A stretch of DNA of 64,000 bases, taken from assembly GCA_040218145.1 (NCBI GenBank), contig JAVJQK010000117.1, positions 1-64,000 on the forward strand. Reading direction: 5' to 3'. Below, piece by piece: positions 1-64,000 of this stretch; the stretch's first letter is position 1, and every line of letters starts with the position of its first letter. The notes beneath the pieces were generated by a model. It was not told where the DNA came from, ran no database searches, and was given only the letters and a program-made list of their open reading frames with translations. The position numbers and the translations under genes were made by a program. This stretch comes from Sandaracinaceae bacterium (GTDB taxonomy: Bacteria > Myxococcota_A > Polyangia > Polyangiales > Sandaracinaceae).

Positions 1-145
<145 letters not shown>

Positions 146-159
146 GACGAGGCAAACAC

Positions 160-465
160 ATGGCCACCAAGATCCGGATCCGTCTCAAGGCGTACGACCA
201 CCGACTGCTCGATCAGTCGGCCTCGGAGATCGTCGAGACCGCGAAGCGCACGGGAGCCCGCGTGGCGGGACCCATTCCTCTGCCCACGCGGATCAGCAAG
301 TTCACCGTCCTGCGTGGACCGCACGTGGACAAGAAGAGCCGCGAGCAGTTCGAGATCCGGACTCACAAGCGCCTCCTCGACATCCTCGAGCCCAATCAGC
401 AGACCCTCGAGGCGCTGATGAAGCTCGACCTGTCGGCGGGTGTCGAGGTCGAGATCAAGTCCTGA
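160..465 (+). CDS. rpsJ: 30S ribosomal protein S10
   Basis: This 101-aa protein matches S10 throughout, including [16 protein letters not shown] and the loop segment [21 protein letters not shown]10 sits in the 30S head and also joins NusB in antitermination complexes. It is the first gene of the S10 cluster here. A purine-rich stretch (GACGAGG) lies just upstream of the ATG. The next recognisable gene is rplD, so rplC, which normally lies between them, is not at this site. Confidence 0.98.
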
Positions 466-502
466 GGTTCCAGCCTGGGCTCGGGCCCAGGGGAGTAGCG
501 AG

Positions 503-1126
503 ATGGCCAAGGTTCCGGTCTACAACTTGAAGCGCGAGAGCGTGGGAGAGCTCGATCTCGCCGACGACGTGTTCGGCGGTGAGGTCAACGAGGCGCTCTT
601 CTACGAAGTGGTGAAGGCTCAGCTTGCCTCCCGTCGTGCGGGCACCCACAAGGTGAAGAACCGCGCGGAAGTCCGGGGGACGAGCAAGAAGATGTATCGC
701 CAGAAGGGCACCGGGCGCGCGCGCCACGGTGACGAGAAGGCGACGCAGTTTCGTGGAGGCGGTCGCGCCTTCGGCCCCAAGCCGCGTGATTACTCGTACA
801 AGCCCCCGAAGAAGATGCGGAAGGGCGCGCTCAAGAGCGCCCTGGCGCTGAAGCTCAAGGAGGGCCGCCTCTTGATCGTCGACAGCTTCGAGCTGTCCGA
901 CATCAAGACCAAGGCGCTCGCGGGCGTCCTCAGCACCCTCGAGGTGCCGAAGAGCTCGCTGATCGTCGACGGCTCGGGCAACGAGAAGCTGCGCATGAGC
1001 GCGCGCAACCTCGCCAAGCATCAGTACCTGCCGCCGGAGGGGGTCAACGTGTACGACCTCCTTCGTCACGAGCACCTCATCCTCACCAAGGACGCGGTCG
1101 AGGCGTTGACCGCCCGCTGCAAGTGA
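503..1126 (+). CDS. rplD: 50S ribosomal protein L4
   Basis: This 207-aa protein is an L4/L1e family member. It has the conserved long-loop text [20 protein letters not shown] and [16 protein letters not shown]4 binds 23S rRNA near the exit tunnel. The ATG at 503 was chosen because MAKVPVYNL is the usual N-terminus and GGGGAG precedes it; the open frame extends back to 440, but that would overlap rpsJ. It directly follows rpsJ without an L3 gene. Confidence 0.97.
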
Positions 1127-1136
1127 AGAGGTCACG

Positions 1137-1427
1137 ATGAACTCCGAACAGATCATCAGGCGCCCGCTGATCCTCACCGAGAAGGGGCAGCTCCTCCGCG
1201 AGGAGGAGAACAAGTACCTCTTCGAGGTCGATCAGCGCGCCAACAAGCAGCAGATCCGGGACGCCGTGGAAGAGCTCTTCGACGTCCAGGTCACCAAGGT
1301 GAACACGCTGATCGTGCGCGGCCGCATTCGCCGCCTGGGTCGGACCTTCGCCAAGACCCGCAACTGGAAGAAGGCCATCGTCGAGGTCGCCGAGGGCGAG
1401 ACGATCGACTTCTTCGAGGAGGCCTGA
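1137..1427 (+). CDS. rplW: 50S ribosomal protein L23
   Basis: This 96-aa L23 protein contains [27 protein letters not shown] and the rRNA-binding segment [17 protein letters not shown]23 lies at the tunnel exit, where trigger factor and SRP dock. It starts 10 bases after rplD, preceded by GAAGAGGTC, and fits the S10 operon order. Confidence 0.97.
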
Positions 1428-1431
1428 AGCG

Positions 1432-2262
1432 ATGCCCATCAAGAAGTTCAAGCCGACCTCTCCGGGTCGCCGATCCTACGAGAGCGCCGACAACAGCGAT
1501 CTCACGCGGGGCGTCAAGCCCGAGCGTGCGCTGACCCAGGCGAAGCACTCGAAGGCGGGACGCAACAACCTCGGCCGGATCACGGTCCGGTTCCGGGGTG
1601 GCGGACACAAGCGCCGCTACCGCGTCATCGACTTCAAGCGCAACAAGGTGGGCGTGCCGGCCAAGGTCGACTCCATCCAGTACGACCCGAACCGCTCGGC
1701 GCGCATCGCGCTCCTGAAGTACGCGGACGGCGTGAAGACCTACATCCTCGCTCCCGACGGCCTCAAGGCCGGCGACAGCGTGGTCAGCTCGCGCAACGCC
1801 GACATCCAGCCCGGCAACGCGATGCCGCTCCGCTACATCCCGACCGGCACGCTGATCCACGCCATCGAGCTGAAGATCGGCAAGGGCGCGCAGCTCGTCC
1901 GCGCCGCGGGCACGGCGGCGCAGCTCATGGCCAAGGATGGCGACTACGCGCAGGTGCGGCTCCCCTCCGGCGAGGTCCGGATGGTCCACCTCAACTGCCG
2001 CGCCACCATCGGGCAGGTCTCCAACTCGCAGCACGCCCGCATCACGCACGGCAAGGCTGGACGCACTCGCTGGCTCGGACGCCGCCCGCACAACCGCGGC
2101 GTGACCATGAACCCCGTCGATCACCCGATGGGTGGTGGTGAGGGTCGCACCTCGGGTGGCCGGCACCCCTGCTCTCCGTGGGGGCAGCTCGCCAAGGGCC
2201 TGAAGACCCGCAAGAACAAGTTCACCAGCAAGTTCATCGTCCGCAAGCGCGGCAAGAAGTAG
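1432..2262 (+). CDS. rplB: 50S ribosomal protein L2
   Basis: This is a 276-aa L2 of normal length. It carries the conserved C-terminal segment [20 protein letters not shown] and SPWG, near the peptidyl-transferase centre, and the N-terminal [22 protein letters not shown]2 helps join the subunits and supports peptide bond formation. It follows rplW after 4 bases. Confidence 0.98.
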
Positions 2263-2274
2263 TCAGGGAGACCC

Positions 2275-2553
2275 ATGGCACGTTCAATCAAGAAGGGTCC
2301 CTTCGTCGACGACCACCTGCAGAAGCACGTGGACAGCGCCGCGAAGGCAGGCGACCGCCGCGTCATCAAGACCTGGTCGCGTCGTTCCACCATCACTCCG
2401 GATTTCGTCGGGCTGACGTTCAACGTCCACAACGGCCGGAAGTTCGTGACCGTGTTCGTCACCGAGAACATGGTCGGTCACAAGCTCGGCGAGTTCGCGC
2501 CCACCCGTACGTTCGGGGGTCACGCGGCGGACCGGAAGGCCAAGAAGCGCTGA
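2275..2553 (+). CDS. rpsS: 30S ribosomal protein S19
   Basis: This 92-aa S19 protein has the signature [15 protein letters not shown], then [18 protein letters not shown] and the ending [21 protein letters not shown]19 forms a 30S head complex with S13. CAGGGAGACC precedes the ATG. After its stop there is a 95-base gap, longer than most in this operon, before rplV. Confidence 0.98.
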
Positions 2554-2648
2554 GGAAAGAGTCGCTCGACCACGGTAGGAGCGCGTGCTAGATCGCGCGC
2601 CTTTCCGCGGCGGGTCCTCTCCTCGAGGCTGAACGGGAAGATTTCAAG

Positions 2649-2999
2649 ATGGAAGCCATCGCCAAAGCAAGGTTCCAGCGCATCTCGGTGCGGAAGGCTC
2701 GGACCATTCTCAACATGGTCCGCGGTCAGAACGTGGCCGAAGCGCTCGACGCGCTGAAGTTCACCCGCAAGGCGGCCGCGCCGATCGTCGCGAAGCTGAT
2801 CGACAGCGCGATCGCCAACGCCCAGCAGAAGGATGACGCCGTCGATCTCGACGGGCTCGTCATCAAGGAGTGCTGGGCGGACAAGGCGCCCGACCGCTTC
2901 ATGCGGCGCTGGCGGCCCCGCGCGATGGGTCGCGCCACGCGCATCGTCAAGGGAATGAGTCACATCACCGTCGTCCTCGGCGAGCGCGGAGAGGCTTGA
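2649..2999 (+). CDS. rplV: 50S ribosomal protein L22
   Basis: This 116-aa L22 protein contains [19 protein letters not shown] and the hairpin region [17 protein letters not shown]. The extended hairpin of L22 lines the exit tunnel, where macrolide-resistance changes and arrest-peptide contacts occur. The start at MEAIAKARF follows GGGAAGATTTCAAG. It ends 4 bases before rpsC. Confidence 0.97.
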
Positions 3000-3003
3000 G
3001 AAC

Positions 3004-3654
<651 letters not shown>

Positions 3655-3665
3655 GGAGATAGGCC

Positions 3666-4082
3666 ATGTTGCAGCCCAAGCGAACCAAGTTCCGCAAGCA
3701 GATGACCGGCCGCCTCAAGGGCAAGGCCCACCGCGGCAGCGACGTCGACTTTGGCGACTTCGCGCTGCAGGCCACCGGTCGCGGTCGCGTCAGCGCGCGG
3801 CAGATCGAGGCGGCTCGTATGGCGATCCAGCGGACCGTCAAGCGCGCCGGCAAGCTCTACATCCGCGTCTTCCCGGACAAGCCGGTCACCAAGAAGCCGC
3901 TCGAGACTCGGATGGGTAAGGGGAAGGGCGCCGTCGACCACTGGGTCGCGCTCGTCCGCCCCGGCAAGGTCCTCTACGAGATCGAGGGAGTTCCCGAGGA
4001 GCTCGCCCGCGAAGCGTTCCGCATCGCCGGTCACAAGCTCCCCATCGCCACGCGCTTCATGACGCGGGAGGAGCAGCTGTGA
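3666..4082 (+). CDS. rplP: 50S ribosomal protein L16
   Basis: This 138-aa L16 protein begins [19 protein letters not shown] and contains [16 protein letters not shown] and [15 protein letters not shown]16 lies by the A site of the large subunit. GAGGAGATAGGCC precedes the ATG. Its TGA overlaps the GTG start of rpmC (GTGA), which suggests translational coupling. Confidence 0.97.
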
Positions 4083-4273
4083 ATGCCTCCGAGCTGAGAG
4101 ACCTCGCCGACGGCGAGCTTCTGGAGAAGGAGCGCGAGCTTACGCGCGAGCTCTGGAAGACCAAGATCGACAACTTCACCAACCAGCTCGACGACTCGGC
4201 GAAGATTCGCCGCCTCCGTCGGGCGATCGCTCGGGTCAAGACGATCATGACCGAGCGCGCGAAGCAGAGCTGA
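4079..4273 (+). CDS. rpmC: 50S ribosomal protein L29
   Basis: This is a 64-aa, all-helical L29 with [22 protein letters not shown] and the C-terminal [15 protein letters not shown]-like helix (seen as [16 protein letters not shown]). It starts with GTG inside the rplP stop (4-base overlap), and GGAGGAGCAG lies just before it. L29 sits near the tunnel exit beside L23. Confidence 0.95.
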
Positions 4274-4283
4274 GGGTACGACG

Positions 4284-4586
4284 ATGGGTGAGCCTACTCC
4301 GAAGAAAGAAGCGGTCCGCGGCGCTCGTCGCCGTCTCGTCGGCCGTGTCGTCAGCGACACCAAGAACGAGGGTCGTGCCAAGAAGACGATCGTCGTCGAG
4401 GTGAGCCGTCGCTTCCGTGACCCGGTCTACGGGAAGTACGTCAAGCAGCGTAAGAAGTTCCACGCGCATGACGAGAAGGAAGAGTTCCGTACCAACGACC
4501 TGGTCGAGATCCGCGCGTGTCGCCCCCGCTCCGCCACCAAGCGGTGGGAAGCGATCCGCCTGATCGAGCGCCCGGTGGAGGTGTAG
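4284..4586 (+). CDS. rpsQ: 30S ribosomal protein S17
   Basis: This 100-aa protein carries the S17 OB-fold text [19 protein letters not shown] and [18 protein letters not shown], then [17 protein letters not shown]. It is about 15 residues longer than E. coli S17 because of a basic N-terminus ([16 protein letters not shown]). It lies between rpmC and rplN as expected. Confidence 0.96.
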
Positions 4587-4590
4587 CGCC

Positions 4591-4959
4591 ATGATTCAGG
4601 TCGAGACCGAGATGGACGTCGCCGACAACAGCGGCGCCAAGCGAGTAGCGGTCATCAAGGTGCTCGGTGGCAGCCGCCGCCGGTACGCGGGCCTCGGTGA
4701 CATCGTGGTCGTCTCCATCAAGGAGGCGCTCCCCACCGCGCGCGTGAAGAAGGGCGACGTCGCCAAGGCGGTCGTGGTCCGGACCAAGCGCGAGTACCAG
4801 CGCGAAGACGGCAGCTACATCAAGTTCGACACGAACAGCGCCGTGATTCTCAACGCGAACCTCGAGCCGATCGGCACGCGCATCTTCGGGCCGGTGGCCC
4901 GTGAGCTCCGCGTCAAGCGCTTCATGAAGATCGTCTCGCTCGCGCCGGAGGTGGTGTGA
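4591..4959 (+). CDS. rplN: 50S ribosomal protein L14
   Basis: This is a 122-aa L14 of typical length, with [19 protein letters not shown], then [20 protein letters not shown] and [21 protein letters not shown]14 forms an inter-subunit bridge with 16S rRNA. Its TGA (4957-4959) shares one base with the ATG of rplX at 4959. Confidence 0.98.
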
Positions 4960-5276
4960 TGGGACAGCGACTCAAGAAGGACGACATGGTCGTCGTCATC
5001 GCCGGCCGCGACAAGGGCGCCCAGGGCCGCGTGCTCAAGGTCATGAAGGACCGTGAGCGCGTGCTGGTCGAGGGCATCAACGTCGTGCGTCGTCACACGA
5101 GCCCCACCCCGCAGAACCCCGAGGGTGGGATCATCGAGAAGGAGCTCCCGGTCCACGTCAGCAACGTGATGATCTGGGACGACAGCGCCGAGACTCGCAC
5201 CCGCGTCCGCTACGAGACGGACGACGAGGGGCAGAAGACGCGCGTCACCGTCAAGGGTGGCAAGAGCCTCGACTGA
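4959..5276 (+). CDS. rplX: 50S ribosomal protein L24
   Basis: This is a 105-aa L24 with the KOW motif DDMVVVIAGRDKGAQGRVLKV near the N-terminus and VEGINVVRRHTSP after it. L24 starts assembly of the 50S subunit. The ATG at 4959 overlaps the rplN stop (TGATG); a GTG at 4956 is an alternative. The sequence GGAGGTGGTG just before the start provides the Shine-Dalgarno. Confidence 0.96.
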   Translation: MGQRLKKDDMVVVIAGRDKGAQGRVLKVMKDRERVLVEGINVVRRHTSPTPQNPEGGIIEKELPVHVSNVMIWDDSAETRTRVRYETDDEGQKTRVTVKGGKSLD

Positions 5277-5357
5277 ACACCAAATGCGCTCTCCGCGCTC
5301 CCCCAGGTGGCACGTCCCGCTCGACGCGCCGGGGAAACCGAGTAAAGAGAGCCGCTT

Positions 5358-5378
5358 CGGGGCAGGGCTGGTGCCCCG
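5358..5378 (+). promoter_or_regulatory. Hairpin in the rplX-rplE gap
   Basis: In the 116-base gap before rplE, CGGGGC (5358-5363) pairs with GCCCCG (5373-5378) around a 9-base loop, 15 bases before the rplE ATG. No T-run follows, so it is not a simple terminator. In E. coli, spc-operon feedback by S8 acts at the rplE start, so an mRNA control element is possible here. That role is inference. Confidence 0.35.
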
Positions 5379-5392
5379 AGAGGATTTGACCG

Positions 5393-5947
5393 ATGAGTGA
5401 TACGCAGAAGCCTCGGCTCGCCGAGAAGTACAAGTCCGAAGTCGTCCCCGCTCTGATGAAGGAGTTCGGGTTCGACAACCCGATGCAGGTGCCGCGCCTG
5501 CAGAAGGTCGTGATCAACATGGGCCTCGGTGAGGCCGTCCAGAACGCGAAGCTGCTCGACAGCGCCGTCGAGGAGCTGACCGCCATCGCCGGGCAGAAGC
5601 CGGTGATCACGCGGGCTCGCAAGTCGATCGCGAGCTTCAAGCTTCGCGAGAACGCGGCCATCGGCTGCATGGTGACCCTGCGCCGCTCGCGCATGTGGGA
5701 GCTCGCCGACCGGCTCATCTCGGTCGGTCTCCCCCGCGTCCGCGACTTCCGCGGCGTCAGCGCCAAGGCCTTCGACGGCCGCGGCAACTACACCCTCGGT
5801 GTCCGGGAGCAGATCATCTTCCCGGAGATCAACTACGACAATGTCGACAAGATCAAGGGCATGAACATCACGTTCGTGACCACGGCGGAGACGGACGAGC
5901 ACGGCCGCGCCCTCCTCAAGGGCCTGGGCATGCCGTTCCGGAAGTGA
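5393..5947 (+). CDS. rplE: 50S ribosomal protein L5
   Basis: This 184-aa L5 protein has [39 protein letters not shown] and the C-terminal [16 protein letters not shown]5 binds 5S rRNA with L18 and L25 and contacts P-site tRNA. GAGAGGATTTGACCG precedes the ATG. The gene follows a 116-base gap with a hairpin, which marks the control point of the spc section. Confidence 0.98.
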
Positions 5948-5960
5948 GAAGGACAGGACG

Positions 5961-6146
5961 ATGGCCAGCGCCCGCATGTTCGCGAAGTTGAACCGTAAGC
6001 CCAAGTTCAAGGTGCGTCACCGCAACCGTTGCAAGGTTTGTGGACGTCCCCGGGGCTACTACCGGAAGTTCGAGCTCTGCCGCATCTGCCTCCGCAAGTA
6101 CGCGCTGCAGGGCGACGTTCCCGGCGTCACGAAGTCGAGCTGGTAG
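5961..6146 (+). CDS. rpsN: 30S ribosomal protein S14, zinc-binding type
   Basis: This is the short (61-aa) form of S14 with four zinc-ligand cysteines: [10 protein letters not shown] and CRICLRK, a CxxC-x12-CxxC pattern. S14 is in the 30S head. The Zn-dependent form is often replaced by a longer Cys-less paralogue under zinc limitation; none is visible here. The start [21 protein letters not shown] is typical, and GAAGGACAGGACG precedes it. Confidence 0.96.
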
Positions 6147-6158
6147 GAGAATACCGCC

Positions 6159-6551
6159 ATGATGACCGATCCCATCAGTGACCTTCTCGCGCGCATCCGC
6201 AACGCGATCCTGGCCCGCCAGGACCGCACCGAGGCGCCGCTCTCGAAGCTGAAGGTGAACATCGCCGAGATCCTCAAGGAAGAGGGCTACATCTCGGACT
6301 ACAAGGTCGACGAGTCCGGCTTCGGCAAGGTCGTCCTGTTCCTCAAGTACGGCCGTGACCGCCAGAGCGCGATCGCCGGCCTGCGCCGCAAGAGCCGCCC
6401 GGGTCGCCGGGTGTACGTCGGCTACCGTGACATCCCCAAGGTCCACAACGGCCTGGGCGTCGCGATCATGTCGACCTCCAAGGGCGTGATGACCGACCGG
6501 ACCGCCCGCGAGACCAAGCTGGGCGGCGAGATCCTCTGCGAGGTTTGGTGA
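6159..6551 (+). CDS. rpsH: 30S ribosomal protein S8
   Basis: This 130-aa S8 protein begins (M)[16 protein letters not shown] and ends with the conserved [23 protein letters not shown]8 binds helix 21 of 16S rRNA and, in enterobacteria, represses spc-operon translation. Two ATG codons are adjacent (6159, 6162) and either could be used. Its TGA overlaps the rplF ATG by one base. Confidence 0.97.
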
Positions 6552-7138
6552 TGACCGAACAGACCGAAGAGATGCGCGTCTCTCGCGTGGGCAAGCGGGC
6601 CGTCCCGGTCCCGGCCGGCGTGACCGTCGAGATCCTCGACGGCAACAGCGTCAAGGTGAAGGGCCCGAAGGGTCAGCTCGAGCGGACCTTCCACCACGAG
6701 GTCAAGGTCGAGAAGACCGACGAAGGCTACGTGGTCCTGCCGAGCGGCAGCCCCAAGCGCTTCGCACAGTTCCAGGGCCTCAGCCGCGCGCTGCTCCGCA
6801 ACATGGTTCAGGGCGTCAGCGAGGGGTACAAGCTCTCGCTCGACCTCTACGGCGTCGGCTACCGCGCCACCGTGAGCGGTCAGGACCTGACGCTCAGCCT
6901 GGGCCTGTCGCACCAGATCGCGCACACCCTCCACCCGAACGTCTCGGCGAAGGTGGAGACCATCGACGAGGGCGGCACCAAGCGTCCGCGTCTGCACCTC
7001 GAGTCCTTCGACAAGGAAGCGCTCGGGCAGCAGGCCGCCCAGATCCGTTCCTACCGTCCGCCGGAGCCGTACAAGGGCAAGGGCGTCCGGTACACCGGCG
7101 AGCGCATCCGCGAGAAGGCCGGCAAGGCAGGAGCCTGA
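6551..7138 (+). CDS. rplF: 50S ribosomal protein L6
   Basis: This 195-aa L6 protein contains [15 protein letters not shown], then [14 protein letters not shown] and the C-terminal [20 protein letters not shown]6 lies near the GTPase centre. The ATG at 6551 overlaps the rpsH stop. It adds a short TEQTEEM leader before the usual family start, and an internal ATG at 6572 would give the common MRVSRVGK start, so the exact start is uncertain. Confidence 0.95.
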
Positions 7139-7140
7139 TC

Positions 7141-7503
<363 letters not shown>

Positions 7504-7516
7504 GGAATCGAGAACC

Positions 7517-8026
7517 ATGCGTCCCATCATCGATCCCAACACCCTCGAAGACCTCCAGGAGCGGGTGATCCACATCAACCGCGTCGCCAAGGTGGTCAAG
7601 GGCGGCCGTCGCTTCAGCTTCAGCGCCCTCGTCGTCGTCGGCGACCAGAACGGTCACGTCGGCGTCGGTCTCGGCAAGGCCAACGAGGTGCCCGACGCGA
7701 TCCGCAAGGGTAACGAGCGGGCCAAGAAGAACCTGGTCAAGATCCCCCTCGTCAACGGGACCATCCCCCACAAGGTGAACGGTCACGTCGGCGCGGGTAA
7801 GGTCCTGCTCCGCCCGGCCGGCGCCGGTACGGGCGTCATCGCCGGCGGCGCGGTCCGCGCCGTCGTCGAGGCGGCCGGCATCAAGGACGTGCTGACGAAG
7901 ATCCTCGGCACGACCAACCCGCACAACGTCGTCCACGCCACGATGGACGCGCTGACGCAGCTCGAGGACGCCCACGCGGTGGCCGCTCGCCGGGGCAAGC
8001 CGGTCGAGGAGCTGTTCGCCCGCTGA
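7517..8026 (+). CDS. rpsE: 30S ribosomal protein S5
   Basis: This 169-aa S5 protein contains [39 protein letters not shown] and [21 protein letters not shown]5 helps keep decoding accurate and acts at the mRNA entry site. The N-terminus is shorter than in E. coli, and GAGGAATCGAGAACC precedes the ATG. Confidence 0.98.
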
Positions 8027-8060
8027 GGCGGCGGCTGGCTAGAGAGAAACGGAAGAGACG

Positions 8061-8249
8061 ATGAAGCCGAAGCTCAAAGTGGTCCAGGTTCGGAGCGAGA
8101 TCGGTCGACCCGAGACGCAGCGACGCACCCTGAAGGGGCTCGGCCTGCGTGGGCCGAACACCGAGGTTCTCGTCGAGAACACGCCCTCGTTCCGCGGAAT
8201 GATCAAAAAGGTGATCCACCTCGTGTCGGTGGAGGAGTCCGATGGCTGA
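8061..8249 (+). CDS. rpmD: 50S ribosomal protein L30
   Basis: This is a 62-aa L30 with [24 protein letters not shown] and a single-domain fold length. Its last 8 bases overlap the start of rplO, and GGAGGAGTCC within its end forms the rplO Shine-Dalgarno. L30 is near the central protuberance and is absent from some bacteria. Confidence 0.95.
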
Positions 8250-8751
8250 AGAAATCAATGAAGTTCCGATCCTCTCGCGCCTTCGTGCGCCGGAGGGTGC
8301 GACCCACAAGAAGAAGCGGGTCGGCCGCGGCATCGGCTCCGGGCTCGGCAAGACGGGCGGGCGTGGTCAGAAGGGCCAGAAGGCCCGTCAGCCCGGTCGG
8401 ATCCACAAGCTGAACTTCGAGGGCGGCCAGATGCCGCTCGCGCGTCGGCTGCCGAAGCGTGGGTTCCACAACCACTTCGAGACCCTCGTGGCCGAGGTGA
8501 ACGTGCGCGATCTCGCGAAGTTCGACGACGGCGCGACGGTCGACGTGGAGGACCTGATGGGCCGCGGTCTCATCAAGGGCTTCTTCCACGAGGCGAAGAT
8601 CCTCGGCAACGGCGAGCTCGACAAGAAGCTCAAGGTCTGCGCGCATCGCTTCAGCAAGGGCGCGCGCGAGAAGATCGAAAAGGCCGGCGGCGAGTGTGTC
8701 GAGCTCAAGCCCGAACAGCGTCGCTTTGAAGAGGGGACGGCCAGCGAATAG
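8242..8751 (+). CDS. rplO: 50S ribosomal protein L15
   Basis: This 169-aa L15 protein has the Gly-rich segment [20 protein letters not shown] and [20 protein letters not shown] with [12 protein letters not shown], then [16 protein letters not shown]. It is a late-assembly 50S protein. The ATG at 8242 overlaps the rpmD end. The N-terminus ([20 protein letters not shown]) is slightly longer than in E. coli. Confidence 0.97.
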
Positions 8752-8758
8752 GCTCCCG

Positions 8759-8779
8759 CCGCCGGGTGTAGCCCGGCGG
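8759..8779 (+). promoter_or_regulatory. Perfect 8-bp hairpin between rplO and secY
   Basis: CCGCCGGG (8759-8766) pairs perfectly with CCCGGCGG (8772-8779) around the loop TGTAG, 8 bases after the rplO stop. The following sequence (TGCCTTCGCCTTTCC) is only weakly T-rich. It could weaken transcription between the ribosomal genes and secY, or protect the mRNA end. Its role is not shown by sequence alone. Confidence 0.4.
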
Positions 8780-8832
8780 TGCCTTCGCCTTTCCGGCTCT
8801 CCAATCAGCCCCAGCCTCTTTAGGACCCCCGC

Positions 8833-10146
8833 ATGAGCGCCTTTGCGAACATCGCGAAGATCCCGGAGCTTCGCCGCCGCATCCTCTTCACCTTGGGGAT
8901 GCTCGCGGTCTATCGGATCGGCATCTTCGTCACGACGCCCGGCGTCGACCGCAACGTGATGCGGGAGTACGTCCAGCAATCGTCTGGGACGTTCCTCGGC
9001 ATGTTCAACCTGTTCTCGGGCGGCGCCCTGGAGCAGATGTCGATCTTCGCCCTGGGCATCATGCCCTACGTCTCGGCGAGCATCATCCTGCAGCTGATGA
9101 CCGTCGTCGTCCCGCAGCTCGAGGAGCTGCGCAAGGAGGGCGAGGCCGGTCAGCGCAAGATCAACCAGTACACGCGGTACGGGACGATCCTGCTCTCGGT
9201 CATCCAGTCGATGAGCATCGCGATCTGGCTCGAGAGCCTGAACGCGCAGATGACGGGTGGCGACGTCGTCCACGATCCGGGCTGGGGCTTCCGCTTCCTG
9301 ACCGTGGTCTCGCTGACGACCGGCACCGCCTTCATCATGTGGCTCGGCGAGCAGATCACCGAGCGCGGCATCGGCAACGGCATCTCGCTCATCATCTTCG
9401 CGGGCATCGTCGCCGGGCTGCCGGACGCGGCGTTCCAGACCTTCAAGCAGGTCGAGATCGGGCAGATCGAGCCGGTCACCCTGTTGATGATCAGCGGCAT
9501 CGTGCTCGCGGTCATCGGGATCATCTGCTTCTTCGAGCGTGGCCAGCGGCGCCTCCCCATCCACTACGCCAAGCGCATGGTGGGCCGGAAGCTCTACGGC
9601 GGGCAGACCAGTCACCTGCCGCTGCGCGTGAACATGAGCGGCGTCATCCCGCCCATCTTCGCCAGCTCGCTCCTGATGTTCCCGAAGACCCTCGCGGACT
9701 ACAACATCCCGGGCATGGCCGACGTCAACGACATGCTGACGCCCGGCACCTGGCAGTTCACGACCGTCTACGTCGTGATGATCATCTTCTTCTGCTTCTT
9801 CTACACGGCGGTCACGTTCCAGCCGGTCGAGGTCGCGGACAACCTGAAGAAGCAGAACGCGTTCATCCCGGGCGTTCGCCCCGGCAAGCAGACCGCGGAC
9901 TACATCGACCGCGTCGTCACGCGCATCACCGTCATCGGCGCCATCTACGTGGCCGCGGTGTGCACCGTGCCGGACGTGCTGCGGGTGTACTTCGCCGTCC
10001 CGTTCTACTTCGGCGGCACCTCGATCATGATCGTCGTCGGCGTGGCGCTCGACACGGTCAGCCAGATCGAGTCCCACCTCATCACGCGCCACTACGAAGG
10101 CCTCACCGGGCCGAAGGGTCCGCGGATTCGCGGGCGGCGGGGGTGA
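8833..10146 (+). CDS. secY: Protein translocase subunit SecY
   Basis: This is a 437-aa polytopic membrane protein, the central channel of the Sec translocon. It has the expected SecY landmarks: the N-terminal [47 protein letters not shown], the [17 protein letters not shown]-type segment ([13 protein letters not shown]), and a C-terminal cytosolic loop [15 protein letters not shown]. Ten hydrophobic segments fit the family. It follows rplO after an 81-base gap with a hairpin and is followed by adk after 4 bases. Confidence 0.98.
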
Positions 10147-10150
10147 TCGC

Positions 10151-10798
10151 GTGGACCTGATCCTCTTCGGACCGCCCGGCGCGGGCAAGGGCACCCAGGC
10201 CAAGATCCTGGTGGAGACGCTCGGGATCCCCCAGATCTCGACCGGCGACATGATGCGCTCCGAGCGAGCGAGCGGCTCCGACCTCGGTCAGAAGTTCGAC
10301 TCCTACATGAAGGACGGCAAGCTCGTCCCCGACGCCTTGGTGCTCGAGCTGTTCGAGAAGCGGCTCAAGCAGTCGGACGCATCCGACGGCGCCATCTTCG
10401 ACGGCTTCCCCCGGACCGTCGCCCAGGCGGAGGCGCTCGACTCGACCCTCTCCAAGCTGGGACGTAGTGTCGACCACGTCGTGGCGCTCGAAGTGGACGA
10501 GGACACCATCGTCGAGCGCATCACGGGTAGAAGAACGTGCCTGAGCTGTGGACACGCGTACCACATGCGCTATAGTCCGCCCCCTCCGTCGGGAGAGTGC
10601 GTCGAGTGTGGGAGCTCCGAGATCGTCCAGCGCAAGGACGACACCGAAGAGAAGGTCCGCACCCGCTTCGCGGCGTACCAATCCGACACCCTGCCCATCC
10701 TCGAGCATTACGAGCCGAAGGGCGTGGTCGCCAAGATCGACGGCGAGGGCAGCGTGGAAGACATCACCAACCGAATCCTGGGCGTCCTCGGCAGCTGA
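10151..10798 (+). CDS. adk: Adenylate kinase, zinc-LID type
   Basis: This 215-aa enzyme interconverts AMP + ATP and 2 ADP. The P-loop GPPGAGKGTQ is at residues 8-17, ISTGDMMRSE follows at about 29-38, and DGFPRTVAQAEAL lies at about 84-96. The LID has four cysteines (130, 133, 150, 153), so it is the zinc-binding form. The start is GTG at 10151, just after secY, which follows the usual secY-adk order. The expected map gene does not follow; infA does. Confidence 0.97.
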   Translation: MDLILFGPPGAGKGTQAKILVETLGIPQISTGDMMRSERASGSDLGQKFDSYMKDGKLVPDALVLELFEKRLKQSDASDGAIFDGFPRTVAQAEALDSTLSKLGRSVDHVVALEVDEDTIVERITGRRTCLSCGHAYHMRYSPPPPSGECVECGSSEIVQRKDDTEEKVRTRFAAYQSDTLPILEHYEPKGVVAKIDGEGSVEDITNRILGVLGS

Positions 10799-10856
10799 GG
10801 CCCTCGTATCTGAGACCAGGAAGAAGTAGGAGCGAACGGGAACCCAGAGGACAGGT

Positions 10857-11057
10857 GTGAGCGAGCTCGAGGGGATCATCGATGAAGCCCTTCCCCGCGG
10901 GCTCTATGCGGTGAGGCTGGACGACGGACGAACGATCCGCGCCACCCTCAGCACCCAGGCCAAGCGAATCACGGTCAAAGTCCTCCCGGGAGATAGAGTG
11001 CTGGTCGAGATCAGCACCTACGACCCCAGCCGCGGAAGAATCAAAGCACGGCTCTGA
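10857..11057 (+). CDS. infA: Translation initiation factor IF-1-like protein (short)
   Basis: This 66-aa OB-fold protein has the IF-1 pattern [20 protein letters not shown] and ends [23 protein letters not shown]-1 binds the ribosomal A site during initiation. It is shorter than the usual ~72 residues, and the middle segment is unusual ([16 protein letters not shown] in place of the common HISGKMRMHYIRIL-type segment). It starts with GTG after CAGAGGACAG. Its position before rpmJ supports the infA call, but a second, more typical IF-1 gene may exist elsewhere. Confidence 0.88.
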
Positions 11058-11112
11058 GCCATCCAATCAGGCCGCGCGGAATCATCAGAGAGAGTACCTA
11101 GAGAGGCGAGTC

Positions 11113-11226
11113 ATGAAGGTGCGACCCAGCGTCAAGAAGATCTGTGACAAGTGCAAGATCGTCCGCCGCAAGCGCGTCGTGCGGGTGATCTGTGACAACC
11201 CGCGTCACAAGCAGCGTCAGGGCTGA
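11113..11226 (+). CDS. rpmJ: 50S ribosomal protein L36
   Basis: This short 37-aa gene reads [17 protein letters not shown] and ends [11 protein letters not shown]. Three cysteines (11, 14, 27) and His32 form the L36 zinc site, so this is the zinc-containing form. It stabilises 23S rRNA near the GTPase region. AGAGAGGCGAGTC precedes the ATG, and it lies between infA and rpsM as in many bacteria. Confidence 0.97.
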
Positions 11227-11269
11227 CGGCTCCGGCCGCACCTAGGCTCGAAAGAACGGAAACGCATCC

Positions 11270-11632
11270 ATGGCACGTATCGCCGGCGTCGACCTTCCCG
11301 GTCGCAAGCACATCATCATCTCGCTCCAGTACATCTACGGGATCGGTCCCCATCGGGCCAAAGTCATCTGCCAGAAGGCGGAGATCTCGGAGACCAAGAA
11401 GGCGGACGACCTCGACGAGAACGAGGTGCGTCGCATCCGCGAGGTGATCGACGCGACCTTCAAGGTCGAGGGTGACGCTCGCCGTGAGAAGGCGATGAAC
11501 ATCAAGCGGCTGATGGACCTGGGCTGCTACCGCGGCCTGCGTCACCGCCGTGGGCTGCCCGTACGCGGTCAGCGGACGCACACGAACTCTCGCACCCGCA
11601 AGGGCCCGCGTCGCGGCGCCGTGCGTCGTTGA
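11270..11632 (+). CDS. rpsM: 30S ribosomal protein S13
   Basis: This is a 120-aa S13 starting [19 protein letters not shown], with [13 protein letters not shown] and the basic end [23 protein letters not shown]13 contacts P-site tRNA and forms inter-subunit bridges. It is the first gene of the alpha-operon section. Confidence 0.98.
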
Positions 11633-11652
11633 AGGATCGGTAGGAGCACGAG

Positions 11653-12048
11653 ATGGCCAAGCCCAAGCAGCAGCGTGGCGGTAAGCGCAAGGCGAAGAAG
11701 AACGTCGCCAACGGCATCGCCCACATCCAGTCGACCTTCAACAACACGATCGTCACGATCACCGACCTCAATGGGAACGTGGTCAGCTGGTCGTCGGCCG
11801 GCGCGCGTGGCTTCAAGGGCTCGCGCAAGAGCACGCCCTTCGCCGCGCAGCTCGCGGCCGAGGACGCGGCGCGCAAAGCCCAGGACCACGGCATGCAGTC
11901 GGTCGCCATCTTCGTGAAGGGCCCCGGCGCCGGTCGCGAGAGCGCGCTCCGCGCGTTCCAGTCGGTCGGCATGCGCGTCACCCTGATCCGTGATGTGACC
12001 CCGATTCCCCACAACGGCTGCCGCCCGCCCAAGCGCCGCCGCGTCTGA
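11653..12048 (+). CDS. rpsK: 30S ribosomal protein S11
   Basis: This 131-aa S11 protein has [40 protein letters not shown] and the C-terminal [19 protein letters not shown]11 is on the 30S platform by the mRNA exit. It has a Lys-rich N-terminus ([15 protein letters not shown]). Confidence 0.98.
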
Positions 12049-12071
12049 GAAGTAGATAGGAACCGAGAACC

Positions 12072-12698
12072 ATGGCTCGCTACACCGGACCCTCCTGCAA
12101 GCTCTGCCGTCGTGAAGGGCTCAAGCTCTTCCTCAAGGGCGAGCGCTGCTACACCGACAAGTGCTCGTTCGACCGGCGGCCCTACCCGCCCGGTCAGCAC
12201 GGCCAGCGCCGCATCAAGTTCACCGAGTACGGCATCCGCCTTCGCGAGAAGCAGAAGGTTCGCCGCATCTACGGGATGCTCGAGCGCCAGTTCCGCAGCT
12301 ACTTCGAGAAGGCGGACAGCACCAAGGGCGTCACGGGCGAGAACTTCCTCGGCCTGCTCGAGCGTCGGCTCGACAGCGTGTCGTACCGCCTGGGCTTCGC
12401 CTGGACCCGGTCGGACGCGCGTCAGCTCGTTCGGCACCGTCACGTGCAGGTGAACGGCAAGACGGTCAACATCCCGTCTTACCTCGTGAAGCCCGGTGAC
12501 AAGATCACCATTCGCGAGCGCAGCAAGCAGAAGGGCCGCATCCTGGGCGCGCTCGAGGGCGTCGACCGGCGCGGTGTGCCGGAGTGGCTCGAGCTCGACA
12601 AGGAGAAGCTCGAGGGCACCGTCAAGACGATGCCGAACCGCGAAGAGATCACGCTCCCCATCCAGGAGCAGCTGATCGTCGAGTTCTACTCGCGCTAG
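12072..12698 (+). CDS. rpsD: 30S ribosomal protein S4, zinc type
   Basis: This is a 208-aa S4 with an N-terminal zinc knuckle (Cys9, Cys12, Cys26, Cys31) and a C-terminal S4 RNA-binding domain ([19 protein letters not shown], then [20 protein letters not shown]). S4 starts 30S assembly and, in E. coli, represses the alpha operon through an mRNA pseudoknot. Two interleaved stems begin 3 bases after its stop codon. Confidence 0.98.
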
Positions 12699-12700
12699 AG

Positions 12701-12739
12701 CGTCTCGAGGTAGGACGCGTTTCGAGACGAAGCGCGTCC
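12701..12739 (+). promoter_or_regulatory. Interleaved stems (pseudoknot-like) between rpsD and rpoA
   Basis: CGTCTCGA (12701-12708) pairs perfectly with TCGAGACG (12722-12729), and GGACGCG (12713-12719) pairs perfectly with CGCGTCC (12733-12739). The order is A-B-A'-B', which allows either an H-type pseudoknot or two mutually exclusive hairpins. It starts 3 bases after the rpsD stop and lies 57 bases before rpoA. The loop that must cross the 8-bp stem is only 3 bases, so full simultaneous pairing may be strained. Confidence 0.5.
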
Positions 12740-12795
12740 GCCGACGCCCAGGCCACACAGCCCCGCACCGCCGATAGAGCCGCCGGAGAAGATTC

Positions 12796-13836
12796 ATGTC
12801 CGAGACCCAGTCCACGCAGAGTCAGTTCATCGCCCGCAACTGGCGTGACCTCATCAAGCCGAAGAGCGTGCCCGTCGATCAGGACAGCCTGACCGACTAC
12901 TACGGCAAGTTCGCCTGCGAGCCCCTCGAGCGGACCTTCGGCACCACGCTGGGCAACGCGCTTCGTCGCACGCTGCTCAACTCGCTGCAGGGCGCGGCCA
13001 TCACCGCGGTGAAGATCGACGGCGCGCTCCACGAGTTCACCTCGGTGCCGGACGTCGTCGAAGACGTCACGGACATCGTGCTGAACCTCAAGGAGGTCGT
13101 GGTCCGGGCGCACACCCCGAAGACCCACACCGTCCGCATCGAGAAGGAAGGCCCGGCCGTGGTCACCGCGGGCGACATCCAGGTCTCCGACCAGGTCGAG
13201 ATCCTCAACCCCGACCACGTCATCTGCAGCGTCTCCAAGGGTGGCCGCTTCAGCGCGGAGCTCACCATCAACGTGGGCCGCGGCTACGTGCCCGCCGAGC
13301 GCAACAAGGCGCCGGGCCAGCCCATCGGCACCATCGCCATCGACGCGCTGTTCTCGCCGATCAAGAAGGTGAACTACACGGTCACCAACGCCCGCGTCGG
13401 CCAGATCACCGACTACGACAAGCTCACCCTCGAGGTGTGGACCAACGGGTCGGTCAAGCCGCAGGACGCCGTCGCGTACGCCGCGAAGATCCTCAAGGAC
13501 CAGCTCACCATCTTCATCAACTTCGAGGAAGAGGACGAGAGCCTCGTCCGCGAAGAGGAGGAGGAGGAGCCGCTCAACGAGAACCTCTTCCGCTCGGTGG
13601 AGGAGCTCGAGCTGTCGGTCCGCTCGGCGAACTGCCTGCAGAACGCGAACATCCACATCATCGGCGAGCTGGTGCAGCGCACCGAGGCCGAGATGCTCAA
13701 GACGAAGAACTTCGGCCGGAAGTCCCTGAAGGAGATCAAAGAGATCCTCGCGGACATGGGGCTCTCCCTCGGCATGAAGATCGACAACTGGCCGCAGATG
13801 CTGGAGCGCTGGAAGTCCCAGCAGAACAACGGCTGA
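12796..13836 (+). CDS. rpoA: DNA-directed RNA polymerase subunit alpha
   Basis: This is a 346-aa alpha subunit. The N-terminal domain has [20 protein letters not shown] and the dimer/beta contact regions. A Glu-rich linker ([17 protein letters not shown]) leads to the C-terminal domain with [17 protein letters not shown] and [16 protein letters not shown], which binds UP elements and activators. The start follows GCCGGAGAAGATTC. Confidence 0.98.
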
Positions 13837-13884
13837 CGAACCAAGCGGCGCCCGTGGCGCCGCGTTCATTCGAGGAATCCTCCC

Positions 13885-14376
13885 ATGCGACATCGGAAGG
13901 CTGGTCGAAAGTTCGGCCGCAACACTTCGCACCGGCGGGCCATGTTCCGGAATCTCACCGGCAACCTGGTGCTGCACGAGCGCATCGAGACCACCGAGGC
14001 GAAGGCCAAGGAGCTGCGCCGGATCGCCGAGCGCATGATCACCCGCGCCATCCGCCTGGGTGACGACCTCACGGTCGACGTGCAGAAGCTCGACGACGAG
14101 GAGCGCTCCCGCGTGCTCTCGCGCCGGACCCACGCGCAGCGTCAGGTCGCGCGCTTCGTGCCGCGTCGCCTCGTGCGCACGAACCCGGACGGCACGACCG
14201 ACGAGATCGACATCGTGCACAAGATCTTCCACGACATCGCGCCGCGGTACGTCGAGCGTGCCAAGGCCGACAAGGGTGGCGGATACACCCGGATCACCAA
14301 GATGCTGAGCCGCAAGGGCGACAACGCCCCGATGGCGCTCATCGAGATCCTCGAGGGCGAAGAGGTCGAAGCCTAG
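13885..14376 (+). CDS. rplQ: 50S ribosomal protein L17
   Basis: This L17 protein begins [24 protein letters not shown], with [16 protein letters not shown]. At 163 aa it is longer than the ~127 aa of E. coli L17; the extra part is a middle and C-terminal extension (for example [18 protein letters not shown]) before the conserved-style [22 protein letters not shown] end. It is the last gene of the superoperon and is followed by a terminator. Confidence 0.97.
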
Positions 14377-14404
14377 GCTTCCGCACCGACGCTCGCGTCC
14401 GAAG

Positions 14405-14440
14405 CGCGCCGACGGGATCCTCCCGCCGGCGCGTTCTTGC
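14405..14440 (+). terminator. Rho-independent terminator after rplQ
   Basis: CGCGCCG + CGGG (14405-14416, with A14412 unpaired) pairs with CCCG + CGGCGCG (14422-14433, C26 unpaired) around ATCCT, followed by TTCTTGC. It lies between the convergent rplQ and kinase genes and would end the ribosomal transcript. Confidence 0.7.
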
Positions 14441-14442
14441 GT

Positions 14443-15768
14443 TCAGAACAGGAACAGCCAGGCGCAGGCGAGGCTGAGCAGGGCGAGCACGAAGAACGCC
14501 GCCACGAGCGCCCCCACCCAGACCGCGCGCGCCACCGGCAGCACCGGCGCGGTCGAGGTGTGCCCCGAGAACGGGGAGCGCTCGGCGGGGGCGGACGAGG
14601 CGACGCTCGCGGCGAGCTGCGGCGCCGAGCCACCACCCCGCCGCCTCAGCTCCGCCGCCCGGTCGGCGTTGGCCCAGACACCCGGCGCCATCGCGTAGGG
14701 ACGCCAGCGCGGCTTCGGGCCGCGGTCGGGACCCAGGCCCGCCACGACCGGCTCGCTCGGCGGCTCGGGAGCGCTCTGTGGCGCCGTCGGCGGCGCGGGG
14801 CGCGGATCGTCGACGGCCACCTGCGCGCGCCGACGTCGTCGTGGCTCGCGGTCCCGGAGGTCGCGCACCACCTGGCCGAGCGCGCGGCGCGCCGACGCGA
14901 CCGATGTCAGCGGCGCGAGGGCCTCGGCCAGCGCTCCCGCGTCCTGGAAGCGGTCTTCGGGGCGGCGCGCGAGGAGGCGCTCGACGATCATCGACATGGA
15001 CTCGGGGAGATGGGGCGCGACCTCGCGAATGGGGGTTCGACGGCCCTCGCTGAGCGCCATCATCGCCGCCACGTCCGTCGCCCCTCGATAGGGCCGCTGG
15101 CCCGCGAGGCACTCGAAGAGCACCACACCGAGCGAGAAGAGGTCGCTGCGCGGGTCGTTTCGCGTGACCCCCTCGAGCTGCTCCGGCGCCATGTACCAGA
15201 CGTTGCCCCGCACGTGCTCGCTCCGGGTCAAGGGCGACTCGTTGAGCGCCTTCGAGATGCCGAAGTCCGTGAGCTTCACGTCGCCATCGAGGCTCACCAT
15301 GATGTTCGCGGGCGAGACGTCCCGGTGCACGACGACGCCCAGCCGCCCGCCGCGGGTGTGGGCGTGCTGCAGCGCCTCGGCGATCTCCATCCCGAGCAGC
15401 GCCACGAGCTGGACGGGGACCTGTCGCGGCTCGGGCAGGACGCGGAGGAGCCGGCGCAGGTCCATCCCCTCGACCAGCTCCAGCGCCAGGTAATGGCAGC
15501 CGCCGTCCGAGCCGAAGTCGACGACCCGGGTGACGTTCCGGTGCGACAGCGACGCCGCCACGCGCGCCTCGCGCTCGAAGAGCTTCACGAAGTCGCGGTC
15601 GGTCGAATACGCCGGCAGCACCCGCTTGACGCACACCCGCTGCTCGAACCCCCCGGGCCCTCGCCGCACGCCCTCGAACGCCTCGGCCATGCCTCCTGCG
15701 CCCAGGCGCCGCTCGATCTCGAACGGGCCGATCCTCTCTGGCCCGCTTTTCAGTTGTCGTTCGACCAT
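14443..15768 (-). CDS. Tail-anchored Hanks-type Ser/Thr protein kinase
   Basis: This 441-aa protein has a complete kinase domain at about residues 12-290: Gly loop GAGGMAEAF, the lysine in VCVKRVL, catalytic HRDVSPANIM, DFGIS, and APEQ. A Pro/Arg-rich linker follows. One hydrophobic segment (VWVGALVAAFFVLALLSLAC) lies at the extreme C-terminus, so the kinase should face the cytoplasm with almost nothing outside. The start has GGAGGTAGAGGG before it. It lies 88 bases downstream of a membrane protein gene on the same strand. Its substrate is unknown. Confidence 0.93.
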   Translation of the reverse strand: MVERQLKSGPERIGPFEIERRLGAGGMAEAFEGVRRGPGGFEQRVCVKRVLPAYSTDRDFVKLFEREARVAASLSHRNVTRVVDFGSDGGCHYLALELVEGMDLRRLLRVLPEPRQVPVQLVALLGMEIAEALQHAHTRGGRLGVVVHRDVSPANIMVSLDGDVKLTDFGISKALNESPLTRSEHVRGNVWYMAPEQLEGVTRNDPRSDLFSLGVVLFECLAGQRPYRGATDVAAMMALSEGRRTPIREVAPHLPESMSMIVERLLARRPEDRFQDAGALAEALAPLTSVASARRALGQVVRDLRDREPRRRRRAQVAVDDPRPAPPTAPQSAPEPPSEPVVAGLGPDRGPKPRWRPYAMAPGVWANADRAAELRRRGGGSAPQLAASVASSAPAERSPFSGHTSTAPVLPVARAVWVGALVAAFFVLALLSLACAWLFLF

Positions 15769-15856
15769 CCCTCTACCTCCACGCTCGCCGGCTCATCGGC
15801 GAAGGGAGGCAGCGGTTGCGTGGGATTCGCCACGTCGAGTCGCGCGCGCCGCGGAG

Positions 15857-17344
15857 TTACCCCGGGAGGGTCTGATCGGCGAGCGTCACGTCGGCCTCGG
15901 GCAGGCTTGGCGCCTCGAGGGTCTCGTCCAGGGTCGTGTCGTCCAGCGCGGGGTCGACGGCTTCCGTTCGCCGGGGGCGCCACAGGAGCGCGAGCCCCAG
16001 GAGGACCATGATGCCGGCCGCGGCGAAGCCCCAGCGCTCTCGGGCGGTTCCGCGGGCCGACGCCCTGGCCGTGCTCGGCACCGAGGCGAGCGCCGCCACC
16101 GCGGCCTCGTCCGTGGGGTGTGCCTCGTAGTGACGGGCGTCCAGCACGCCCCGCGCTCGGTCGAGCTCCGCCTGCGCGCGACCGACGGCGCCTCGCCAGG
16201 CGCTCGCCCGCGGGTGCTCCGGCGCCAGCCGGAGGGCGCGTCGATGTGCCCAGGCGGCGTCGGCAAAGCGCCCCTCTTCGAGCCACGCAGACCCGAGCTG
16301 AGCGTAGCCTTCGGCCACCGGATCGGCGGCCTCGAGCTCGGGCGCGCGCGCGAGCACCGCGTCGAAGCGAGCGCGCATCGTCTCCAGATCGCCAGCGTCT
16401 CGCGCCGCGATGCCTTCGTCCAGCGCCGCGCGCACCGGGGCGAGCCGGCGCGCGTCGACGTGCTCGTAGAGCTGCTCGGTCAGGCGTCGCCAGCCCCACT
16501 CCCGCGGCGCGTGCTCGCCCGTCTCGTTGTGGTGAGCCGTGCGCAAGATCCAGATCGCGTTGCCGCCGTACTGCTCCATCGCCCAGCGCGCGGCGTGCCG
16601 GACGCTGCGGCGCTCGCTGTCGACGTAGGAGACGATGACGCGCATGGCGCTCTGCATCCGGATCGACGCGTAGGCGCGCAGCACGTCGGGGAGCTGCGCC
16701 TCGTCGAGGGATTGCACGACGCGTCCCGGGTCCTCGGCCCCGAGGTGCTCGACGGCCCAGCGTGACCAGCGGCGCACGTAGCGGTCGTCGTGCCCGCGCG
16801 CCGTGATCGCGGCCGCCAGCACGCCCGCTCCGCGCCGCCGCACCCAGTTGCGCGCTTCGGGCAGCCACAGACCCTCGTCGAGCGCGATCACGCGGAAGGC
16901 GAGGGTGTGGGCGGCGTGGGTGCCGATGTGTTCGAGCGAGCGAAAGAGCAAGAGCGGCTCGGCCATCAGCCGCACGCGCAGCCGCTCCATGTCGATGGTG
17001 TGGGTCTGGTTCAGCTCGACCAGCACGCCGGGCGCGATGTCGGGGTCCTCGCCCTCGGCCGGGCTGCCGTGTCGGCGAAAGCGGTTGAGGATGTCGCTGG
17101 CCCAGTTACGGGGAGGGCGGCTGCGGCTCAGGCTCTCCAGGCGCGCCTCGATGGCGGGGAGGTCGTCCTCGCTCAGCCCGGTCAGCGTGTCGTAGGCGGA
17201 CTGGCGCGCTTCGGCGTCCTCACCGACGAGCTGGGCGCCGAGGGTCTCGAGGCGAGCGACGTCCTCTTCGTCGGGCTGGGCCGCCGCGACGCCGCGGAAG
17301 GGAGCGCAAGCCAGCACGCAGAGCGCGAGGATCAGCGCGCCCAC
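15857..17344 (-). CDS. Exported repeat-rich (HEAT/TPR-like) membrane protein
   Basis: Product family not recognised. From the GTG at 17344 it is a 495-aa protein with a signal-like segment (VGALILALCVLACAPFRGVA). A large helical region resembles HEAT repeats, and a TPR-like part (YAQLGSAWLEEGRFADAAWA) follows. One membrane segment (GFAAAGIMVLLGLALLW) lies at about 435-455, with an acidic 40-residue tail beyond. The frame opens further upstream at 17434 but would then overlap acyP. Its neighbour is a membrane-tethered kinase, which suggests a shared pathway. Confidence 0.72.
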   Translation of the reverse strand: MGALILALCVLACAPFRGVAAAQPDEEDVARLETLGAQLVGEDAEARQSAYDTLTGLSEDDLPAIEARLESLSRSRPPRNWASDILNRFRRHGSPAEGEDPDIAPGVLVELNQTHTIDMERLRVRLMAEPLLLFRSLEHIGTHAAHTLAFRVIALDEGLWLPEARNWVRRRGAGVLAAAITARGHDDRYVRRWSRWAVEHLGAEDPGRVVQSLDEAQLPDVLRAYASIRMQSAMRVIVSYVDSERRSVRHAARWAMEQYGGNAIWILRTAHHNETGEHAPREWGWRRLTEQLYEHVDARRLAPVRAALDEGIAARDAGDLETMRARFDAVLARAPELEAADPVAEGYAQLGSAWLEEGRFADAAWAHRRALRLAPEHPRASAWRGAVGRAQAELDRARGVLDARHYEAHPTDEAAVAALASVPSTARASARGTARERWGFAAAGIMVLLGLALLWRPRRTEAVDPALDDTTLDETLEAPSLPEADVTLADQTLPG

Positions 17345-17382
17345 CCTGGCTCGCGGGCGGGGGCAGGGGCCTGACCCGCGGA

Positions 17383-17664
17383 TCAGCGGGTCACGATCCG
17401 GAAGTCGGGATATTCGCCGGTGTAGCTTCGCCATCGCGTCTCGACCTTGTCGACGCGCGCGGTCGAGGGGCCGTGTTGCGCCCAGGCGAGGAAGTCCTTC
17501 ACCTGGTCCTCCTCGCCTTCGGCGACGAGCTCCACGGCCCCATCGTTGCGGTTCTTCACCCAGCCCGTGAGGCCGAGGCCCCGCGCTTCACGCTGCGCGG
17601 AGGCTCTGAAGTACACGCCCTGAACCCGACCGCGCACGACGAGGTGAATTCGCTTCTGTGCCAT
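17383..17664 (-). CDS. acyP: Acylphosphatase
   Basis: This 93-aa enzyme hydrolyses carboxyl-phosphate bonds in acyl phosphates. It has the family signature [18 protein letters not shown], with the catalytic Arg in VYFRA, and the second motif [17 protein letters not shown], with the catalytic Asn in WVKN. Length is normal. A strong Shine-Dalgarno, AGGAGGAGAACC, precedes the ATG. It lies between a lipoprotein and a membrane protein on the same strand. Confidence 0.95.
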
Positions 17665-17720
17665 GGGGTTCTCCTCCTAGTAACCGGGCGGGGCGCCGCC
17701 CTCCAAGAAAGCGACGACGA

Positions 17721-18539
17721 TCACTCCGCGAGCGGGCCCGCTCGAACGATCAGGTGATACGCGCCGCGGCCGCCACCCTGGTAGGTCGTCGCCCGGATGA
17801 TGTACACGCCGCTCGCCTCGGGTTGGTAGACGAGGCGCGAGTTCGTCCCCTCGCCGCCGTCGTCGTCCTCCGCGACGGAGGACCCCCCGGGGCCGATCAG
17901 GGTCACGAAGGTGTCGAAGTCGCCGCTCGTCATCTGGACCTCGAGACCCCACCCCGCCTCGAGCTCGATCGGGTAGTCGTCGTGGGGGCGGTCGCCGTCG
18001 TCCCGCGGGTCCTCGTCGGTCAGCTCGCCGTCGACCGCGCCCGCCACCGGCTCCGAGCTCGCCTCCCCGTACTCCTCCTCGAGGCCGTGCTCTTCGATGG
18101 CGGCGGTCAGCGCGTCGACGCAGCGGTTCATCAGCGCCTCGAGCGCGGTGGCGTCGGTCCGCAGGGCGTCGGCCTCGTCCCGCGCCGCGGTCTGCTCCGC
18201 CGGCGAGAGCGTCGCCGGGTCGACGCCCCCCATCCGCTCCTCGAACGCGCGATGGCGCGCCTCGAGCACCAGGGTGTCCCGATGCATGCGGAGGCAGATG
18301 CGCTGCGTGTCGACGAGCGTCGGGGAGGTCAGCTCGATGGCGTCGATGGCGTCGAGCGCGGCGGCCCGCTCGTCGGACGGCATCTGCGCGACGGCTTCGA
18401 GCCGCTCGAGGAGGTCACGGGCCTGGTCCGCGGCGTCGGGCGCGGGCGTCGCCTCCGTGGAGGTCTCGGTCTGCGGAGCGGGGGCTCCCGCGCAGGCGAA
18501 CGAGAGCAGCGCGGCGAACGTGAGCGGGAGACGCGTCAT
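17721..18539 (-). CDS. PPC-domain lipoprotein
   Basis: This is a 272-aa protein starting [18 protein letters not shown], a lipoprotein signal with Cys16 as the likely acylated residue. The middle is helical and charged, with a long acidic spacer. The C-terminus (about 185-272) fits the bacterial pre-peptidase C-terminal fold: [21 protein letters not shown], then [20 protein letters not shown] and [10 protein letters not shown]. This fold is usually a secreted beta-sandwich. A similar domain is seen at the end of the kinase at 50673-52481. The start was placed at 18539 because it gives the lipobox. Confidence 0.82.
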
Positions 18540-18599
18540 CGGGCGAGGTCCTACCACGTCAGGCCCTTGCGGTCCCGGGTGGGATCCACTAAGACTCCC

Positions 18600-18625
18600 G
18601 GCCCCCTCTCATCTTCGGAGGGGCC
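18600..18625 (+). promoter_or_regulatory. Hairpin in the rpmE leader
   Basis: GGCCCC-TC (18600-18608, one C bulged) pairs with GA-GGGGCC (18618-18625) around a 9-base loop. It ends 11 bases before the rpmE ATG and directly before AGAGG, the likely Shine-Dalgarno. Ribosomal protein L31 is autoregulated through its leader in some bacteria; a similar role here is inference. Confidence 0.4.
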
Positions 18626-18636
18626 CAGAGGTCAAC

Positions 18637-18903
18637 ATGAAAGCCGGAATTCACCCCGAATACCACGACGCGGTCATCACCTGCGCGTGTGGCGCCACCC
18701 ACAACACCCGCTCCACCGCCGGCTCGTACGCCGTCGACATCTGCAGCGAGTGCCACCCGTTCTACACGGGCAAGCAGCGCATCATGGACACGGCCGGTCG
18801 GGTCGAGAAGTTCAAGCGCAAGTACGCGAAGGTCGCCGAGAAGAAGGCCGCCGACCAGAAGGCCAAGGACGAGGCCGCGGCCGCCGAGACCGCCGAAGCC
18901 TGA
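18637..18903 (+). CDS. rpmE: 50S ribosomal protein L31, zinc type
   Basis: This 88-aa L31 protein has four zinc-ligand cysteines (16, 18, 36, 39) in [14 protein letters not shown] and [15 protein letters not shown]31 bridges the subunit heads. The family body is ~70 residues; here a charged Lys/Ala/Glu tail ([20 protein letters not shown]) is added. It is followed by DUF1385 and prfA, the common rpmE-prfA context. Confidence 0.96.
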
Positions 18904-18939
18904 TCCCGAGACCTTTTGCCGCACCCTTCTGAAGTGCGT

Positions 18940-18981
18940 GCCGAACCCCCCGGCTGCATCCGCGGGGGTTCGGCCTTACAT
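18940..18981 (+). terminator. Strong terminator after rpmE
   Basis: GCCGAACCCCC (18940-18950) pairs perfectly over 11 bp with GGGGGTTCGGC (18964-18974), followed by CTTACATT. It lies between rpmE and the DUF1385 gene and ends 8 bases before the GTG at 18990. Confidence 0.8.
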
Positions 18982-18989
18982 TACCCGCC

Positions 18990-20000
18990 GTGAGCGACAC
19001 GAAGCCGTACATCGGCGGCCAGGCCGTCATCGAGGGCGTCATGATGCGTGCGCCCGGTTGCATGACCGTGGCCGTCCGCAAGCCGGACGGGGGCATCGCC
19101 ATCACCGAGGGGCCGCTGGTCTCCCGGATGGCAGGCTCCAAGCTCTGGAAGCTCCCCGGGTTCCGCGGCGTCATGACGCTGGTCGAGTCCCTCAAGCTCG
19201 GCTACTCGGCGCTGCGCTTCAGCGCCGAGCAGCAGATGACCGAGGAGGAGCGCGCCAAGGGCGGCGGCGGCGGCGCGATGTGGATCTCCGTCGTCGCGGC
19301 GCTCTTGATCTTCGTGGCGCTGCCTCAGCTCGCCGCCGAGCGCACGGGCAGCTTCCTCGGCCTCGATCTCGACGTGCAGGACTGGCAGTTCCACGCGCTG
19401 ACCGGCGGGTTCAAGCTGCTCGTCTTCACGCTCTACCTCTTCGCCATCAGCCGGCTCGAGGACGTGCGGCGCGTGTTCCAGTATCACGGCGCCGAGCACA
19501 AGACGATCTTCGCCTACGAGGCGGGCTTGCCGCTCACGGTCGAGAACGTGCGCGCCCAGTCCACCCTGCACCCGCGCTGCGGCACGACCTTCCTCATCGT
19601 CGTCATCCTCGTGTCGATCCTCGTCGGCTCGGCGGTCACGCCGCTGCTCCTGCCGACCGCGGACGGGCTCGAAGCCCAGCTGCTCACCCTCGCCATCCGG
19701 ATCGGTCTGCTCCCGCCCATCGCCGCGATCAGCTACGAGCTGCAGCGGCTGAGCGCGCGGTACTGCACGACGGGGCCGCTCCAGGTGCTGCTCTGGCCGG
19801 GCTTCCTGTTCCAGAAGATCACCACGCGTGAGCCGGACGACCAGCAGATCGAGATCGCGATCGCCGCGATGCGCGCCGCGATGTGGCGCGAGGAGACCGG
19901 CGAGGACGCCGAGGCGGACGCCTCTCCGCTCGAGTTCCCCAGCTTCGAGAGCTTCCTCGAGGGCGTCGAGACCCTGCGCCCGCTGAGGGCCGCAGCCTGA
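18990..20000 (+). CDS. DUF1385 family membrane protein
   Basis: This 336-aa protein belongs to DUF1385 (YqhQ-like), a family without a settled function. The signatures are YIGGQAVIEGVMMRAPGC at the N-terminus and YHGAEHKTIFAYEAGLPLT with HPRCGTTFLI in the middle. Several hydrophobic segments (about 100-115, 130-150, 200-225, 235-255) indicate an inner-membrane protein. It starts with GTG and lies between rpmE and prfA, a frequent arrangement. No Shine-Dalgarno is seen. Confidence 0.9.
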   Translation: MSDTKPYIGGQAVIEGVMMRAPGCMTVAVRKPDGGIAITEGPLVSRMAGSKLWKLPGFRGVMTLVESLKLGYSALRFSAEQQMTEEERAKGGGGGAMWISVVAALLIFVALPQLAAERTGSFLGLDLDVQDWQFHALTGGFKLLVFTLYLFAISRLEDVRRVFQYHGAEHKTIFAYEAGLPLTVENVRAQSTLHPRCGTTFLIVVILVSILVGSAVTPLLLPTADGLEAQLLTLAIRIGLLPPIAAISYELQRLSARYCTTGPLQVLLWPGFLFQKITTREPDDQQIEIAIAAMRAAMWREETGEDAEADASPLEFPSFESFLEGVETLRPLRAAA

Positions 20001-20010
20001 CTCGGTCCCC

Positions 20011-21078
20011 ATGCTCCCCATCGATCGCCTCGATTCGCTGAAGGCGCGCTTCTCCGAGGTGGAGGAGATGCTCTGTCAGCCCGACGTCGCCTCCGACGTG
20101 AAGCGCATGACGCTGCTCAACCGCGAGCGGAGCGACCTGGCCGAGGTGGTCGAGGTCTACGACCGCTACCGCGAGGTCGGCACTCAGCTCGCCGACGACA
20201 GGGCGGCGCTCTCCGATCCGGAGCTGCGCGAGATGGTGGAGGAGGAGATCCCCGTCCTCGAGGGGGAGCTCGAGAAGCTCGAGAAGCAGCTCGAGCTGCT
20301 GCTCCTCCCGAGCGATCCGAACGACGCGCGCAACACCGTGCTCGAGATCCGGGCCGGGACGGGCGGAGAGGAGGCCGCGCTCTTCGCCGCCGATCTCTTC
20401 CGGATGTACACGCGCTACGCGGACAAGGTCGGCTGGAAGGTCGAGATCCTCAGCACGAGCGAGGCGAGCGCGGGCGGATACAAGGAGATCATCGCGCTCG
20501 TCACCGGCAACAAGGTCTACTCGCAGCTTCGCTTCGAGGGCGGCGTGCATCGCGTGCAGCGGGTGCCCGCGACGGAGAGCCAGGGGCGCATCCACACCTC
20601 GACCGCCACCGTGGCCGTGATGCCCGAGGCCGAGGAGGTCGACGTCGAGCTGGACGAGAACGACCTCGAAATCCAGGCCACCGGCGCGGGCGGCCCGGGC
20701 GGCCAGCACGTCAACACCACCAACAGCGCGGTGATCGTCAAGCACGTGCCGAGCGGCATCCAGGTGCGCTGTCAGGACGAGCGCTCGCAGCACAAGAACC
20801 GCGCGCGCGCGCTCCAGATCCTGCGCGCGAAGCTGCTCGAGCGAGAGCTCGCGGCGGCGGCGGCCTCCGAGGCGGCCGAGCGGCGCGGCATGGTGGGATC
20901 GGGGGAGCGGAGCGAGAAGATCCGCACCTACAACTACCCTCAGAACCGCGTCACCGATCACCGACTGGGGCTGACCCTCCACAAGCTCGACCAGGTGGTG
21001 GAGGGCGACCTCGACGAGGTCTTCACCGCGCTGCGCACCGACTTCCAGGCGACCCTCCTCGAGCGAGAGAGCGCGTAG
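20011..21078 (+). CDS. prfA: Peptide chain release factor 1
   Basis: This 355-aa RF1 protein recognises UAG and UAA. It carries the codon-reading tripeptide PAT (RVPATES, residues 186-188), which distinguishes it from RF2, and the catalytic GGQ at 230-232 in GAGGPGGQHVNTTNS. The N-terminal helical domain and the end (NYPQNRVTDHRLGLTLHKLD) are typical. It starts 10 bases after the DUF1385 gene and is probably co-transcribed with it. Confidence 0.97.
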   Translation: MLPIDRLDSLKARFSEVEEMLCQPDVASDVKRMTLLNRERSDLAEVVEVYDRYREVGTQLADDRAALSDPELREMVEEEIPVLEGELEKLEKQLELLLLPSDPNDARNTVLEIRAGTGGEEAALFAADLFRMYTRYADKVGWKVEILSTSEASAGGYKEIIALVTGNKVYSQLRFEGGVHRVQRVPATESQGRIHTSTATVAVMPEAEEVDVELDENDLEIQATGAGGPGGQHVNTTNSAVIVKHVPSGIQVRCQDERSQHKNRARALQILRAKLLERELAAAAASEAAERRGMVGSGERSEKIRTYNYPQNRVTDHRLGLTLHKLDQVVEGDLDEVFTALRTDFQATLLERESA

Positions 21079-21172
21079 CCTCGAGCCGCGCTTCGTAGGC
21101 TTCGGCCCACACTCCCCCTTCACGATCGCGCGGCCAGGGGGCTCGGCGCGGTTCTCGCTTTGTATCGGGGAC

Positions 21173-22129
21173 ATGAGCGAAGTGAGCTCGATGACCCAAT
21201 CCACCCGAGAGACCGCGCCGTCGTGGCTGGACCCCACCTCCCTGCCGCTCGGTGAGCGTCTCGCGGGGCGCTATCGCCTCGACGCGGTGCTTGGCGAGGG
21301 GGCGACCTCCCGGGTCTACGAGGCACTCGACGAGGACACCGGCGCGCCCGTCGCGGTCAAGGTGCTCGACCTCTCCCTCGCGCACGCCGCGCTCCTCGAG
21401 CAGCGTTTTCTGCGCGAGGCGCGCATCGGGACCAGCCTGCAGCACCCGAACATCGCTCGCGTGTGGGAGCTCGGCCGGGTCCCGGAGACGGACGCGCCCT
21501 ACCTCGTCATGGAGCGCCTCGAGGGCATGACCCTCCTGGAGTCGATGAAACGGAGGCCCAGACGCTCGTTCGCCGAGCTGCTCGAAGTCATCGAGCCGGT
21601 CGGCAGAGCGCTGTCCGCCGCCCACGCCGCCGGCGTCATCCACCGCGACGTCAAACCAGCGAACATCTTCTTGACCGCTGAAGGGCCGAAGCTGCTCGAC
21701 TTCGGGATCAGCATTCGTGACGGAGACGTTCGCCTGACGGACCCGAGCGCGGTGGTGGGGACGCCGAGCAACCTGGCCCCGGAACAGATCCAGCTCACCG
21801 CCACCGATCACCGGGTCGACATCTACGCGCTGGGCGTCTTGATGTATCGGATGCTGACCGGCCGACCGCCTTTCCGCGACCGCGACGCGATGAGCCTGAT
21901 GAGCCGCATCGTCACCGAGGAGCCGCCCCCGCCCAGCCAGCTGGTCGAAGGCGTCAGCTCCATGATGGACGCCGTCGTCATGCGCGCGATGGCCAAGCAC
22001 CCCGAACACCGCTTCGACAGCGTCGACGCCCTCCTCGTCGCGTCGAAGACCGCCCTCCGCATGCCCAACGTCCCCCCGAGCCGTCCCCGCCGCGACGAGA
22101 CCACCCGCCCCGAGCTGAAGCGCGACTGA
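21173..22129 (+). CDS. Soluble Hanks-type Ser/Thr protein kinase
   Basis: This is a 318-aa kinase without a membrane segment. It has the Gly loop GEGATSRVYEAL, the lysine in VAVKVLDLS, the catalytic HRDVKPANIF, DFGISI and the APEQIQ segment. It ends soon after the kinase domain with a short basic tail (RPRRDETTRPELKRD). An in-frame ATG at 21191 is a possible start. The last 20 bases of the gene are the first part of a repeat copied about 100 bp downstream. Confidence 0.93.
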   Translation: MSEVSSMTQSTRETAPSWLDPTSLPLGERLAGRYRLDAVLGEGATSRVYEALDEDTGAPVAVKVLDLSLAHAALLEQRFLREARIGTSLQHPNIARVWELGRVPETDAPYLVMERLEGMTLLESMKRRPRRSFAELLEVIEPVGRALSAAHAAGVIHRDVKPANIFLTAEGPKLLDFGISIRDGDVRLTDPSAVVGTPSNLAPEQIQLTATDHRVDIYALGVLMYRMLTGRPPFRDRDAMSLMSRIVTEEPPPPSQLVEGVSSMMDAVVMRAMAKHPEHRFDSVDALLVASKTALRMPNVPPSRPRRDETTRPELKRD

Positions 22130-22390
22130 CCCCACGGCCTCCCCCCGCGCCGGCCGCGTCGAAAGTCTCGAAAAGGATCGTCGCCGTCGCCGCCGCCGCG
22201 ACGGTCCCGCCCCGAGCTGAAGCGCGCCTGCCCACTCCCCCACGGCAAGCCCCCGCGCAGGCCAAGTCGGGTTTGAATTCTTGAAAAGGATCGTCCCCGG
22301 CGCCGGCCGCCGCGACGCCGGTCGGGCGACGCCAAGTCGGGTTTGAATTCTTGAATAGGATCGTCCCCGGCGCAGGCCGCGGCGACGGTC
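22104..22390 (+). repeat. Three-copy ~100-bp tandem repeat at the kinase 3' end
   Basis: CCGCCCCGAGCTGAAGCGCG occurs at about 22106 (inside the kinase end) and again near 22208. A second element, TCGGGTTTGAATTCTTGAA then AGGATCGTCCCCGGCGC, occurs at about 22267 and 22337, with a diverged copy (TCGAAAGTCTCGAAAAGG) near 22159. Together they make about three imperfect copies, the third lacking its first part. It looks like local duplication that began within the kinase gene. Confidence 0.75.
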
Positions 22391-22413
22391 CCCGGACGGG
22401 AGGCAGGCGAGCC

Positions 22414-23050
22414 GCGAGGGCGGCCAGCTTTCGCGAAGCGAAAGCGCGAGCCGCGGGGCCCCCAGCGCCCCGTCGCTGGGGTCGGCGTGCAAGCGCGCGG
22501 AGCGCGCGCGCCGCCGTAGTTGGGGAGGGGGCCCCATTGGCGCTTTGCCCAATGGGGGAGGGGTCTGCGTTCAGACCCCTCAGAAAAAACGCGCGCGAAC
22601 CGAAAGCGCGAGCCGCAGGGCCCCCGGCGCCCCGCGCTGGGGTCGGCGCCCAAGCGCGCGGAGCGCGCGACGCGCCGTAGTTGGGGAGGAGGCCCCATTG
22701 GCGCAGGGACCCCCGGCGCGAGGGCGGCCAGCTTTCGCGACGCGAAAGCGCGAGCCGCAGGGCCCCCAGCGCCCCGCGCTGGGGTCGGCGTGTAAGCGCG
22801 CGGAGCGCGCGCGCCGCCGTAGTTGGGGAGGGGGCCCCATTGGCGCTTTGCCCAATGGGGGAGGGGTCTGCGTTCAGACCCCTCAGAAAAGAACGCGCGA
22901 AGCGAAAGCGCGAGCCGCAGGGGCCCCAGCGCCCCGCGCTGGGGTCGGCGCCCAAGCGCGCGGAGCGCGCGACGCGCCGTAGTTGGGGAGGGGGCCCCAT
23001 TGGCGCTTTGCCCAATGGGGGAGGGGTCTGCGTTCAGACCCCTCAGAAAA
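22414..23050 (+). repeat. Four-unit hairpin-rich repeat array with a 304-bp higher-order period
   Basis: There are four units: 22414-22589, 22590-22704 (truncated), 22718-22890 and 22891-23050. Each full unit holds nested inverted repeats: GCTTTCGC/GCGAAAGC (first and third units), CCCCAGCG/CGCTGGGG, CGCGC/GCGCG, CCCATTGG/CCAATGGG and AGGGGTCTG/CAGACCCCT, then CAGAAAA. Units 1 and 3 are nearest to each other, as are 2 and 4, so a two-unit block was duplicated (304 bp apart). With the previous entry and the terminator, this accounts for the ~1-kb stretch 22130-23153, where no gene was found. Confidence 0.88.
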
Positions 23051-23089
23051 TTAAGCGAGGGGTCAGCGCTTGGGGAACGCTGACCCCTC
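23047..23089 (-). terminator. Terminator for the phasin-like gene
   Basis: A perfect 12-bp stem, GAGGGGTCAGCG (23057-23068) with CGCTGACCCCTC (23078-23089), has a 9-base loop. Read on the - strand it is followed by GCTTAATTTT. It lies 64 bases past the stop of the phasin-like gene and matches a rho-independent terminator. Confidence 0.75.
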
Positions 23090-23153
23090 TGGGGATGGGT
23101 ATGGGAGCCGGGGGAGGGAGGGATGAGCCCTCCACCGGCGGGTGCGAGACCGT

Positions 23154-23825
23154 CTACGAGTGCAGACGGGTCTCCAAGGCTTTGAGCACGGTCTTGCGCT
23201 TCTTGTTCAGCGCTTCGTGGTCGCGGACCGTCTCGCACTGCGACCTGGTGAGGCCGTCGAGCTCCGCGAGGACTTCCTTCGCGGTCAGCGAATCGTAGCC
23301 GGCGATGGGCATGAGGAGGCTCTTGCCGTTGGGCTTCTTGGCGGCGCGCTTCTTCGCCGTCGGCGTCTTCTTCGAGGCCGACTTCGCGTCCGTCTTTCCG
23401 GGCTTCGCCTTTCGGGGGGCCTTCGCCTTGGCGGCCTTCTTGGCGGTGGCCTTCGTGGCGGTGGCCGTCTTGGCGGTGGCCGTCTTGGCCGGCTTCGCGG
23501 GCTTCGCCTTCACGGGCGGGGCGTCGGCGCTCAGCTCGAGCCGCGAGAGCCGCTGGATCTCGGCCCGGACGCGCTCGCCGAACGCGAGCAGGACCCGGTC
23601 GAAGCGGTCGAGCACCAGGAGCTGGAGATCGCTCAGGCGCTGCCAGCGCGACCCGTCGGCGTCGAGCTCGGCGCGTCGCGCCTCGAGCGTCGCGTGCCAG
23701 TCGAGCGCCCCGCTTCGGACGACGTCGAGGGCCGCGACCCCACGATCGCGGGTGTCCGCCGCGAGCGCGACCCCGCGTGAGAGGAGCGCGTCGCGCTTCT
23801 TGCCGAGGTTCTCGAGAATCTCCAT
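23154..23825 (-). CDS. Phasin-like protein with histone-H1-like linker
   Basis: This 223-aa protein has three parts: an amphipathic helical N-terminus (MEILENLGKKRDALLSRGVA onward), a Lys/Ala/Pro/Thr linker (about 107-172) resembling histone H1 tails, and a C-terminal helical domain (YDSLTAKEVLAELDGLT, then HEALNKKRKTVL). From memory, the last part resembles a small domain seen in actinobacterial lipid-droplet or phasin-type proteins. A role on storage granules or in DNA binding is possible; neither is proven. The start at 23825 was chosen because GGAGGG lies just upstream; 23837 is an alternative. Confidence 0.68.
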   Translation of the reverse strand: MEILENLGKKRDALLSRGVALAADTRDRGVAALDVVRSGALDWHATLEARRAELDADGSRWQRLSDLQLLVLDRFDRVLLAFGERVRAEIQRLSRLELSADAPPVKAKPAKPAKTATAKTATATKATAKKAAKAKAPRKAKPGKTDAKSASKKTPTAKKRAAKKPNGKSLLMPIAGYDSLTAKEVLAELDGLTRSQCETVRDHEALNKKRKTVLKALETRLHS

Positions 23826-23839
23826 CGGGCCCTCCATCT

Positions 23840-23902
23840 ATGACGCGTCGCGTTAGCTCCGGCGTCTGCGTCATAGCTAACGCGGCGCGTCATCTCGGTC
23901 AA
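23840..23902 (-). promoter_or_regulatory. Promoter with 19-bp palindromic operator for the phasin-like gene
   Basis: On the - strand, TTGACC (23902-23897) and TAGCTA (23879-23874) with a 17-base spacer form a sigma70-type promoter. A large inverted repeat overlaps it: ATGACGCGTCGCGTTAGCT (23840-23858) and AGCTAACGCGGCGCGTCAT (23875-23893), 18 of 19 positions complementary, 16-base centre. A third GCGTCAT lies at 23868-23874. This layout is typical of a repressor site such as those of TetR-family regulators. No regulator gene is adjacent. Confidence 0.62.
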
Positions 23903-23957
23903 GCGGGGGCCCTTCGATTTCGTCTGGATGAAACACGGCGGTTACCTCGCCGCCGTG

Positions 23958-24743
23958 TCAGCCGCGCGCTCGCTGGACGGCGCCGAGCAAGGCCGGGTGG
24001 AGGGGGCCGTTGGTCACGACCAGGCGCGAGGTCCGCGCGTCGGCGTCGTTCCCCTCGTAATCGCTGACCTTTGCGCCCGCAGCGAGCGCGATCGCGAGCC
24101 CCGCGCAGACGTCCCAGGGGCTCACCTTCTGCTCCCAGTAACCGTCGTAGGTGCCGTCCGCGACGAGGCAGACGTCGAGGGCCGCGGCGCCGCAGCGACG
24201 GATCCCGCGCACCTTCGGGATGATGTGACTCGCCTCCCGGAGGTTGTTCTCCTCGCTCGTCCCTCGGTCGTAGGGGAACCCGGTGCCGACGACCGCGTCC
24301 TCGAGGCTGGCCGCGGTGCTGGTCCGGCAAGGCGCTCCGGCCCGGGTCGCGCCGAGCCCGTCTGCGCCCGCCCACGTCACGCCGAGCGCGGGCGCGTGGA
24401 CCACGCCGAGCACGGGCTTGCCCCGGTGAGCGAGGCCGATCGAGACGGCGAAGAAGAAGTGCCCGTGCGCGAAGTTGGTCGTGCCGTCGAGCGGGTCGAC
24501 GTACCAGATCCACTCGCCCTCGGCGCGGTCCTGCCCCTCCTCCGCCACGAGCGTGTGCTGGGGGAAGGCGGCGCCCATGCGCTCGCGTAGCAGCGCCTCG
24601 CTCTTCAGGTCGTAGTCGGTGACCAGGTCGATGCGGCCCTTCTTCGAGACGCGCGCGTCGCCGCGCCAGCCGCCCATCAGGAGGCGCCCCGCCTCCTCCG
24701 CGATGCGCGTCGCCTCGTCTCGCCAGGCTGAGAGCTCGTTCAT
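23958..24743 (-). CDS. Inositol monophosphatase family protein
   Basis: This 261-aa enzyme belongs to the Mg2+-dependent IMPase/SuhB family, which removes phosphate from inositol phosphates or related sugar phosphates. It has the metal-site Glu pair in VAEEGQD (68-69), the motif WIWYVDPLDGTTNFAHG with DPLDGTT at 83-89, and the second motif VSPWDVCAGL. Its ATG overlaps the mpl stop by 4 bases, so it is translationally coupled to mpl. Its substrate cannot be told from sequence. Confidence 0.92.
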   Translation of the reverse strand: MNELSAWRDEATRIAEEAGRLLMGGWRGDARVSKKGRIDLVTDYDLKSEALLRERMGAAFPQHTLVAEEGQDRAEGEWIWYVDPLDGTTNFAHGHFFFAVSIGLAHRGKPVLGVVHAPALGVTWAGADGLGATRAGAPCRTSTAASLEDAVVGTGFPYDRGTSEENNLREASHIIPKVRGIRRCGAAALDVCLVADGTYDGYWEQKVSPWDVCAGLAIALAAGAKVSDYEGNDADARTSRLVVTNGPLHPALLGAVQRARG

Positions 24744-26182
24744 GCGCGCGTCATAGCGCGCGCGGCGAGCGCCGCGAGGAGCCGGTCGTGCAGGCCACCG
24801 AAGCTGCCGTTGCTCATCAACACCACGGTGTCCCCGGGGGCGGCGTCTCGCTCCATGCGGGCCAGCACGTCGTCGAGGCTCGAGGGTGCCTCGGCTTCGG
24901 CGCCGCGCTTTCTACCGCGCGCGGCGATGGCGTCCGCGATCGCCCGCACGTCGAGCCGCTCGCCTTCGGCGATCTCGGGGCGCCCGACCGGCGCGAGCAG
25001 GGAGACGTCCGCGGCGCCGAAGGCGCTGGGGTAGCTCTCCTGGTGCAGGTTGCGCGAGGCCGTCGCGCTCCGCGGCTCGAAGACCGCCCAGAGCCTTCCG
25101 TCGGGATGTCGCGCGCGGAGTCCGTCGAGCGTCTCCTTCACCGCGGTCGGGTGGTGCGCGAAGTCGTCGTACACCCGGACGCCGTCGGCGGTGCCGAGCA
25201 GCTCCTGGCGTCGGCGCACGCCCCGAAAGCCACGCAGCGCGCCGAGGAGCTCGTCCAGCCTCGCGCCGGTCGCCTCCGCGGCCAGCGCGATCGCCGCCGT
25301 CGCGTTGAGCACGTTGTGCCGGCCGCTCATCGGGCTCATCGCGGTGCGCGTCGCCGAGCCTCCGACGAAGAGCTCGAACGGTTGCAAGCCTCCTTGAGGC
25401 GCGATCGGCGCGGCGAGCCAGGTGGGGGAGACGTCGCCGACGTCGTCGGTGCTGAGCGCGTAGTACACCACGCGGCAGCTCGCCTCGCGGGCCACGGCGC
25501 GCACCGCCTCGCTCCCCGCCCACGCGACGAGCACGCCGTCTTCGGGGAGCGCGCGTACCCAGCCGAGGAAGGACGCGCGGTAGCTCTCCATGTCCGGGTA
25601 GATGTCGATGTGATCGTGCTCGACGCTGGTGAGGATCCCGGCGTGGGTGCGGTACTGCCAGAGCTTCGGGCTCTTCTCGAAGAACGCCGAGTCGTACTCG
25701 TCGCCCTCGACGACGAACGGGCCGTCGGCGCGACCGAGCGCGAAGCTGGCGTCGAAGTCGCGCGGCACGCCGCCGAGGAGGAAGCCCGGGTCGAGCCCGG
25801 CGCGATCGAGGAGGAAGGCGAGCAGGGTGCTCGTGGTGGTCTTCCCGTGCGTCCCGGCGACCACGAGGGGGCGCCGCGCGCCGAGCACCTCCTTCGCCAG
25901 GGTGGCCGGGAACGACGCGTAGGGGATGCCCGCGTCGATGGCGGCGCGCGCCTCCGGGTGGTCCGGGCGGCAGACGTTGCCGATCACGACCAGGTCCGGT
26001 CTCGGCTCGAGGTTCTGCGGCCCGTAGCCCTCGCGGGTCTCCACGCCCCAGCGCTTCAGCGCCGGGCCCATCGGCGGATAGAACGCCTTGTCGCTGCCGC
26101 TGACGCGGTGGCCGGCCGCCCCGAGCAGCCCCGCCAGCGCACCCATCCCGGTGCCGCAGACGCCGATCAGGTGAACGTGCAC
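24740..26182 (-). CDS. mpl: UDP-N-acetylmuramate:L-Ala-gamma-D-Glu-meso-DAP ligase
   Basis: This is a 480-aa Mur-ligase family enzyme that recycles murein tripeptide by attaching it to UDP-MurNAc. The N-terminus has VHLIGVCGTGMGALAGLL, and the ATP P-loop GTHGKTTTSTLLAF is at 110-123. SGRHNVLNATAAIALA and DDFAHHPTAVKETL are also present. The GCGTGMG-type start and the DFAHHP text fit Mpl rather than MurC, but MurC remains the main alternative. The GTG at 26182 overlaps the stop region of the upstream cNMP gene. Confidence 0.88.
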   Translation of the reverse strand: MHVHLIGVCGTGMGALAGLLGAAGHRVSGSDKAFYPPMGPALKRWGVETREGYGPQNLEPRPDLVVIGNVCRPDHPEARAAIDAGIPYASFPATLAKEVLGARRPLVVAGTHGKTTTSTLLAFLLDRAGLDPGFLLGGVPRDFDASFALGRADGPFVVEGDEYDSAFFEKSPKLWQYRTHAGILTSVEHDHIDIYPDMESYRASFLGWVRALPEDGVLVAWAGSEAVRAVAREASCRVVYYALSTDDVGDVSPTWLAAPIAPQGGLQPFELFVGGSATRTAMSPMSGRHNVLNATAAIALAAEATGARLDELLGALRGFRGVRRRQELLGTADGVRVYDDFAHHPTAVKETLDGLRARHPDGRLWAVFEPRSATASRNLHQESYPSAFGAADVSLLAPVGRPEIAEGERLDVRAIADAIAARGRKRGAEAEAPSSLDDVLARMERDAAPGDTVVLMSNGSFGGLHDRLLAALAARAMTRA

Positions 26183-26184
26183 GC

Positions 26185-26688
26185 TTACTCGTTGCCGATG
26201 ATCTTCTCGACCGTGTCGCGGGCGCGACCCTCGATCATCGCCTCGAGGAGCTTCCGCACGCGCGGGTGTGCGTCGATGACGCGCTGGATCCGGTGCTTCT
26301 CGAACGCGACGAGCTGCGCGTCCACCTCGGCGCGCACGGTCGCGGTGCGGACCCCGCCGGTGAGCACCGAGACCTCGCCGACGCAGGCGCCCCGGCCGAG
26401 CTCCGCCAGGTGGATGGAGCCGCGGTCGCCGCCGCCCGTCTCCACGCTGATCTTGCCGGTGAGCACGAGGAACATCTTCGTGCCGGGATCGCCCTCGTTC
26501 ATGATCACGTCGCCCGCGGCGTAGTGGATCACGTAGCCGGACTCGATCAGCTCGCGGCGACCCTCGTCGTCCAGCGACTTGAAGAGGTGGCTGGTGCCGA
26601 CCATCTCCTCGAGATCGGCGAGGAGCGCCTCCCGCTCGGCCTGCTCGAGGGCCCGCCCGCGGGGGGGAATCACCGAAGGATCGCTCAC
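26185..26688 (-). CDS. Stand-alone cyclic-nucleotide-binding domain protein
   Basis: This 167-aa protein is made almost only of a cNMP-binding fold: HLFKSLDDEGRRELIESGYV, then AGDVIMNEGDPGTKMFLVLTG, GRGACVGEVSVLTGGVRTATV and a C-terminal helix. No DNA-binding or enzyme domain follows. The phosphate-binding cassette (GACVGEVSVLTGGVRTATV) keeps the Gly-Glu and the Arg. It overlaps the start of mpl, so the two are coupled. The GTG at 26688 has a -10-like TACGAT 6 bases before it and no Shine-Dalgarno. Confidence 0.85.
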   Translation of the reverse strand: MSDPSVIPPRGRALEQAEREALLADLEEMVGTSHLFKSLDDEGRRELIESGYVIHYAAGDVIMNEGDPGTKMFLVLTGKISVETGGGDRGSIHLAELGRGACVGEVSVLTGGVRTATVRAEVDAQLVAFEKHRIQRVIDAHPRVRKLLEAMIEGRARDTVEKIIGNE

Positions 26689-26694
26689 GCACAG

Positions 26695-26723
26695 ATCGTA
26701 TCTGGCGCGGCTGGCGCACACAA
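26695..26723 (-). promoter_or_regulatory. Candidate leaderless promoter of the cNMP gene
   Basis: On the - strand, TTGTGT (26723-26718), a 17-base spacer, then TACGAT (26700-26695) lie 6 bases before the GTG at 26688. Transcription would begin at or next to the start codon. The upstream half overlaps the terminator tail of the 52-aa gene. Confidence 0.45.
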
Positions 26724-26748
26724 GAAAGCCCCCGCGGTGAGCGGAGGC
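26721..26748 (-). terminator. Rho-independent terminator after the 52-aa gene
   Basis: On the - strand GCCTCCGC (26748-26741) pairs with GCGGGGGC (26735-26728, one G-T pair) around a 5-base loop, followed by TTTCTTG. It begins 13 bases after the stop codon of the small gene and would separate its transcript from the cNMP-mpl-suhB-like group. Confidence 0.72.
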
Positions 26749-26761
26749 TGCCTGGGGGGAT

Positions 26762-26920
26762 CTATCTGTGACGCTGCGGAGGGCGTCTGCGTACCGGTAC
26801 CGGGACCAGCTGAGGCTCCGGGTTGACCAGGTCCTCGAGGGCTTCGACCACACGGCCCCACAGCTCTTCGATCTTCTCGGAGATGGAATCCTGCTTCGGG
26901 CGCTCGTTCTGTTCCGTCAT
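26762..26920 (-). CDS. Small acidic-basic protein, 52 aa (unknown)
   Basis: Family not recognised. The frame reads MTEQNERPKQDSISEKIEEL, then WGRVVEALEDLVNPEPQ and ends with PVRRRPPQRHR. It predicts an amphipathic helix (about 12-33), a Pro-rich turn and an Arg-rich tail. Support for a real gene comes from GGGAGACGA before the ATG, a promoter upstream (26956-26983) and a terminator just downstream. It lies between clpB-like and cNMP genes. Confidence 0.68.
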   Translation of the reverse strand: MTEQNERPKQDSISEKIEELWGRVVEALEDLVNPEPQLVPVPVRRRPPQRHR

Positions 26921-26955
26921 TCGTCTCCCAGGGGGTTCCCCGACCGGACCCTTCC

Positions 26956-26983
26956 ACTATGGGAACCTCGCTCGAAAAATCAA
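26956..26983 (-). promoter_or_regulatory. Promoter of the 52-aa gene
   Basis: On the - strand TTGATT (26983-26978), a 16-base spacer and CATAGT (26961-26956) resemble a sigma70 promoter. The expected start near 26949 gives a ~29-base leader with a GGGAG Shine-Dalgarno. Confidence 0.45.
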
Positions 26984-27035
26984 GGGGGTGTCCCAAAGCT
27001 GCGCAGTAGAGGATACGGCCAGACCGCCTCGAGAT

Positions 27036-29633
<2,598 letters not shown>

Positions 29634-29797
29634 CGCGGCGGAGCATATCCGCTCGCCGCGCGCGATCCCACCGGAGGTTGGGGCGCCCTCAGCAGGGTAC
29701 CTCGCCACCGCGTTTCTGACCGTTCGCCGCGGCCCTCGGCGCGCGACTCAGCGTCGCTCTCCTCGGAGCACGTCGAGTACTCCTCGTCGTCGCTCCT

Positions 29798-29829
29798 CGA
29801 TTCGCACGCCGATGCCTCGCGGCGAATCG
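29798..29829. promoter_or_regulatory. Inverted repeat upstream of the ClpB-like gene
   Basis: CGATTCGC (29798-29805) and GCGAATCG (29822-29829) are perfectly complementary with a 16-base centre. They lie in the 208-base gap between the ClpB-like and DUF1844 genes, 12 bases after the DUF1844 stop. No T-run follows on the - strand. It does not match CIRCE. It could be an operator or an mRNA-end hairpin; nothing else clear is seen in this gap. Confidence 0.35.
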
Positions 29830-29841
29830 GTCAGTCCCTCT

Positions 29842-30117
29842 CTAGGTACCGGCGGACTTCTTCTCGAACGTGTCGCGCAGATCCCCGAGCACCTGCGTGA
29901 GGATGCGCTCCTCTTCGCCGCTCAGGTTTCCCTGCGTCTTCGCCTCGATCATCTCCAGGATGTCGAGGGTCTGGCGGGCCATGGGGAGGTCCACCTGCGC
30001 GCCTTCGGGGCCCTCCACCTCGCCGAGGTGGGCCATGCACGCGGTGCTCATCGACAGCACGAAGGTCGTGAAGTCGATCGGCGGGATGTCGCCGTTCTCC
30101 CCCATCTCGCCGCTCAC
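29842..30117 (-). CDS. DUF1844 family protein
   Basis: This 91-aa protein fits DUF1844: IDFTTFVLSMSTACMAHLGEV followed by LPMARQTLDILEMIEAKTQGNLS and EERILTQVLGDLRDTFEK. The family is small, helical, common in delta-proteobacteria and has no known function. Its ATG overlaps the stop of the upstream 65-aa gene by 4 bases, so the two are coupled. Confidence 0.88.
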   Translation of the reverse strand: MSGEMGENGDIPPIDFTTFVLSMSTACMAHLGEVEGPEGAQVDLPMARQTLDILEMIEAKTQGNLSGEEERILTQVLGDLRDTFEKKSAGT

Positions 30118-30311
30118 TCTCCGTCCGAACTCTGGTCCGAGCTCTCGGCCTCGCCTTCGGCGGCGGGCTCCTCGGTGACGATCGGCTCGGCGTTGCCTTC
30201 GGCGTCGGCCAGGGACTTGAGCGCCTTCTGGTACTCCTTCTTGTCCACGAGGCCCTTTTCGATGTTTCGGCCTACGACGCGCTTGTCGAGCAGGAAGTCC
30301 GGGTACGACAT
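30114..30311 (-). CDS. Small conserved-looking protein, 65 aa
   Basis: This protein begins MSYPDFLLDKRVVGRNIEKG and has LVDKKEYQKALKSLAD, then an acidic tail (EGEAESSDQSSDGE). The N-terminal half has the look of a short protein found in many delta-proteobacteria; no function is known to me. It overlaps the DUF1844 gene by 4 bases. It has the best leaderless-type promoter in the window directly before it. Confidence 0.82.
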   Translation of the reverse strand: MSYPDFLLDKRVVGRNIEKGLVDKKEYQKALKSLADAEGNAEPIVTEEPAAEGEAESSDQSSDGE

Positions 30312-30318
30312 GCGGCGC

Positions 30319-30346
30319 AGTCTATGTCTGCCGTTCCCACTGTCAA
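30319..30346 (-). promoter_or_regulatory. Leaderless-type promoter of the 65-aa/DUF1844 pair
   Basis: On the - strand a consensus TTGACA (30346-30341), a 16-base spacer and TAGACT (30324-30319) lie 7 bases before the ATG at 30311. No Shine-Dalgarno is present. The mRNA would start at or within a base or two of the start codon. Confidence 0.7.
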
Positions 30347-30354
30347 CGCGGCGT

Positions 30355-30382
30355 TTGAGGAGGCGCGGGTCGGCCCTATCCC
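30355..30382 (+). promoter_or_regulatory. Candidate leaderless promoter of the App1-like gene
   Basis: TTGAGG (30355-30360), a 16-base spacer and TATCCC (30377-30382) lie 7 bases before the GTG at 30390. It is back-to-back with the promoter of the 65-aa gene. This supports the GTG start for the App1-like gene over the ATG at 30324, which would lie inside the opposite promoter. Confidence 0.5.
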
Positions 30383-30389
30383 TCCAAAC

Positions 30390-31505
30390 GTGCCTTCGCT
30401 CACCGCCGCCCTCCAGCACGGGCTCTACCGGGTCGACCGGCGCTGGGGCCGCGGCTATCGGCGGCTTCGGCGCCGCCTCGGGCTCGCCCGGCCGCCCCGC
30501 ATCGCCGCCTACCGCGGCTACGCGTTCGGCGGGCGGGCGCGCGTGCTCGGCCGCGCGCTCGAGGATCGAGGCGTGCCCGCGCCCACCGAAGGGGCGGGGC
30601 TGCGCCGCGCGCTCCTCGCGTCCTGGCAGCGATACGCCACGATCGAGCTGCCGGAGGCCGAGATCGAGGTCCGCTGGGGCGCCCAGCGCTGGCAGACGAC
30701 GCTGGACGAGGAGGGACACCTCGACCTCGTCGTGCCGCTGACGGCCTCGCCGCCGCCGGGCTGGCATCGCGTCGCGCTCTCGCTCCGCCATCACGAAGCC
30801 GACGCCGAGGCCGACGTGCTCGTGATCGACGAGGCCGCGCGCTTCGCGGTCGTGACCGACATCGACGACACCGTCATCGACACCAACGTGCGCCACCCGC
30901 TCGACCGGGCCGCGGCGCTCTTCCTGACCGACGCCCGCACCCGGTTGCCCTTCCAGGGCGCGGCCGCGCTCTACCGCGCGCTCGCGGGCCGACGGCGGCC
31001 GGTGTTCTACCTCTCGAGCAGCCCGTGGAATCTCTACGAGCACCTGGACGCGCTCTTCGAGCGTCACGCGCTGCCAAAGGGACCCATGCTCCTGCGAGAG
31101 TGGGGGATCTCGCGGCACGGGCTCGCGCCGCTGGGCGGCCACGCGCACAAGGCCGAGAAGCTCGAGCAGCTCCTCTCCCACGTGGCGCTGCCCTTCGTGC
31201 TCATCGGAGACAGCGGACAAGAAGACGCGCAGCACTACAGCGCCGTCGCGGAGCGGTGGCCGGATCGCGTCCTCGCGATCGTGATCCGGGACGTGGGGGT
31301 GTTCGGTCGCGGGGTCGAGGACGCGCGGGCGCGCGCCGAGCGCGTGGGCGTGCCGCTGTTCGTCACGGAGGACAGCGGCGCCGCCGCGAGGGCGCTCGCC
31401 GGGCTCGGGCTGCTCGACGAGGCACAGGTCTCGGACGTGGAGGAGGGCTCCCACGCCGAGGCCCAGGCGCCGTCCGCTTTCGCGGAGGCGCTCGGCGACG
31501 ATTGA
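30390..31505 (+). CDS. App1-like (DUF2183) phosphatase
   Basis: From the GTG at 30390 this is a 371-aa protein. The C-terminal half is the DUF2183/App1 catalytic domain, a HAD-like phosphatase named for yeast phosphatidate phosphatase App1: VVTDIDDTVIDTN (about 155-166, with the DxDxT motif), then PVFYLSSSPWNLYEHL, HKAEKLEQLL and FVLIGDSGQEDAQHY. The N-terminal part is a beta-rich region of unknown role. Phosphatidate is the likely class of substrate, but this is inferred from the family. The frame also has an ATG at 30324. Confidence 0.9.
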   Translation: MPSLTAALQHGLYRVDRRWGRGYRRLRRRLGLARPPRIAAYRGYAFGGRARVLGRALEDRGVPAPTEGAGLRRALLASWQRYATIELPEAEIEVRWGAQRWQTTLDEEGHLDLVVPLTASPPPGWHRVALSLRHHEADAEADVLVIDEAARFAVVTDIDDTVIDTNVRHPLDRAAALFLTDARTRLPFQGAAALYRALAGRRRPVFYLSSSPWNLYEHLDALFERHALPKGPMLLREWGISRHGLAPLGGHAHKAEKLEQLLSHVALPFVLIGDSGQEDAQHYSAVAERWPDRVLAIVIRDVGVFGRGVEDARARAERVGVPLFVTEDSGAAARALAGLGLLDEAQVSDVEEGSHAEAQAPSAFAEALGDD

Positions 31506-31623
31506 CCGGGTGGTGGGCGTGGCGCCTCTGCCAATCGGGGAGCGTTGCGACAGCGCCTGCGCGTCACTGCGCGCGCGAGCCACGGGCATGAGGCTTGCTC
31601 TTTCTTGCTCCAGGAGAGACACC

Positions 31624-31995
31624 GTGCACCGCAACCTCATCGCGCTGGCCCTCGTGGCCCCCTTCGCCCTCGCTCCCTTCGCGCTGGCCACGCCCGGCCT
31701 CGCGCAGCCCCGAGACGAGCTGGACTGGCGCCGCGCGCCCAACGCGCTGAACGTCGAGCTTGAGGTGCGCGTCGAGGACGGGACCGCGGTCTTCAGCTGG
31801 GACCTCGATGACCCGGCCGCCCGCTGCGCGATCGACGTCGACGGCGACGGGGTGCTCGACCACGAGCTGGATCGCTGTCGCCCCGGTCGCGTGACCCACC
31901 AGTTCGATCACCAGGGCGTGTTCTTCGCCACGCTGGTCGCCGAGGCGCCGGACGGCCGCCGCGGGATCGCGCGCGTGCCCGTTCGCGTCGAGTGA
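31624..31995 (+). CDS. Small secreted protein with PKD-like fold
   Basis: From the GTG at 31624 this is a 123-aa protein with a clear signal peptide (LIALALVAPFALAPFALATP, cleaved near GLAQP). The mature part (FSWDLDDPAARCAIDVDGDG, then TLVAEAPDGRRGIARVPV) resembles a single Ig/PKD-like beta-sandwich with two cysteines. GGAG lies 8 bases before the start. No specific function is recognised. It ends 4 bases from the convergent hydrolase-OsmC gene. Confidence 0.75.
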   Translation: MHRNLIALALVAPFALAPFALATPGLAQPRDELDWRRAPNALNVELEVRVEDGTAVFSWDLDDPAARCAIDVDGDGVLDHELDRCRPGRVTHQFDHQGVFFATLVAEAPDGRRGIARVPVRVE

Positions 31996-31999
31996 CGCC

Positions 32000-33199
32000 T
32001 CAGTCGGCGAGCGAGGACTCGATCCGGATCTCGTTGTGCAAGGTCCGGTGGACCGGGCACTTGTCCGCGATCTCGAGCAGGCGCGCCCGCTGCGCGTCGT
32101 CGAGCTCGCCGTCCACCTCGATCACGCGGCGGATCCGGTCGACGAGCTTGGGCTGATCCTCGCACCCTTCGCAGTCGGTGGCGTGGTGTCGATCGTGCTC
32201 GAGGGTGACCCTCACCGCCTCTAGCGGCCACGACTTGCGGTCGGCGTACATGCGCAGGGTCATCGACGTGCACGCGCCGAGCGCGGCGAGGAGCAGGTCG
32301 TAGGGCGTCGGGCCGGTGTCGGTCCCGCCGAGCCTCCGCGGCTCGTCGGCCGCCAGCCCGTGCGGGCCCGCCTGGATGTGCTGGCGGAGCCCGCGCCGAC
32401 CCTCGACCACGACCTCGCCTTCCTCGCTGGCGGGGGGCTCGTCCACGTAGCGGCTGGCCCACGCGGCGAGCACCTCGGCGACGTAGCGCGCGTCGGCGGC
32501 GCGCGAGAGCAGGTGGTCGGCGTCATCGAGGCTGACGAAGCTCTTGGGGTGCTTCGCCGCCTCGTAGATGAGGCGCGCGGAGTCGACGCCGACGATCGCG
32601 TCGAGCGGGGCGTGGAAGATGAGCAGCGCGCGACCGAGCGCGCGGATGCGGCTCGGGGCGCACTGCTCGGCGAGGTCGTCGAGGAGCTGCTTCGTGACGC
32701 GGAAGCGCCGCCCCGCGATGTCCACCTCGGCCTCGCCCTTCGCCTGGATCTCGTCGGTGGCGTGCGCGAAGAGGCCCGCGACGTGTGCTGGATCTGCGGG
32801 CGCGCCGATGGTGGCGACGGCCTTCACCGACGGCAGCCGGTGCGCGGCGGCCAGGACCGCGGCGCCGCCCAGGCTGTGCCCGACGAGGAGGCTCGGCGCG
32901 CCGTGGTGCTCCTCGAGCCAGGTCGCCGCCGCGACGAGGTCGTCGAGGTTCGTGGAGAAGGTGGTCTCGCCGAAGTCGCCTTCGCTCTCGCCGAGCCCGG
33001 TGAAGTCGAACCGCATCGTCGCGATCCCGCGCTCGGCGAGGGCCTCGGACAGGGTGTGCGCGGCGCGCAGATCCTTGCCGCACGTGAAGCAGTGCGCGAA
33101 CAGCGCGCAGCCGCGCAGCGGACCTGGCGGCCGATCGAGCGTGGCCGCGAGGCGCTGGCCGTCGGCGCCGGGGAAGTCGATGCGTTCTTCGTTCGTCAT
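32000..33199 (-). CDS. Alpha/beta hydrolase-OsmC fusion protein
   Basis: This 399-aa protein joins two enzymes. The first ~255 residues are an alpha/beta hydrolase with GHSLGGAAV (nucleophile Ser109) and FDFTGLGESEG. The last ~130 residues are an OsmC/Ohr-type domain with LAALGACTSMTLRMYA and the second cysteine in ADKCPVHRTLH. OsmC proteins reduce organic hydroperoxides with paired cysteines. This fusion is known from other bacteria. A role in handling oxidised acyl compounds is inference. Confidence 0.93.
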   Translation of the reverse strand: MTNEERIDFPGADGQRLAATLDRPPGPLRGCALFAHCFTCGKDLRAAHTLSEALAERGIATMRFDFTGLGESEGDFGETTFSTNLDDLVAAATWLEEHHGAPSLLVGHSLGGAAVLAAAHRLPSVKAVATIGAPADPAHVAGLFAHATDEIQAKGEAEVDIAGRRFRVTKQLLDDLAEQCAPSRIRALGRALLIFHAPLDAIVGVDSARLIYEAAKHPKSFVSLDDADHLLSRAADARYVAEVLAAWASRYVDEPPASEEGEVVVEGRRGLRQHIQAGPHGLAADEPRRLGGTDTGPTPYDLLLAALGACTSMTLRMYADRKSWPLEAVRVTLEHDRHHATDCEGCEDQPKLVDRIRRVIEVDGELDDAQRARLLEIADKCPVHRTLHNEIRIESSLAD

Positions 33200-33212
33200 G
33201 TGAGGGCCTCGC

Positions 33213-35123
33213 TCAGAATGGGGGCGTGATCGCGATGGCCGATCCGAGTCGACCTTCCTCGGCGCGCGGGTTCGCGATCACCTCGGTCGGCGCGGAAGGA
33301 AGGCCATCGGCTGCGCCGAAGTAGAAGTGCACAGCGCCGGAGTTGGTCGCCGACAGGTCCTGGTTCACGGCGCCCACGGCCAGGTCCTCGAACCCGTCCC
33401 CGTTCAGATCGCCCGTCGACGCGCCCGCGTAGCCGAACTGCGCGCCGAGCTCGGCCGGGATCGCGTTCAACGTGAGCTCCGGGATCGCCATGAAGCCCTC
33501 TGTGGTCGCGCGGAAGACGTACGCGCGGCCCGCGTTCGAGTTACTCCCCCGGTCGAAGAGGCGCGCGCCCACGAAGAGGTCGTTCAGGCCGTCGCCGTCG
33601 AAGTCGCCGCCCGCGACCGAGAACCCCATCTCGCTGTCGGGCTGGCCTTCGGGGTGCGGGATCTCGAGGGACGGCGTCGTCGCGGGGCCGGAGGGGCCGC
33701 CGTGGAAGATCAGGACGCGCCCCTGCCCGGCGCCTCGGCGCGCGCCGACCGCGAGGTCGGCGAAGTCGTCCCCGTTGACGTCGCCGAGGCCGGCGAGCCC
33801 CCAGCTGAGCTCCGCGCTCTCGGCCGGGGAGGGGTCGACGAAGGTGCGCGCGGGGCGCTCGCTCACGCCCGTCCGTCCGCCCGCGAAGAGGTGCGTGCGC
33901 CCCTCGTTGGTCTCGGTTCCGTCCCACGCGCGCTCGCCCACCAGCACGTCCATGAAGCCGTCGCCGTCGACGTCTCCCGCCCCCGCCACCGGGAAGCCGA
34001 ATTGCGGGTTGTCCTGCTCGTCCGGGCCGCGCAGGGTGGCCGCGGGGGTGAGCCCGACGCCGCTCGCGCCGCCGTGGTAGACGAAGGCCCGGCCGAGGTT
34101 GTTGCCGCCGCCGTCGAGGGTGTGCGCGCCGACGATGAGGTCCGCGAACCCGTCCCCGTTGACGTCGCCGAGAGGCGCGAGTGAGCGCCCGAAGTTCGCG
34201 CCCGACTCGATCACGGGGCAAGCGATCGTGGCGCTGGGCGCGCCCCCGAGACCAGAGGCCGAGCCGTGGAAGACGTAGACCTCACCGACGTTCGCCTCGC
34301 CGTCCACGTCCAGCTGATAGGTCGAGATCGCGGCGTCGGCGAAGCCGTCCGCGTCGATGTCCCCGAGCGCCGCGATCGCGAGCCCGAAGCGGCCCTCCAC
34401 CTCCGCGACCGGCGGCAGGATTTGGCTCATCGCGCCCGGCCCCGTCGGTGAGCCGGCGAAGACGTGCGCGCGTCCCGCCCGCATCGCGCCGCCGCCCGCG
34501 AGGTAGGCGCCCACGAGCATGTCGCCGTAGCCGTCGCCGTCGAAGTCCGTGGGCTGGCGACCGACGTCGACGTAGCGGACGACCGACCACGCGGAGCACT
34601 CGACCGCGCAGGCGCGCACGCGCCAGTAATAGCGCCGCCCGACCGGGGGCGTGGTGTCGACGGGCAGGATGCCCGGGCGAAAGCGCGACTCGGTGACGGT
34701 CTCGCTCACCTCCGCCGCCTCGAACGCGCAGGCGGCGAAGCCCGGCGTCACGCACTCGCTCGAGAGCTGGATCTCGTATCGCTCCGCCCCGACGACGGCG
34801 TCCCAGGCGAAGCGCGGGGTGAGCGCGGGCTCCGCCGTCACGACGCTCCCGTGAATGCTGCCCGTCGCCTCGCCGTTGAAGGGGCGCCGCAGGATGGGCG
34901 CCGTGAGATCGGGGGCATCGGGCCCCGCGTCCAGGCCGGCGTCGGGTGGCGGCGGGGTCCGCGCGTCCGAGCCCGCGTCGGTCATCGGCAACCGACACGC
35001 CCCTTCGACGCAGCGCTCCGCCCCCGGACAGTCGTCATCCAGGGTGCAGTCGGGGGGCGCCGGGGCGGGGGCACAGCTCGCGAGCGTGCCGGCGAGCGTG
35101 AGGAGGAGGAGGCGACATCGCAC
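33213..35123 (-). CDS. Seven-repeat FG-GAP (integrin-alpha-like) lipoprotein
   Basis: This is a 636-aa protein from the GTG at 35123. It starts with a lipoprotein signal (CRLLLLTLAGTLASCAPAP), a short Cys-rich segment (CTLDDDCPGAERCVEGAC) and a Pro/Asp linker. A fibronectin-like domain (FAWDAVVGAERYEIQLSSEC, then YYWRVRAC) precedes seven FG-GAP repeats, with Ca-type loops DFDGDGYGD, DIDADGFAD, DVNGDGFAD, DVDGDGFMD, DVNGDDFAD, DFDGDGLND and DLNGDGFED. This should form one complete seven-bladed propeller at the cell surface. Ligand unknown. Confidence 0.88.
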   Translation of the reverse strand: MRCRLLLLTLAGTLASCAPAPAPPDCTLDDDCPGAERCVEGACRLPMTDAGSDARTPPPPDAGLDAGPDAPDLTAPILRRPFNGEATGSIHGSVVTAEPALTPRFAWDAVVGAERYEIQLSSECVTPGFAACAFEAAEVSETVTESRFRPGILPVDTTPPVGRRYYWRVRACAVECSAWSVVRYVDVGRQPTDFDGDGYGDMLVGAYLAGGGAMRAGRAHVFAGSPTGPGAMSQILPPVAEVEGRFGLAIAALGDIDADGFADAAISTYQLDVDGEANVGEVYVFHGSASGLGGAPSATIACPVIESGANFGRSLAPLGDVNGDGFADLIVGAHTLDGGGNNLGRAFVYHGGASGVGLTPAATLRGPDEQDNPQFGFPVAGAGDVDGDGFMDVLVGERAWDGTETNEGRTHLFAGGRTGVSERPARTFVDPSPAESAELSWGLAGLGDVNGDDFADLAVGARRGAGQGRVLIFHGGPSGPATTPSLEIPHPEGQPDSEMGFSVAGGDFDGDGLNDLFVGARLFDRGSNSNAGRAYVFRATTEGFMAIPELTLNAIPAELGAQFGYAGASTGDLNGDGFEDLAVGAVNQDLSATNSGAVHFYFGAADGLPSAPTEVIANPRAEEGRLGSAIAITPPF

Positions 35124-35197
35124 GGGGTGAGGGTAGCCCGTCGCGCTCCGGCCGCGCGACTCTCTCCTGCGGCGCGTCCCAGTCACCGGGTCGTGGC

Positions 35198-35226
35198 TTG
35201 TGGCCCACCGCCTCAGGTCCTAGAAA
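35198..35226 (+). promoter_or_regulatory. Candidate leaderless promoter of the EgtD-like gene
   Basis: TTGTGG (35198-35203), a 17-base spacer and TAGAAA (35221-35226) lie 8 bases before the ATG at 35235. No Shine-Dalgarno is seen in the gap. Confidence 0.5.
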
Positions 35227-35234
35227 CGGCCATC

Positions 35235-36266
35235 ATGGCGAGCGGCTACACGGTCCTGGGTCCCGACACCCTCCAGAACCTGCACGACCCGATGCGCGAC
35301 TTCGCGTACGAGGTGCTCGTGGGGCTCTCGGAGAGCCCCAAGCGGCTCTCGTCGAGGTACTTCTACGACGACGCCGGGAGCCGCTACTTCTCCCGCATCA
35401 TGCTGCTGGACGAGTACTACCCGACCCGGTGTGAGACCGAGGTGCTCGAGCAGCACGCGGAGGCCATCATCGCGCCGCTCCTCGGGAAGGGGCCGTTCAA
35501 CCTGGTCGACCTCGGCGCGGGCGACGGCAAGAAGACGATGATCGTGCTCGAGGCGCTCCGGCGCGCAGGAGCGGACTTCACCTTCGTGCCCATCGACATC
35601 TCCGAGGGGGCGATGAAGAGCCTCGTCGGTCGAGTGCGGGAGCGGATGCCCGACGTGAAGGTCGAGGGGCTGGTCTGTGAGTACACCGAGGGCGTTCACT
35701 ACCTGGGGCGCGAGCACTCCGAGCGGCGCAACCTCGTGCTCTTCCTCGGCTCGAACATCGGGAACTTCAACCGCGTGCAGGCGCGGGCGTTCCTGCGGCG
35801 CCTCTGGAGCTCGCTCAGCGAAGGCGACTACGCGCTCGTGGGCTTCGATCTCAAGAAGGACATCGAGGTCTTGCTCGCCGCTTACAACGATCGGGAGGGG
35901 GTGACGGCGGCGTTCAACCTGAACCTGCTCGAGCGCATCAACCGCGAGCTCGGCGCGAACTTCGATCTGGGCAAGTGGCGTCACTACGGCACCTACAACG
36001 TCTTCAGCGGCGCGATGGAAAGCTACCTGGTCAGCCTCGAGCCCCAGGTGGTGCGGGTGGACGCGGTCGAGCAGTCGTTCGCCTTCGACGCCTGGGAGCC
36101 GGTGCACACGGAGTACAGCTACAAGTACCTGCGCAGCGACGTGGAGGAGCTCTCGGGGGACACGGGCTTCACGGTCAGAGAGCGCTTCGAGGACGCGAAC
36201 GGCTGGTTCCTCGACGCGCTCCTGCGCGTGGAGCGGAGCGTCGCGGCGCCCGAGCCCAAGGACTGA
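35235..36266 (+). CDS. egtD: EgtD-like L-histidine N-alpha-methyltransferase
   Basis: This 343-aa SAM-dependent enzyme has the family N-terminus with SSRYFYDDAGSRYFSRIM and EYYPTRCETEVL, the SAM-binding VDLGAGDGKKT (91-101), and FLGSNIGNFNRVQARAFL. EgtD trimethylates histidine to hercynine in ergothioneine synthesis. No egtB-type sulfoxide synthase gene is nearby, so the pathway may be encoded elsewhere or the enzyme may have another substrate. The start at 35235 gives MASGYTVLGPDTLQ and has a leaderless-type promoter. Confidence 0.9.
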   Translation: MASGYTVLGPDTLQNLHDPMRDFAYEVLVGLSESPKRLSSRYFYDDAGSRYFSRIMLLDEYYPTRCETEVLEQHAEAIIAPLLGKGPFNLVDLGAGDGKKTMIVLEALRRAGADFTFVPIDISEGAMKSLVGRVRERMPDVKVEGLVCEYTEGVHYLGREHSERRNLVLFLGSNIGNFNRVQARAFLRRLWSSLSEGDYALVGFDLKKDIEVLLAAYNDREGVTAAFNLNLLERINRELGANFDLGKWRHYGTYNVFSGAMESYLVSLEPQVVRVDAVEQSFAFDAWEPVHTEYSYKYLRSDVEELSGDTGFTVRERFEDANGWFLDALLRVERSVAAPEPKD

Positions 36267-36324
36267 CGCCAGCTTTTACGCGGTCTTGACGGAGGGCGCG
36301 CGCGATCCGGCGCAGAGTGATCGC

Positions 36325-36846
36325 ATGACCGACCCGCTCTCTCGCCGGGGCTTCTCGCGCATCGCGCTCGCGGGCGCCGCCTCGCTCTGGCTCCCCTCCG
36401 TCGCGCGCGCCGACGTCCCGCCGCCGCTCTCCTCACCCTCGTTCGCGCTCTCCGCCCGGGTGTTCCCGGGCGTGGCGTGTCTGGAGGTGCTGCTCTTCTT
36501 GCGCAGCACGGCGTCTCGCGGCGCCGAGGTCCCCGCCCACGGCGTGTGGCTGGCGGGCCACCTCGAGCACGACGGCCAGGTCACGGAGCTCCCGCTCGAG
36601 CCGAAGCGCGACCGGCCCCCCATGCCCCGCTCGGGGCCCGTGGTCACACGTCGCGTCTTCGTGCCGACCGAGGAGGCGGTCCGCTACGGCGCCTTCGTCG
36701 CGCCCGGCGTCGCAGCGCCTCGGGGCGCCCTCGTACGGCTGCGGGTCCGGACGGTGCGCTTCCATCGCGCCTCGCACGCCGACGCGCGGGCCCTCGAAGC
36801 GCTGGACGGCCGCGAGCTCGAGGCGCGGGTGCGTCGGCGGTCGTGA
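36325..36846 (+). CDS. Tat-exported protein of unknown function
   Basis: This 173-aa protein starts with a twin-arginine signal: LSRRGFSRIALAGAASLWL, cleaved near ARADVP. The mature part is beta-rich with PGVACLEVLLFLRSTAS, GVWLAGHLEHDGQVTELPL and RLRVRTVRFHRA. No family is recognised. The Tat signal implies folding or cofactor loading before export. Its stop overlaps the next gene by 4 bases (GTGA), so the two proteins are probably made together. Confidence 0.75.
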   Translation: MTDPLSRRGFSRIALAGAASLWLPSVARADVPPPLSSPSFALSARVFPGVACLEVLLFLRSTASRGAEVPAHGVWLAGHLEHDGQVTELPLEPKRDRPPMPRSGPVVTRRVFVPTEEAVRYGAFVAPGVAAPRGALVRLRVRTVRFHRASHADARALEALDGRELEARVRRRS

Positions 36847-37787
36847 TCGAGGCGGCCGTGAACGCGCAGGCGGCGTGGATCCTCGGGCCTGCTCACCTCG
36901 ACGCGCTCGACGTGGACGGCCGTCCCCTCGGCGAGCGGGCCTCGGCTCGCTACGGGGAGGCGGAGCGGCGGGAGAAGGTCCGCTCGTTCGGCGACGCCCG
37001 CGACGCCACCGGGCTGCCCTGCAACCACGCCGCGCTCGCGCAGCTGCGCGGCGCGTGGACGGAGATCCTCGCGTGGCTGCGCGACCTCGACGCCGACCGC
37101 CCCGCGACGGTCGAGCGCATGCACCGGCGAGCCTTCACCGCGGTGGCCCAGGCGCCGCTCCTGGCGTTGCGAGAGGGGCGCGTATCCGTGTTCTCGGCCG
37201 CCCTCTTCAAGACCGCGCTCGGGTTCTCGGACCTGCTCGCGAGGCTGCTCCTCGAAGGGCGGGTCGATGCCACCGACCCACCTCCGTCCGTCGAGGCGCT
37301 CGACGCGTGGCTCGACGCCGAGCCGTGGCTGGTGGGCGAACGACAGGTCTGCGCGGGCTCGCGTGAGCAGATCCGCGCCGCGTGGCGGGCGCTCGCGGAG
37401 ACCGGGAGATCCCCTCACGCCGATCCCGATGTCGACGCCTTGCTGGAGCTGGCCGCGCTCCAGGTCGCGGCGGCGGGGGCGGCCCGCGCGCTCCTCCGGG
37501 AGGCGCGCCCCGATGACAGCCTCTCCGCTCGCCTCTATCTCGCCGAGGCTCCTCCGAGGCTGGTGCGCTCGCTGCTCCAGGTCGAAGGCGCGGGCCCTGT
37601 CCACGCGGCGCTCCTCTTCGCCGATCCGCCGCCGAGCCTGCGCGCGTTCCTGGCCGCGCTCCCGGACCCGGCGGACCCCATGGCGCTGACGGCCGTCGAC
37701 GCGGCGCTCGTCGCCTGTTCTGCCGATCCGCTCGCGCGCCTCACACGTTCAGGGCTTCGCGCACCGCCGCCGCGGCCCGTCGGCTGA
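36843..37787 (+). CDS. Unknown cytosolic protein coupled to the Tat-exported protein
   Basis: This is a 314-aa protein from the GTG at 36843, inside the stop of the upstream gene. It is helix-rich (AAWILGPAHLDALDVDGRPL, then HAALAQLRGAWTEILAWLRD and LLELAALQVAAAGAARALLR) and has no obvious signal or membrane segment. I do not recognise a family. Its 3' end overlaps the end of the LytTR regulator gene on the other strand by 47 bases. Confidence 0.66.
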   Translation: MIEAAVNAQAAWILGPAHLDALDVDGRPLGERASARYGEAERREKVRSFGDARDATGLPCNHAALAQLRGAWTEILAWLRDLDADRPATVERMHRRAFTAVAQAPLLALREGRVSVFSAALFKTALGFSDLLARLLLEGRVDATDPPPSVEALDAWLDAEPWLVGERQVCAGSREQIRAAWRALAETGRSPHADPDVDALLELAALQVAAAGAARALLREARPDDSLSARLYLAEAPPRLVRSLLQVEGAGPVHAALLFADPPPSLRAFLAALPDPADPMALTAVDAALVACSADPLARLTRSGLRAPPPRPVG

Positions 37788-38424
37788 CGGGGATGCGCTC
37801 CCCGCTCGCGAGCACCACCGCGCCGCCCTCCGCGGTGTCGTAGGCCCGGACCGCGTCCCGTCGCACGAGCGCGCCGCGGTTGACCCGCAAGAAGCCGAAG
37901 GGCGCGAGGCGGGCCTCGAGCGCGTCGAGGCTCTCGCGCAAGAGCAGCTCCTCGTCGCCCACGCGGAACACGAGGTACTTCTGATCGGCGATGAAGCTCT
38001 CCACCTCTCGCGCGTCGACGAAGCGCTTCAGCGATCCCGCGGTCACCACCAGCCGCCACGGCTCTTGCTCCGCGGCGGCGCGGCGCACGCGGACCTTCTC
38101 CAGCGCGCGCTCCAGCCGCTCGCGGCTGATCGGCTTGAGCAGGTAGTCGTGCGCGTCGGCTTCGAACGCGTCGAGCGCGTGGTGAGGGTGAGCGGTGGTG
38201 AAGATCACGGGAGGCACCCCCGGCGTCTCCGCGACCGCGAGGCCGTCGAGCCCGGGCATGTCGATGTCGAGCAGCATCACGTCCGGCGCGAGCGCCTCGG
38301 CCTGCGCGAGCGCCTCGTTGCCGTTCGCGGCCTCCCCCGCGACCTCGACGCCCTCGATCCGGCCGAGCAGACGCACCAGGCGGCTCCGCGCGATCGGCTC
38401 GTCGTCGACGATCAGGATCCTCAC
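37741..38424 (-). CDS. LytTR-family response regulator
   Basis: This 227-aa regulator has a receiver domain (ILIVDDEPIARSRLVRLL; phospho-acceptor Asp53 in MLLDIDMPGLDGL; KPISRERLE) and a C-terminal LytTR DNA-binding domain (about 125-227), with LRVNRGALVRRDAVRAY. The GTG at 38424 overlaps the kinase stop by 4 bases, so it is the partner of the upstream histidine kinase. Targets are unknown; LytTR proteins often control envelope or extracellular functions. Confidence 0.93.
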   Translation of the reverse strand: MRILIVDDEPIARSRLVRLLGRIEGVEVAGEAANGNEALAQAEALAPDVMLLDIDMPGLDGLAVAETPGVPPVIFTTAHPHHALDAFEADAHDYLLKPISRERLERALEKVRVRRAAAEQEPWRLVVTAGSLKRFVDAREVESFIADQKYLVFRVGDEELLLRESLDALEARLAPFGFLRVNRGALVRRDAVRAYDTAEGGAVVLASGERIPVSRRAAAAVREALNV

Positions 38425-39527
38425 CCCCGCGCCGCCTCCGGAAGGGTGATGGCGCACAGGTAGCCGCCTCCCGCGCCGGGGCCACACCGCAGCGTCGCGC
38501 GACCGCCGTACAGCAACTCCAGCCGCTCGCGCACGTTGCGCTGGCCCATGCCCGTGCCGGAGTGCGTGGAGCGGCCGGGCCCGACGCCGTCGTCTTCGAC
38601 CTCGATGTGGAGCCGTCCGTCCTCGTCCGTGACCCGGACGTCCACGCGGCCGCCCTGCTCCCGCTTGCTCAGCCCATGCAAGATCGCGTTCTCCACGAGC
38701 GGCTGCAGCAGCATCGGCGGCACGGGCCAGCTGCCCTCGGCGTCGCTCTCGACGGAGCAGCGGAGCCGCTCGCCGAAGCGCTGTCGCTGCACGTCGAGGT
38801 AGCTCCGGACCGCGTCCAGCTCGTCGTCCAGAGAGACCGAGCGTCGCTCGGTGCTCTCGAGGGCATAGCGGAGGAAGCCGGCCAGGCGGTCCAGCGTCTC
38901 CTCGGCGATGTCGGGGTCGGCGTGCACGAGCCCCGCGCAGGTGTTGAGGCTGTTGAACAGGAAATGAGGTTGCATCTGCGCCTGGAGCGCGGCGAGCCGA
39001 GCCTCGAGGGCCGCGGTCCGCTCGCGGTGCGCGACGAGTCGCTCGCGCACGGCCTCGCGTTGCAGGTGACCCATGAAGCTGGCGAGGCCGAGATAGACGA
39101 AGCTCACGAGCACGCCGCGCCAGAGGATGGTCATGCCCGCGCTCGCCGCCTCGGGGTACACCCAGGTGATGAGGGGCAGCTGCGGCAGCGTGAGGGCGGC
39201 GACGATCAGCGTGGTGAACAAACCGTGCGCCGGCAGCCGGAGCCAGCCCGAGGCGCCGCGCATCTTCGCCGCGAGCCACTCGAAGCCGCAGTGCACGCCG
39301 ACCCCGACGATGACCGTGTAGGCGAGGATCGCCGCGAGCGCGCGGACCACGTGATCCGGGTCCTTCACGCAGGTCGGGTCGAAGAGGAACGCCAGCAGCG
39401 GCGGCGAGACCACGAAGAACCACATCGCCTGGCGCGGGAGCGCTCGGTGTTCGGGCAGCGCGGGCGTCGAGACGGCGGTGGACATGGACGCGCGTCGAGC
39501 ATGCGGCACCCATCGTCTTCCGTCCAT
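38421..39527 (-). CDS. LytS/YehU-type sensor histidine kinase
   Basis: This is a 368-aa membrane kinase of the LytS/YpdA/YehU class. About four hydrophobic segments lie at 34-50, 60-85, 98-124 and 132-153. The His box QMQPHFLFNSLNTCAGLV (His188), the N box PPMLLQPLVENAILHGL and the G box GTGMGQRNVRERLELLYGG follow. It has no extracellular sensor domain. The ATG at 39527 overlaps the stop of the upstream gene (TGATG) and has GGAG before it; an internal start lies at 39485. Confidence 0.93.
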   Translation of the reverse strand: MDGRRWVPHARRASMSTAVSTPALPEHRALPRQAMWFFVVSPPLLAFLFDPTCVKDPDHVVRALAAILAYTVIVGVGVHCGFEWLAAKMRGASGWLRLPAHGLFTTLIVAALTLPQLPLITWVYPEAASAGMTILWRGVLVSFVYLGLASFMGHLQREAVRERLVAHRERTAALEARLAALQAQMQPHFLFNSLNTCAGLVHADPDIAEETLDRLAGFLRYALESTERRSVSLDDELDAVRSYLDVQRQRFGERLRCSVESDAEGSWPVPPMLLQPLVENAILHGLSKREQGGRVDVRVTDEDGRLHIEVEDDGVGPGRSTHSGTGMGQRNVRERLELLYGGRATLRCGPGAGGGYLCAITLPEAARG

Positions 39528-41365
39528 CAGCGCAGGCTCCGAGCGGACATGTCGCGCAGGAACCGGGTCAGCATCGCGCGGGCGCCTGGGCGCTGGAACA
39601 TCACCTCGTGGCCGTCCTCGAGCCCATCCTCCGCGAGCTGCACGGTGACGCGTGTGCGCGCGCCCTGGTTGGCGCGGAGCCCTGCGGAGAGGTGTCGGCC
39701 CCCGACGAGCCGCATGTCTCGGGTCAAAGGTCGCGAGGTGAACGGCCCGTCCAGCGCGGCGCCCGCCAGGTCGAGCCCGAGGGAGAGCGCGAACGGGTTG
39801 GCGATGGGGGGCGGGATGTAGGTGTCGAGCACGCCCTGAAAGACGAGGATGTCTCGGTCGGAGAGGTGACGGCCGTAGACCATCGGGTCGGCGGGCTCGC
39901 CGGCCCACTGGACGAGGGAGAGCAGCGGATCGTGCTCGTCCAGCTCACGGTGCGGCCAGTAGCCCGCGAGCACGCTCGCCCAGTGACGCAGCGGCAGCGG
40001 GCTCTGCTTGTGGATGACCTGGCGGATCCAGCTCGCGCCCGCGCCGCTGAGGATCAGCGCGCGGAAGCGAGGCTCGAAGGCGGCCGCGACGGGCGCGATG
40101 GTGGCGCCCATCGAATGCCCGATGAGGACCGGTCGCGGGTCGAGCCTCACCTCGCGCGCTGCGCCCTCGCACGCGGAGGCGTCGAACCGGAGGGGCTCGA
40201 TGGCGCGGGCGAAGAGCACCAGCTCGAGCGCGGACTGCCGGACGTTGTCGCGGAGCGCGATGGGGTTGAGGGCGTTGAAGATCGCCTGCTGCTCGTCCCA
40301 CGCCGCGAGGTTGCGCGCCCCGCCGAGCGGGCCGTCCACGCTGAGCCCCACGTAGCCCGCCTCGGCCAGCTCGACCGCGGGGCCCGCGCCGGGGTCCGCG
40401 TGCCCCGTCGCGTCGCGCGGCCCGCGGTCGAGGAGCGGGCGATCCCCACCCCCGCCCGTGCGAATGAAGACCGCGCTCGGATACCGCTCGAGGTCGCGGC
40501 GGGGGACGGTCACGAACACGCGCGACGTCATCGTCGCCACGCGGGCGAGCCCGCCGTCTTCGGTCCACACCCAGCCGCCCTCCGACATGTACGGGGGCTC
40601 GCCCGCCTGGTGGACCGGCATCTCGACCTCCGCGCGAAAGACGCAGAAGGTGTCGTGCGTCTCGATCATCTGTGGCGTCGAGATGGTGGGGACCTCGTGC
40701 GCCACCGCCCACGCCACCGCGTCGCGCATTCCCCGCGTGGGATCGTCGGTGCGGAAGACCGCAAGCGCCGCGATGCGCTGCCGGGGCAAGCCGAGCGTCT
40801 CGAGCGCGTGCGTGGCCTCGACGTGCGCGTCCGTGGGGAGGGGCTCGGTCGACGCGAGCAGCGCGCTGCCGTCCGCGAACCGCGCGCCGTCGGTCACCAC
40901 GGCCGCGTAGAGCGTCTCGGGCGCGAGCGGCTGCCCCGGGTAGGGGAGCAAGGCCAGCAGGTGGCGACCGCCGAACGGCCCCGCGTCGTCTTGCTGCCGC
41001 GTGTCGATCGCCACGCGCCGGCCGAAGTCGGGCGAGCTGCGATCGACGTCGATCAGCGCGATGACCGAGCCCGGCTCGAGGCTCTCCTCCGGCGTCGGGA
41101 TCACCGCGCGGTCGAGCGCGCGGTCCATCGGGAAGAAGATGCCGGAGGCCGTCCCGAAGCCGCGCGCGTCCCGCAGCCCCTCGAGGCTCTGGGGCAGGAG
41201 CGGCGTCCCCGTGCCGGTCGGGAAGCGCTCCATCTGCGGGCGCCCGTCGTCGTCGCGGAGGCGCTCATCGGGCCAGGGGTGCGCGTAGAGCGACGTCGAA
41301 GGAGGGCTGGGCGGCGCGCAGCCGAGCAGCGCGATCGCGGCGAACACGTGCGACAGGGCGCGCAT
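39527..41365 (-). CDS. Alpha/beta-hydrolase-like lipoprotein
   Basis: This 612-aa protein has a lipoprotein signal (MRALSHVFAAIALLGCAPPS; Cys16) and an alpha/beta-hydrolase C-terminal half: VLIGHSMGATIAPVAAAFEP with the nucleophile Ser, and QGVLDTYIPPPIANPFA. The N-terminal ~300 residues (SLYAHPWPDERLRDDDGRPQ, ASGIFFPMDRALDRAV) resemble large exported hydrolases of Myxococcota and Planctomycetota. The substrate is unknown. It overlaps both neighbours (TGATG) between a barrel-like protein and a sensor kinase. Confidence 0.82.
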   Translation of the reverse strand: MRALSHVFAAIALLGCAPPSPPSTSLYAHPWPDERLRDDDGRPQMERFPTGTGTPLLPQSLEGLRDARGFGTASGIFFPMDRALDRAVIPTPEESLEPGSVIALIDVDRSSPDFGRRVAIDTRQQDDAGPFGGRHLLALLPYPGQPLAPETLYAAVVTDGARFADGSALLASTEPLPTDAHVEATHALETLGLPRQRIAALAVFRTDDPTRGMRDAVAWAVAHEVPTISTPQMIETHDTFCVFRAEVEMPVHQAGEPPYMSEGGWVWTEDGGLARVATMTSRVFVTVPRRDLERYPSAVFIRTGGGGDRPLLDRGPRDATGHADPGAGPAVELAEAGYVGLSVDGPLGGARNLAAWDEQQAIFNALNPIALRDNVRQSALELVLFARAIEPLRFDASACEGAAREVRLDPRPVLIGHSMGATIAPVAAAFEPRFRALILSGAGASWIRQVIHKQSPLPLRHWASVLAGYWPHRELDEHDPLLSLVQWAGEPADPMVYGRHLSDRDILVFQGVLDTYIPPPIANPFALSLGLDLAGAALDGPFTSRPLTRDMRLVGGRHLSAGLRANQGARTRVTVQLAEDGLEDGHEVMFQRPGARAMLTRFLRDMSARSLR

Positions 41366-41910
41366 CAGAGGCCCCAGTCCCCGCCGAGGCGCAGCACACC
41401 CGCGAGGCTCACCACGGGCTCCTGCCGTCCCGTCTCGGACTGGTGCGAGTCGGTCGCGAGCACGTGTCCCACCGCGCCCACGCCGACGAAGAAGTTTCGG
41501 TACCAGAGGTCGGCGTGGAGCATGCCCCAGCCGCCGAACGCGCCGACGCGCCCGCGGTCGAAGGGGCCCTCTCCGATCGACGGCCCGCCCGCCACCGAGA
41601 GCTGGAGCCCCACGTGGTCGAACGCGACGAGATCGAAGCGCTGCGCGACGCCGAGATCGATGGCGAACGCGTAGCTCAGCAGGTTCGACGCGATCCCGGT
41701 GCGGAGCACGGCGCCGAAGCCCTCGGGGGTGTGCAGGCGAAGGTCCGCGGCCAGCTCGCCGTAGGGACCCTCGGTGCTGCCGCCGACGCCGTGATCGAAG
41801 GAGAGCTCGAGTCGGGCCCGGCCCGAGCGGCTGCGATCCTGGGCGTGGGCGGGGAGGGTCTGAAGGAGGAGGGCCAGCGCGGCGATGGCGGCCTGTGTGG
41901 TTCGTCTCAT
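41365..41910 (-). CDS. Small outer-membrane barrel-like protein
   Basis: This 181-aa protein has a signal peptide (TTQAAIAALALLLQTLPAHAQ) and alternating hydrophobic strands with many Gly and aromatic residues (LELSFDHGVGGS, then RFDLVAFDHVGLQLSVAGGP and RNFFVGVGAVGHVLATDSHQ). It could be an 8-stranded outer-membrane barrel. No family is recognised. It follows the Omp85 gene after 79 bases, and its stop overlaps the next gene by one base. Confidence 0.7.
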   Translation of the reverse strand: MRRTTQAAIAALALLLQTLPAHAQDRSRSGRARLELSFDHGVGGSTEGPYGELAADLRLHTPEGFGAVLRTGIASNLLSYAFAIDLGVAQRFDLVAFDHVGLQLSVAGGPSIGEGPFDRGRVGAFGGWGMLHADLWYRNFFVGVGAVGHVLATDSHQSETGRQEPVVSLAGVLRLGGDWGL

Positions 41911-41989
41911 GCGACGAAGATGCGTCGCGCTCGCGTGCGCTCGCGGCCGCGCGCGACGGGCGGCGGGGGTCGCGCGACGGGCGGCGGGA

Positions 41990-44900
41990 TCAGAACACGC
42001 CGATGGAGAAGTGGAACGCGCCGAAGGGCTCGTTGAGCGACTCGCGGCGGAGCACGTTGAAGCCGTAGTCGAGCGCGAGCGGGCCGACGGGGGTGGCGAG
42101 CCGGAGGCCGAGGCCGGCGGTCGGGCGGAAGAAGAGGCACTGCTCGGCCGTCAGGCCGGTGGGGCAGGTGCCGCCGATGCTCCCCGGGTCCGCCCAGTGG
42201 TTGCCGAGGTCGCCGAAGACCGCGCCCTGGAGGCTCTCGAAGAGGGGGAAGCGGATCTCGGCCCGCACGAGATAGAAGAAGTCACCGCCCTGCAGCACCG
42301 TGCCCGTGCGCGCCTCGGGGTTCTGGAGCTGGAACTCCGCGAGGTCCTGCGGCTGCATCTGGTCCTGATTGAAGCCGCGCATGGTGTCGACGCCGCCGAG
42401 GAAGAACTGCCGGTTGGGGTAGGTCCGCGAGCCGCCCTCGATGTGCACGATGCCGCCGACGCGCACCTGGCCCGCGAGCACGACCTCGCCGATGGGCACG
42501 TAGCCGTTGAGGGTCCCGGTCAGCTTGAAGAAGTGGCTGAAGAACGGGTCCATGTCGTCCTGCGTGTCGGTCTCGAGGGTCCGCACCCACTCCACCGACG
42601 CGCTCGAGAACCAGCCCTCGGTGGGCACGAAGGGGCTGTCTCGCTGGTCGAGCGCGGCGCCGAGGCGGCTCGAGACGACGATGCTGTTGCCCTCCGGGAC
42701 GCGCAGCAGCCGCGTGATCTGCGGGTTGCCCATCGCCATCTCGAGGATCTCGTCGATGCTCGCGCGGTCGCCGAAGAGCTGCACGATGTTGTTCTCGAGC
42801 TCGCCGGAGAGCGTGAAGGAGAGCCGCGTGATGGGGCGCCAGTTGAACGAGAGCGCCACGCCGTTCTTGTCGAGCCCGAAGGCGCGCTGGTTGTCGCGGA
42901 GGTGAACCACATCGAGCGTGGAGCGTACGTTGTCGACGTTCGGGATGTGGGGCAGGGCCAGCGTGAGGGTGATGCGGCGCTCGAGCCGGTCCTGCAGCGG
43001 CAGCCCGCTGATGTTCTGCTCGAGCTCGTCGTCCTGGAAGAAGAACTGCAATCCGAGCTGCGCGCGCGCCGTGATCCCGAGCGCGTAGCCGAAGAGGTTG
43101 CGGTAGCCGTACTCGAACGAGCTGCGCAGCCCCTGCCCCGTCGAGATCCCGAGCTGGAAGTCGAAGTACTGCGGGAGGCGCTCGCGGACCGTGACGGTGA
43201 CCGGCTTGACGCGCTCGGGCAGCTCCGGGTCGGCGGGCTGGATGGTGACGCTCGAGAAGACCCCGAGCGCCATCAGCGCCTCCTGGCTGGCCTGGATCGC
43301 GCTCGGCCGGAAGAGGGCGCCCTCGACGAACCGGAGCGAGTCGCGGATGAGGCCCTCGCTCGTGCGCTCGTTGCCCTCGACCTGCACCGCGCCGACGTGC
43401 ACCTCGAAGCGCTCGACCACGTCGAGCACCACCTCCGCGCGCTCGCGGTCCTGGCTGAAGCGCACGTCCGGATCGATGCGCGCGTAGAGGTGACCGCGCT
43501 CGCGGTAGGCCTCGGTCATGCGCCCGATCGCCTCCTCGAGGCCGAGGTAGCTGAACGGCTCTCCGCGTCGAAGGCGCGCGACCTCGAGCAGGGCGCGATC
43601 GCCGAGGACCGTGTTGCCCCGCAGGCTCACGCCGAAGAGCAGGGTGCGCGCCCCCTCGAAGACGGGCAGCACGACGACCGCGCGGCCGCGCCCGACCTGC
43701 TCGAGACGCGCCGGGCCGACGCGCGCGCCGAGGAAGCCCGCCGCCTCGTAGACGTCGCGGAGATGCTCGACCGCCTGCTCGTAGAGGGGCTCGTAGAATA
43801 CGCGGCTCGGATCGACCTCGAGCGGGCGGGGCACCTCGCGCGCGCGGCGCGTCCGCCCGCCCCCGAGGCCGAGCCCGTCGGCGGTGTGGCTGTCGACGGG
43901 CGCGAACATCCGGGTGTCGGGCAGGTCGCTCTCGAGCACGCTCACCACCTGTCCGCGCAGGTAGTCGCTGTCGAAGTGCGTCGCGCCGGGGAAGGACATG
44001 CCCACCACCGCGAGCTGTCGGCCCGGCGTGACCCGGACCTCGAACACCACGCGGCTCCCCTCCCCGCGGTAGCGGTCGATGGTTACCACGGCGCGGTGGA
44101 AGCCGTGGCGGCGGAAGAGCTCCGACACGCGGTCCTCGATCGCGGCGAGGCTCCTTCGCGTCAGCCGCTGCTCCTCGAGCTGGAGCACCTCCTCGACCGC
44201 AGTGCGCGGGAGCGGCTCGTGGCCGACCAGCCGGATCTGGTAGCGCGGCCCGAGCGACAGCGGGACGCGCAAGACCGCCTCCTCGCCCTCACGCTCCAGC
44301 GTCGGCTCGCCGAGCCGCGCCTCGAGCCAGCCCTCGCGCCGCAGGGTGCGGCCCGCCTCGCGCACTCCGTCTCGCAGGCGGGTTCGGTCGAGCACGTCGC
44401 CGACCTCGAGGCCCACCGCGTCGGGGATGTCCACGTCGCTCGGCGCCGCGTCGCCCTCGAAGATCCAGCGCGTGATGCGCACCGGCTCCCCTTCGGCCAC
44501 GCGCACGCGCAGGACCTTGCGGGTGGGGTCGTCGGTGTCGCGGAGGCGGAGGGTGATCCGCGCGTCGGCGTACCCGCGCTCCACGTACGCGGCCGCGACC
44601 GCCTCCGCGAGCGCGGCCAGCTGGCCCTGCTCGAGCTCGCGGTCGATGCCGAGCGCCAGCACCTGCTCGACGTCTTCGTCTGAGATCACCGCGTTGCCCA
44701 CCACGTCCACCCGCGTGATCACGATGCGGGGGACGAGCTGCACGATCAGGGCGACGCCGCTGCCCTCGGCCACCGCGTCGATCTGCACGTCCGCCCAGCG
44801 GCCGCTCTCGAGCAGCTGCTGAACCGTGGTGCGGAGCAGGCGGCGCGTGAGCGGCGCGCCGATCGGGATGCCGACGTCGCGGGCGCCGGTCGCGCCGCTC

Positions 44901-45025
44901 GTCTCGCCGGTCACGCGCACGTCCACCACGCGCCGACGCACGAGGTTGCGCGGCAGCTGGGCGGACGCGGGCATCGCGAGCGCCCAGAGGAGCGCCGCGG
45001 CGATCGAGAGACGGACAGGCTTCAC
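41990..45025 (-). CDS. Omp85/BamA-family outer membrane protein with seven POTRA-like domains
   Basis: This is a 1011-aa protein from the GTG at 45025. A signal peptide (AAALLWALAMPASAQL) leads into seven POTRA-like repeats, each beginning with a segment such as RIVITRVDVVGNAVISDEDV, QIRLVGHEPLPRTAVEEVL, LFGVSLRGNTVLGDRALLEV or HVGAVQVEGNERTSEGLI. The rest is a barrel (FDFQLGISTGQGLRSSFEYG ... DYGFNVLRRESL). It may be the TamA partner of the adjacent TamB-like protein or a BamA homologue. The start overlaps the TamB-like stop by 4 bases. Confidence 0.92.
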   Translation of the reverse strand: MKPVRLSIAAALLWALAMPASAQLPRNLVRRRVVDVRVTGETSGATGARDVGIPIGAPLTRRLLRTTVQQLLESGRWADVQIDAVAEGSGVALIVQLVPRIVITRVDVVGNAVISDEDVEQVLALGIDRELEQGQLAALAEAVAAAYVERGYADARITLRLRDTDDPTRKVLRVRVAEGEPVRITRWIFEGDAAPSDVDIPDAVGLEVGDVLDRTRLRDGVREAGRTLRREGWLEARLGEPTLEREGEEAVLRVPLSLGPRYQIRLVGHEPLPRTAVEEVLQLEEQRLTRRSLAAIEDRVSELFRRHGFHRAVVTIDRYRGEGSRVVFEVRVTPGRQLAVVGMSFPGATHFDSDYLRGQVVSVLESDLPDTRMFAPVDSHTADGLGLGGGRTRRAREVPRPLEVDPSRVFYEPLYEQAVEHLRDVYEAAGFLGARVGPARLEQVGRGRAVVVLPVFEGARTLLFGVSLRGNTVLGDRALLEVARLRRGEPFSYLGLEEAIGRMTEAYRERGHLYARIDPDVRFSQDRERAEVVLDVVERFEVHVGAVQVEGNERTSEGLIRDSLRFVEGALFRPSAIQASQEALMALGVFSSVTIQPADPELPERVKPVTVTVRERLPQYFDFQLGISTGQGLRSSFEYGYRNLFGYALGITARAQLGLQFFFQDDELEQNISGLPLQDRLERRITLTLALPHIPNVDNVRSTLDVVHLRDNQRAFGLDKNGVALSFNWRPITRLSFTLSGELENNIVQLFGDRASIDEILEMAMGNPQITRLLRVPEGNSIVVSSRLGAALDQRDSPFVPTEGWFSSASVEWVRTLETDTQDDMDPFFSHFFKLTGTLNGYVPIGEVVLAGQVRVGGIVHIEGGSRTYPNRQFFLGGVDTMRGFNQDQMQPQDLAEFQLQNPEARTGTVLQGGDFFYLVRAEIRFPLFESLQGAVFGDLGNHWADPGSIGGTCPTGLTAEQCLFFRPTAGLGLRLATPVGPLALDYGFNVLRRESLNEPFGAFHFSIGVF

Positions 45026-48000
45026 TCGAATTCCAGACGATAACCCCAGTCGATGCCGAGGTTCCCGAAGGAATTGGTCCCGTTGATGTTGTAGTTGTCG
45101 TAGCTCAGCCCGATGCGCTGGTTGTCGTCGAGCTGCCAGTCGAGCGCGCCCCGGAACTCGCGGGACTCGCCGAGCCCCGTCTGCGCGCTGAGCCGCACGC
45201 GCTCCGCGATCCGCTTGCCCACCGAGAGGCGCGGCTCGCTGCGGCCAGTCTGCGGCGAGTAGCCGGTCGTCACGCGGATGTCGTCGATGAGCGGCACGGC
45301 CCGGCGCACCTCGCGGTCGAGCCCGGTGATGGTCGTCAGCGCCTCGAGCGCGGCGGCGCTCGCCAGGTCGCCCTCCTGCTGGAGCTGCTGGAGCTCGGCC
45401 CGCGTCATGCCCACCGCGAGCAGCAGCAGGATGTCCGGCTGCGCGAGATCGGGGTCGCTCCGCGTGATGAGCTGCAGGTTGTCGCTCGAGCCGAGCAGGT
45501 TGAGCACGATGCGCCAGCTCGGCGCCGAGAGATCGCTGCTCCGACGGATCTCGGTCGTCGCCTCGATGTCGAGCCGCGGGTCGATGCGGGTCGAGTCGTC
45601 GAACGTGATGCGCCCGCGTCGGACCGTGAACTCGTTGTTCTGGAAGTAGAGCTGGCCGCGCGTGATCCGCATCGCGCCCTGCACGCCGTAGCGCTGATCG
45701 GTCCCGACGAGCCGGAAGGGTCGGTCCCGGGTGTCGAGGCGCACGTCGGCGTCGATGAGGTTGTTCTGGATGCGGAAGGGGCGGCGCTGGAGCACGCGCA
45801 GATCGAGCGCGACGAGGTCCTGCTCCGGGTCGTAGCGCCGCACCGTGGTGCGCTCCTGCCGCATCAGCCCGCGGACCGCGGTGGCCGCGACGTCGCCGAG
45901 GCTCCGCAGCTCGATGGGCCGCGTGTACTCGAAGCGGCTGACGGTCAGGTCGCCGCTGAGGATCGGGAGGCGCTCGCCGCGGCTCCAGTTGAGCTGCATC
46001 TCGCCGCCGAGGCTCGTCTCCACGCCCTCGGCGAAGTCGAACCCGAGGTCGCGCGCGGTCACGTCGATCACGTAGCGCTCGAGCGACTGCTCGCGCAGCT
46101 CCGCCGCGCCCGACGCCGTCACGTGGCCGCCCGCCATGTCCGCCTGCAGCTCCTCGAGCAGGATCGAGCGCTGGCTGAAGCGGACCCGGCCGCTCACCCG
46201 CTCGATGGGGTCCTCGAAGCTCGCGAGCCGGACCCGGCCGTTGCGCAGGTTCGCCTCGCCGTAGAGCTCCGGGTCGGCGAGCTCCCCGGTGACGTTGAAC
46301 TGCGCCTCGATGCGACCGCTCGCCTCTTCGACGCTGGGCGAGAGGCGCGCGAGCAGGTCGAGGTCCACGTCGCCGTTCACCTGGAGCGCCAGCCCGTCCT
46401 CCACCGACGCGCGCCCCCGCACCCGCAGGCGCGAGTCGGGCCCGACGAAGCGCGCCTTGTTGATGGCGAGCACGCCGTCCTTGAAGGTCAGGTCCACGTC
46501 CCGGCGGTTGCGGATCTCGAGGTCCGCCTGCGCGAGCCGGACGTCGGTGAGCCGCACGCTCCCCTCGAGCGTCTCGGGCTGCCGGAGCGCGCCGTGGTCG
46601 AACGCAAGCACGCCGCTCACCGCGCCCTCGAACGGCGCGACACCCTCGGTGCGTGGGATCAACGAGCCGAAGTCCAGCCCGTCGAGTCGGACCTCGCCAC
46701 GCAGCGGCAAGGGCTCGGTGCGGCCCACCGTCAGGTCGACGAAGAGGTGGTCGTCGAGCCCGGAGCCGCAGACCACGAACGCGCTCGGCCGCTCGAAGCG
46801 AGGCATCGGACCCTCGACGGTGCGGATGGGCGGGTCGGCCGGCCAGTCCGCGTGGGCCAGGCCGATCCGCGCGCGGGCGCACGGCGCGTCCGGCAGCGCG
46901 CGGCGGTCCCAGTCGCTGGCCTCGACGATCCACGGGTCGCTCGTGTCGGTCATGCGCACGAAGAAGCGTCCGTCGCCCAGCGCGCGCCCGTCGTAGGTCA
47001 CGTTGGTCACGCCGACGTCGAAGTCGGCGCGCATCGCGTCGAAGGTGCCGCCGATCCGTCCGATCGCGGTCGCGACTCCGTCGAGGCCGTCGAAGCGGTC
47101 GCCGATGCCCTCGAGCTGACTGAGCATGATGCGGTCCGCCACCGCGTCCATCGCGAGCCGACCGCCGAGGCTCATCGTGCCGTCGACGGAGAGCGTCCCC
47201 TCGCCCTTGCGCATCGAGAGGTGCGCGATCGACAGCTCCGCGCCCGCCGCGCCGCGGTCCCAGTCGAGCCAGCGGAAGTGACCCACCATGCGCCCGTCCT
47301 CGAACGCGTAGTCGTCCAGCGACGCGGTCGGGAAGTCGAGGTTCAGGTCGACATCGAGCGTCCCGCTGGGCTCGTCGCCGGGGAAGCCGTTCGTGTACCG
47401 CAGGTTGGCTTGCCCTCGCGCGATGCCCTGGTAGCTGGCGAAGCGCTCGTCCTCCTCGAACCCGAACACGTGATAGAAGTCGCGCAGCGCGAGCCCGTCG
47501 AGGTGCAGGAGCCCCGTCATCTCCAGGCGGTCGTCGTGGAAGTTCAGGTAGAGGTTCTCCGCGCGGTAGCGGCTGTCGTTCTTGGCCGCGCTCACCATCG
47601 CGAAGTGCACGCCCATCCCGTCCGGGTCGAGCAGCGCGTCGCTCTCCACGCTGCCGAGGCGGAACGTGTCGAAGACGAAGTCGGCGAGCTGCACGTGGCC
47701 GGTCACGTGCGGGTCCTGGAAGGTGCCGTCGATGTTGCACGTCGCCGTCCCGACGCCCTGGATGGGCCAGCGGTCGAGCGGGGTGATGTCGCGCATGTCG
47801 ACGTCCGCGCTGGCGCTCACCCTGAGCTGGTTGTCGAACCCGAGGTGGACGTCGCCGCGGATGCGGCTGCGGGGCAGCGCGGCGACGAGGTCATGGAATC
47901 GCACGGCGTCTTGCCGGATGGACCAGCGGCCGTCGAAGGTGCCGTGGCTCACCCCGATCACGCGACGGACGTGCGCCTCGTGCCACGGGTTGTGGCTCAC

Positions 48001-49242
48001 CCGGAAGTCGCGCGTCCGGAGGTGCACCGGGCCCTCGAGCCGGAGGGGCTCGAGCGTCCCGGACGCGACCAGGGAGCCGGCGAGGAACCACTCGACGATG
48101 CCGTTCTCGGTCACGCCGAGGTCGAGCATCAGGCGGGCGAAGCTCACGTCTTCGACGTCGGCGCGCAGCTCGACCGGGAACCCGCGCTCCGGGTCGAGCT
48201 CCACCCCGCCGGCGAGGTTGATCCGCCCGCCGTCGCGCGGGACGGTGACGTAGCTCCCGTCGCGCAAGGCGACGCGGTTGCGGTCGGCGAGGAACTCCAC
48301 GTGCAGCGTCTCGCCGAGCCCGAACTGCTCGATGAAGGCGTCCCGGAGCTCGACCGAGCCCTCCGCGTGCTGGATGTCCTCGCGGGTGAAGAGGTGCGCT
48401 TGCAAGGCGACCTGGCCGCGGATCGGCGGCAGGGTCACGTCCTCCGGGAGCGGCAGCCGCTCGAGCTGCGCGAGGTCGTAGCGGAGCGCCACGCGCCCCG
48501 TGTAGCCGTGGTCCTCGAAGGGCATGGGCAGCACGGCCTCGTCGACCGCGACGTGCAGGTGCGGCGTCTCGAGCTCGAGGTGGGGCAGCCGGATCTCGTG
48601 CTCGGCGATCTCGGCGCGCGCGTCGATGAGGGAGAGGGTGTCTCGGCCGCCGCGGTGTCGGACCCAACCGTCGCGGCTCACCGCCTCGACCGCGATGCCG
48701 TCGTCGATGCCCGTCACGTGCAGCTCGACGTGGCGCAGCTGCCCCGACGCGTGCGGCTCGGCGTCGACCGTGAGCGTCGAGTCGAAGACGTGGAAGGCGT
48801 CGAAGGGCAGGGTGGGTGGTCCGCCGCTGGGGGGCGGGCCCTCCGCGCGCGGCATGTTCCGGACCTGGCCGTTGCGGATCACGAGCCGGAGATCGGCGCG
48901 GCGGATCTGGATCGTGTCGATGTCGATGCCGCCGCGCAGGAGCGCGCGGAAGCTCGGCTGGATGCTCAGCTCCTCGGCCGTGGCGAAGCGCCCGTAGACG
49001 GGATCGTCGAGGGTGATGTCGCGCCCGATCAGCGAGAACGGCACGAGCTGCAGCTGCACGCGGCCGATCGTGGCCCGCAGGCCGAGCTCCTCCCGGATGA
49101 CGTTCGTCGCGAGATCGTGGAGCCGATCGCGGCTGGTGGAGGAGCGGACCATCAGGGCGGCGGACGCAGGAATGCCCAGGGCGAAGATCCCGAGGACCGC
49201 CAACCACCGACGCCACCGCTGCCACAGACGCGCGCGGCTCAT
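45022..49242 (-). CDS. TamB/AsmA-like translocation and assembly protein
   Basis: This 1406-aa protein has one N-terminal membrane segment (WLAVLGIFALGIPASAALMV), an AsmA-like start (LRATIGRVQLQLVPFSLIGR), a long beta-rich middle of repeating hydrophobic strands, and a C-terminal DUF490/TamB domain (GAMRITRGQLYFQNNEFTVR; RGRITFDDSTRIDPRLDIEA). TamB-like proteins bridge the periplasm and are linked to lipid transport and outer-membrane assembly. Overlap with the Omp85 gene supports a Tam-like pair. The start ATG follows GCGACGAG. Confidence 0.92.
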   Translation of the reverse strand: MSRARLWQRWRRWLAVLGIFALGIPASAALMVRSSTSRDRLHDLATNVIREELGLRATIGRVQLQLVPFSLIGRDITLDDPVYGRFATAEELSIQPSFRALLRGGIDIDTIQIRRADLRLVIRNGQVRNMPRAEGPPPSGGPPTLPFDAFHVFDSTLTVDAEPHASGQLRHVELHVTGIDDGIAVEAVSRDGWVRHRGGRDTLSLIDARAEIAEHEIRLPHLELETPHLHVAVDEAVLPMPFEDHGYTGRVALRYDLAQLERLPLPEDVTLPPIRGQVALQAHLFTREDIQHAEGSVELRDAFIEQFGLGETLHVEFLADRNRVALRDGSYVTVPRDGGRINLAGGVELDPERGFPVELRADVEDVSFARLMLDLGVTENGIVEWFLAGSLVASGTLEPLRLEGPVHLRTRDFRVSHNPWHEAHVRRVIGVSHGTFDGRWSIRQDAVRFHDLVAALPRSRIRGDVHLGFDNQLRVSASADVDMRDITPLDRWPIQGVGTATCNIDGTFQDPHVTGHVQLADFVFDTFRLGSVESDALLDPDGMGVHFAMVSAAKNDSRYRAENLYLNFHDDRLEMTGLLHLDGLALRDFYHVFGFEEDERFASYQGIARGQANLRYTNGFPGDEPSGTLDVDLNLDFPTASLDDYAFEDGRMVGHFRWLDWDRGAAGAELSIAHLSMRKGEGTLSVDGTMSLGGRLAMDAVADRIMLSQLEGIGDRFDGLDGVATAIGRIGGTFDAMRADFDVGVTNVTYDGRALGDGRFFVRMTDTSDPWIVEASDWDRRALPDAPCARARIGLAHADWPADPPIRTVEGPMPRFERPSAFVVCGSGLDDHLFVDLTVGRTEPLPLRGEVRLDGLDFGSLIPRTEGVAPFEGAVSGVLAFDHGALRQPETLEGSVRLTDVRLAQADLEIRNRRDVDLTFKDGVLAINKARFVGPDSRLRVRGRASVEDGLALQVNGDVDLDLLARLSPSVEEASGRIEAQFNVTGELADPELYGEANLRNGRVRLASFEDPIERVSGRVRFSQRSILLEELQADMAGGHVTASGAAELREQSLERYVIDVTARDLGFDFAEGVETSLGGEMQLNWSRGERLPILSGDLTVSRFEYTRPIELRSLGDVAATAVRGLMRQERTTVRRYDPEQDLVALDLRVLQRRPFRIQNNLIDADVRLDTRDRPFRLVGTDQRYGVQGAMRITRGQLYFQNNEFTVRRGRITFDDSTRIDPRLDIEATTEIRRSSDLSAPSWRIVLNLLGSSDNLQLITRSDPDLAQPDILLLLAVGMTRAELQQLQQEGDLASAAALEALTTITGLDREVRRAVPLIDDIRVTTGYSPQTGRSEPRLSVGKRIAERVRLSAQTGLGESREFRGALDWQLDDNQRIGLSYDNYNINGTNSFGNLGIDWGYRLEFE

Positions 49243-49350
49243 CTCGTCGCCGCCGAATTCAAACGATTCACGCTATCACGCGGCGGGATGCCACGCGTTT
49301 TCCTGACGGAAGCGTGAGGCGCCCGATTCAGGGGCGCCAGAGGGCATGTC

Positions 49351-49379
49351 CTCACAGATCCCGCGGATGGACCTATGAT
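49351..49379 (+). promoter_or_regulatory. Candidate leaderless promoter of the DUF1285-like gene
   Basis: CTCACA (49351-49356), a 17-base spacer and TATGAT (49374-49379) lie 6 bases before the ATG at 49386, with no Shine-Dalgarno. Confidence 0.5.
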
Positions 49380-49385
49380 CCCGTC

Positions 49386-49865
49386 ATGGTCGATCCTGCG
49401 AGCATGCTGAAGGGCCGGACCCGCGAGACGAAGATCCACCGCGACGCGCGCGGCCGGTGGTTCAACGACGGAGCCGAGATCACCCACACGCTCCTGACCC
49501 GCGCCTTCGACGCGTGGCTGCTCCCGGCCCCCGACGGCTCGGGGCGCTGGTGCCTCTCCAACGACATCAACTGGGCCTACGTGTCGCTGGAGGGCCCGCC
49601 TCGCTTCGTGCGCCGGGTCGAGGTGGAGGCGGGCGCGGTCACGCTGCATCTCTCGGACGACAGCCAGGCGCGGCTCGATCCGTCCACGCTCCGCCAGGGG
49701 CCGGAGGGCGCGCTCTACTGCGACGTCCCGGGCGACATGACGGCCCGCTTCGACCCGCACGCGATGATGCAGCTGGAGTCGCTGATCGACGAGGACGACG
49801 AGGGGGTTTTCCTGACCCTCGACAATCGGCGAATCCGCCCGCCCCAGGTCGCTCGGCCTCTCTGA
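49386..49865 (+). CDS. DUF1285-like protein
   Basis: This 159-aa soluble protein has KIHRDARGRWFNDGAEITHT and RWCLSNDINWAYVSLEGPPR, which fit DUF1285, a small beta-rich family of unknown function. The C-terminal part (LYCDVPGDMTARFDPHAMMQ) is typical. The start at 49386 has a near-consensus -10 hexamer 6 bases upstream and no Shine-Dalgarno. It is divergent from the TamB-like gene. Confidence 0.75.
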   Translation: MVDPASMLKGRTRETKIHRDARGRWFNDGAEITHTLLTRAFDAWLLPAPDGSGRWCLSNDINWAYVSLEGPPRFVRRVEVEAGAVTLHLSDDSQARLDPSTLRQGPEGALYCDVPGDMTARFDPHAMMQLESLIDEDDEGVFLTLDNRRIRPPQVARPL

Positions 49866-49999
49866 AAGTGGACGTCAATATTCGAAGCGCTCGACGTTTC
49901 TTCGATACGTGACGAATTGGAGCTGTCGGGGGCTCGATGGCCTGCTGTCGCTGTCGCCCTCGAGCGACGTCGACGCCATCGCTGACGTGGCCTGAACCG

Positions 50000-50028
50000 T
50001 CGACATCCACCCGCCCCGAGGCTACGGT
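50000..50028 (+). promoter_or_regulatory. Candidate leaderless promoter of the TlpA-like gene
   Basis: TCGACA (50000-50005), a 17-base spacer and TACGGT (50023-50028) lie 8 bases before the ATG at 50037. Confidence 0.45.
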
Positions 50029-50036
50029 CCGGGCGG

Positions 50037-50657
50037 ATGGACTCTCGCTCGCGCAGCGCGGACATGATCGCGCTCCTCGTCGTCGCCGCGATCGGCGCGC
50101 CGCTGATCTACTTCGTGGCGAGCGCGTTCGCCGACGGGGAGGTCCGGCGGCAGGAGATGCCGCTCCGCTCGCTCCTCGGCACCGACGCCTACGAGGCCCT
50201 CGCCCGCGGTGAGCAGACCGAGCAGCACTACATGGGCGACGATCGGCGCGCCCCCGACTTCACGCTCCCGCAGCGGGACGGCTCCACCTGGCGCCTCTCC
50301 GACCACCGCGGGAAGGTGCTCGTCCTGAACTTCTGGACCGTCACCTGCCAGCCGTGCATGGAGGAGATGCCGTCGCTGATCACCCTCTCGCGCATCCTCG
50401 CGGAGCGCGACGACGTGGAGCTGGTGACGATCAGCGTCGATCGCGACTGGGAGACGGTCCGCAGCGCGGTGCCCGAGGACGTGCCGATGACGGTGCTCCT
50501 CGACCCCGACCGCGAGGTGGTGCGCGAGATGTTCGGCACGCGCCTCTTCCCCGAGACCTGGGTCATCGACCCGGACGGCGTGATCCGGCTGCGCGTCGAC
50601 GGCCGCCGCGACTGGTCGAGCGCCGTCGCGCTGGACGTCTTCGAGTCCTACCTCTGA
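50037..50657 (+). CDS. TlpA/ResA-like membrane-anchored thioredoxin
   Basis: This is a 206-aa protein with one N-terminal membrane segment (about 10-30) and a thioredoxin-fold domain facing the periplasm. The motif LNFWTVTCQPCMEEMPSL places the redox pair at Cys104 and Cys107, and TRLFPETWVIDPDGVIRLR is the conserved cis-Pro region. Such proteins reduce disulfides, often for cytochrome c maturation or secreted proteins. It ends 15 bases before the next kinase gene. Confidence 0.92.
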   Translation: MDSRSRSADMIALLVVAAIGAPLIYFVASAFADGEVRRQEMPLRSLLGTDAYEALARGEQTEQHYMGDDRRAPDFTLPQRDGSTWRLSDHRGKVLVLNFWTVTCQPCMEEMPSLITLSRILAERDDVELVTISVDRDWETVRSAVPEDVPMTVLLDPDREVVREMFGTRLFPETWVIDPDGVIRLRVDGRRDWSSAVALDVFESYL

Positions 50658-50672
50658 TAGCCTCCCGGGAGC

Positions 50673-52481
50673 GTGGAGGAGACGGAGACGCCCGCAGATC
50701 CCCTCATTGGGCCCATCGATCCCCTCATAGGGAGATTGCTCGACGAGCGCTACCGCGTGACGAAGCTCCTCGGCCGCGGCGGCATGGGGCGCGTCTACGA
50801 CGCGGTGCAGGTGGAGCTCGGCCGCCGGGTCGCGCTCAAGGTGCTCGCGCCGGAGCTGGCCAAGGAGCCGACCATCCTCGAGCGCTTCCGGCGCGAGGCG
50901 ATCGCGGCCGCCATGCTCGGCCATCCGCACATCGTCGACGTCACGGACTTCGTCGTCCCCAAGCAGGGCCCGCCGTTCCTCGTGATGGAGCGGCTCGTCG
51001 GCGAGGGCTTGATGGACGTGCTGCAGCAGGGCGGCATGCTCGAGGTCGAGCGCGCGGTCCGCATCACGGTGCAGCTCCTCGACGCGCTCCAGGAGGCCCA
51101 CGAGGCCGGCATCGTGCACCGCGATCTGAAGCCGGCGAACGTCTTCCTCGTCGCGCTGGCCGCCGGTCAAGAGATGGTGAAGCTCCTCGACTTCGGGATC
51201 GCCAAGCTGCGCGACGCGGGCGGAAAGGGGCGCCTGACGGCGGTGGGCGAGATGGTCGGGACGCCGCGCTTCGCCGCCCCCGAGCAGCTGAAGGGCGGCG
51301 AGGTCGACGCGCGCACCGACGTGTACGGCGCGGGCGTGTTGCTCTACGGGATGCTCACGGGGCGGCCGCCGTTCCCCGGGCCGACGGCGGATCTGATCCG
51401 CGCCGTGCTCGAGGACGACCCGCCGGACGTGCGCGTGATCAACCCGGCCGTCGAGCCCGCGCTCGCGGCCGTGGTGCAGAAGGCGATGTCGAAGCGCTCC
51501 GCCGACCGCTTCGCCAGCGCGCGCGAGATGATCGACGCGCTCGGCGGGGCGCGCTTCAAGGGGGCGGACGAGGACGCGCCGCGAGAGTCCGCGGTGGCCG
51601 CCATCGAGGCGGCGAAGAAGGAGCGCCCGTCGTCGAAGCGCGCGCCGAAGTCACGGGCCCCGTCGATCGGGCTCATCGCGGGTGGAGCGATGGTCGCCGG
51701 GCTCGCGCTCGGCGGGCTCGCGGTGGGCGCGAGCGTGTTCTTCGTGATGAGCGCGGGAGAGCCCGAAGCCGCCGCTGCCGCGCCCACCTCCGATCCTCCC
51801 CCCGAGACGCCAGCGGCCACGGCCCCGGTCTGCGCCCAGTGGATCGAAGCGGCGTGCAGCTGCCCGGGCGTCGCGGGGCAGAACGCGTGCGCCACCGCCA
51901 ACCAGGTCGTCTCGCAGCTCGCCCCCGACGCGCAGGCGAGCGAGTGCGGCCGCGCCGTCGCCAGCTTCGTCTGCCCGCCGACCGAAGAGGCGCGGCTCGT
52001 GGAGGAGGGCGTCTTCTCCGAGCGGCTGGTCGTGGGCGGGACGCGCCACTTCGCGTTGCAGCTCCGCGGGGGCGTCCGCACCGAGATCTGGATGACGAGC
52101 GAGGCGCTCGACGCGTACCTCGTGCTCCGCGACCCCGAGGGCGTCGTCGTCGCGATCAACGACGACGCGGTCGCGGACGACAGCGGGACCGACGCGCAGA
52201 TCGTCTACTTCCCGCGCACGAGCGGTCGCTTTCAGATCGAGGCGCGTGCCCGCGACCCCCAGGCGGGTGGAGGCGAGTTCGATCTGATCGTGGCGCTGGG
52301 GGAGCCGGAGCGCACCCGACGGCGCCGTCGCCCGCGCACGCCGCAGCAGCAGGTGATCGAGCCCTGGAATCAGACCTCGCCCGGTGGGCTCCGGCCCAAC
52401 CCGCCCGCGCCGCGGAACTTCGACCCCTTCACTCCGGAGCCCACTCCGGAGCCGGCGCGTCCACCGCCCAGAGCGCTCTGA
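50673..52481 (+). CDS. Transmembrane Ser/Thr kinase with external Cys-rich and PPC domains
   Basis: This 602-aa protein has a kinase domain (Gly loop GRGGMGRVY 34-42; Lys56; HRDLKPANVF 149-158; DFG 173-175; AAPEQL), a basic linker and a membrane segment (about 333-359). Outside are six cysteines (387-434) and a PPC-like beta-sandwich (about 455-545; AYLVLRDPEGVVVAINDDAV, IVYFPRTSGRFQIEARA), then a Pro-rich tail. It is the only kinase here with a likely external sensor. The GTG start has GGGAGC before it. Its 3' end overlaps the oxidase gene by 53 bases. Confidence 0.93.
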   Translation: MEETETPADPLIGPIDPLIGRLLDERYRVTKLLGRGGMGRVYDAVQVELGRRVALKVLAPELAKEPTILERFRREAIAAAMLGHPHIVDVTDFVVPKQGPPFLVMERLVGEGLMDVLQQGGMLEVERAVRITVQLLDALQEAHEAGIVHRDLKPANVFLVALAAGQEMVKLLDFGIAKLRDAGGKGRLTAVGEMVGTPRFAAPEQLKGGEVDARTDVYGAGVLLYGMLTGRPPFPGPTADLIRAVLEDDPPDVRVINPAVEPALAAVVQKAMSKRSADRFASAREMIDALGGARFKGADEDAPRESAVAAIEAAKKERPSSKRAPKSRAPSIGLIAGGAMVAGLALGGLAVGASVFFVMSAGEPEAAAAAPTSDPPPETPAATAPVCAQWIEAACSCPGVAGQNACATANQVVSQLAPDAQASECGRAVASFVCPPTEEARLVEEGVFSERLVVGGTRHFALQLRGGVRTEIWMTSEALDAYLVLRDPEGVVVAINDDAVADDSGTDAQIVYFPRTSGRFQIEARARDPQAGGGEFDLIVALGEPERTRRRRRPRTPQQQVIEPWNQTSPGGLRPNPPAPRNFDPFTPEPTPEPARPPPRAL

Positions 52482-54015
52482 CCGGGTCGAGCCCGAGCTG
52501 GGCGGTGAGCGGGTTCGAGAAGGTGCCGTACGCGTTGAAGCGCGCGTAGACCTGCTTCCAGCGGGTCCATCGCGCTCCGTAGCGCGCGGCCGCCTCCGCT
52601 CCGTCGATCGTGTGGTGCTGCCCCCAGTGGAGGCGCGCGCCCAGCGGGCGGAGGGCCAGCTCCAGCCGCCTCAACATGCTGAATCGATAGCGGTCGTGAC
52701 GTGCTCGCACCCACGGGAGCTCGGTCTCGTCGTAGAGGAGCGGGATCTCGATCGCGCAGGCCGGCCCGTCGAAGGAGGGCGCGAGCCAGGCCTCCGAGGC
52801 CGCGACGAAGCGCACGCCGATCGGCGAGGTGTGCCAGTGCTCGCCTTCGTCGAGCCGCCCGTTCGGGGTCTCGAGCTCCTCCGCGAGCGCGATGATCCGC
52901 TCCACCGCCTCCTGCGCGCGGTCGAGCGGCACGAAGGCCTCGATGGAGATGGCGTGCACCTCGGGGCCGAGGCTGGTCTTCATCACCTCGGCGCTCGCGG
53001 AGGAGAAGACCGAGCGCCCCTCGAAGTCCCTCCGGAAGACCCACTGGCCGAGCCTCGGAAAGAACAGGCCGACGTTCTCGAGCAACCCGGTGCTGACGAT
53101 CTGCACGCCGAAGCGGAGCAGCCGGTCGAGCACGCCGTCGCGTCTGGGCGCTTCGCCGTCCCTCGGACGCAGCTCCTCCCGCTCGATGAGCACACAGAGC
53201 GGCTGGCCCGCGTAGGGGCTCCCCTCGGCGTAGCGGTGCGGGACGCAGAGCATCCAGAAGAACTCCGGGTGCGCGCGGGCGCGCTCCTCGAGCGGCACCT
53301 CCTTCACCCGGTCCCAGGTCATCACCTGCGGTCGCTCCTTCAGCCAGAAGCGCGGCCGCACTTCGAGGGTCAGGGCGTAGACGACGCCGAAGCAGCCGAG
53401 GTGGATCCGCGCCGCGTTCAGCAGATCGTCGTCGGGCTCGAGCTTCAGGGTGCGCACCGGATCGTCCTCGTCGCCGAAGCGCGCGCGCGCGGCCTCGAAG
53501 GCGCCGACGTCGGTCAGCCCCTCGCGCTCGATGCGGAGGAAGCGCTGCACCCGCGCGCCAGAGTCCGGATCCTTCTCGTCGGTCACGAGCTCGATCGCGA
53601 CGACCCGGTCGCACATCGGGGGGTGTCGGAGCCCGGAGCCGTGCGTGCCGGTGGCCGTCGCGCCGGCGACGGTCTGTCCGTCCCACGAGCCCATGTTGTG
53701 GAGGGCGAGCCCGCGCGCGTCGAGCATCGCGTTGAGCGCGGCGATCGTGGTCCCCGCGCCCACCCGCACGTACTGGCCGCCGTCTGCGTACCAGGGCCAC
53801 GGCATCTCCCCCGCGATGTGGTCGAGCTCCACGAAGTGTCCGCCCTCCGAGGGCTGGGGCGCCGCGGACGCGGAGTGGCCCGATCCCACCGCGCGGATGC
53901 GCTCGCCCGCCGCGGCCCGCTCGCGCACGATCTGCAGCAGCTCCCACGGCGCCCATGGCCGGTGCCGGCGCGCGCGGGTCCTCCGACGGCGCAAGTAGTT
54001 CTTCCAGACCGCCAT
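52429..54015 (-). CDS. FAD-linked oxidase, aldonolactone oxidase family
   Basis: This 528-aa flavoprotein has the FAD-binding PP loop text GSWDGQTVAGATATGTHGSG and the conserved C-terminal HWGQHHT (463-469), then FNAYGTFSNPL. It fits the D-arabinono/L-gulono-1,4-lactone oxidase family, which forms ascorbate-like lactones, but it is longer than usual and the substrate cannot be told. The start at 54015 has GGGAGGGTGG before it. It converges on the kinase gene with a 53-base overlap. Confidence 0.86.
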   Translation of the reverse strand: MAVWKNYLRRRRTRARRHRPWAPWELLQIVRERAAAGERIRAVGSGHSASAAPQPSEGGHFVELDHIAGEMPWPWYADGGQYVRVGAGTTIAALNAMLDARGLALHNMGSWDGQTVAGATATGTHGSGLRHPPMCDRVVAIELVTDEKDPDSGARVQRFLRIEREGLTDVGAFEAARARFGDEDDPVRTLKLEPDDDLLNAARIHLGCFGVVYALTLEVRPRFWLKERPQVMTWDRVKEVPLEERARAHPEFFWMLCVPHRYAEGSPYAGQPLCVLIEREELRPRDGEAPRRDGVLDRLLRFGVQIVSTGLLENVGLFFPRLGQWVFRRDFEGRSVFSSASAEVMKTSLGPEVHAISIEAFVPLDRAQEAVERIIALAEELETPNGRLDEGEHWHTSPIGVRFVAASEAWLAPSFDGPACAIEIPLLYDETELPWVRARHDRYRFSMLRRLELALRPLGARLHWGQHHTIDGAEAAARYGARWTRWKQVYARFNAYGTFSNPLTAQLGLDPVRALWAVDAPAPEWAPE

Positions 54016-54064
54016 CCACCCTCCCGGCGGGCGAGGATAGCAGAGCTGTAAAACGGCCTCAGCG

Positions 54065-54093
54065 TCGCCAGGGCAGCGCAGTGGCGCTACGTT
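54065..54093 (+). promoter_or_regulatory. Candidate leaderless promoter of the DUF1517 gene
   Basis: TCGCCA (54065-54070), a 17-base spacer and TACGTT (54088-54093) lie 6 bases before the GTG at 54100, with no Shine-Dalgarno. Confidence 0.4.
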
Positions 54094-54099
54094 TTCTCC

Positions 54100-55413
54100 G
54101 TGCGGAAAGGTCGCGTCGTCGTCGTCGTCCTCGCGCTGGCCGCGGGGGCGGTGGCGCATTTCTCCTGGAGCCCGCCCGAGGTGCGCCCGTTCCTCGACGT
54201 GGAGACGGCGACCAACGCGGTCAGCGATCGCGTGCGTGTGGCGGGCCGACAGGCCGCGATCCTCTCGACCGACGGAGAGCTCTTCGAGGTGTCCGACGCC
54301 TTCATCGAGCGCAGCGTCAGCGTGGCGCCCGATGGCTGCGCGCTGCTCGCCGTCTCCGCCGCCGGCCCACACCGCGTGACGCGCCTGGACGTCTCGCGCT
54401 GGCAGCGGCGCGGTCAGCGCATGCGGCTGCCCGTCACCTCGGTCGAGGGGCACGACGGCGTGACCACGCTGACCCTCTGCGCGGCCGACTACGCCGTCGA
54501 CGCCGACTCGCCGGTGACCTTCGAGTGGCGCGCGCAGCTCGAGCCCGTGGCGTGGGAAGGAGAGGCGCACCCGCGCTACCTCGCGAGCGCCGTCGCGCAG
54601 AGCGGCGCCGCCCTCGCGGACGTGTCGGTGCACGGCTACGACATCCCGCCGCCCGAGGCGGCGTCGGTCGACCGATCGGTCCCGCTGATCGTCACGGTGC
54701 TCTTCGTGCTCGTGCTGGGGCTGCTCCTCGAGTCGAGCCTCCTGCGCTGGACCGGCGCCGTGGGCGACGGCGACCACACGCTGCGGCGCGTCACCGTGGC
54801 GCTCCCGGCGGGGCTGCGCGGCGAGCTGATGGAGCGCGTGGACCAGGCGCACCGCGGCGGGCTCGAGGAGGCGCACGCGCTGCGGGACGCGCTCGTGGCG
54901 TACGCCGACGAGATCCGCGGGTGGAGCGCGAGCCGCATGCGGGGACCCGACTTCGAGACCGAGGCCCGCGGCGAGGCCCTGGCGGACCGGCTCCGCGCGC
55001 TGCGCGGCGAGGCCAAGGCCTCGGACTACCGGAGCGCGCGCGAGGGCTGGGTCGTGCTGACCCTCATCGTGCGACACCGCTGCGAGCTGCCCGCGCTCGC
55101 GCGCGCCTCGGACCGCGCGGCGCTCGTGCACGCGCTGCGCTCGCTCCTCCCCGCGGACGAAGACGAGCTCTGCTCCGTCGAGGCCTTCTTTCACCCCGCG
55201 GACCCGGCCTCGAGCCTCGACCCGGCGCACGCGCGGGAGCTCTTCGGCGAGCTGACCTTCCCCGCGGACTCCTTCCTCGTCGCCTGCGCGCGCTGTGAAG
55301 CGGTGGTGCGGCGCACCGAAGCGGAGACCTTCGGGCGCTGCCCGGCGTGTCAGGAGATCTTCCTGGAGCGGGAGCCCGAGTCCGACCTCGAGGCGGCCAC
55401 GGCGCGGATCTGA
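54100..55413 (+). CDS. DUF1517-like membrane protein with C-terminal zinc ribbon
   Basis: This 437-aa protein has a signal-like N-terminus (VVVVVLALAAGAVAHFSW), an extracytoplasmic beta-rich region, and a membrane segment at about 205-223 (VPLIVTVLFVLVLGLLLESS). The C-terminal cytosolic part resembles DUF1517 (SAREGWVVLTLIVRHRCELPA, LCSVEAFFHPADPASSL). It ends with a CARC...CPAC zinc-ribbon-like pair. Function is unknown. Confidence 0.74.
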   Translation: MRKGRVVVVVLALAAGAVAHFSWSPPEVRPFLDVETATNAVSDRVRVAGRQAAILSTDGELFEVSDAFIERSVSVAPDGCALLAVSAAGPHRVTRLDVSRWQRRGQRMRLPVTSVEGHDGVTTLTLCAADYAVDADSPVTFEWRAQLEPVAWEGEAHPRYLASAVAQSGAALADVSVHGYDIPPPEAASVDRSVPLIVTVLFVLVLGLLLESSLLRWTGAVGDGDHTLRRVTVALPAGLRGELMERVDQAHRGGLEEAHALRDALVAYADEIRGWSASRMRGPDFETEARGEALADRLRALRGEAKASDYRSAREGWVVLTLIVRHRCELPALARASDRAALVHALRSLLPADEDELCSVEAFFHPADPASSLDPAHARELFGELTFPADSFLVACARCEAVVRRTEAETFGRCPACQEIFLEREPESDLEAATARI

Positions 55414-55416
55414 AGA

Positions 55417-56097
55417 TCAGTCCGACATCAGCGGCTCGAAGAGCACGAGGCCGCAGACGATCGCGATGAGGTCGAAGGCGGCGAGGATGCGGAGCCACTC
55501 CACCGTCTCCGAGAGCGGCATGCCCCCGAGCACCTCTCGGGTCGCCACCACCCCGGCCACCAGCGCGGGCGACGCGAGCGGGAAGAGGACCACGCTGAGC
55601 ATGAGGTCGCGCGCGCGGGTGCGGACGCTCATCGCCGCGAAGAGCGTGCCCATGGCCACGTAGCCCAGCGTGCCGAGCACGAGGATGAGCGAGACGGGGA
55701 GCAGGACCGGGACGAGCTCGAGCCGGAAGAGCAGGCCCACCACGGGCAGGAGCACGAGGTCGATGAGCAGCACGAACACGAACGTGCCGATCGCCTTGCC
55801 CGCGTAGATCGCGCTCCGCGGGATCGGCGCGAGCATCAGGCCGCGGATCGCGTCCGCCTCGCGCTCGCGCGCCCAGGCGCGGCCCATCGCGAGCACCCCT
55901 GCGAAACACGCGCCGATCCAGAGCACGCCGGGCGCGAGCTTCCGGGATGTGTCGTCGTCGAGGAAGAAGGCGAGCGAGGTCAGCACCGTGACGAGCAGCC
56001 CGAAGAGGCCGGCCGTCACGAGGATCTCCTTCGTGCGGAGCTCGATGCGCAGCTCCTTGACCACGATGGCCCACGTGCTGCGCAGGAAGAGCTTCAC
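55417..56097 (-). CDS. ccmB: Heme exporter protein CcmB
   Basis: This is a 226-aa ABC membrane subunit with six hydrophobic segments, including ILVTAGLFGLLVTVLTSLAFF and LPVSLILVLGTLGYVAMG. The family start (WAIVVKELRIELRTKEI) is typical. With CcmA it handles heme for cytochrome c maturation. The GTG at 56097 overlaps the ccmA stop by 4 bases. No ccmC follows; the next gene on this strand is the lactone oxidase. Confidence 0.9.
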   Translation of the reverse strand: MKLFLRSTWAIVVKELRIELRTKEILVTAGLFGLLVTVLTSLAFFLDDDTSRKLAPGVLWIGACFAGVLAMGRAWAREREADAIRGLMLAPIPRSAIYAGKAIGTFVFVLLIDLVLLPVVGLLFRLELVPVLLPVSLILVLGTLGYVAMGTLFAAMSVRTRARDLMLSVVLFPLASPALVAGVVATREVLGGMPLSETVEWLRILAAFDLIAIVCGLVLFEPLMSD

Positions 56098-56747
56098 GCC
56101 GCCTCCTTCACGCGCCCGCGCTCGAGCACCACGCGGCGCTCCGCCAGTCGATCCGCGAGCCCCGCGTCGTGCGTGATCAAGACCACGATCGCGCCGCGCG
56201 CCTTCTCCTCGTTCACGGTCCGCTCGAGCCGCTCCACCGCGCGCACGTCGAGGCCGGTCGAGGGCTCGTCGAGCAGGATCAGCTGCGGCGCGTGGGCCAC
56301 CGCGCGGGCGAGGGCGAGCCGCTGGAGCTGCCCGCGAGAATACGTCCGCGCCGGCCGCTCGCCCCACCGCCCGATCTCGAAGCGGTCGAAGAGCGCGGCC
56401 ACGTGCTCGGCCGTGGACGGAAGCCCGTGCAGCCGCGCGAAGAGCCGCAGGTTCTCGGCCGAGGAGAGGTCCGGGTAGATCATCGGCGCGTGGGCGAGGA
56501 TGCCGATCGCGGCGCGCAGCGCGATGGAGCTCTTCCCCTCGTGCTCGCCGTAGCGCACCTCGCCGCGCGTCGGCTTCACCAGCTGGCCGAGGATGTTCAG
56601 CAGGGTGCTCTTGCCCGAGCCGTTCGGCCCCTCGATGACGGTCACCGCCTCCGCGTCGAAGCGCGCGCTCACCCCGACCAGCGCGCGCGTCGCGCCGTAG
56701 ACCTTCACCAGGCCTTTCACCTCGACCCGATCGAACTGCGCCGTCAT
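56094..56747 (-). CDS. ccmA: Heme exporter ATP-binding protein CcmA
   Basis: This 217-aa ABC ATPase has Walker A GPNGSGKST (40-48), signature YSRGQLQRLALARAVAHAP, Walker B LILLDEPSTGLD and the switch His in VLITHDAGLAD. The short length and linkage to ccmB identify it as CcmA. It starts 21 bases downstream of hemW on the same strand. Confidence 0.92.
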   Translation of the reverse strand: MTAQFDRVEVKGLVKVYGATRALVGVSARFDAEAVTVIEGPNGSGKSTLLNILGQLVKPTRGEVRYGEHEGKSSIALRAAIGILAHAPMIYPDLSSAENLRLFARLHGLPSTAEHVAALFDRFEIGRWGERPARTYSRGQLQRLALARAVAHAPQLILLDEPSTGLDVRAVERLERTVNEEKARGAIVVLITHDAGLADRLAERRVVLERGRVKEAA

Positions 56748-56768
56748 GCGGAGCGAGACACTACCAGC

Positions 56769-57896
56769 TCAGAACAGGTCCGCGACGATCGCGTCCAGGT
56801 GGAGCCAGCGATCCGGGGGGACCCGGAGGAAGCCGCCCTCGAGCGCCACGTCGCCGCGCTCGCGCCGACGGCTCAGGGCGCGCTCTCGCCCGCTCGAGGG
56901 ATCCACGCCGGTGCGCTCGCGGATGGCGTCCAGGGCCATGCCCTCCGCCGTGCGCAGCCCGAGCATCAGCGCCTCGCGCACCCGATCCTCCGGGGTGAGC
57001 GTCTCCTCGAAGACCGCGCCCTCGCCGGCCAGGTACCGCTCCGGGCGGGGGTCGTTCTTGGTGCGCCGCGACGACGTCCCCTCGCTCATCGCGCCCACCG
57101 CGCCCGCGCCGAGGCCGAGGTAGTCGCCGCCGCGCCAGTAGTGCTGGTTGTGGCGGGACGCCTGGCTGGGGCGGGCGTAGTTGCTGACCTCGTAGTGCTC
57201 CATGCCCGCCGCGGCGAAGACCTCGCGGGCGCGCAGGAAGGTGTCCGCGTAGTCGTCGTCGGGCGCCACGGGCAGCTTGCCCTTCCTGTGCAGCGCGCCG
57301 AACTGCGTGTCCGGCTCGATGGTCAGGGCGTAGGCGCTCACGTGCTCGATCCCGGTGTCGAGCAGCTGGGCGATCTCACCCGCGAAGTCGTCGGGCTTCT
57401 GGCCCGGCATGCCGAACATCAGGTCCGCGCTGACCCGGCCCATCTCCTCGGTGGCGGCCCGCACCGCGCGCAGCGCGCCCTCCGGGTCGTGCAGCCGGCC
57501 CAGGTAGCGCAGCCGCTCCGCGTCGAGCGACTGCACGCCGATGGAGAGCCGGTTGACGCCGACGTCCCGGAGCGCGGCCGCCTTCTCGCGGTCGAGCGAG
57601 GTCGGGTTGCACTCCACGGTGATCTCCAGGTCGTGCGCCCGCTCCGGGAACGCGTCGAGCACCCCGTCGAGCACCCTCCCGAGCGCCTCGGGCGCCCAGA
57701 GGCTGGGCGTGCCGCCCCCGAAGAAGACGCTGTGGAGCGTGCGCCCCTCGAGCCGCTTCCGGGCCAGCTCGCCGAGCACCGCGTCGGCGTAGGCCTCGTG
57801 GGGCACCTCGCTCCTGCGGATGCCCGCGGACGCGAAGTCGCAGTAGGGGCACTTCTTGAGGCACCAGGGGAAGTGCACGTAGACGCTGGTGCGCAC
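56769..57896 (-). CDS. hemW: Heme chaperone HemW (radical SAM)
   Basis: This 375-aa protein has the CxxxCxxC radical-SAM motif in [15 protein letters not shown] (Cys12, 16, 19). [32 protein letters not shown] and the C-terminal HemN-like part ([12 protein letters not shown]) follow. Length and sequence fit HemW, which delivers heme to apoproteins, rather than HemN. The GTG at 57896 is preceded by AGGGGC. It is the first gene of a hemW-ccmA-ccmB group. Confidence 0.92.
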
Positions 57897-57934
57897 GCCC
57901 CTGAGGTGGCACTGCGCGGGCTCGGCGGCAAGGC

Positions 57935-57962
57935 TTGACCGCCCGGGCACGCGTCCTAAGTT
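57935..57962 (+). promoter_or_regulatory. Candidate sigma70 promoter of dnaJ
   Basis: TTGACC (57935-57940), a 16-base spacer and TAAGTT (57957-57962) lie in the 103-base divergent gap. The expected leader is about 31 bases and contains GAGG before the ATG. No sigma32-type hexamers or CIRCE element were seen. Confidence 0.5.
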
Positions 57963-57999
57963 GCGAGCCGCGTCGGCGCCGGCGCAGAGGAAGCATGGG

Positions 58000-59073
58000 A
58001 TGAGCAAGCGCGATTACTACGAAGTCCTGGGGGTCGACCGCTCCGTGGGCGCGACGGAGCTGAAGAAGGCCTACCGCAAGCTCGCGCTCGAGTTCCACCC
58101 GGACCGGAACCCCGACGACCCCGCCTCCGAGGAGCGCTTCAAGGAGGTCTCCGAGGCGTACTCGGTGCTCAGCGACGGCGAGAAGCGGCAGGTCTACGAC
58201 CGCTACGGTCACGCGGGTCTCCAGGGCGGGGGCGGCTTCGGCAACGTCGAGGACATCTTCAGCCACTTCGGCGACATCTTCGGCGACCTGTTCGGCATGG
58301 GCTTCGGCGGGATGGGCGGCCGGCGACGCCGCGACGCGCCGGTGCGCGGCTCCGACCTGCGGGTCCCCGTGCGCCTCACCCTCGAGGAAGCCGCGTTCGG
58401 CTGCCAGAAGGAGGTCGACGTCGCCTACCCCGCGCCGTGCAACGCGTGCCAGGGCACGGGGGCCGAGGGCGCGGAGCTGATCGTGTGCACCGCCTGCCAG
58501 GGAGCGGGCCAGGTCGCGATCAACCGCGGCGCGTTCATGCTCTCCAGCACGTGCCCCACCTGCCGCGGCCGCGGCCAGATGCCCAAGGCGCTCTGCGGTG
58601 AGTGCGAGGGCTCGGGCGAGGAGGCGGTCGACCGGACGGTCAAGGTCAGCATCCCGGGCGGGATCGACGAGGGCCAGAACCTGCGCCTCGCCAACCAGGG
58701 CCAGCCTGGCCTCCGCGGCGGCCCGCCCGGTCACCTCTTCGTGGCCATCGACATCGAGCCGCACGCGCACTTCAAGCGCGAGGGCTTCGACCTCATCTAC
58801 GACCTGCGCCTCAGCTTCCCGCAGGCGGCGCTCGGCGGCGAGATGGAGGTCCCCACCCTCGCCCCCGACGACGACCCCGTCACCGTGAAGGTCCCCGCCG
58901 GCGTCCAGCCCGGCGATCACCTCGTCGTGCGCGGCGAGGGCGTGCCCCGCCTCGACGGACGCGGCCGCGGCGACCTCGTCACCGTCATCCAGATCGACGT
59001 CCCGCAGAAGCTCAGCCAGAAGGCGCGTCAGCTCCTCGCGGAGCTGCAGAGCACGTTCGAGCAAGAGGCCTGA
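58000..59073 (+). CDS. dnaJ: Chaperone protein DnaJ
   Basis: This is a 357-aa type-I J-protein. The J domain (1-66) has HPD at 33-35, followed by a Gly/Phe segment ([20 protein letters not shown]). Four zinc-centre repeats follow ([32 protein letters not shown]), then the substrate-binding C-terminal domain. It stimulates DnaK; dnaK and grpE are not adjacent. The start [12 protein letters not shown] at 58000 was chosen over in-frame upstream codons because it is the family start. Confidence 0.97.
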
Positions 59074-59079
59074 GAGGTC

Positions 59080-59721
59080 TCACTCGCGCCAGGTCGTCCT
59101 GAAGAGGGCGCCCGTAGGGCTCGCGTCGCTCATCTCGCAGAGCGGGTCGTCCGCGCCGGTCATCTCGACCATCGCCTCGAACATGCCGACGTTCGCGACC
59201 TGATTGAGCGGGCTGACGAGGTGCGGCGGATGCCGCAGGCGACTCTCCGCCCACCCGGGGCCGTACTCGGCGTCGATGTGCGTGCCGCGCTGGAACATCC
59301 GGTCGACCCTGCCCGCGATCTTCAGCAGCGCCCGCGGTCCGGTGAAGCTCAGGAGGCGACGGTAGATCGGGTTGTTCGCCATGCTCCGAGTCCGGCGCCG
59401 CGCCCACGCGATGACGTTTCGCTCGGTCGGGTAGTACTGGTCGCAGATGGCGTGGAAGACGGCGTTCACGTGCACCGCGGGGATCCACACGGTGGGCGGC
59501 GGCGGGTTCCGGAACAGCTCCGCGACGTCGAGGGGCAGCCCCTCCGCGCAGAGGTCTTCGTGGCCCTCGAGCGCGGAGCGGAGGAGCGTCGACTTGGAGC
59601 GCGCGTCCGGGTAGGCGTCGAGCCCTCCCGGCACGGTGGCCAGGTACTCCGCCAGCCGCGGGAAGCGGCGGGCGCAGACCGTCTGCGCGTCGTCCCCCAT
59701 CCTCTTCAAGGCTAGCCCCAC
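59080..59721 (-). CDS. Myxobacterial DUF2378-like protein
   Basis: This 213-aa soluble protein has PTVWIPAVHVNAVFHAICDQ, RRLLSFTGPRALLKIAGRVD and AEYGPGWAESRLRHPPHLVS, which look like the DUF2378 family, reported mainly from Myxococcales. Recognition is from memory of the pattern, so it is moderate. Function is unknown. The start may be the GTG at 59721 or the ATG at 59700 (MGDDAQTVCARRF). Confidence 0.66.
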   Translation of the reverse strand: MGLALKRMGDDAQTVCARRFPRLAEYLATVPGGLDAYPDARSKSTLLRSALEGHEDLCAEGLPLDVAELFRNPPPPTVWIPAVHVNAVFHAICDQYYPTERNVIAWARRRTRSMANNPIYRRLLSFTGPRALLKIAGRVDRMFQRGTHIDAEYGPGWAESRLRHPPHLVSPLNQVANVGMFEAMVEMTGADDPLCEMSDASPTGALFRTTWRE

Positions 59722-59752
59722 GGTCTCATCAACGACCAGAGGGCGCGGATCT

Positions 59753-60508
59753 TCAGCCGTGGACGCGGACTTCCGCCGTCCGGATCCGTCGACCCAGCGC
59801 GCGACGGGTGGCTTCGCGCGCGGCGTCGAACGCGTCGGCGCCGCGGTGGAGCTGGAACGGGCCCACCCGGGGCAGCGGCTCGATCACCAGGGTGACCAGA
59901 CCCTCGCGGCGGGGGATCTTCAGCGCCTCGCCGCCCGGGCGGCGCCAGGGCGAGCGCGAGGCCAGGTGATGAAAGAGCACGCGAGACGCGTCTCGCAGCC
60001 CGGTCAGGCCCGGCCGGTCGCGCACCCCGCCGTCGACGAGCACGCCGCCCGCGTGGCGCACGGGGTGAAACATCAGCGGGACCGCGCACGACGCGTGGAG
60101 CGCAGGCGCCGCGGGGCCGTCCTCGAGCACGCGCACCTCGCGGCGCAAGACGTCGTACACGCTGACCGCGGCCGGCACGCGGCACTCGGACAGATCGCGC
60201 ACGGGGAGCAGCCGCTCGAGCCTTCGGCGGAAGAGGCGACCGCGGAGCAAGCCGGCGCCGGGGCCCGGGTCCCAGAAGTCCTCGCGCTTCAGCCCGAGCA
60301 GCTCGTCCGCGAGCTCGCGGGCCTCGAGCCCGGAGGCCCACGCGCCCGTCACCAGCGCGCCCGCGCTCGAGCCCGCGACGCGCTCGGGGAGCAGGCCCTC
60401 TTCCTCCAGCACCGTCAGCACGCCGCAGTGCGCGAAGAAGCCGAAGAACCCGCTCGACATGCCGAGCGCGTACGGCGCCTCCTCCAACCACTCTCGGAGC
60501 GTCGTCAC
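59753..60508 (-). CDS. Patatin-like phospholipase
   Basis: This 251-aa protein is a compact patatin. It has the oxyanion loop ([19 protein letters not shown]), the catalytic Ser48 in GSSAG and the catalytic Asp159 in [12 protein letters not shown]. Patatins hydrolyse acyl ester bonds of lipids. No signal peptide is seen, so it is likely cytosolic or delivered by another route. The GTG start lies 21 bases downstream of the transglycosylase gene on the same strand. Confidence 0.93.
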
Positions 60509-60529
60509 GGCGCGGAGGGTAGCGCGCGC

Positions 60530-62878
60530 TCAACGCGAGGGCAGCGCGGGACGCAGAGGGGGGAGCTCTGCCCCGTTCAGCCACGCGTAGATGCCCCACG
60601 ACTGGAGCACGCGGCGCGTGTAGCGGCGCGTCTCGTCGTAGGGGATCTCCTCGACCCAGACGTCGAGGCGCTGGTCGGGGCGCTCGTCGATCCATCGGTC
60701 CACGGCGCCCTGGCCCGCGTTGTACGCCGCGGGCAGGACCACGGGGTTGTCGGGGTAGCGCTGCCAGAGCCAGCTCATGAACTCGGCCCCGATGGTCACG
60801 TTGGTCGCGGGCTGGGTGAGCGTGCTCGGGGTCGCGCGCAGATCCACGCGCTGCGCGAAGCGGCGCGCGGTGGGCACGATGAGCTGGGTCAGCCCGTAGG
60901 CCTGCGCGACGGAGACCGCGTCGGCGCGGAAGCTGCTCTCCTCGCGCGCGATGGCGAAGATCAGCTCGGCCGGGACCGGGCGGTCCTGCGCGGCGCGCTC
61001 GATGACGTCGGCGTAGGCGCGCGGGTAGGCGATGCGCCAGCGCGCGTAGTGGTCGTCGGTCGGCGGCGCGGTGAGGAACGCGTCGAGGAACCGGCGCGTG
61101 AGGTAGACGGCCTCCGGGTACGCGCCCGCGCGGTCGTAGAGGCTGGCCTCGACCCAGCGGAGCTCGTCGTCCGCGGCGCTGGAGCGCTCGCGCACGTAGG
61201 CCAGCTCCTGCTTCGCCTCCTCGATCGCGCCCACCTCGAGCAGCGCGAGCGCGCGCCCGAAGGCCGGCGTGTCGAAGTCTTCGCGCCACGCAAACGTGAT
61301 GGACGCATCCCCGCGGCTCCCCCAGCGGGCCCTCGCGCTCTCGGCCGCGGCCGGGCTCAGCTCGCTCAGGCGCACGAGCGCTTGCTGGGCGTAGTAGGAG
61401 AGGGGGTGCGTCTCGACCAGCTCGGTCCACGCCTCGCGCGCCTCGTCGGGTCGCTCGAGCTCGAGGAGCAGCACCGCGCGCCAGTACGCCGCGCGGCCGT
61501 GGAGATCCTCCCGGTCCTCCTGGGTGCCCTCCGCGAGCGCGCCCTCGAGGTGGGCGAGCGCCTCCTCCCGCTGGCCGGCGCGGCGGGCTCGCCAGGCGAG
61601 CATGAAGCGCGCGTGGCCGTGCATGTCCCCGCCGGGATAGGTGCTCGGCAGGGTGCGCAGCCGCTCCACCATCGCGTCCTCGTCGCCGTCCTCGCCGAGC
61701 AGCAGCGCGCCTCGGTAGCGCGCGTCGTCGGCGAGGCTGTGCCCGGGCGTCTGCTCTTCGAGCAGGCCGTATTGCTGACGCGCGAGCTCGTGATCGCCCG
61801 ACGCCGCGTAGGCCTTGCCCGCGAGGTAGCGGCTCCAGGCGCGCACCTCCTCCTGCGCGCAGTCCCGGGCCACCACCGCGAGGTGCTGCGCGGCGCGCCC
61901 ACGCTGGCGGCGGTAGTAGATGGCGCGGCCCTCCTGGTAGCGCGCCTGGCACTGCAGCCCGTCGTCTTCGGCTCGCTGGGCGACCTCGTGGAACGCGGCC
62001 TCCGCGTCGTCCCAGCGCATCGCGCTCGAGAGCGCCTCGGCCCGCGCGAACGCCTCCTCGGGGGTGGGCTCGCGCAGGTCGCGTCGTCGCTCCGGGGGGA
62101 GGGCGGCGAGCAGGGCCGGGAGCCGCTCCTCGGCCTCGCGCGCGGCCGACGAGAGCGGCGCGCGGGTGGCGACGCGGCGCAGCAGCCGGATCGCCTCGAC
62201 CTTGGCGTCGACCTCGTCTCGCTGCGCGAGCAGCTGCGCGAGGGGGAGCGCCACCGACGCGCGCGCCGACGACGCGGACGACTCCGCGAGCAGCGCGCGC
62301 AGCAAGGGCTCCGCCCGCTCGACCTCGCCGGCCTCGACCCACGCGGCGGCCTGAAGGTCGCGCGCGTCGTCGCGCCCGGCCCAGTCCAGCTCCGTCAGCG
62401 GCGCGACCTCCTCGGCCGCGAGCGCGGCGTCGCCTTCCATCATGATGCGGGCGCGCAGCAGCCGGGCCCAGGGCGCGAGCGGGTGCTCGGCTCCCTCCGT
62501 CGGCGTGGTCACGTGCGCCAGCGTCGCGTGGGCCCGCGCGGGAGCCCCGGACTCGAGCGCGGCGCGCGCGGCGAGCCAGTAGAGCTCCGTCCGGGTCTCC
62601 TCGGGCGCGTCCGGCAGCACCTGGTTGGCGATCGCCTCGGCGCGCTCCGCCTCGCCGTTCGAGAGCGCGAGCAGGATCTGTCCCACCGGCGCGGCCGGGT
62701 TGGGCCGCACCACGTCGGGGTCGAAGCGCCGCTCCGGCGGACTGGCCGGCGGGGCGCTCTCCTGCGTCGCGGCGGGCGCCGTCGCGGAGAGCGAGGGCGG
62801 AGACGAGGAAGGCGTGTTGCACGTCGCCATCGCGGCCGCGAGCGCCCCGACCATCACCCTGAGCGGAACCAGCATCAT
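60530..62878 (-). CDS. Soluble lytic murein transglycosylase-like lipoprotein
   Basis: From 62878 this is a 782-aa protein. A lipoprotein signal (VPLRVMVGALAAAMATCNTP) leads into a very long helical TPR-type region. The SLT domain is at the C-terminus (FAIAREESSFRADAVSVAQA, with the catalytic Glu in REES; then AAYNAGQGAVDRW). It cleaves the MurNAc-GlcNAc bond with anhydro-ring formation. The frame opens at 62962, but the later start gives the lipobox. Confidence 0.9.
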   Translation of the reverse strand: MMLVPLRVMVGALAAAMATCNTPSSSPPSLSATAPAATQESAPPASPPERRFDPDVVRPNPAAPVGQILLALSNGEAERAEAIANQVLPDAPEETRTELYWLAARAALESGAPARAHATLAHVTTPTEGAEHPLAPWARLLRARIMMEGDAALAAEEVAPLTELDWAGRDDARDLQAAAWVEAGEVERAEPLLRALLAESSASSARASVALPLAQLLAQRDEVDAKVEAIRLLRRVATRAPLSSAAREAEERLPALLAALPPERRRDLREPTPEEAFARAEALSSAMRWDDAEAAFHEVAQRAEDDGLQCQARYQEGRAIYYRRQRGRAAQHLAVVARDCAQEEVRAWSRYLAGKAYAASGDHELARQQYGLLEEQTPGHSLADDARYRGALLLGEDGDEDAMVERLRTLPSTYPGGDMHGHARFMLAWRARRAGQREEALAHLEGALAEGTQEDREDLHGRAAYWRAVLLLELERPDEAREAWTELVETHPLSYYAQQALVRLSELSPAAAESARARWGSRGDASITFAWREDFDTPAFGRALALLEVGAIEEAKQELAYVRERSSAADDELRWVEASLYDRAGAYPEAVYLTRRFLDAFLTAPPTDDHYARWRIAYPRAYADVIERAAQDRPVPAELIFAIAREESSFRADAVSVAQAYGLTQLIVPTARRFAQRVDLRATPSTLTQPATNVTIGAEFMSWLWQRYPDNPVVLPAAYNAGQGAVDRWIDERPDQRLDVWVEEIPYDETRRYTRRVLQSWGIYAWLNGAELPPLRPALPSR

Positions 62879-63122
62879 GCCCGACCGTACGGCCGCCCCC
62901 TCTCGCCACCAACTTCTCGTCCGCCGCACCACCTCGTCGACAAAGATAGCCCCCGTCGCCATTCCACCCCGTCTGCTCGCTCGGGCCTCGAACGCCGCCT
63001 GCGCTTCGGATCCAAGTGGCCGGCATCACACCCGTTTCGAGGCGAGCGTCGGGCCCGACGGAAAAAGTGCGCCCGCGCCGGGAGGAGGTGGCGCGGGCGC
63101 GGGGGGAGGGAGAGGAGTGGAT

Positions 63123-63827
63123 TCAGCGAGCGCGGTGGCCACGGCGGCCGCGACGCTCGCCGCGCTCGCCGCGACGCTCGGCGCGCTCGGCCCGGAGCTC
63201 CGCCGCGCGGGCCTGCTGCTCGGCCGTCAGGACGCTCTGGACCTGCTGGTGGGTGCGCTCACGCAGGGCCTGCATGGCCTCGCGGGGACGGGTGCCGTCG
63301 AGCCGCGCCTGCTCCCGGAGCGCCCGCCGCTGCTGGGCGGCCCCCTGGAGGATGCCGCGCACCTGCTGCTGCTGGCGCTCGGTCAGCGACAGCCGCTCCG
63401 TCATGCCCTCGACGCGGCGGGTGACGCGGCGCTGGGCGTGCTCGGCGCGGAGGGCCTGCGCGCGCTCCCGCTGCTCGGGCGTGAGGACCGCCCGGAACTG
63501 CTCCCGCATCTCGCGGTGGAGAGCCCGCATGGCTTCGCGGTCGCCGGACTCACGGGCCGCCTCCATGCGGGGGCGGGCGGCTTCGCGCGCTTCGCGGAGC
63601 TGGGCGCGCTGGGCGTCGCTCAGGTTCAGCTCGGCCGCCATGCGCGGACCGCGCCGGTGGTGCCGGGCCCGACGGCCGCGGTGGTGGTGGCCTCGGCTCT
63701 CGCTGACTTCGGCGTCGCCGCCCTGGGCGCTGGCCGAGATCGGCGCGGCGAGCCCGACGGCTGCGGCGAGGCCACCCGCGAGGGCGAAAGACTTCAGGGG
63801 CTTCAGGATGTCGAGGATGCTGTTCAT
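63123..63827 (-). CDS. Spy/CpxP-like periplasmic protein
   Basis: This 234-aa protein has a signal peptide (SFALAGGLAAAVGLAAPISA) and a His/Arg-rich stretch (GHHHRGRRARHHRRGP). Two LTxxQ-like modules follow (LNLSDAQRAQLREA with EQFRAVLTPEQRERAQALR, and LSLTERQQQQVRGIL with QVQSVLTAEQQARAAEL). Spy/CpxP proteins are periplasmic chaperones or stress sensors, and the His-rich part may bind metal. The start has AAGGA 8 bases upstream. An Arg-rich tail ends the protein. Confidence 0.87.
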   Translation of the reverse strand: MNSILDILKPLKSFALAGGLAAAVGLAAPISASAQGGDAEVSESRGHHHRGRRARHHRRGPRMAAELNLSDAQRAQLREAREAARPRMEAARESGDREAMRALHREMREQFRAVLTPEQRERAQALRAEHAQRRVTRRVEGMTERLSLTERQQQQVRGILQGAAQQRRALREQARLDGTRPREAMQALRERTHQQVQSVLTAEQQARAAELRAERAERRGERGERRGRRGHRAR

Positions 63828-63907
63828 GACGATGGGGTCCTTTCGAGAATCTGCGGGCCGGGGGTGGGAGTGAATGGACTCTTTCGCGTCTCGCTTCGTC
63901 CCGGCCT

Positions 63908-63949
63908 CGCATAGAAAGAAACGCATCGGGTCTGAAGCACTCCTGAAGC
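63908..63949 (-). promoter_or_regulatory. Promoter with OmpR/PhoB-type direct repeat upstream of the Spy-like gene
   Basis: On the - strand GCTTCAG (63949-63943), a 4-base spacer and GCTTCAG (63938-63932) form an 11-base-phased direct repeat. The second copy overlaps the -35 position (TTCAGA, 63936-63931), 17 bases from TATGCG (63913-63908). This layout is that of promoters activated by OmpR/PhoB/CpxR-type regulators. The remaining bases to 64000 show nothing clear. Confidence 0.55.
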
Positions 63950-64000
63950 GGCCCCAACTTTCTTCTGACTTCCTCGTAGACCCCCGAAATCATTGCCTTC

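Follow-up and report, generated by a model that had tools for sequence, protein, structure and literature searches.

The six co-directional genes between positions 37,741 and 49,242 of the window (the whole stretch of 64,000 nucleotides of Sandaracinaceae DNA analysed here) very probably represent two separately inherited units that are neighbours by chance: a TAM-type pair encoding a TamB-family protein and an Omp85 protein (unit 1), and a probably autoregulated LytSR operon for an outer-membrane barrel and an esterase (unit 2). This reading starts from the gene content, the modular split and the conserved repeats observed in this analysis. The overlapping junctions had hinted at a six-gene machine, and it is the gene order in other genomes, together with a repeat in the seam between the units, that points to two, so that a false system can be told from a real one. 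The composition of unit 2 is new, whilst the kinds of parts from which it is built are known; in literature searches on LytTR in Myxococcus and TamB in Sandaracinus, the titles and abstracts contained no description of such an operon. The features are listed in Table 1.

Table 1. Features of the six-gene stretch (window coordinates) and of the paralogous site on contig C21 of the same genome (contig coordinates).
Feature	Position	Strand	Details
TamB-family protein, unit 1	45022-49242	minus	1406 aa; Pfam TamB 6.7e-40; beside Omp85 in nearly all sampled relatives
BamA/TamA-like Omp85, ~7 POTRA, unit 1	41990-45025	minus	GTG start, 1011 aa; Pfam POTRA/Omp85
Seam, Omp85 stop to barrel start	41911-41989	minus	79-bp gap; sole non-overlapping junction
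Candidate LytTR (AlgR-like) operator	41955-41984	minus	CCGCCCGTC-N12-CCGCCCGTC
Predicted exported 8-stranded outer-membrane barrel, unit 2	41365-41910	minus	181 aa; AlphaFold2 and fold search; orthologue in G004
Predicted lipoprotein alpha/beta serine esterase, unit 2	39527-41365	minus	612 aa; Ser418-Asp514-His586, lipobox Cys16; conservation, AlphaFold2, fold search
LytS/AlgZ-type membrane histidine kinase, unit 2	38421-39527	minus	368 aa; Pfam His_kinase 8.7e-25 and HATPase_c
LytTR response regulator, unit 2	37741-38424	minus	GTG start, 227 aa; Pfam Response_reg and LytTR
C21 site (L077)	6384-6413		perfect LytTR-type repeat
C21 barrel paralogue (L077)	6492-7109		205 aa

Junctions and gene order in relatives

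Gene calls and junction reading agree with the initial annotation, which had described six genes with overlaps of 1 or 4 bases at four of the five junctions, and the third-position GC of all six (0.91-0.97) is like that of the coding genes of this DNA. From TamB to LytTR, the junctions comprise a 4-bp overlap (GTGA), the 79-bp gap, two 1-bp overlaps (TGATG in each case) and another 4-bp overlap (GTGA). Of 94 co-directional neighbours sampled from the same genome, 17 likewise overlap by 1 or 4 bp, so that such overlaps at four of the five junctions are a mark of an operon and carry no special signal. The informative junction is the one without overlap, which follows Omp85.

The hydrolase (the esterase of unit 2) and Omp85 were searched separately in 55 relatives, several of the comparison genomes being metagenome bins. 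In the relatives outside the species, the two genes are located on different contigs or far apart; in a genome assembled as a single contig (G001), the best-matching hydrolase lies at 5.67 Mb and Omp85 at 7.01 Mb, a separation of 1.3 Mb. The barrel is the gene after Omp85 in 0/14 relatives outside the species, and neither unit 2 nor the seam repeat was found at this place in any of the 14. The four-gene block is intact in Sandaracinaceae ACE_MYX11 (G004), where it is located on contig C146 in the same order of barrel, esterase, kinase and regulator, with identities to the window of 51-52% for the barrel, 54% for the hydrolase, 65% for LytS and 74% for LytTR (51-74% overall); the TamB-Omp85 pair of this genome lies apart from the block, on contig C79. 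In addition, 80 relatives of the hydrolase were collected from named genomes, mostly labelled Myxococcota or Deltaproteobacteria. At these loci, barrel, LytS and LytTR genes accompany the hydrolase only in ACE_MYX11 and neither TamB nor Omp85 was found within ~6 kb at any of the 80; the hydrolase is therefore usually found apart from all of these genes. Four intact unit 2 genes are known from two species only.

The adjacency of TamB-Omp85 to unit 2 is present in both assemblies of the species. One of these (G182) carries a deletion of 1,620 bp (L132, ~8919), with 98.5-98.8% identical DNA on both sides. The deletion is in frame, fusing barrel residues 1-142 to the last part of the hydrolase with the loss of Ser418, and an intact orthologous copy of the deleted genes was not found elsewhere in the assembly. 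TamB, Omp85, the repeat, the kinase and the regulator are all intact. Provided that it is not an assembly fault, this natural deletion demonstrates that loss of the middle genes is compatible with retention of both the TAM-type pair and the kinase pair.

A single six-gene system under the control of the kinase pair, in which the TAM-type pair is functionally tied to the esterase operon (e.g. by assembling the barrel or exporting the lipoprotein), would accommodate the common strand, the tight spacing and the envelope theme, as well as the neighbourhood seen in both assemblies of the species. It is nevertheless highly improbable, as all of the sampled relatives outside the species have the TamB-Omp85 pair separate from the other four genes, no LytTR-type box lies ahead of TamB, and the pair was kept in G182 despite the esterase deletion. 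The proposal of the initial annotation that the six genes form a unit was rejected on gene order, separation in relatives being the result that the annotation itself had named as refuting it. Its wider suggestions survive in part: of the link drawn from trans-envelope transport to an exported hydrolase and a sensory pair, an esterase with a sensory pair of its own stands, as the ACE_MYX11 block attests, but the tie to TamB-Omp85 is not supported; and of a self-regulated export system, self-regulation appears to apply to unit 2, given the retained block and the LytTR-type repeat at its head, whereas the transport link lacks support.

The TamB-Omp85 pair

Judged by its domains and distribution, unit 1 (41990-49242) is a predicted TAM-type pair for outer-membrane biogenesis that is distributed order-wide. 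The TamB domain (PF04357) occupies the C-terminus of its protein (residues 1032-1385) and the adjacent Omp85 contains both POTRAs and a barrel, the combination that characterizes TAM-type pairs. An Omp85 match was obtained in 48 of 56 genomes, and the two genes occur together in nearly all of the loci read, where they frequently share their upstream neighbours as well (orthologues of those at 49314 and 50037). When the POTRA segments of Omp85 were scanned singly, four were clear (segments 2, 3, 6 and 7, above cut-off), two were weak (4 and 5) and one (segment 1) gave no match and is recognizable by pattern only, indicating at least four and probably seven, so that the seven counted initially are plausible. 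The protein falls slightly under the cut-off of NCBIfam OM_YaeT. An assignment as TamA sensu stricto was rejected on the NCBIfam TamA score (74 bits against a cut-off of 625) and on the POTRA number. In common with TamA-TamB (TAM) and TamB-BamA operons, the gene for a TamB-domain protein adjoins an Omp85 gene; however, the Omp85 here is BamA-like with ~7 POTRAs, whereas TamA has three. Both TamB-BamA operons and seven-POTRA BamA duplicates have been described (PMC4494059), and myxobacteria possess three BamA groups in which the number of POTRAs varies (PMC4104836).

A gene for an EgtD-like histidine methyltransferase is located at 35235-36266 on the plus strand of the window. In G002 and G004, too, an orthologue of this gene comes after TamB-Omp85, but the gene content between Omp85 and the egtD-like gene differs in these two genomes, a further point in favour of two units.

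Barrel, esterase and sensory pair

No Pfam family matched the barrel. Its AlphaFold2 model (pLDDT 78.9) contains eight strands and the fold search placed it with OmpA/NspA-type barrels at Z ~16-17 (~16.8 to OmpA/NspA), in agreement with its first description as barrel-like. Although this predicted fold is shared with the 8-stranded barrels of the OmpA/NspA/OprF type, identity to these is 7-14% and the barrel here is without a Pfam family. PagL was one among many 8-stranded fold matches only, and this identity is not claimed.

For the hydrolase, Pfam returned sub-threshold alpha/beta-hydrolase matches only and PDB sequence searches gave nothing useful. A lipobox, LLGC, was read directly from the sequence, and the GHSMG motif harbours Ser418, which together with Asp514 and His586 (each conserved in 30/31) forms the nucleophile elbow and triad in the modelled fold (AlphaFold2, pLDDT 89). 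The nearest folds are those of the CE7 acetyl xylan esterases (3fvt; Z 23.0, rmsd 3.4, 293 residues). The model thus describes a predicted lipoprotein alpha/beta serine esterase, a shared fold that does not give the substrate. Despite a fold and a Ser-Asp-His triad in common with CE7 acetyl xylan and other alpha/beta serine esterases, the protein has ~15% identity to the CE7 enzymes and differs from them as a lipoprotein with an extra N-terminal region. A VolA/Pla-1 lysophospholipase was considered and rejected, as NCBIfam TIGR03502 scored 16.8 bits against a cut-off of 383.9; with a score so far below the cut-off, only the general serine-esterase reading was kept.

The kinase possesses PF06580 and HATPase domains in Pfam, with a QPHFLFN motif that can be read in the sequence, and the regulator is composed of a receiver and a LytTR domain. 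The 5TM-LytS sensor domain of classic LytS is absent from the Pfam matches of the kinase, in which approximately four hydrophobic stretches were judged by eye. As in the AlgZ-AlgR and LytS-LytTR systems, a His_kinase-type membrane kinase is followed by a LytTR regulator, and a tandem AlgR-like site with LytTR spacing is present; the pair here differs in belonging to an operon in which the barrel and esterase genes come first, and in having no alginate or pili link. In the HdrRM-type LytTR Regulatory Systems, direct repeats likewise precede the operon of the LytTR regulator and give positive autoregulation (PMC6193735), but the partner of the regulator there is a membrane protein rather than a histidine kinase.

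In other families (L139, L140, L143, L081 and L082), a small exported protein is encoded after the LytS/LytTR orthologues, in many cases together with a DUF2141 or lipoprotein gene, and at some of these loci (L140 and L082) LytTR is separated from that gene by the repeat. At another locus (L137, genome G127), a LytS/LytTR pair with repeats on both sides has a distant hydrolase relative (196-2049) ~3 kb upstream.

The seam repeat as a candidate operator

Within the seam, CCGCCCGTC occurs twice, 21 bp apart, as 9-mers with a 12-bp spacer, and this is the only match in the window at ≤1 mismatch. LytTR sites consist of two repeats of 9-11 nt with a spacer of 11-13 nt (PMC4847170), a format that the tandem 9-mers, the 12-nt spacer and the proximity to a target gene fit, making this a candidate site; the 9-mer resembles the AlgR core, CCGTTCGTC (PMC4064291), but differs at two positions. 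In ACE_MYX11, CCGCTCGTC is found twice with the same period and at the same place ahead of the barrel. The genome of the window contains two perfect sites only, both ahead of barrel genes, in the seam and on contig C21, where the site lies ~80 bp ahead of a barrel paralogue that was found independently by protein search. A search of 183 genomes of the order for LytS orthologues gave one at E ≤ 1e-55 in 16 of them. A repeat of this kind is present within 1.5 kb at 14 of the 21 LytS/LytTR loci read, including one locus from the species of the window itself, and two further loci (the window and ACE_MYX11) have it at the operon head, giving 16 of 21 in all, with no nearby box at ≤1 mismatch in the other five. 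It is positioned either ahead of the LytS/LytTR pair or just behind it and before the next gene. Background was ~1 match in 0.9 Mb of other loci, and 0 for a reversed-pattern control. The repeat is thus a concrete, testable candidate operator for the LytS/LytTR family in this order.

It is very unlikely that the GC-rich repeat in the seam arose by chance and has no regulatory role. Such a reading would be consistent with the one-mismatch pattern across the same genome, which gives 16 matches versus 16 for the reversed control; for this reason a genome-wide regulon built from that pattern was dropped and only local enrichment carries weight. It is this local enrichment at LytS/LytTR loci, together with the equivalent position in ACE_MYX11 and the restriction of perfect copies to two sites before barrels, that argues against chance. 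It is somewhat unlikely that unit 2 is an operon whose regulator acts mainly elsewhere, the barrel and esterase being passengers and the seam repeat serving only autoregulation of the kinase pair. In favour of passengers, LytS/LytTR orthologues in other families have different neighbours and boxes that either precede or follow the pair, and G182 lost the barrel and esterase whilst keeping the kinase pair; against them, the order of barrel, esterase, kinase and regulator is retained in ACE_MYX11 and the second perfect site of the genome likewise precedes a barrel gene.

From the sequence, unit 2 is probably switched on by its own sensor and regulator via the seam repeat. Positive autoregulation is described for LytTR systems whose repeats precede their own operon (PMC6193735). 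As no terminator or promoter has been demonstrated in the seam, transcription may continue from Omp85 into unit 2, and the box, which ends only ~45 bp before the barrel start, leaves little room for a promoter. In the working that we infer for unit 2, which extends to binding, activation, co-transcription, the signal and the esterase substrate, the kinase would sense an envelope or environmental cue and phosphorylate the LytTR regulator, which would bind the tandem repeats in the seam and activate the operon, its own genes included, in a positive feedback. The regulator would probably also activate the barrel paralogue on contig C21, which has the same kind of site, and the barrel and esterase would then act at the outer membrane. 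The predicted target list is therefore short, being the unit 2 operon and one barrel paralogue. A more elaborate, undescribed envelope-remodelling circuit, in which the barrel holds or exposes the esterase at the surface, LytS reads the envelope, LytTR drives the operon and barrel paralogues, and, in this species, partial read-through arrives from a barrel-assembling TAM, can be envisaged but is decidedly speculative and improbable as a whole.

Overlapping LytTR-type repeats are also clustered ahead of a short exported-protein gene in G004 (L149, contig C95, 774-892). Elsewhere in the window, positions 1-14400 hold about twenty short plus-strand genes with a GC of ~65%, versus 72% beyond, and few phage-family matches; this is possibly a mobile or foreign stretch.
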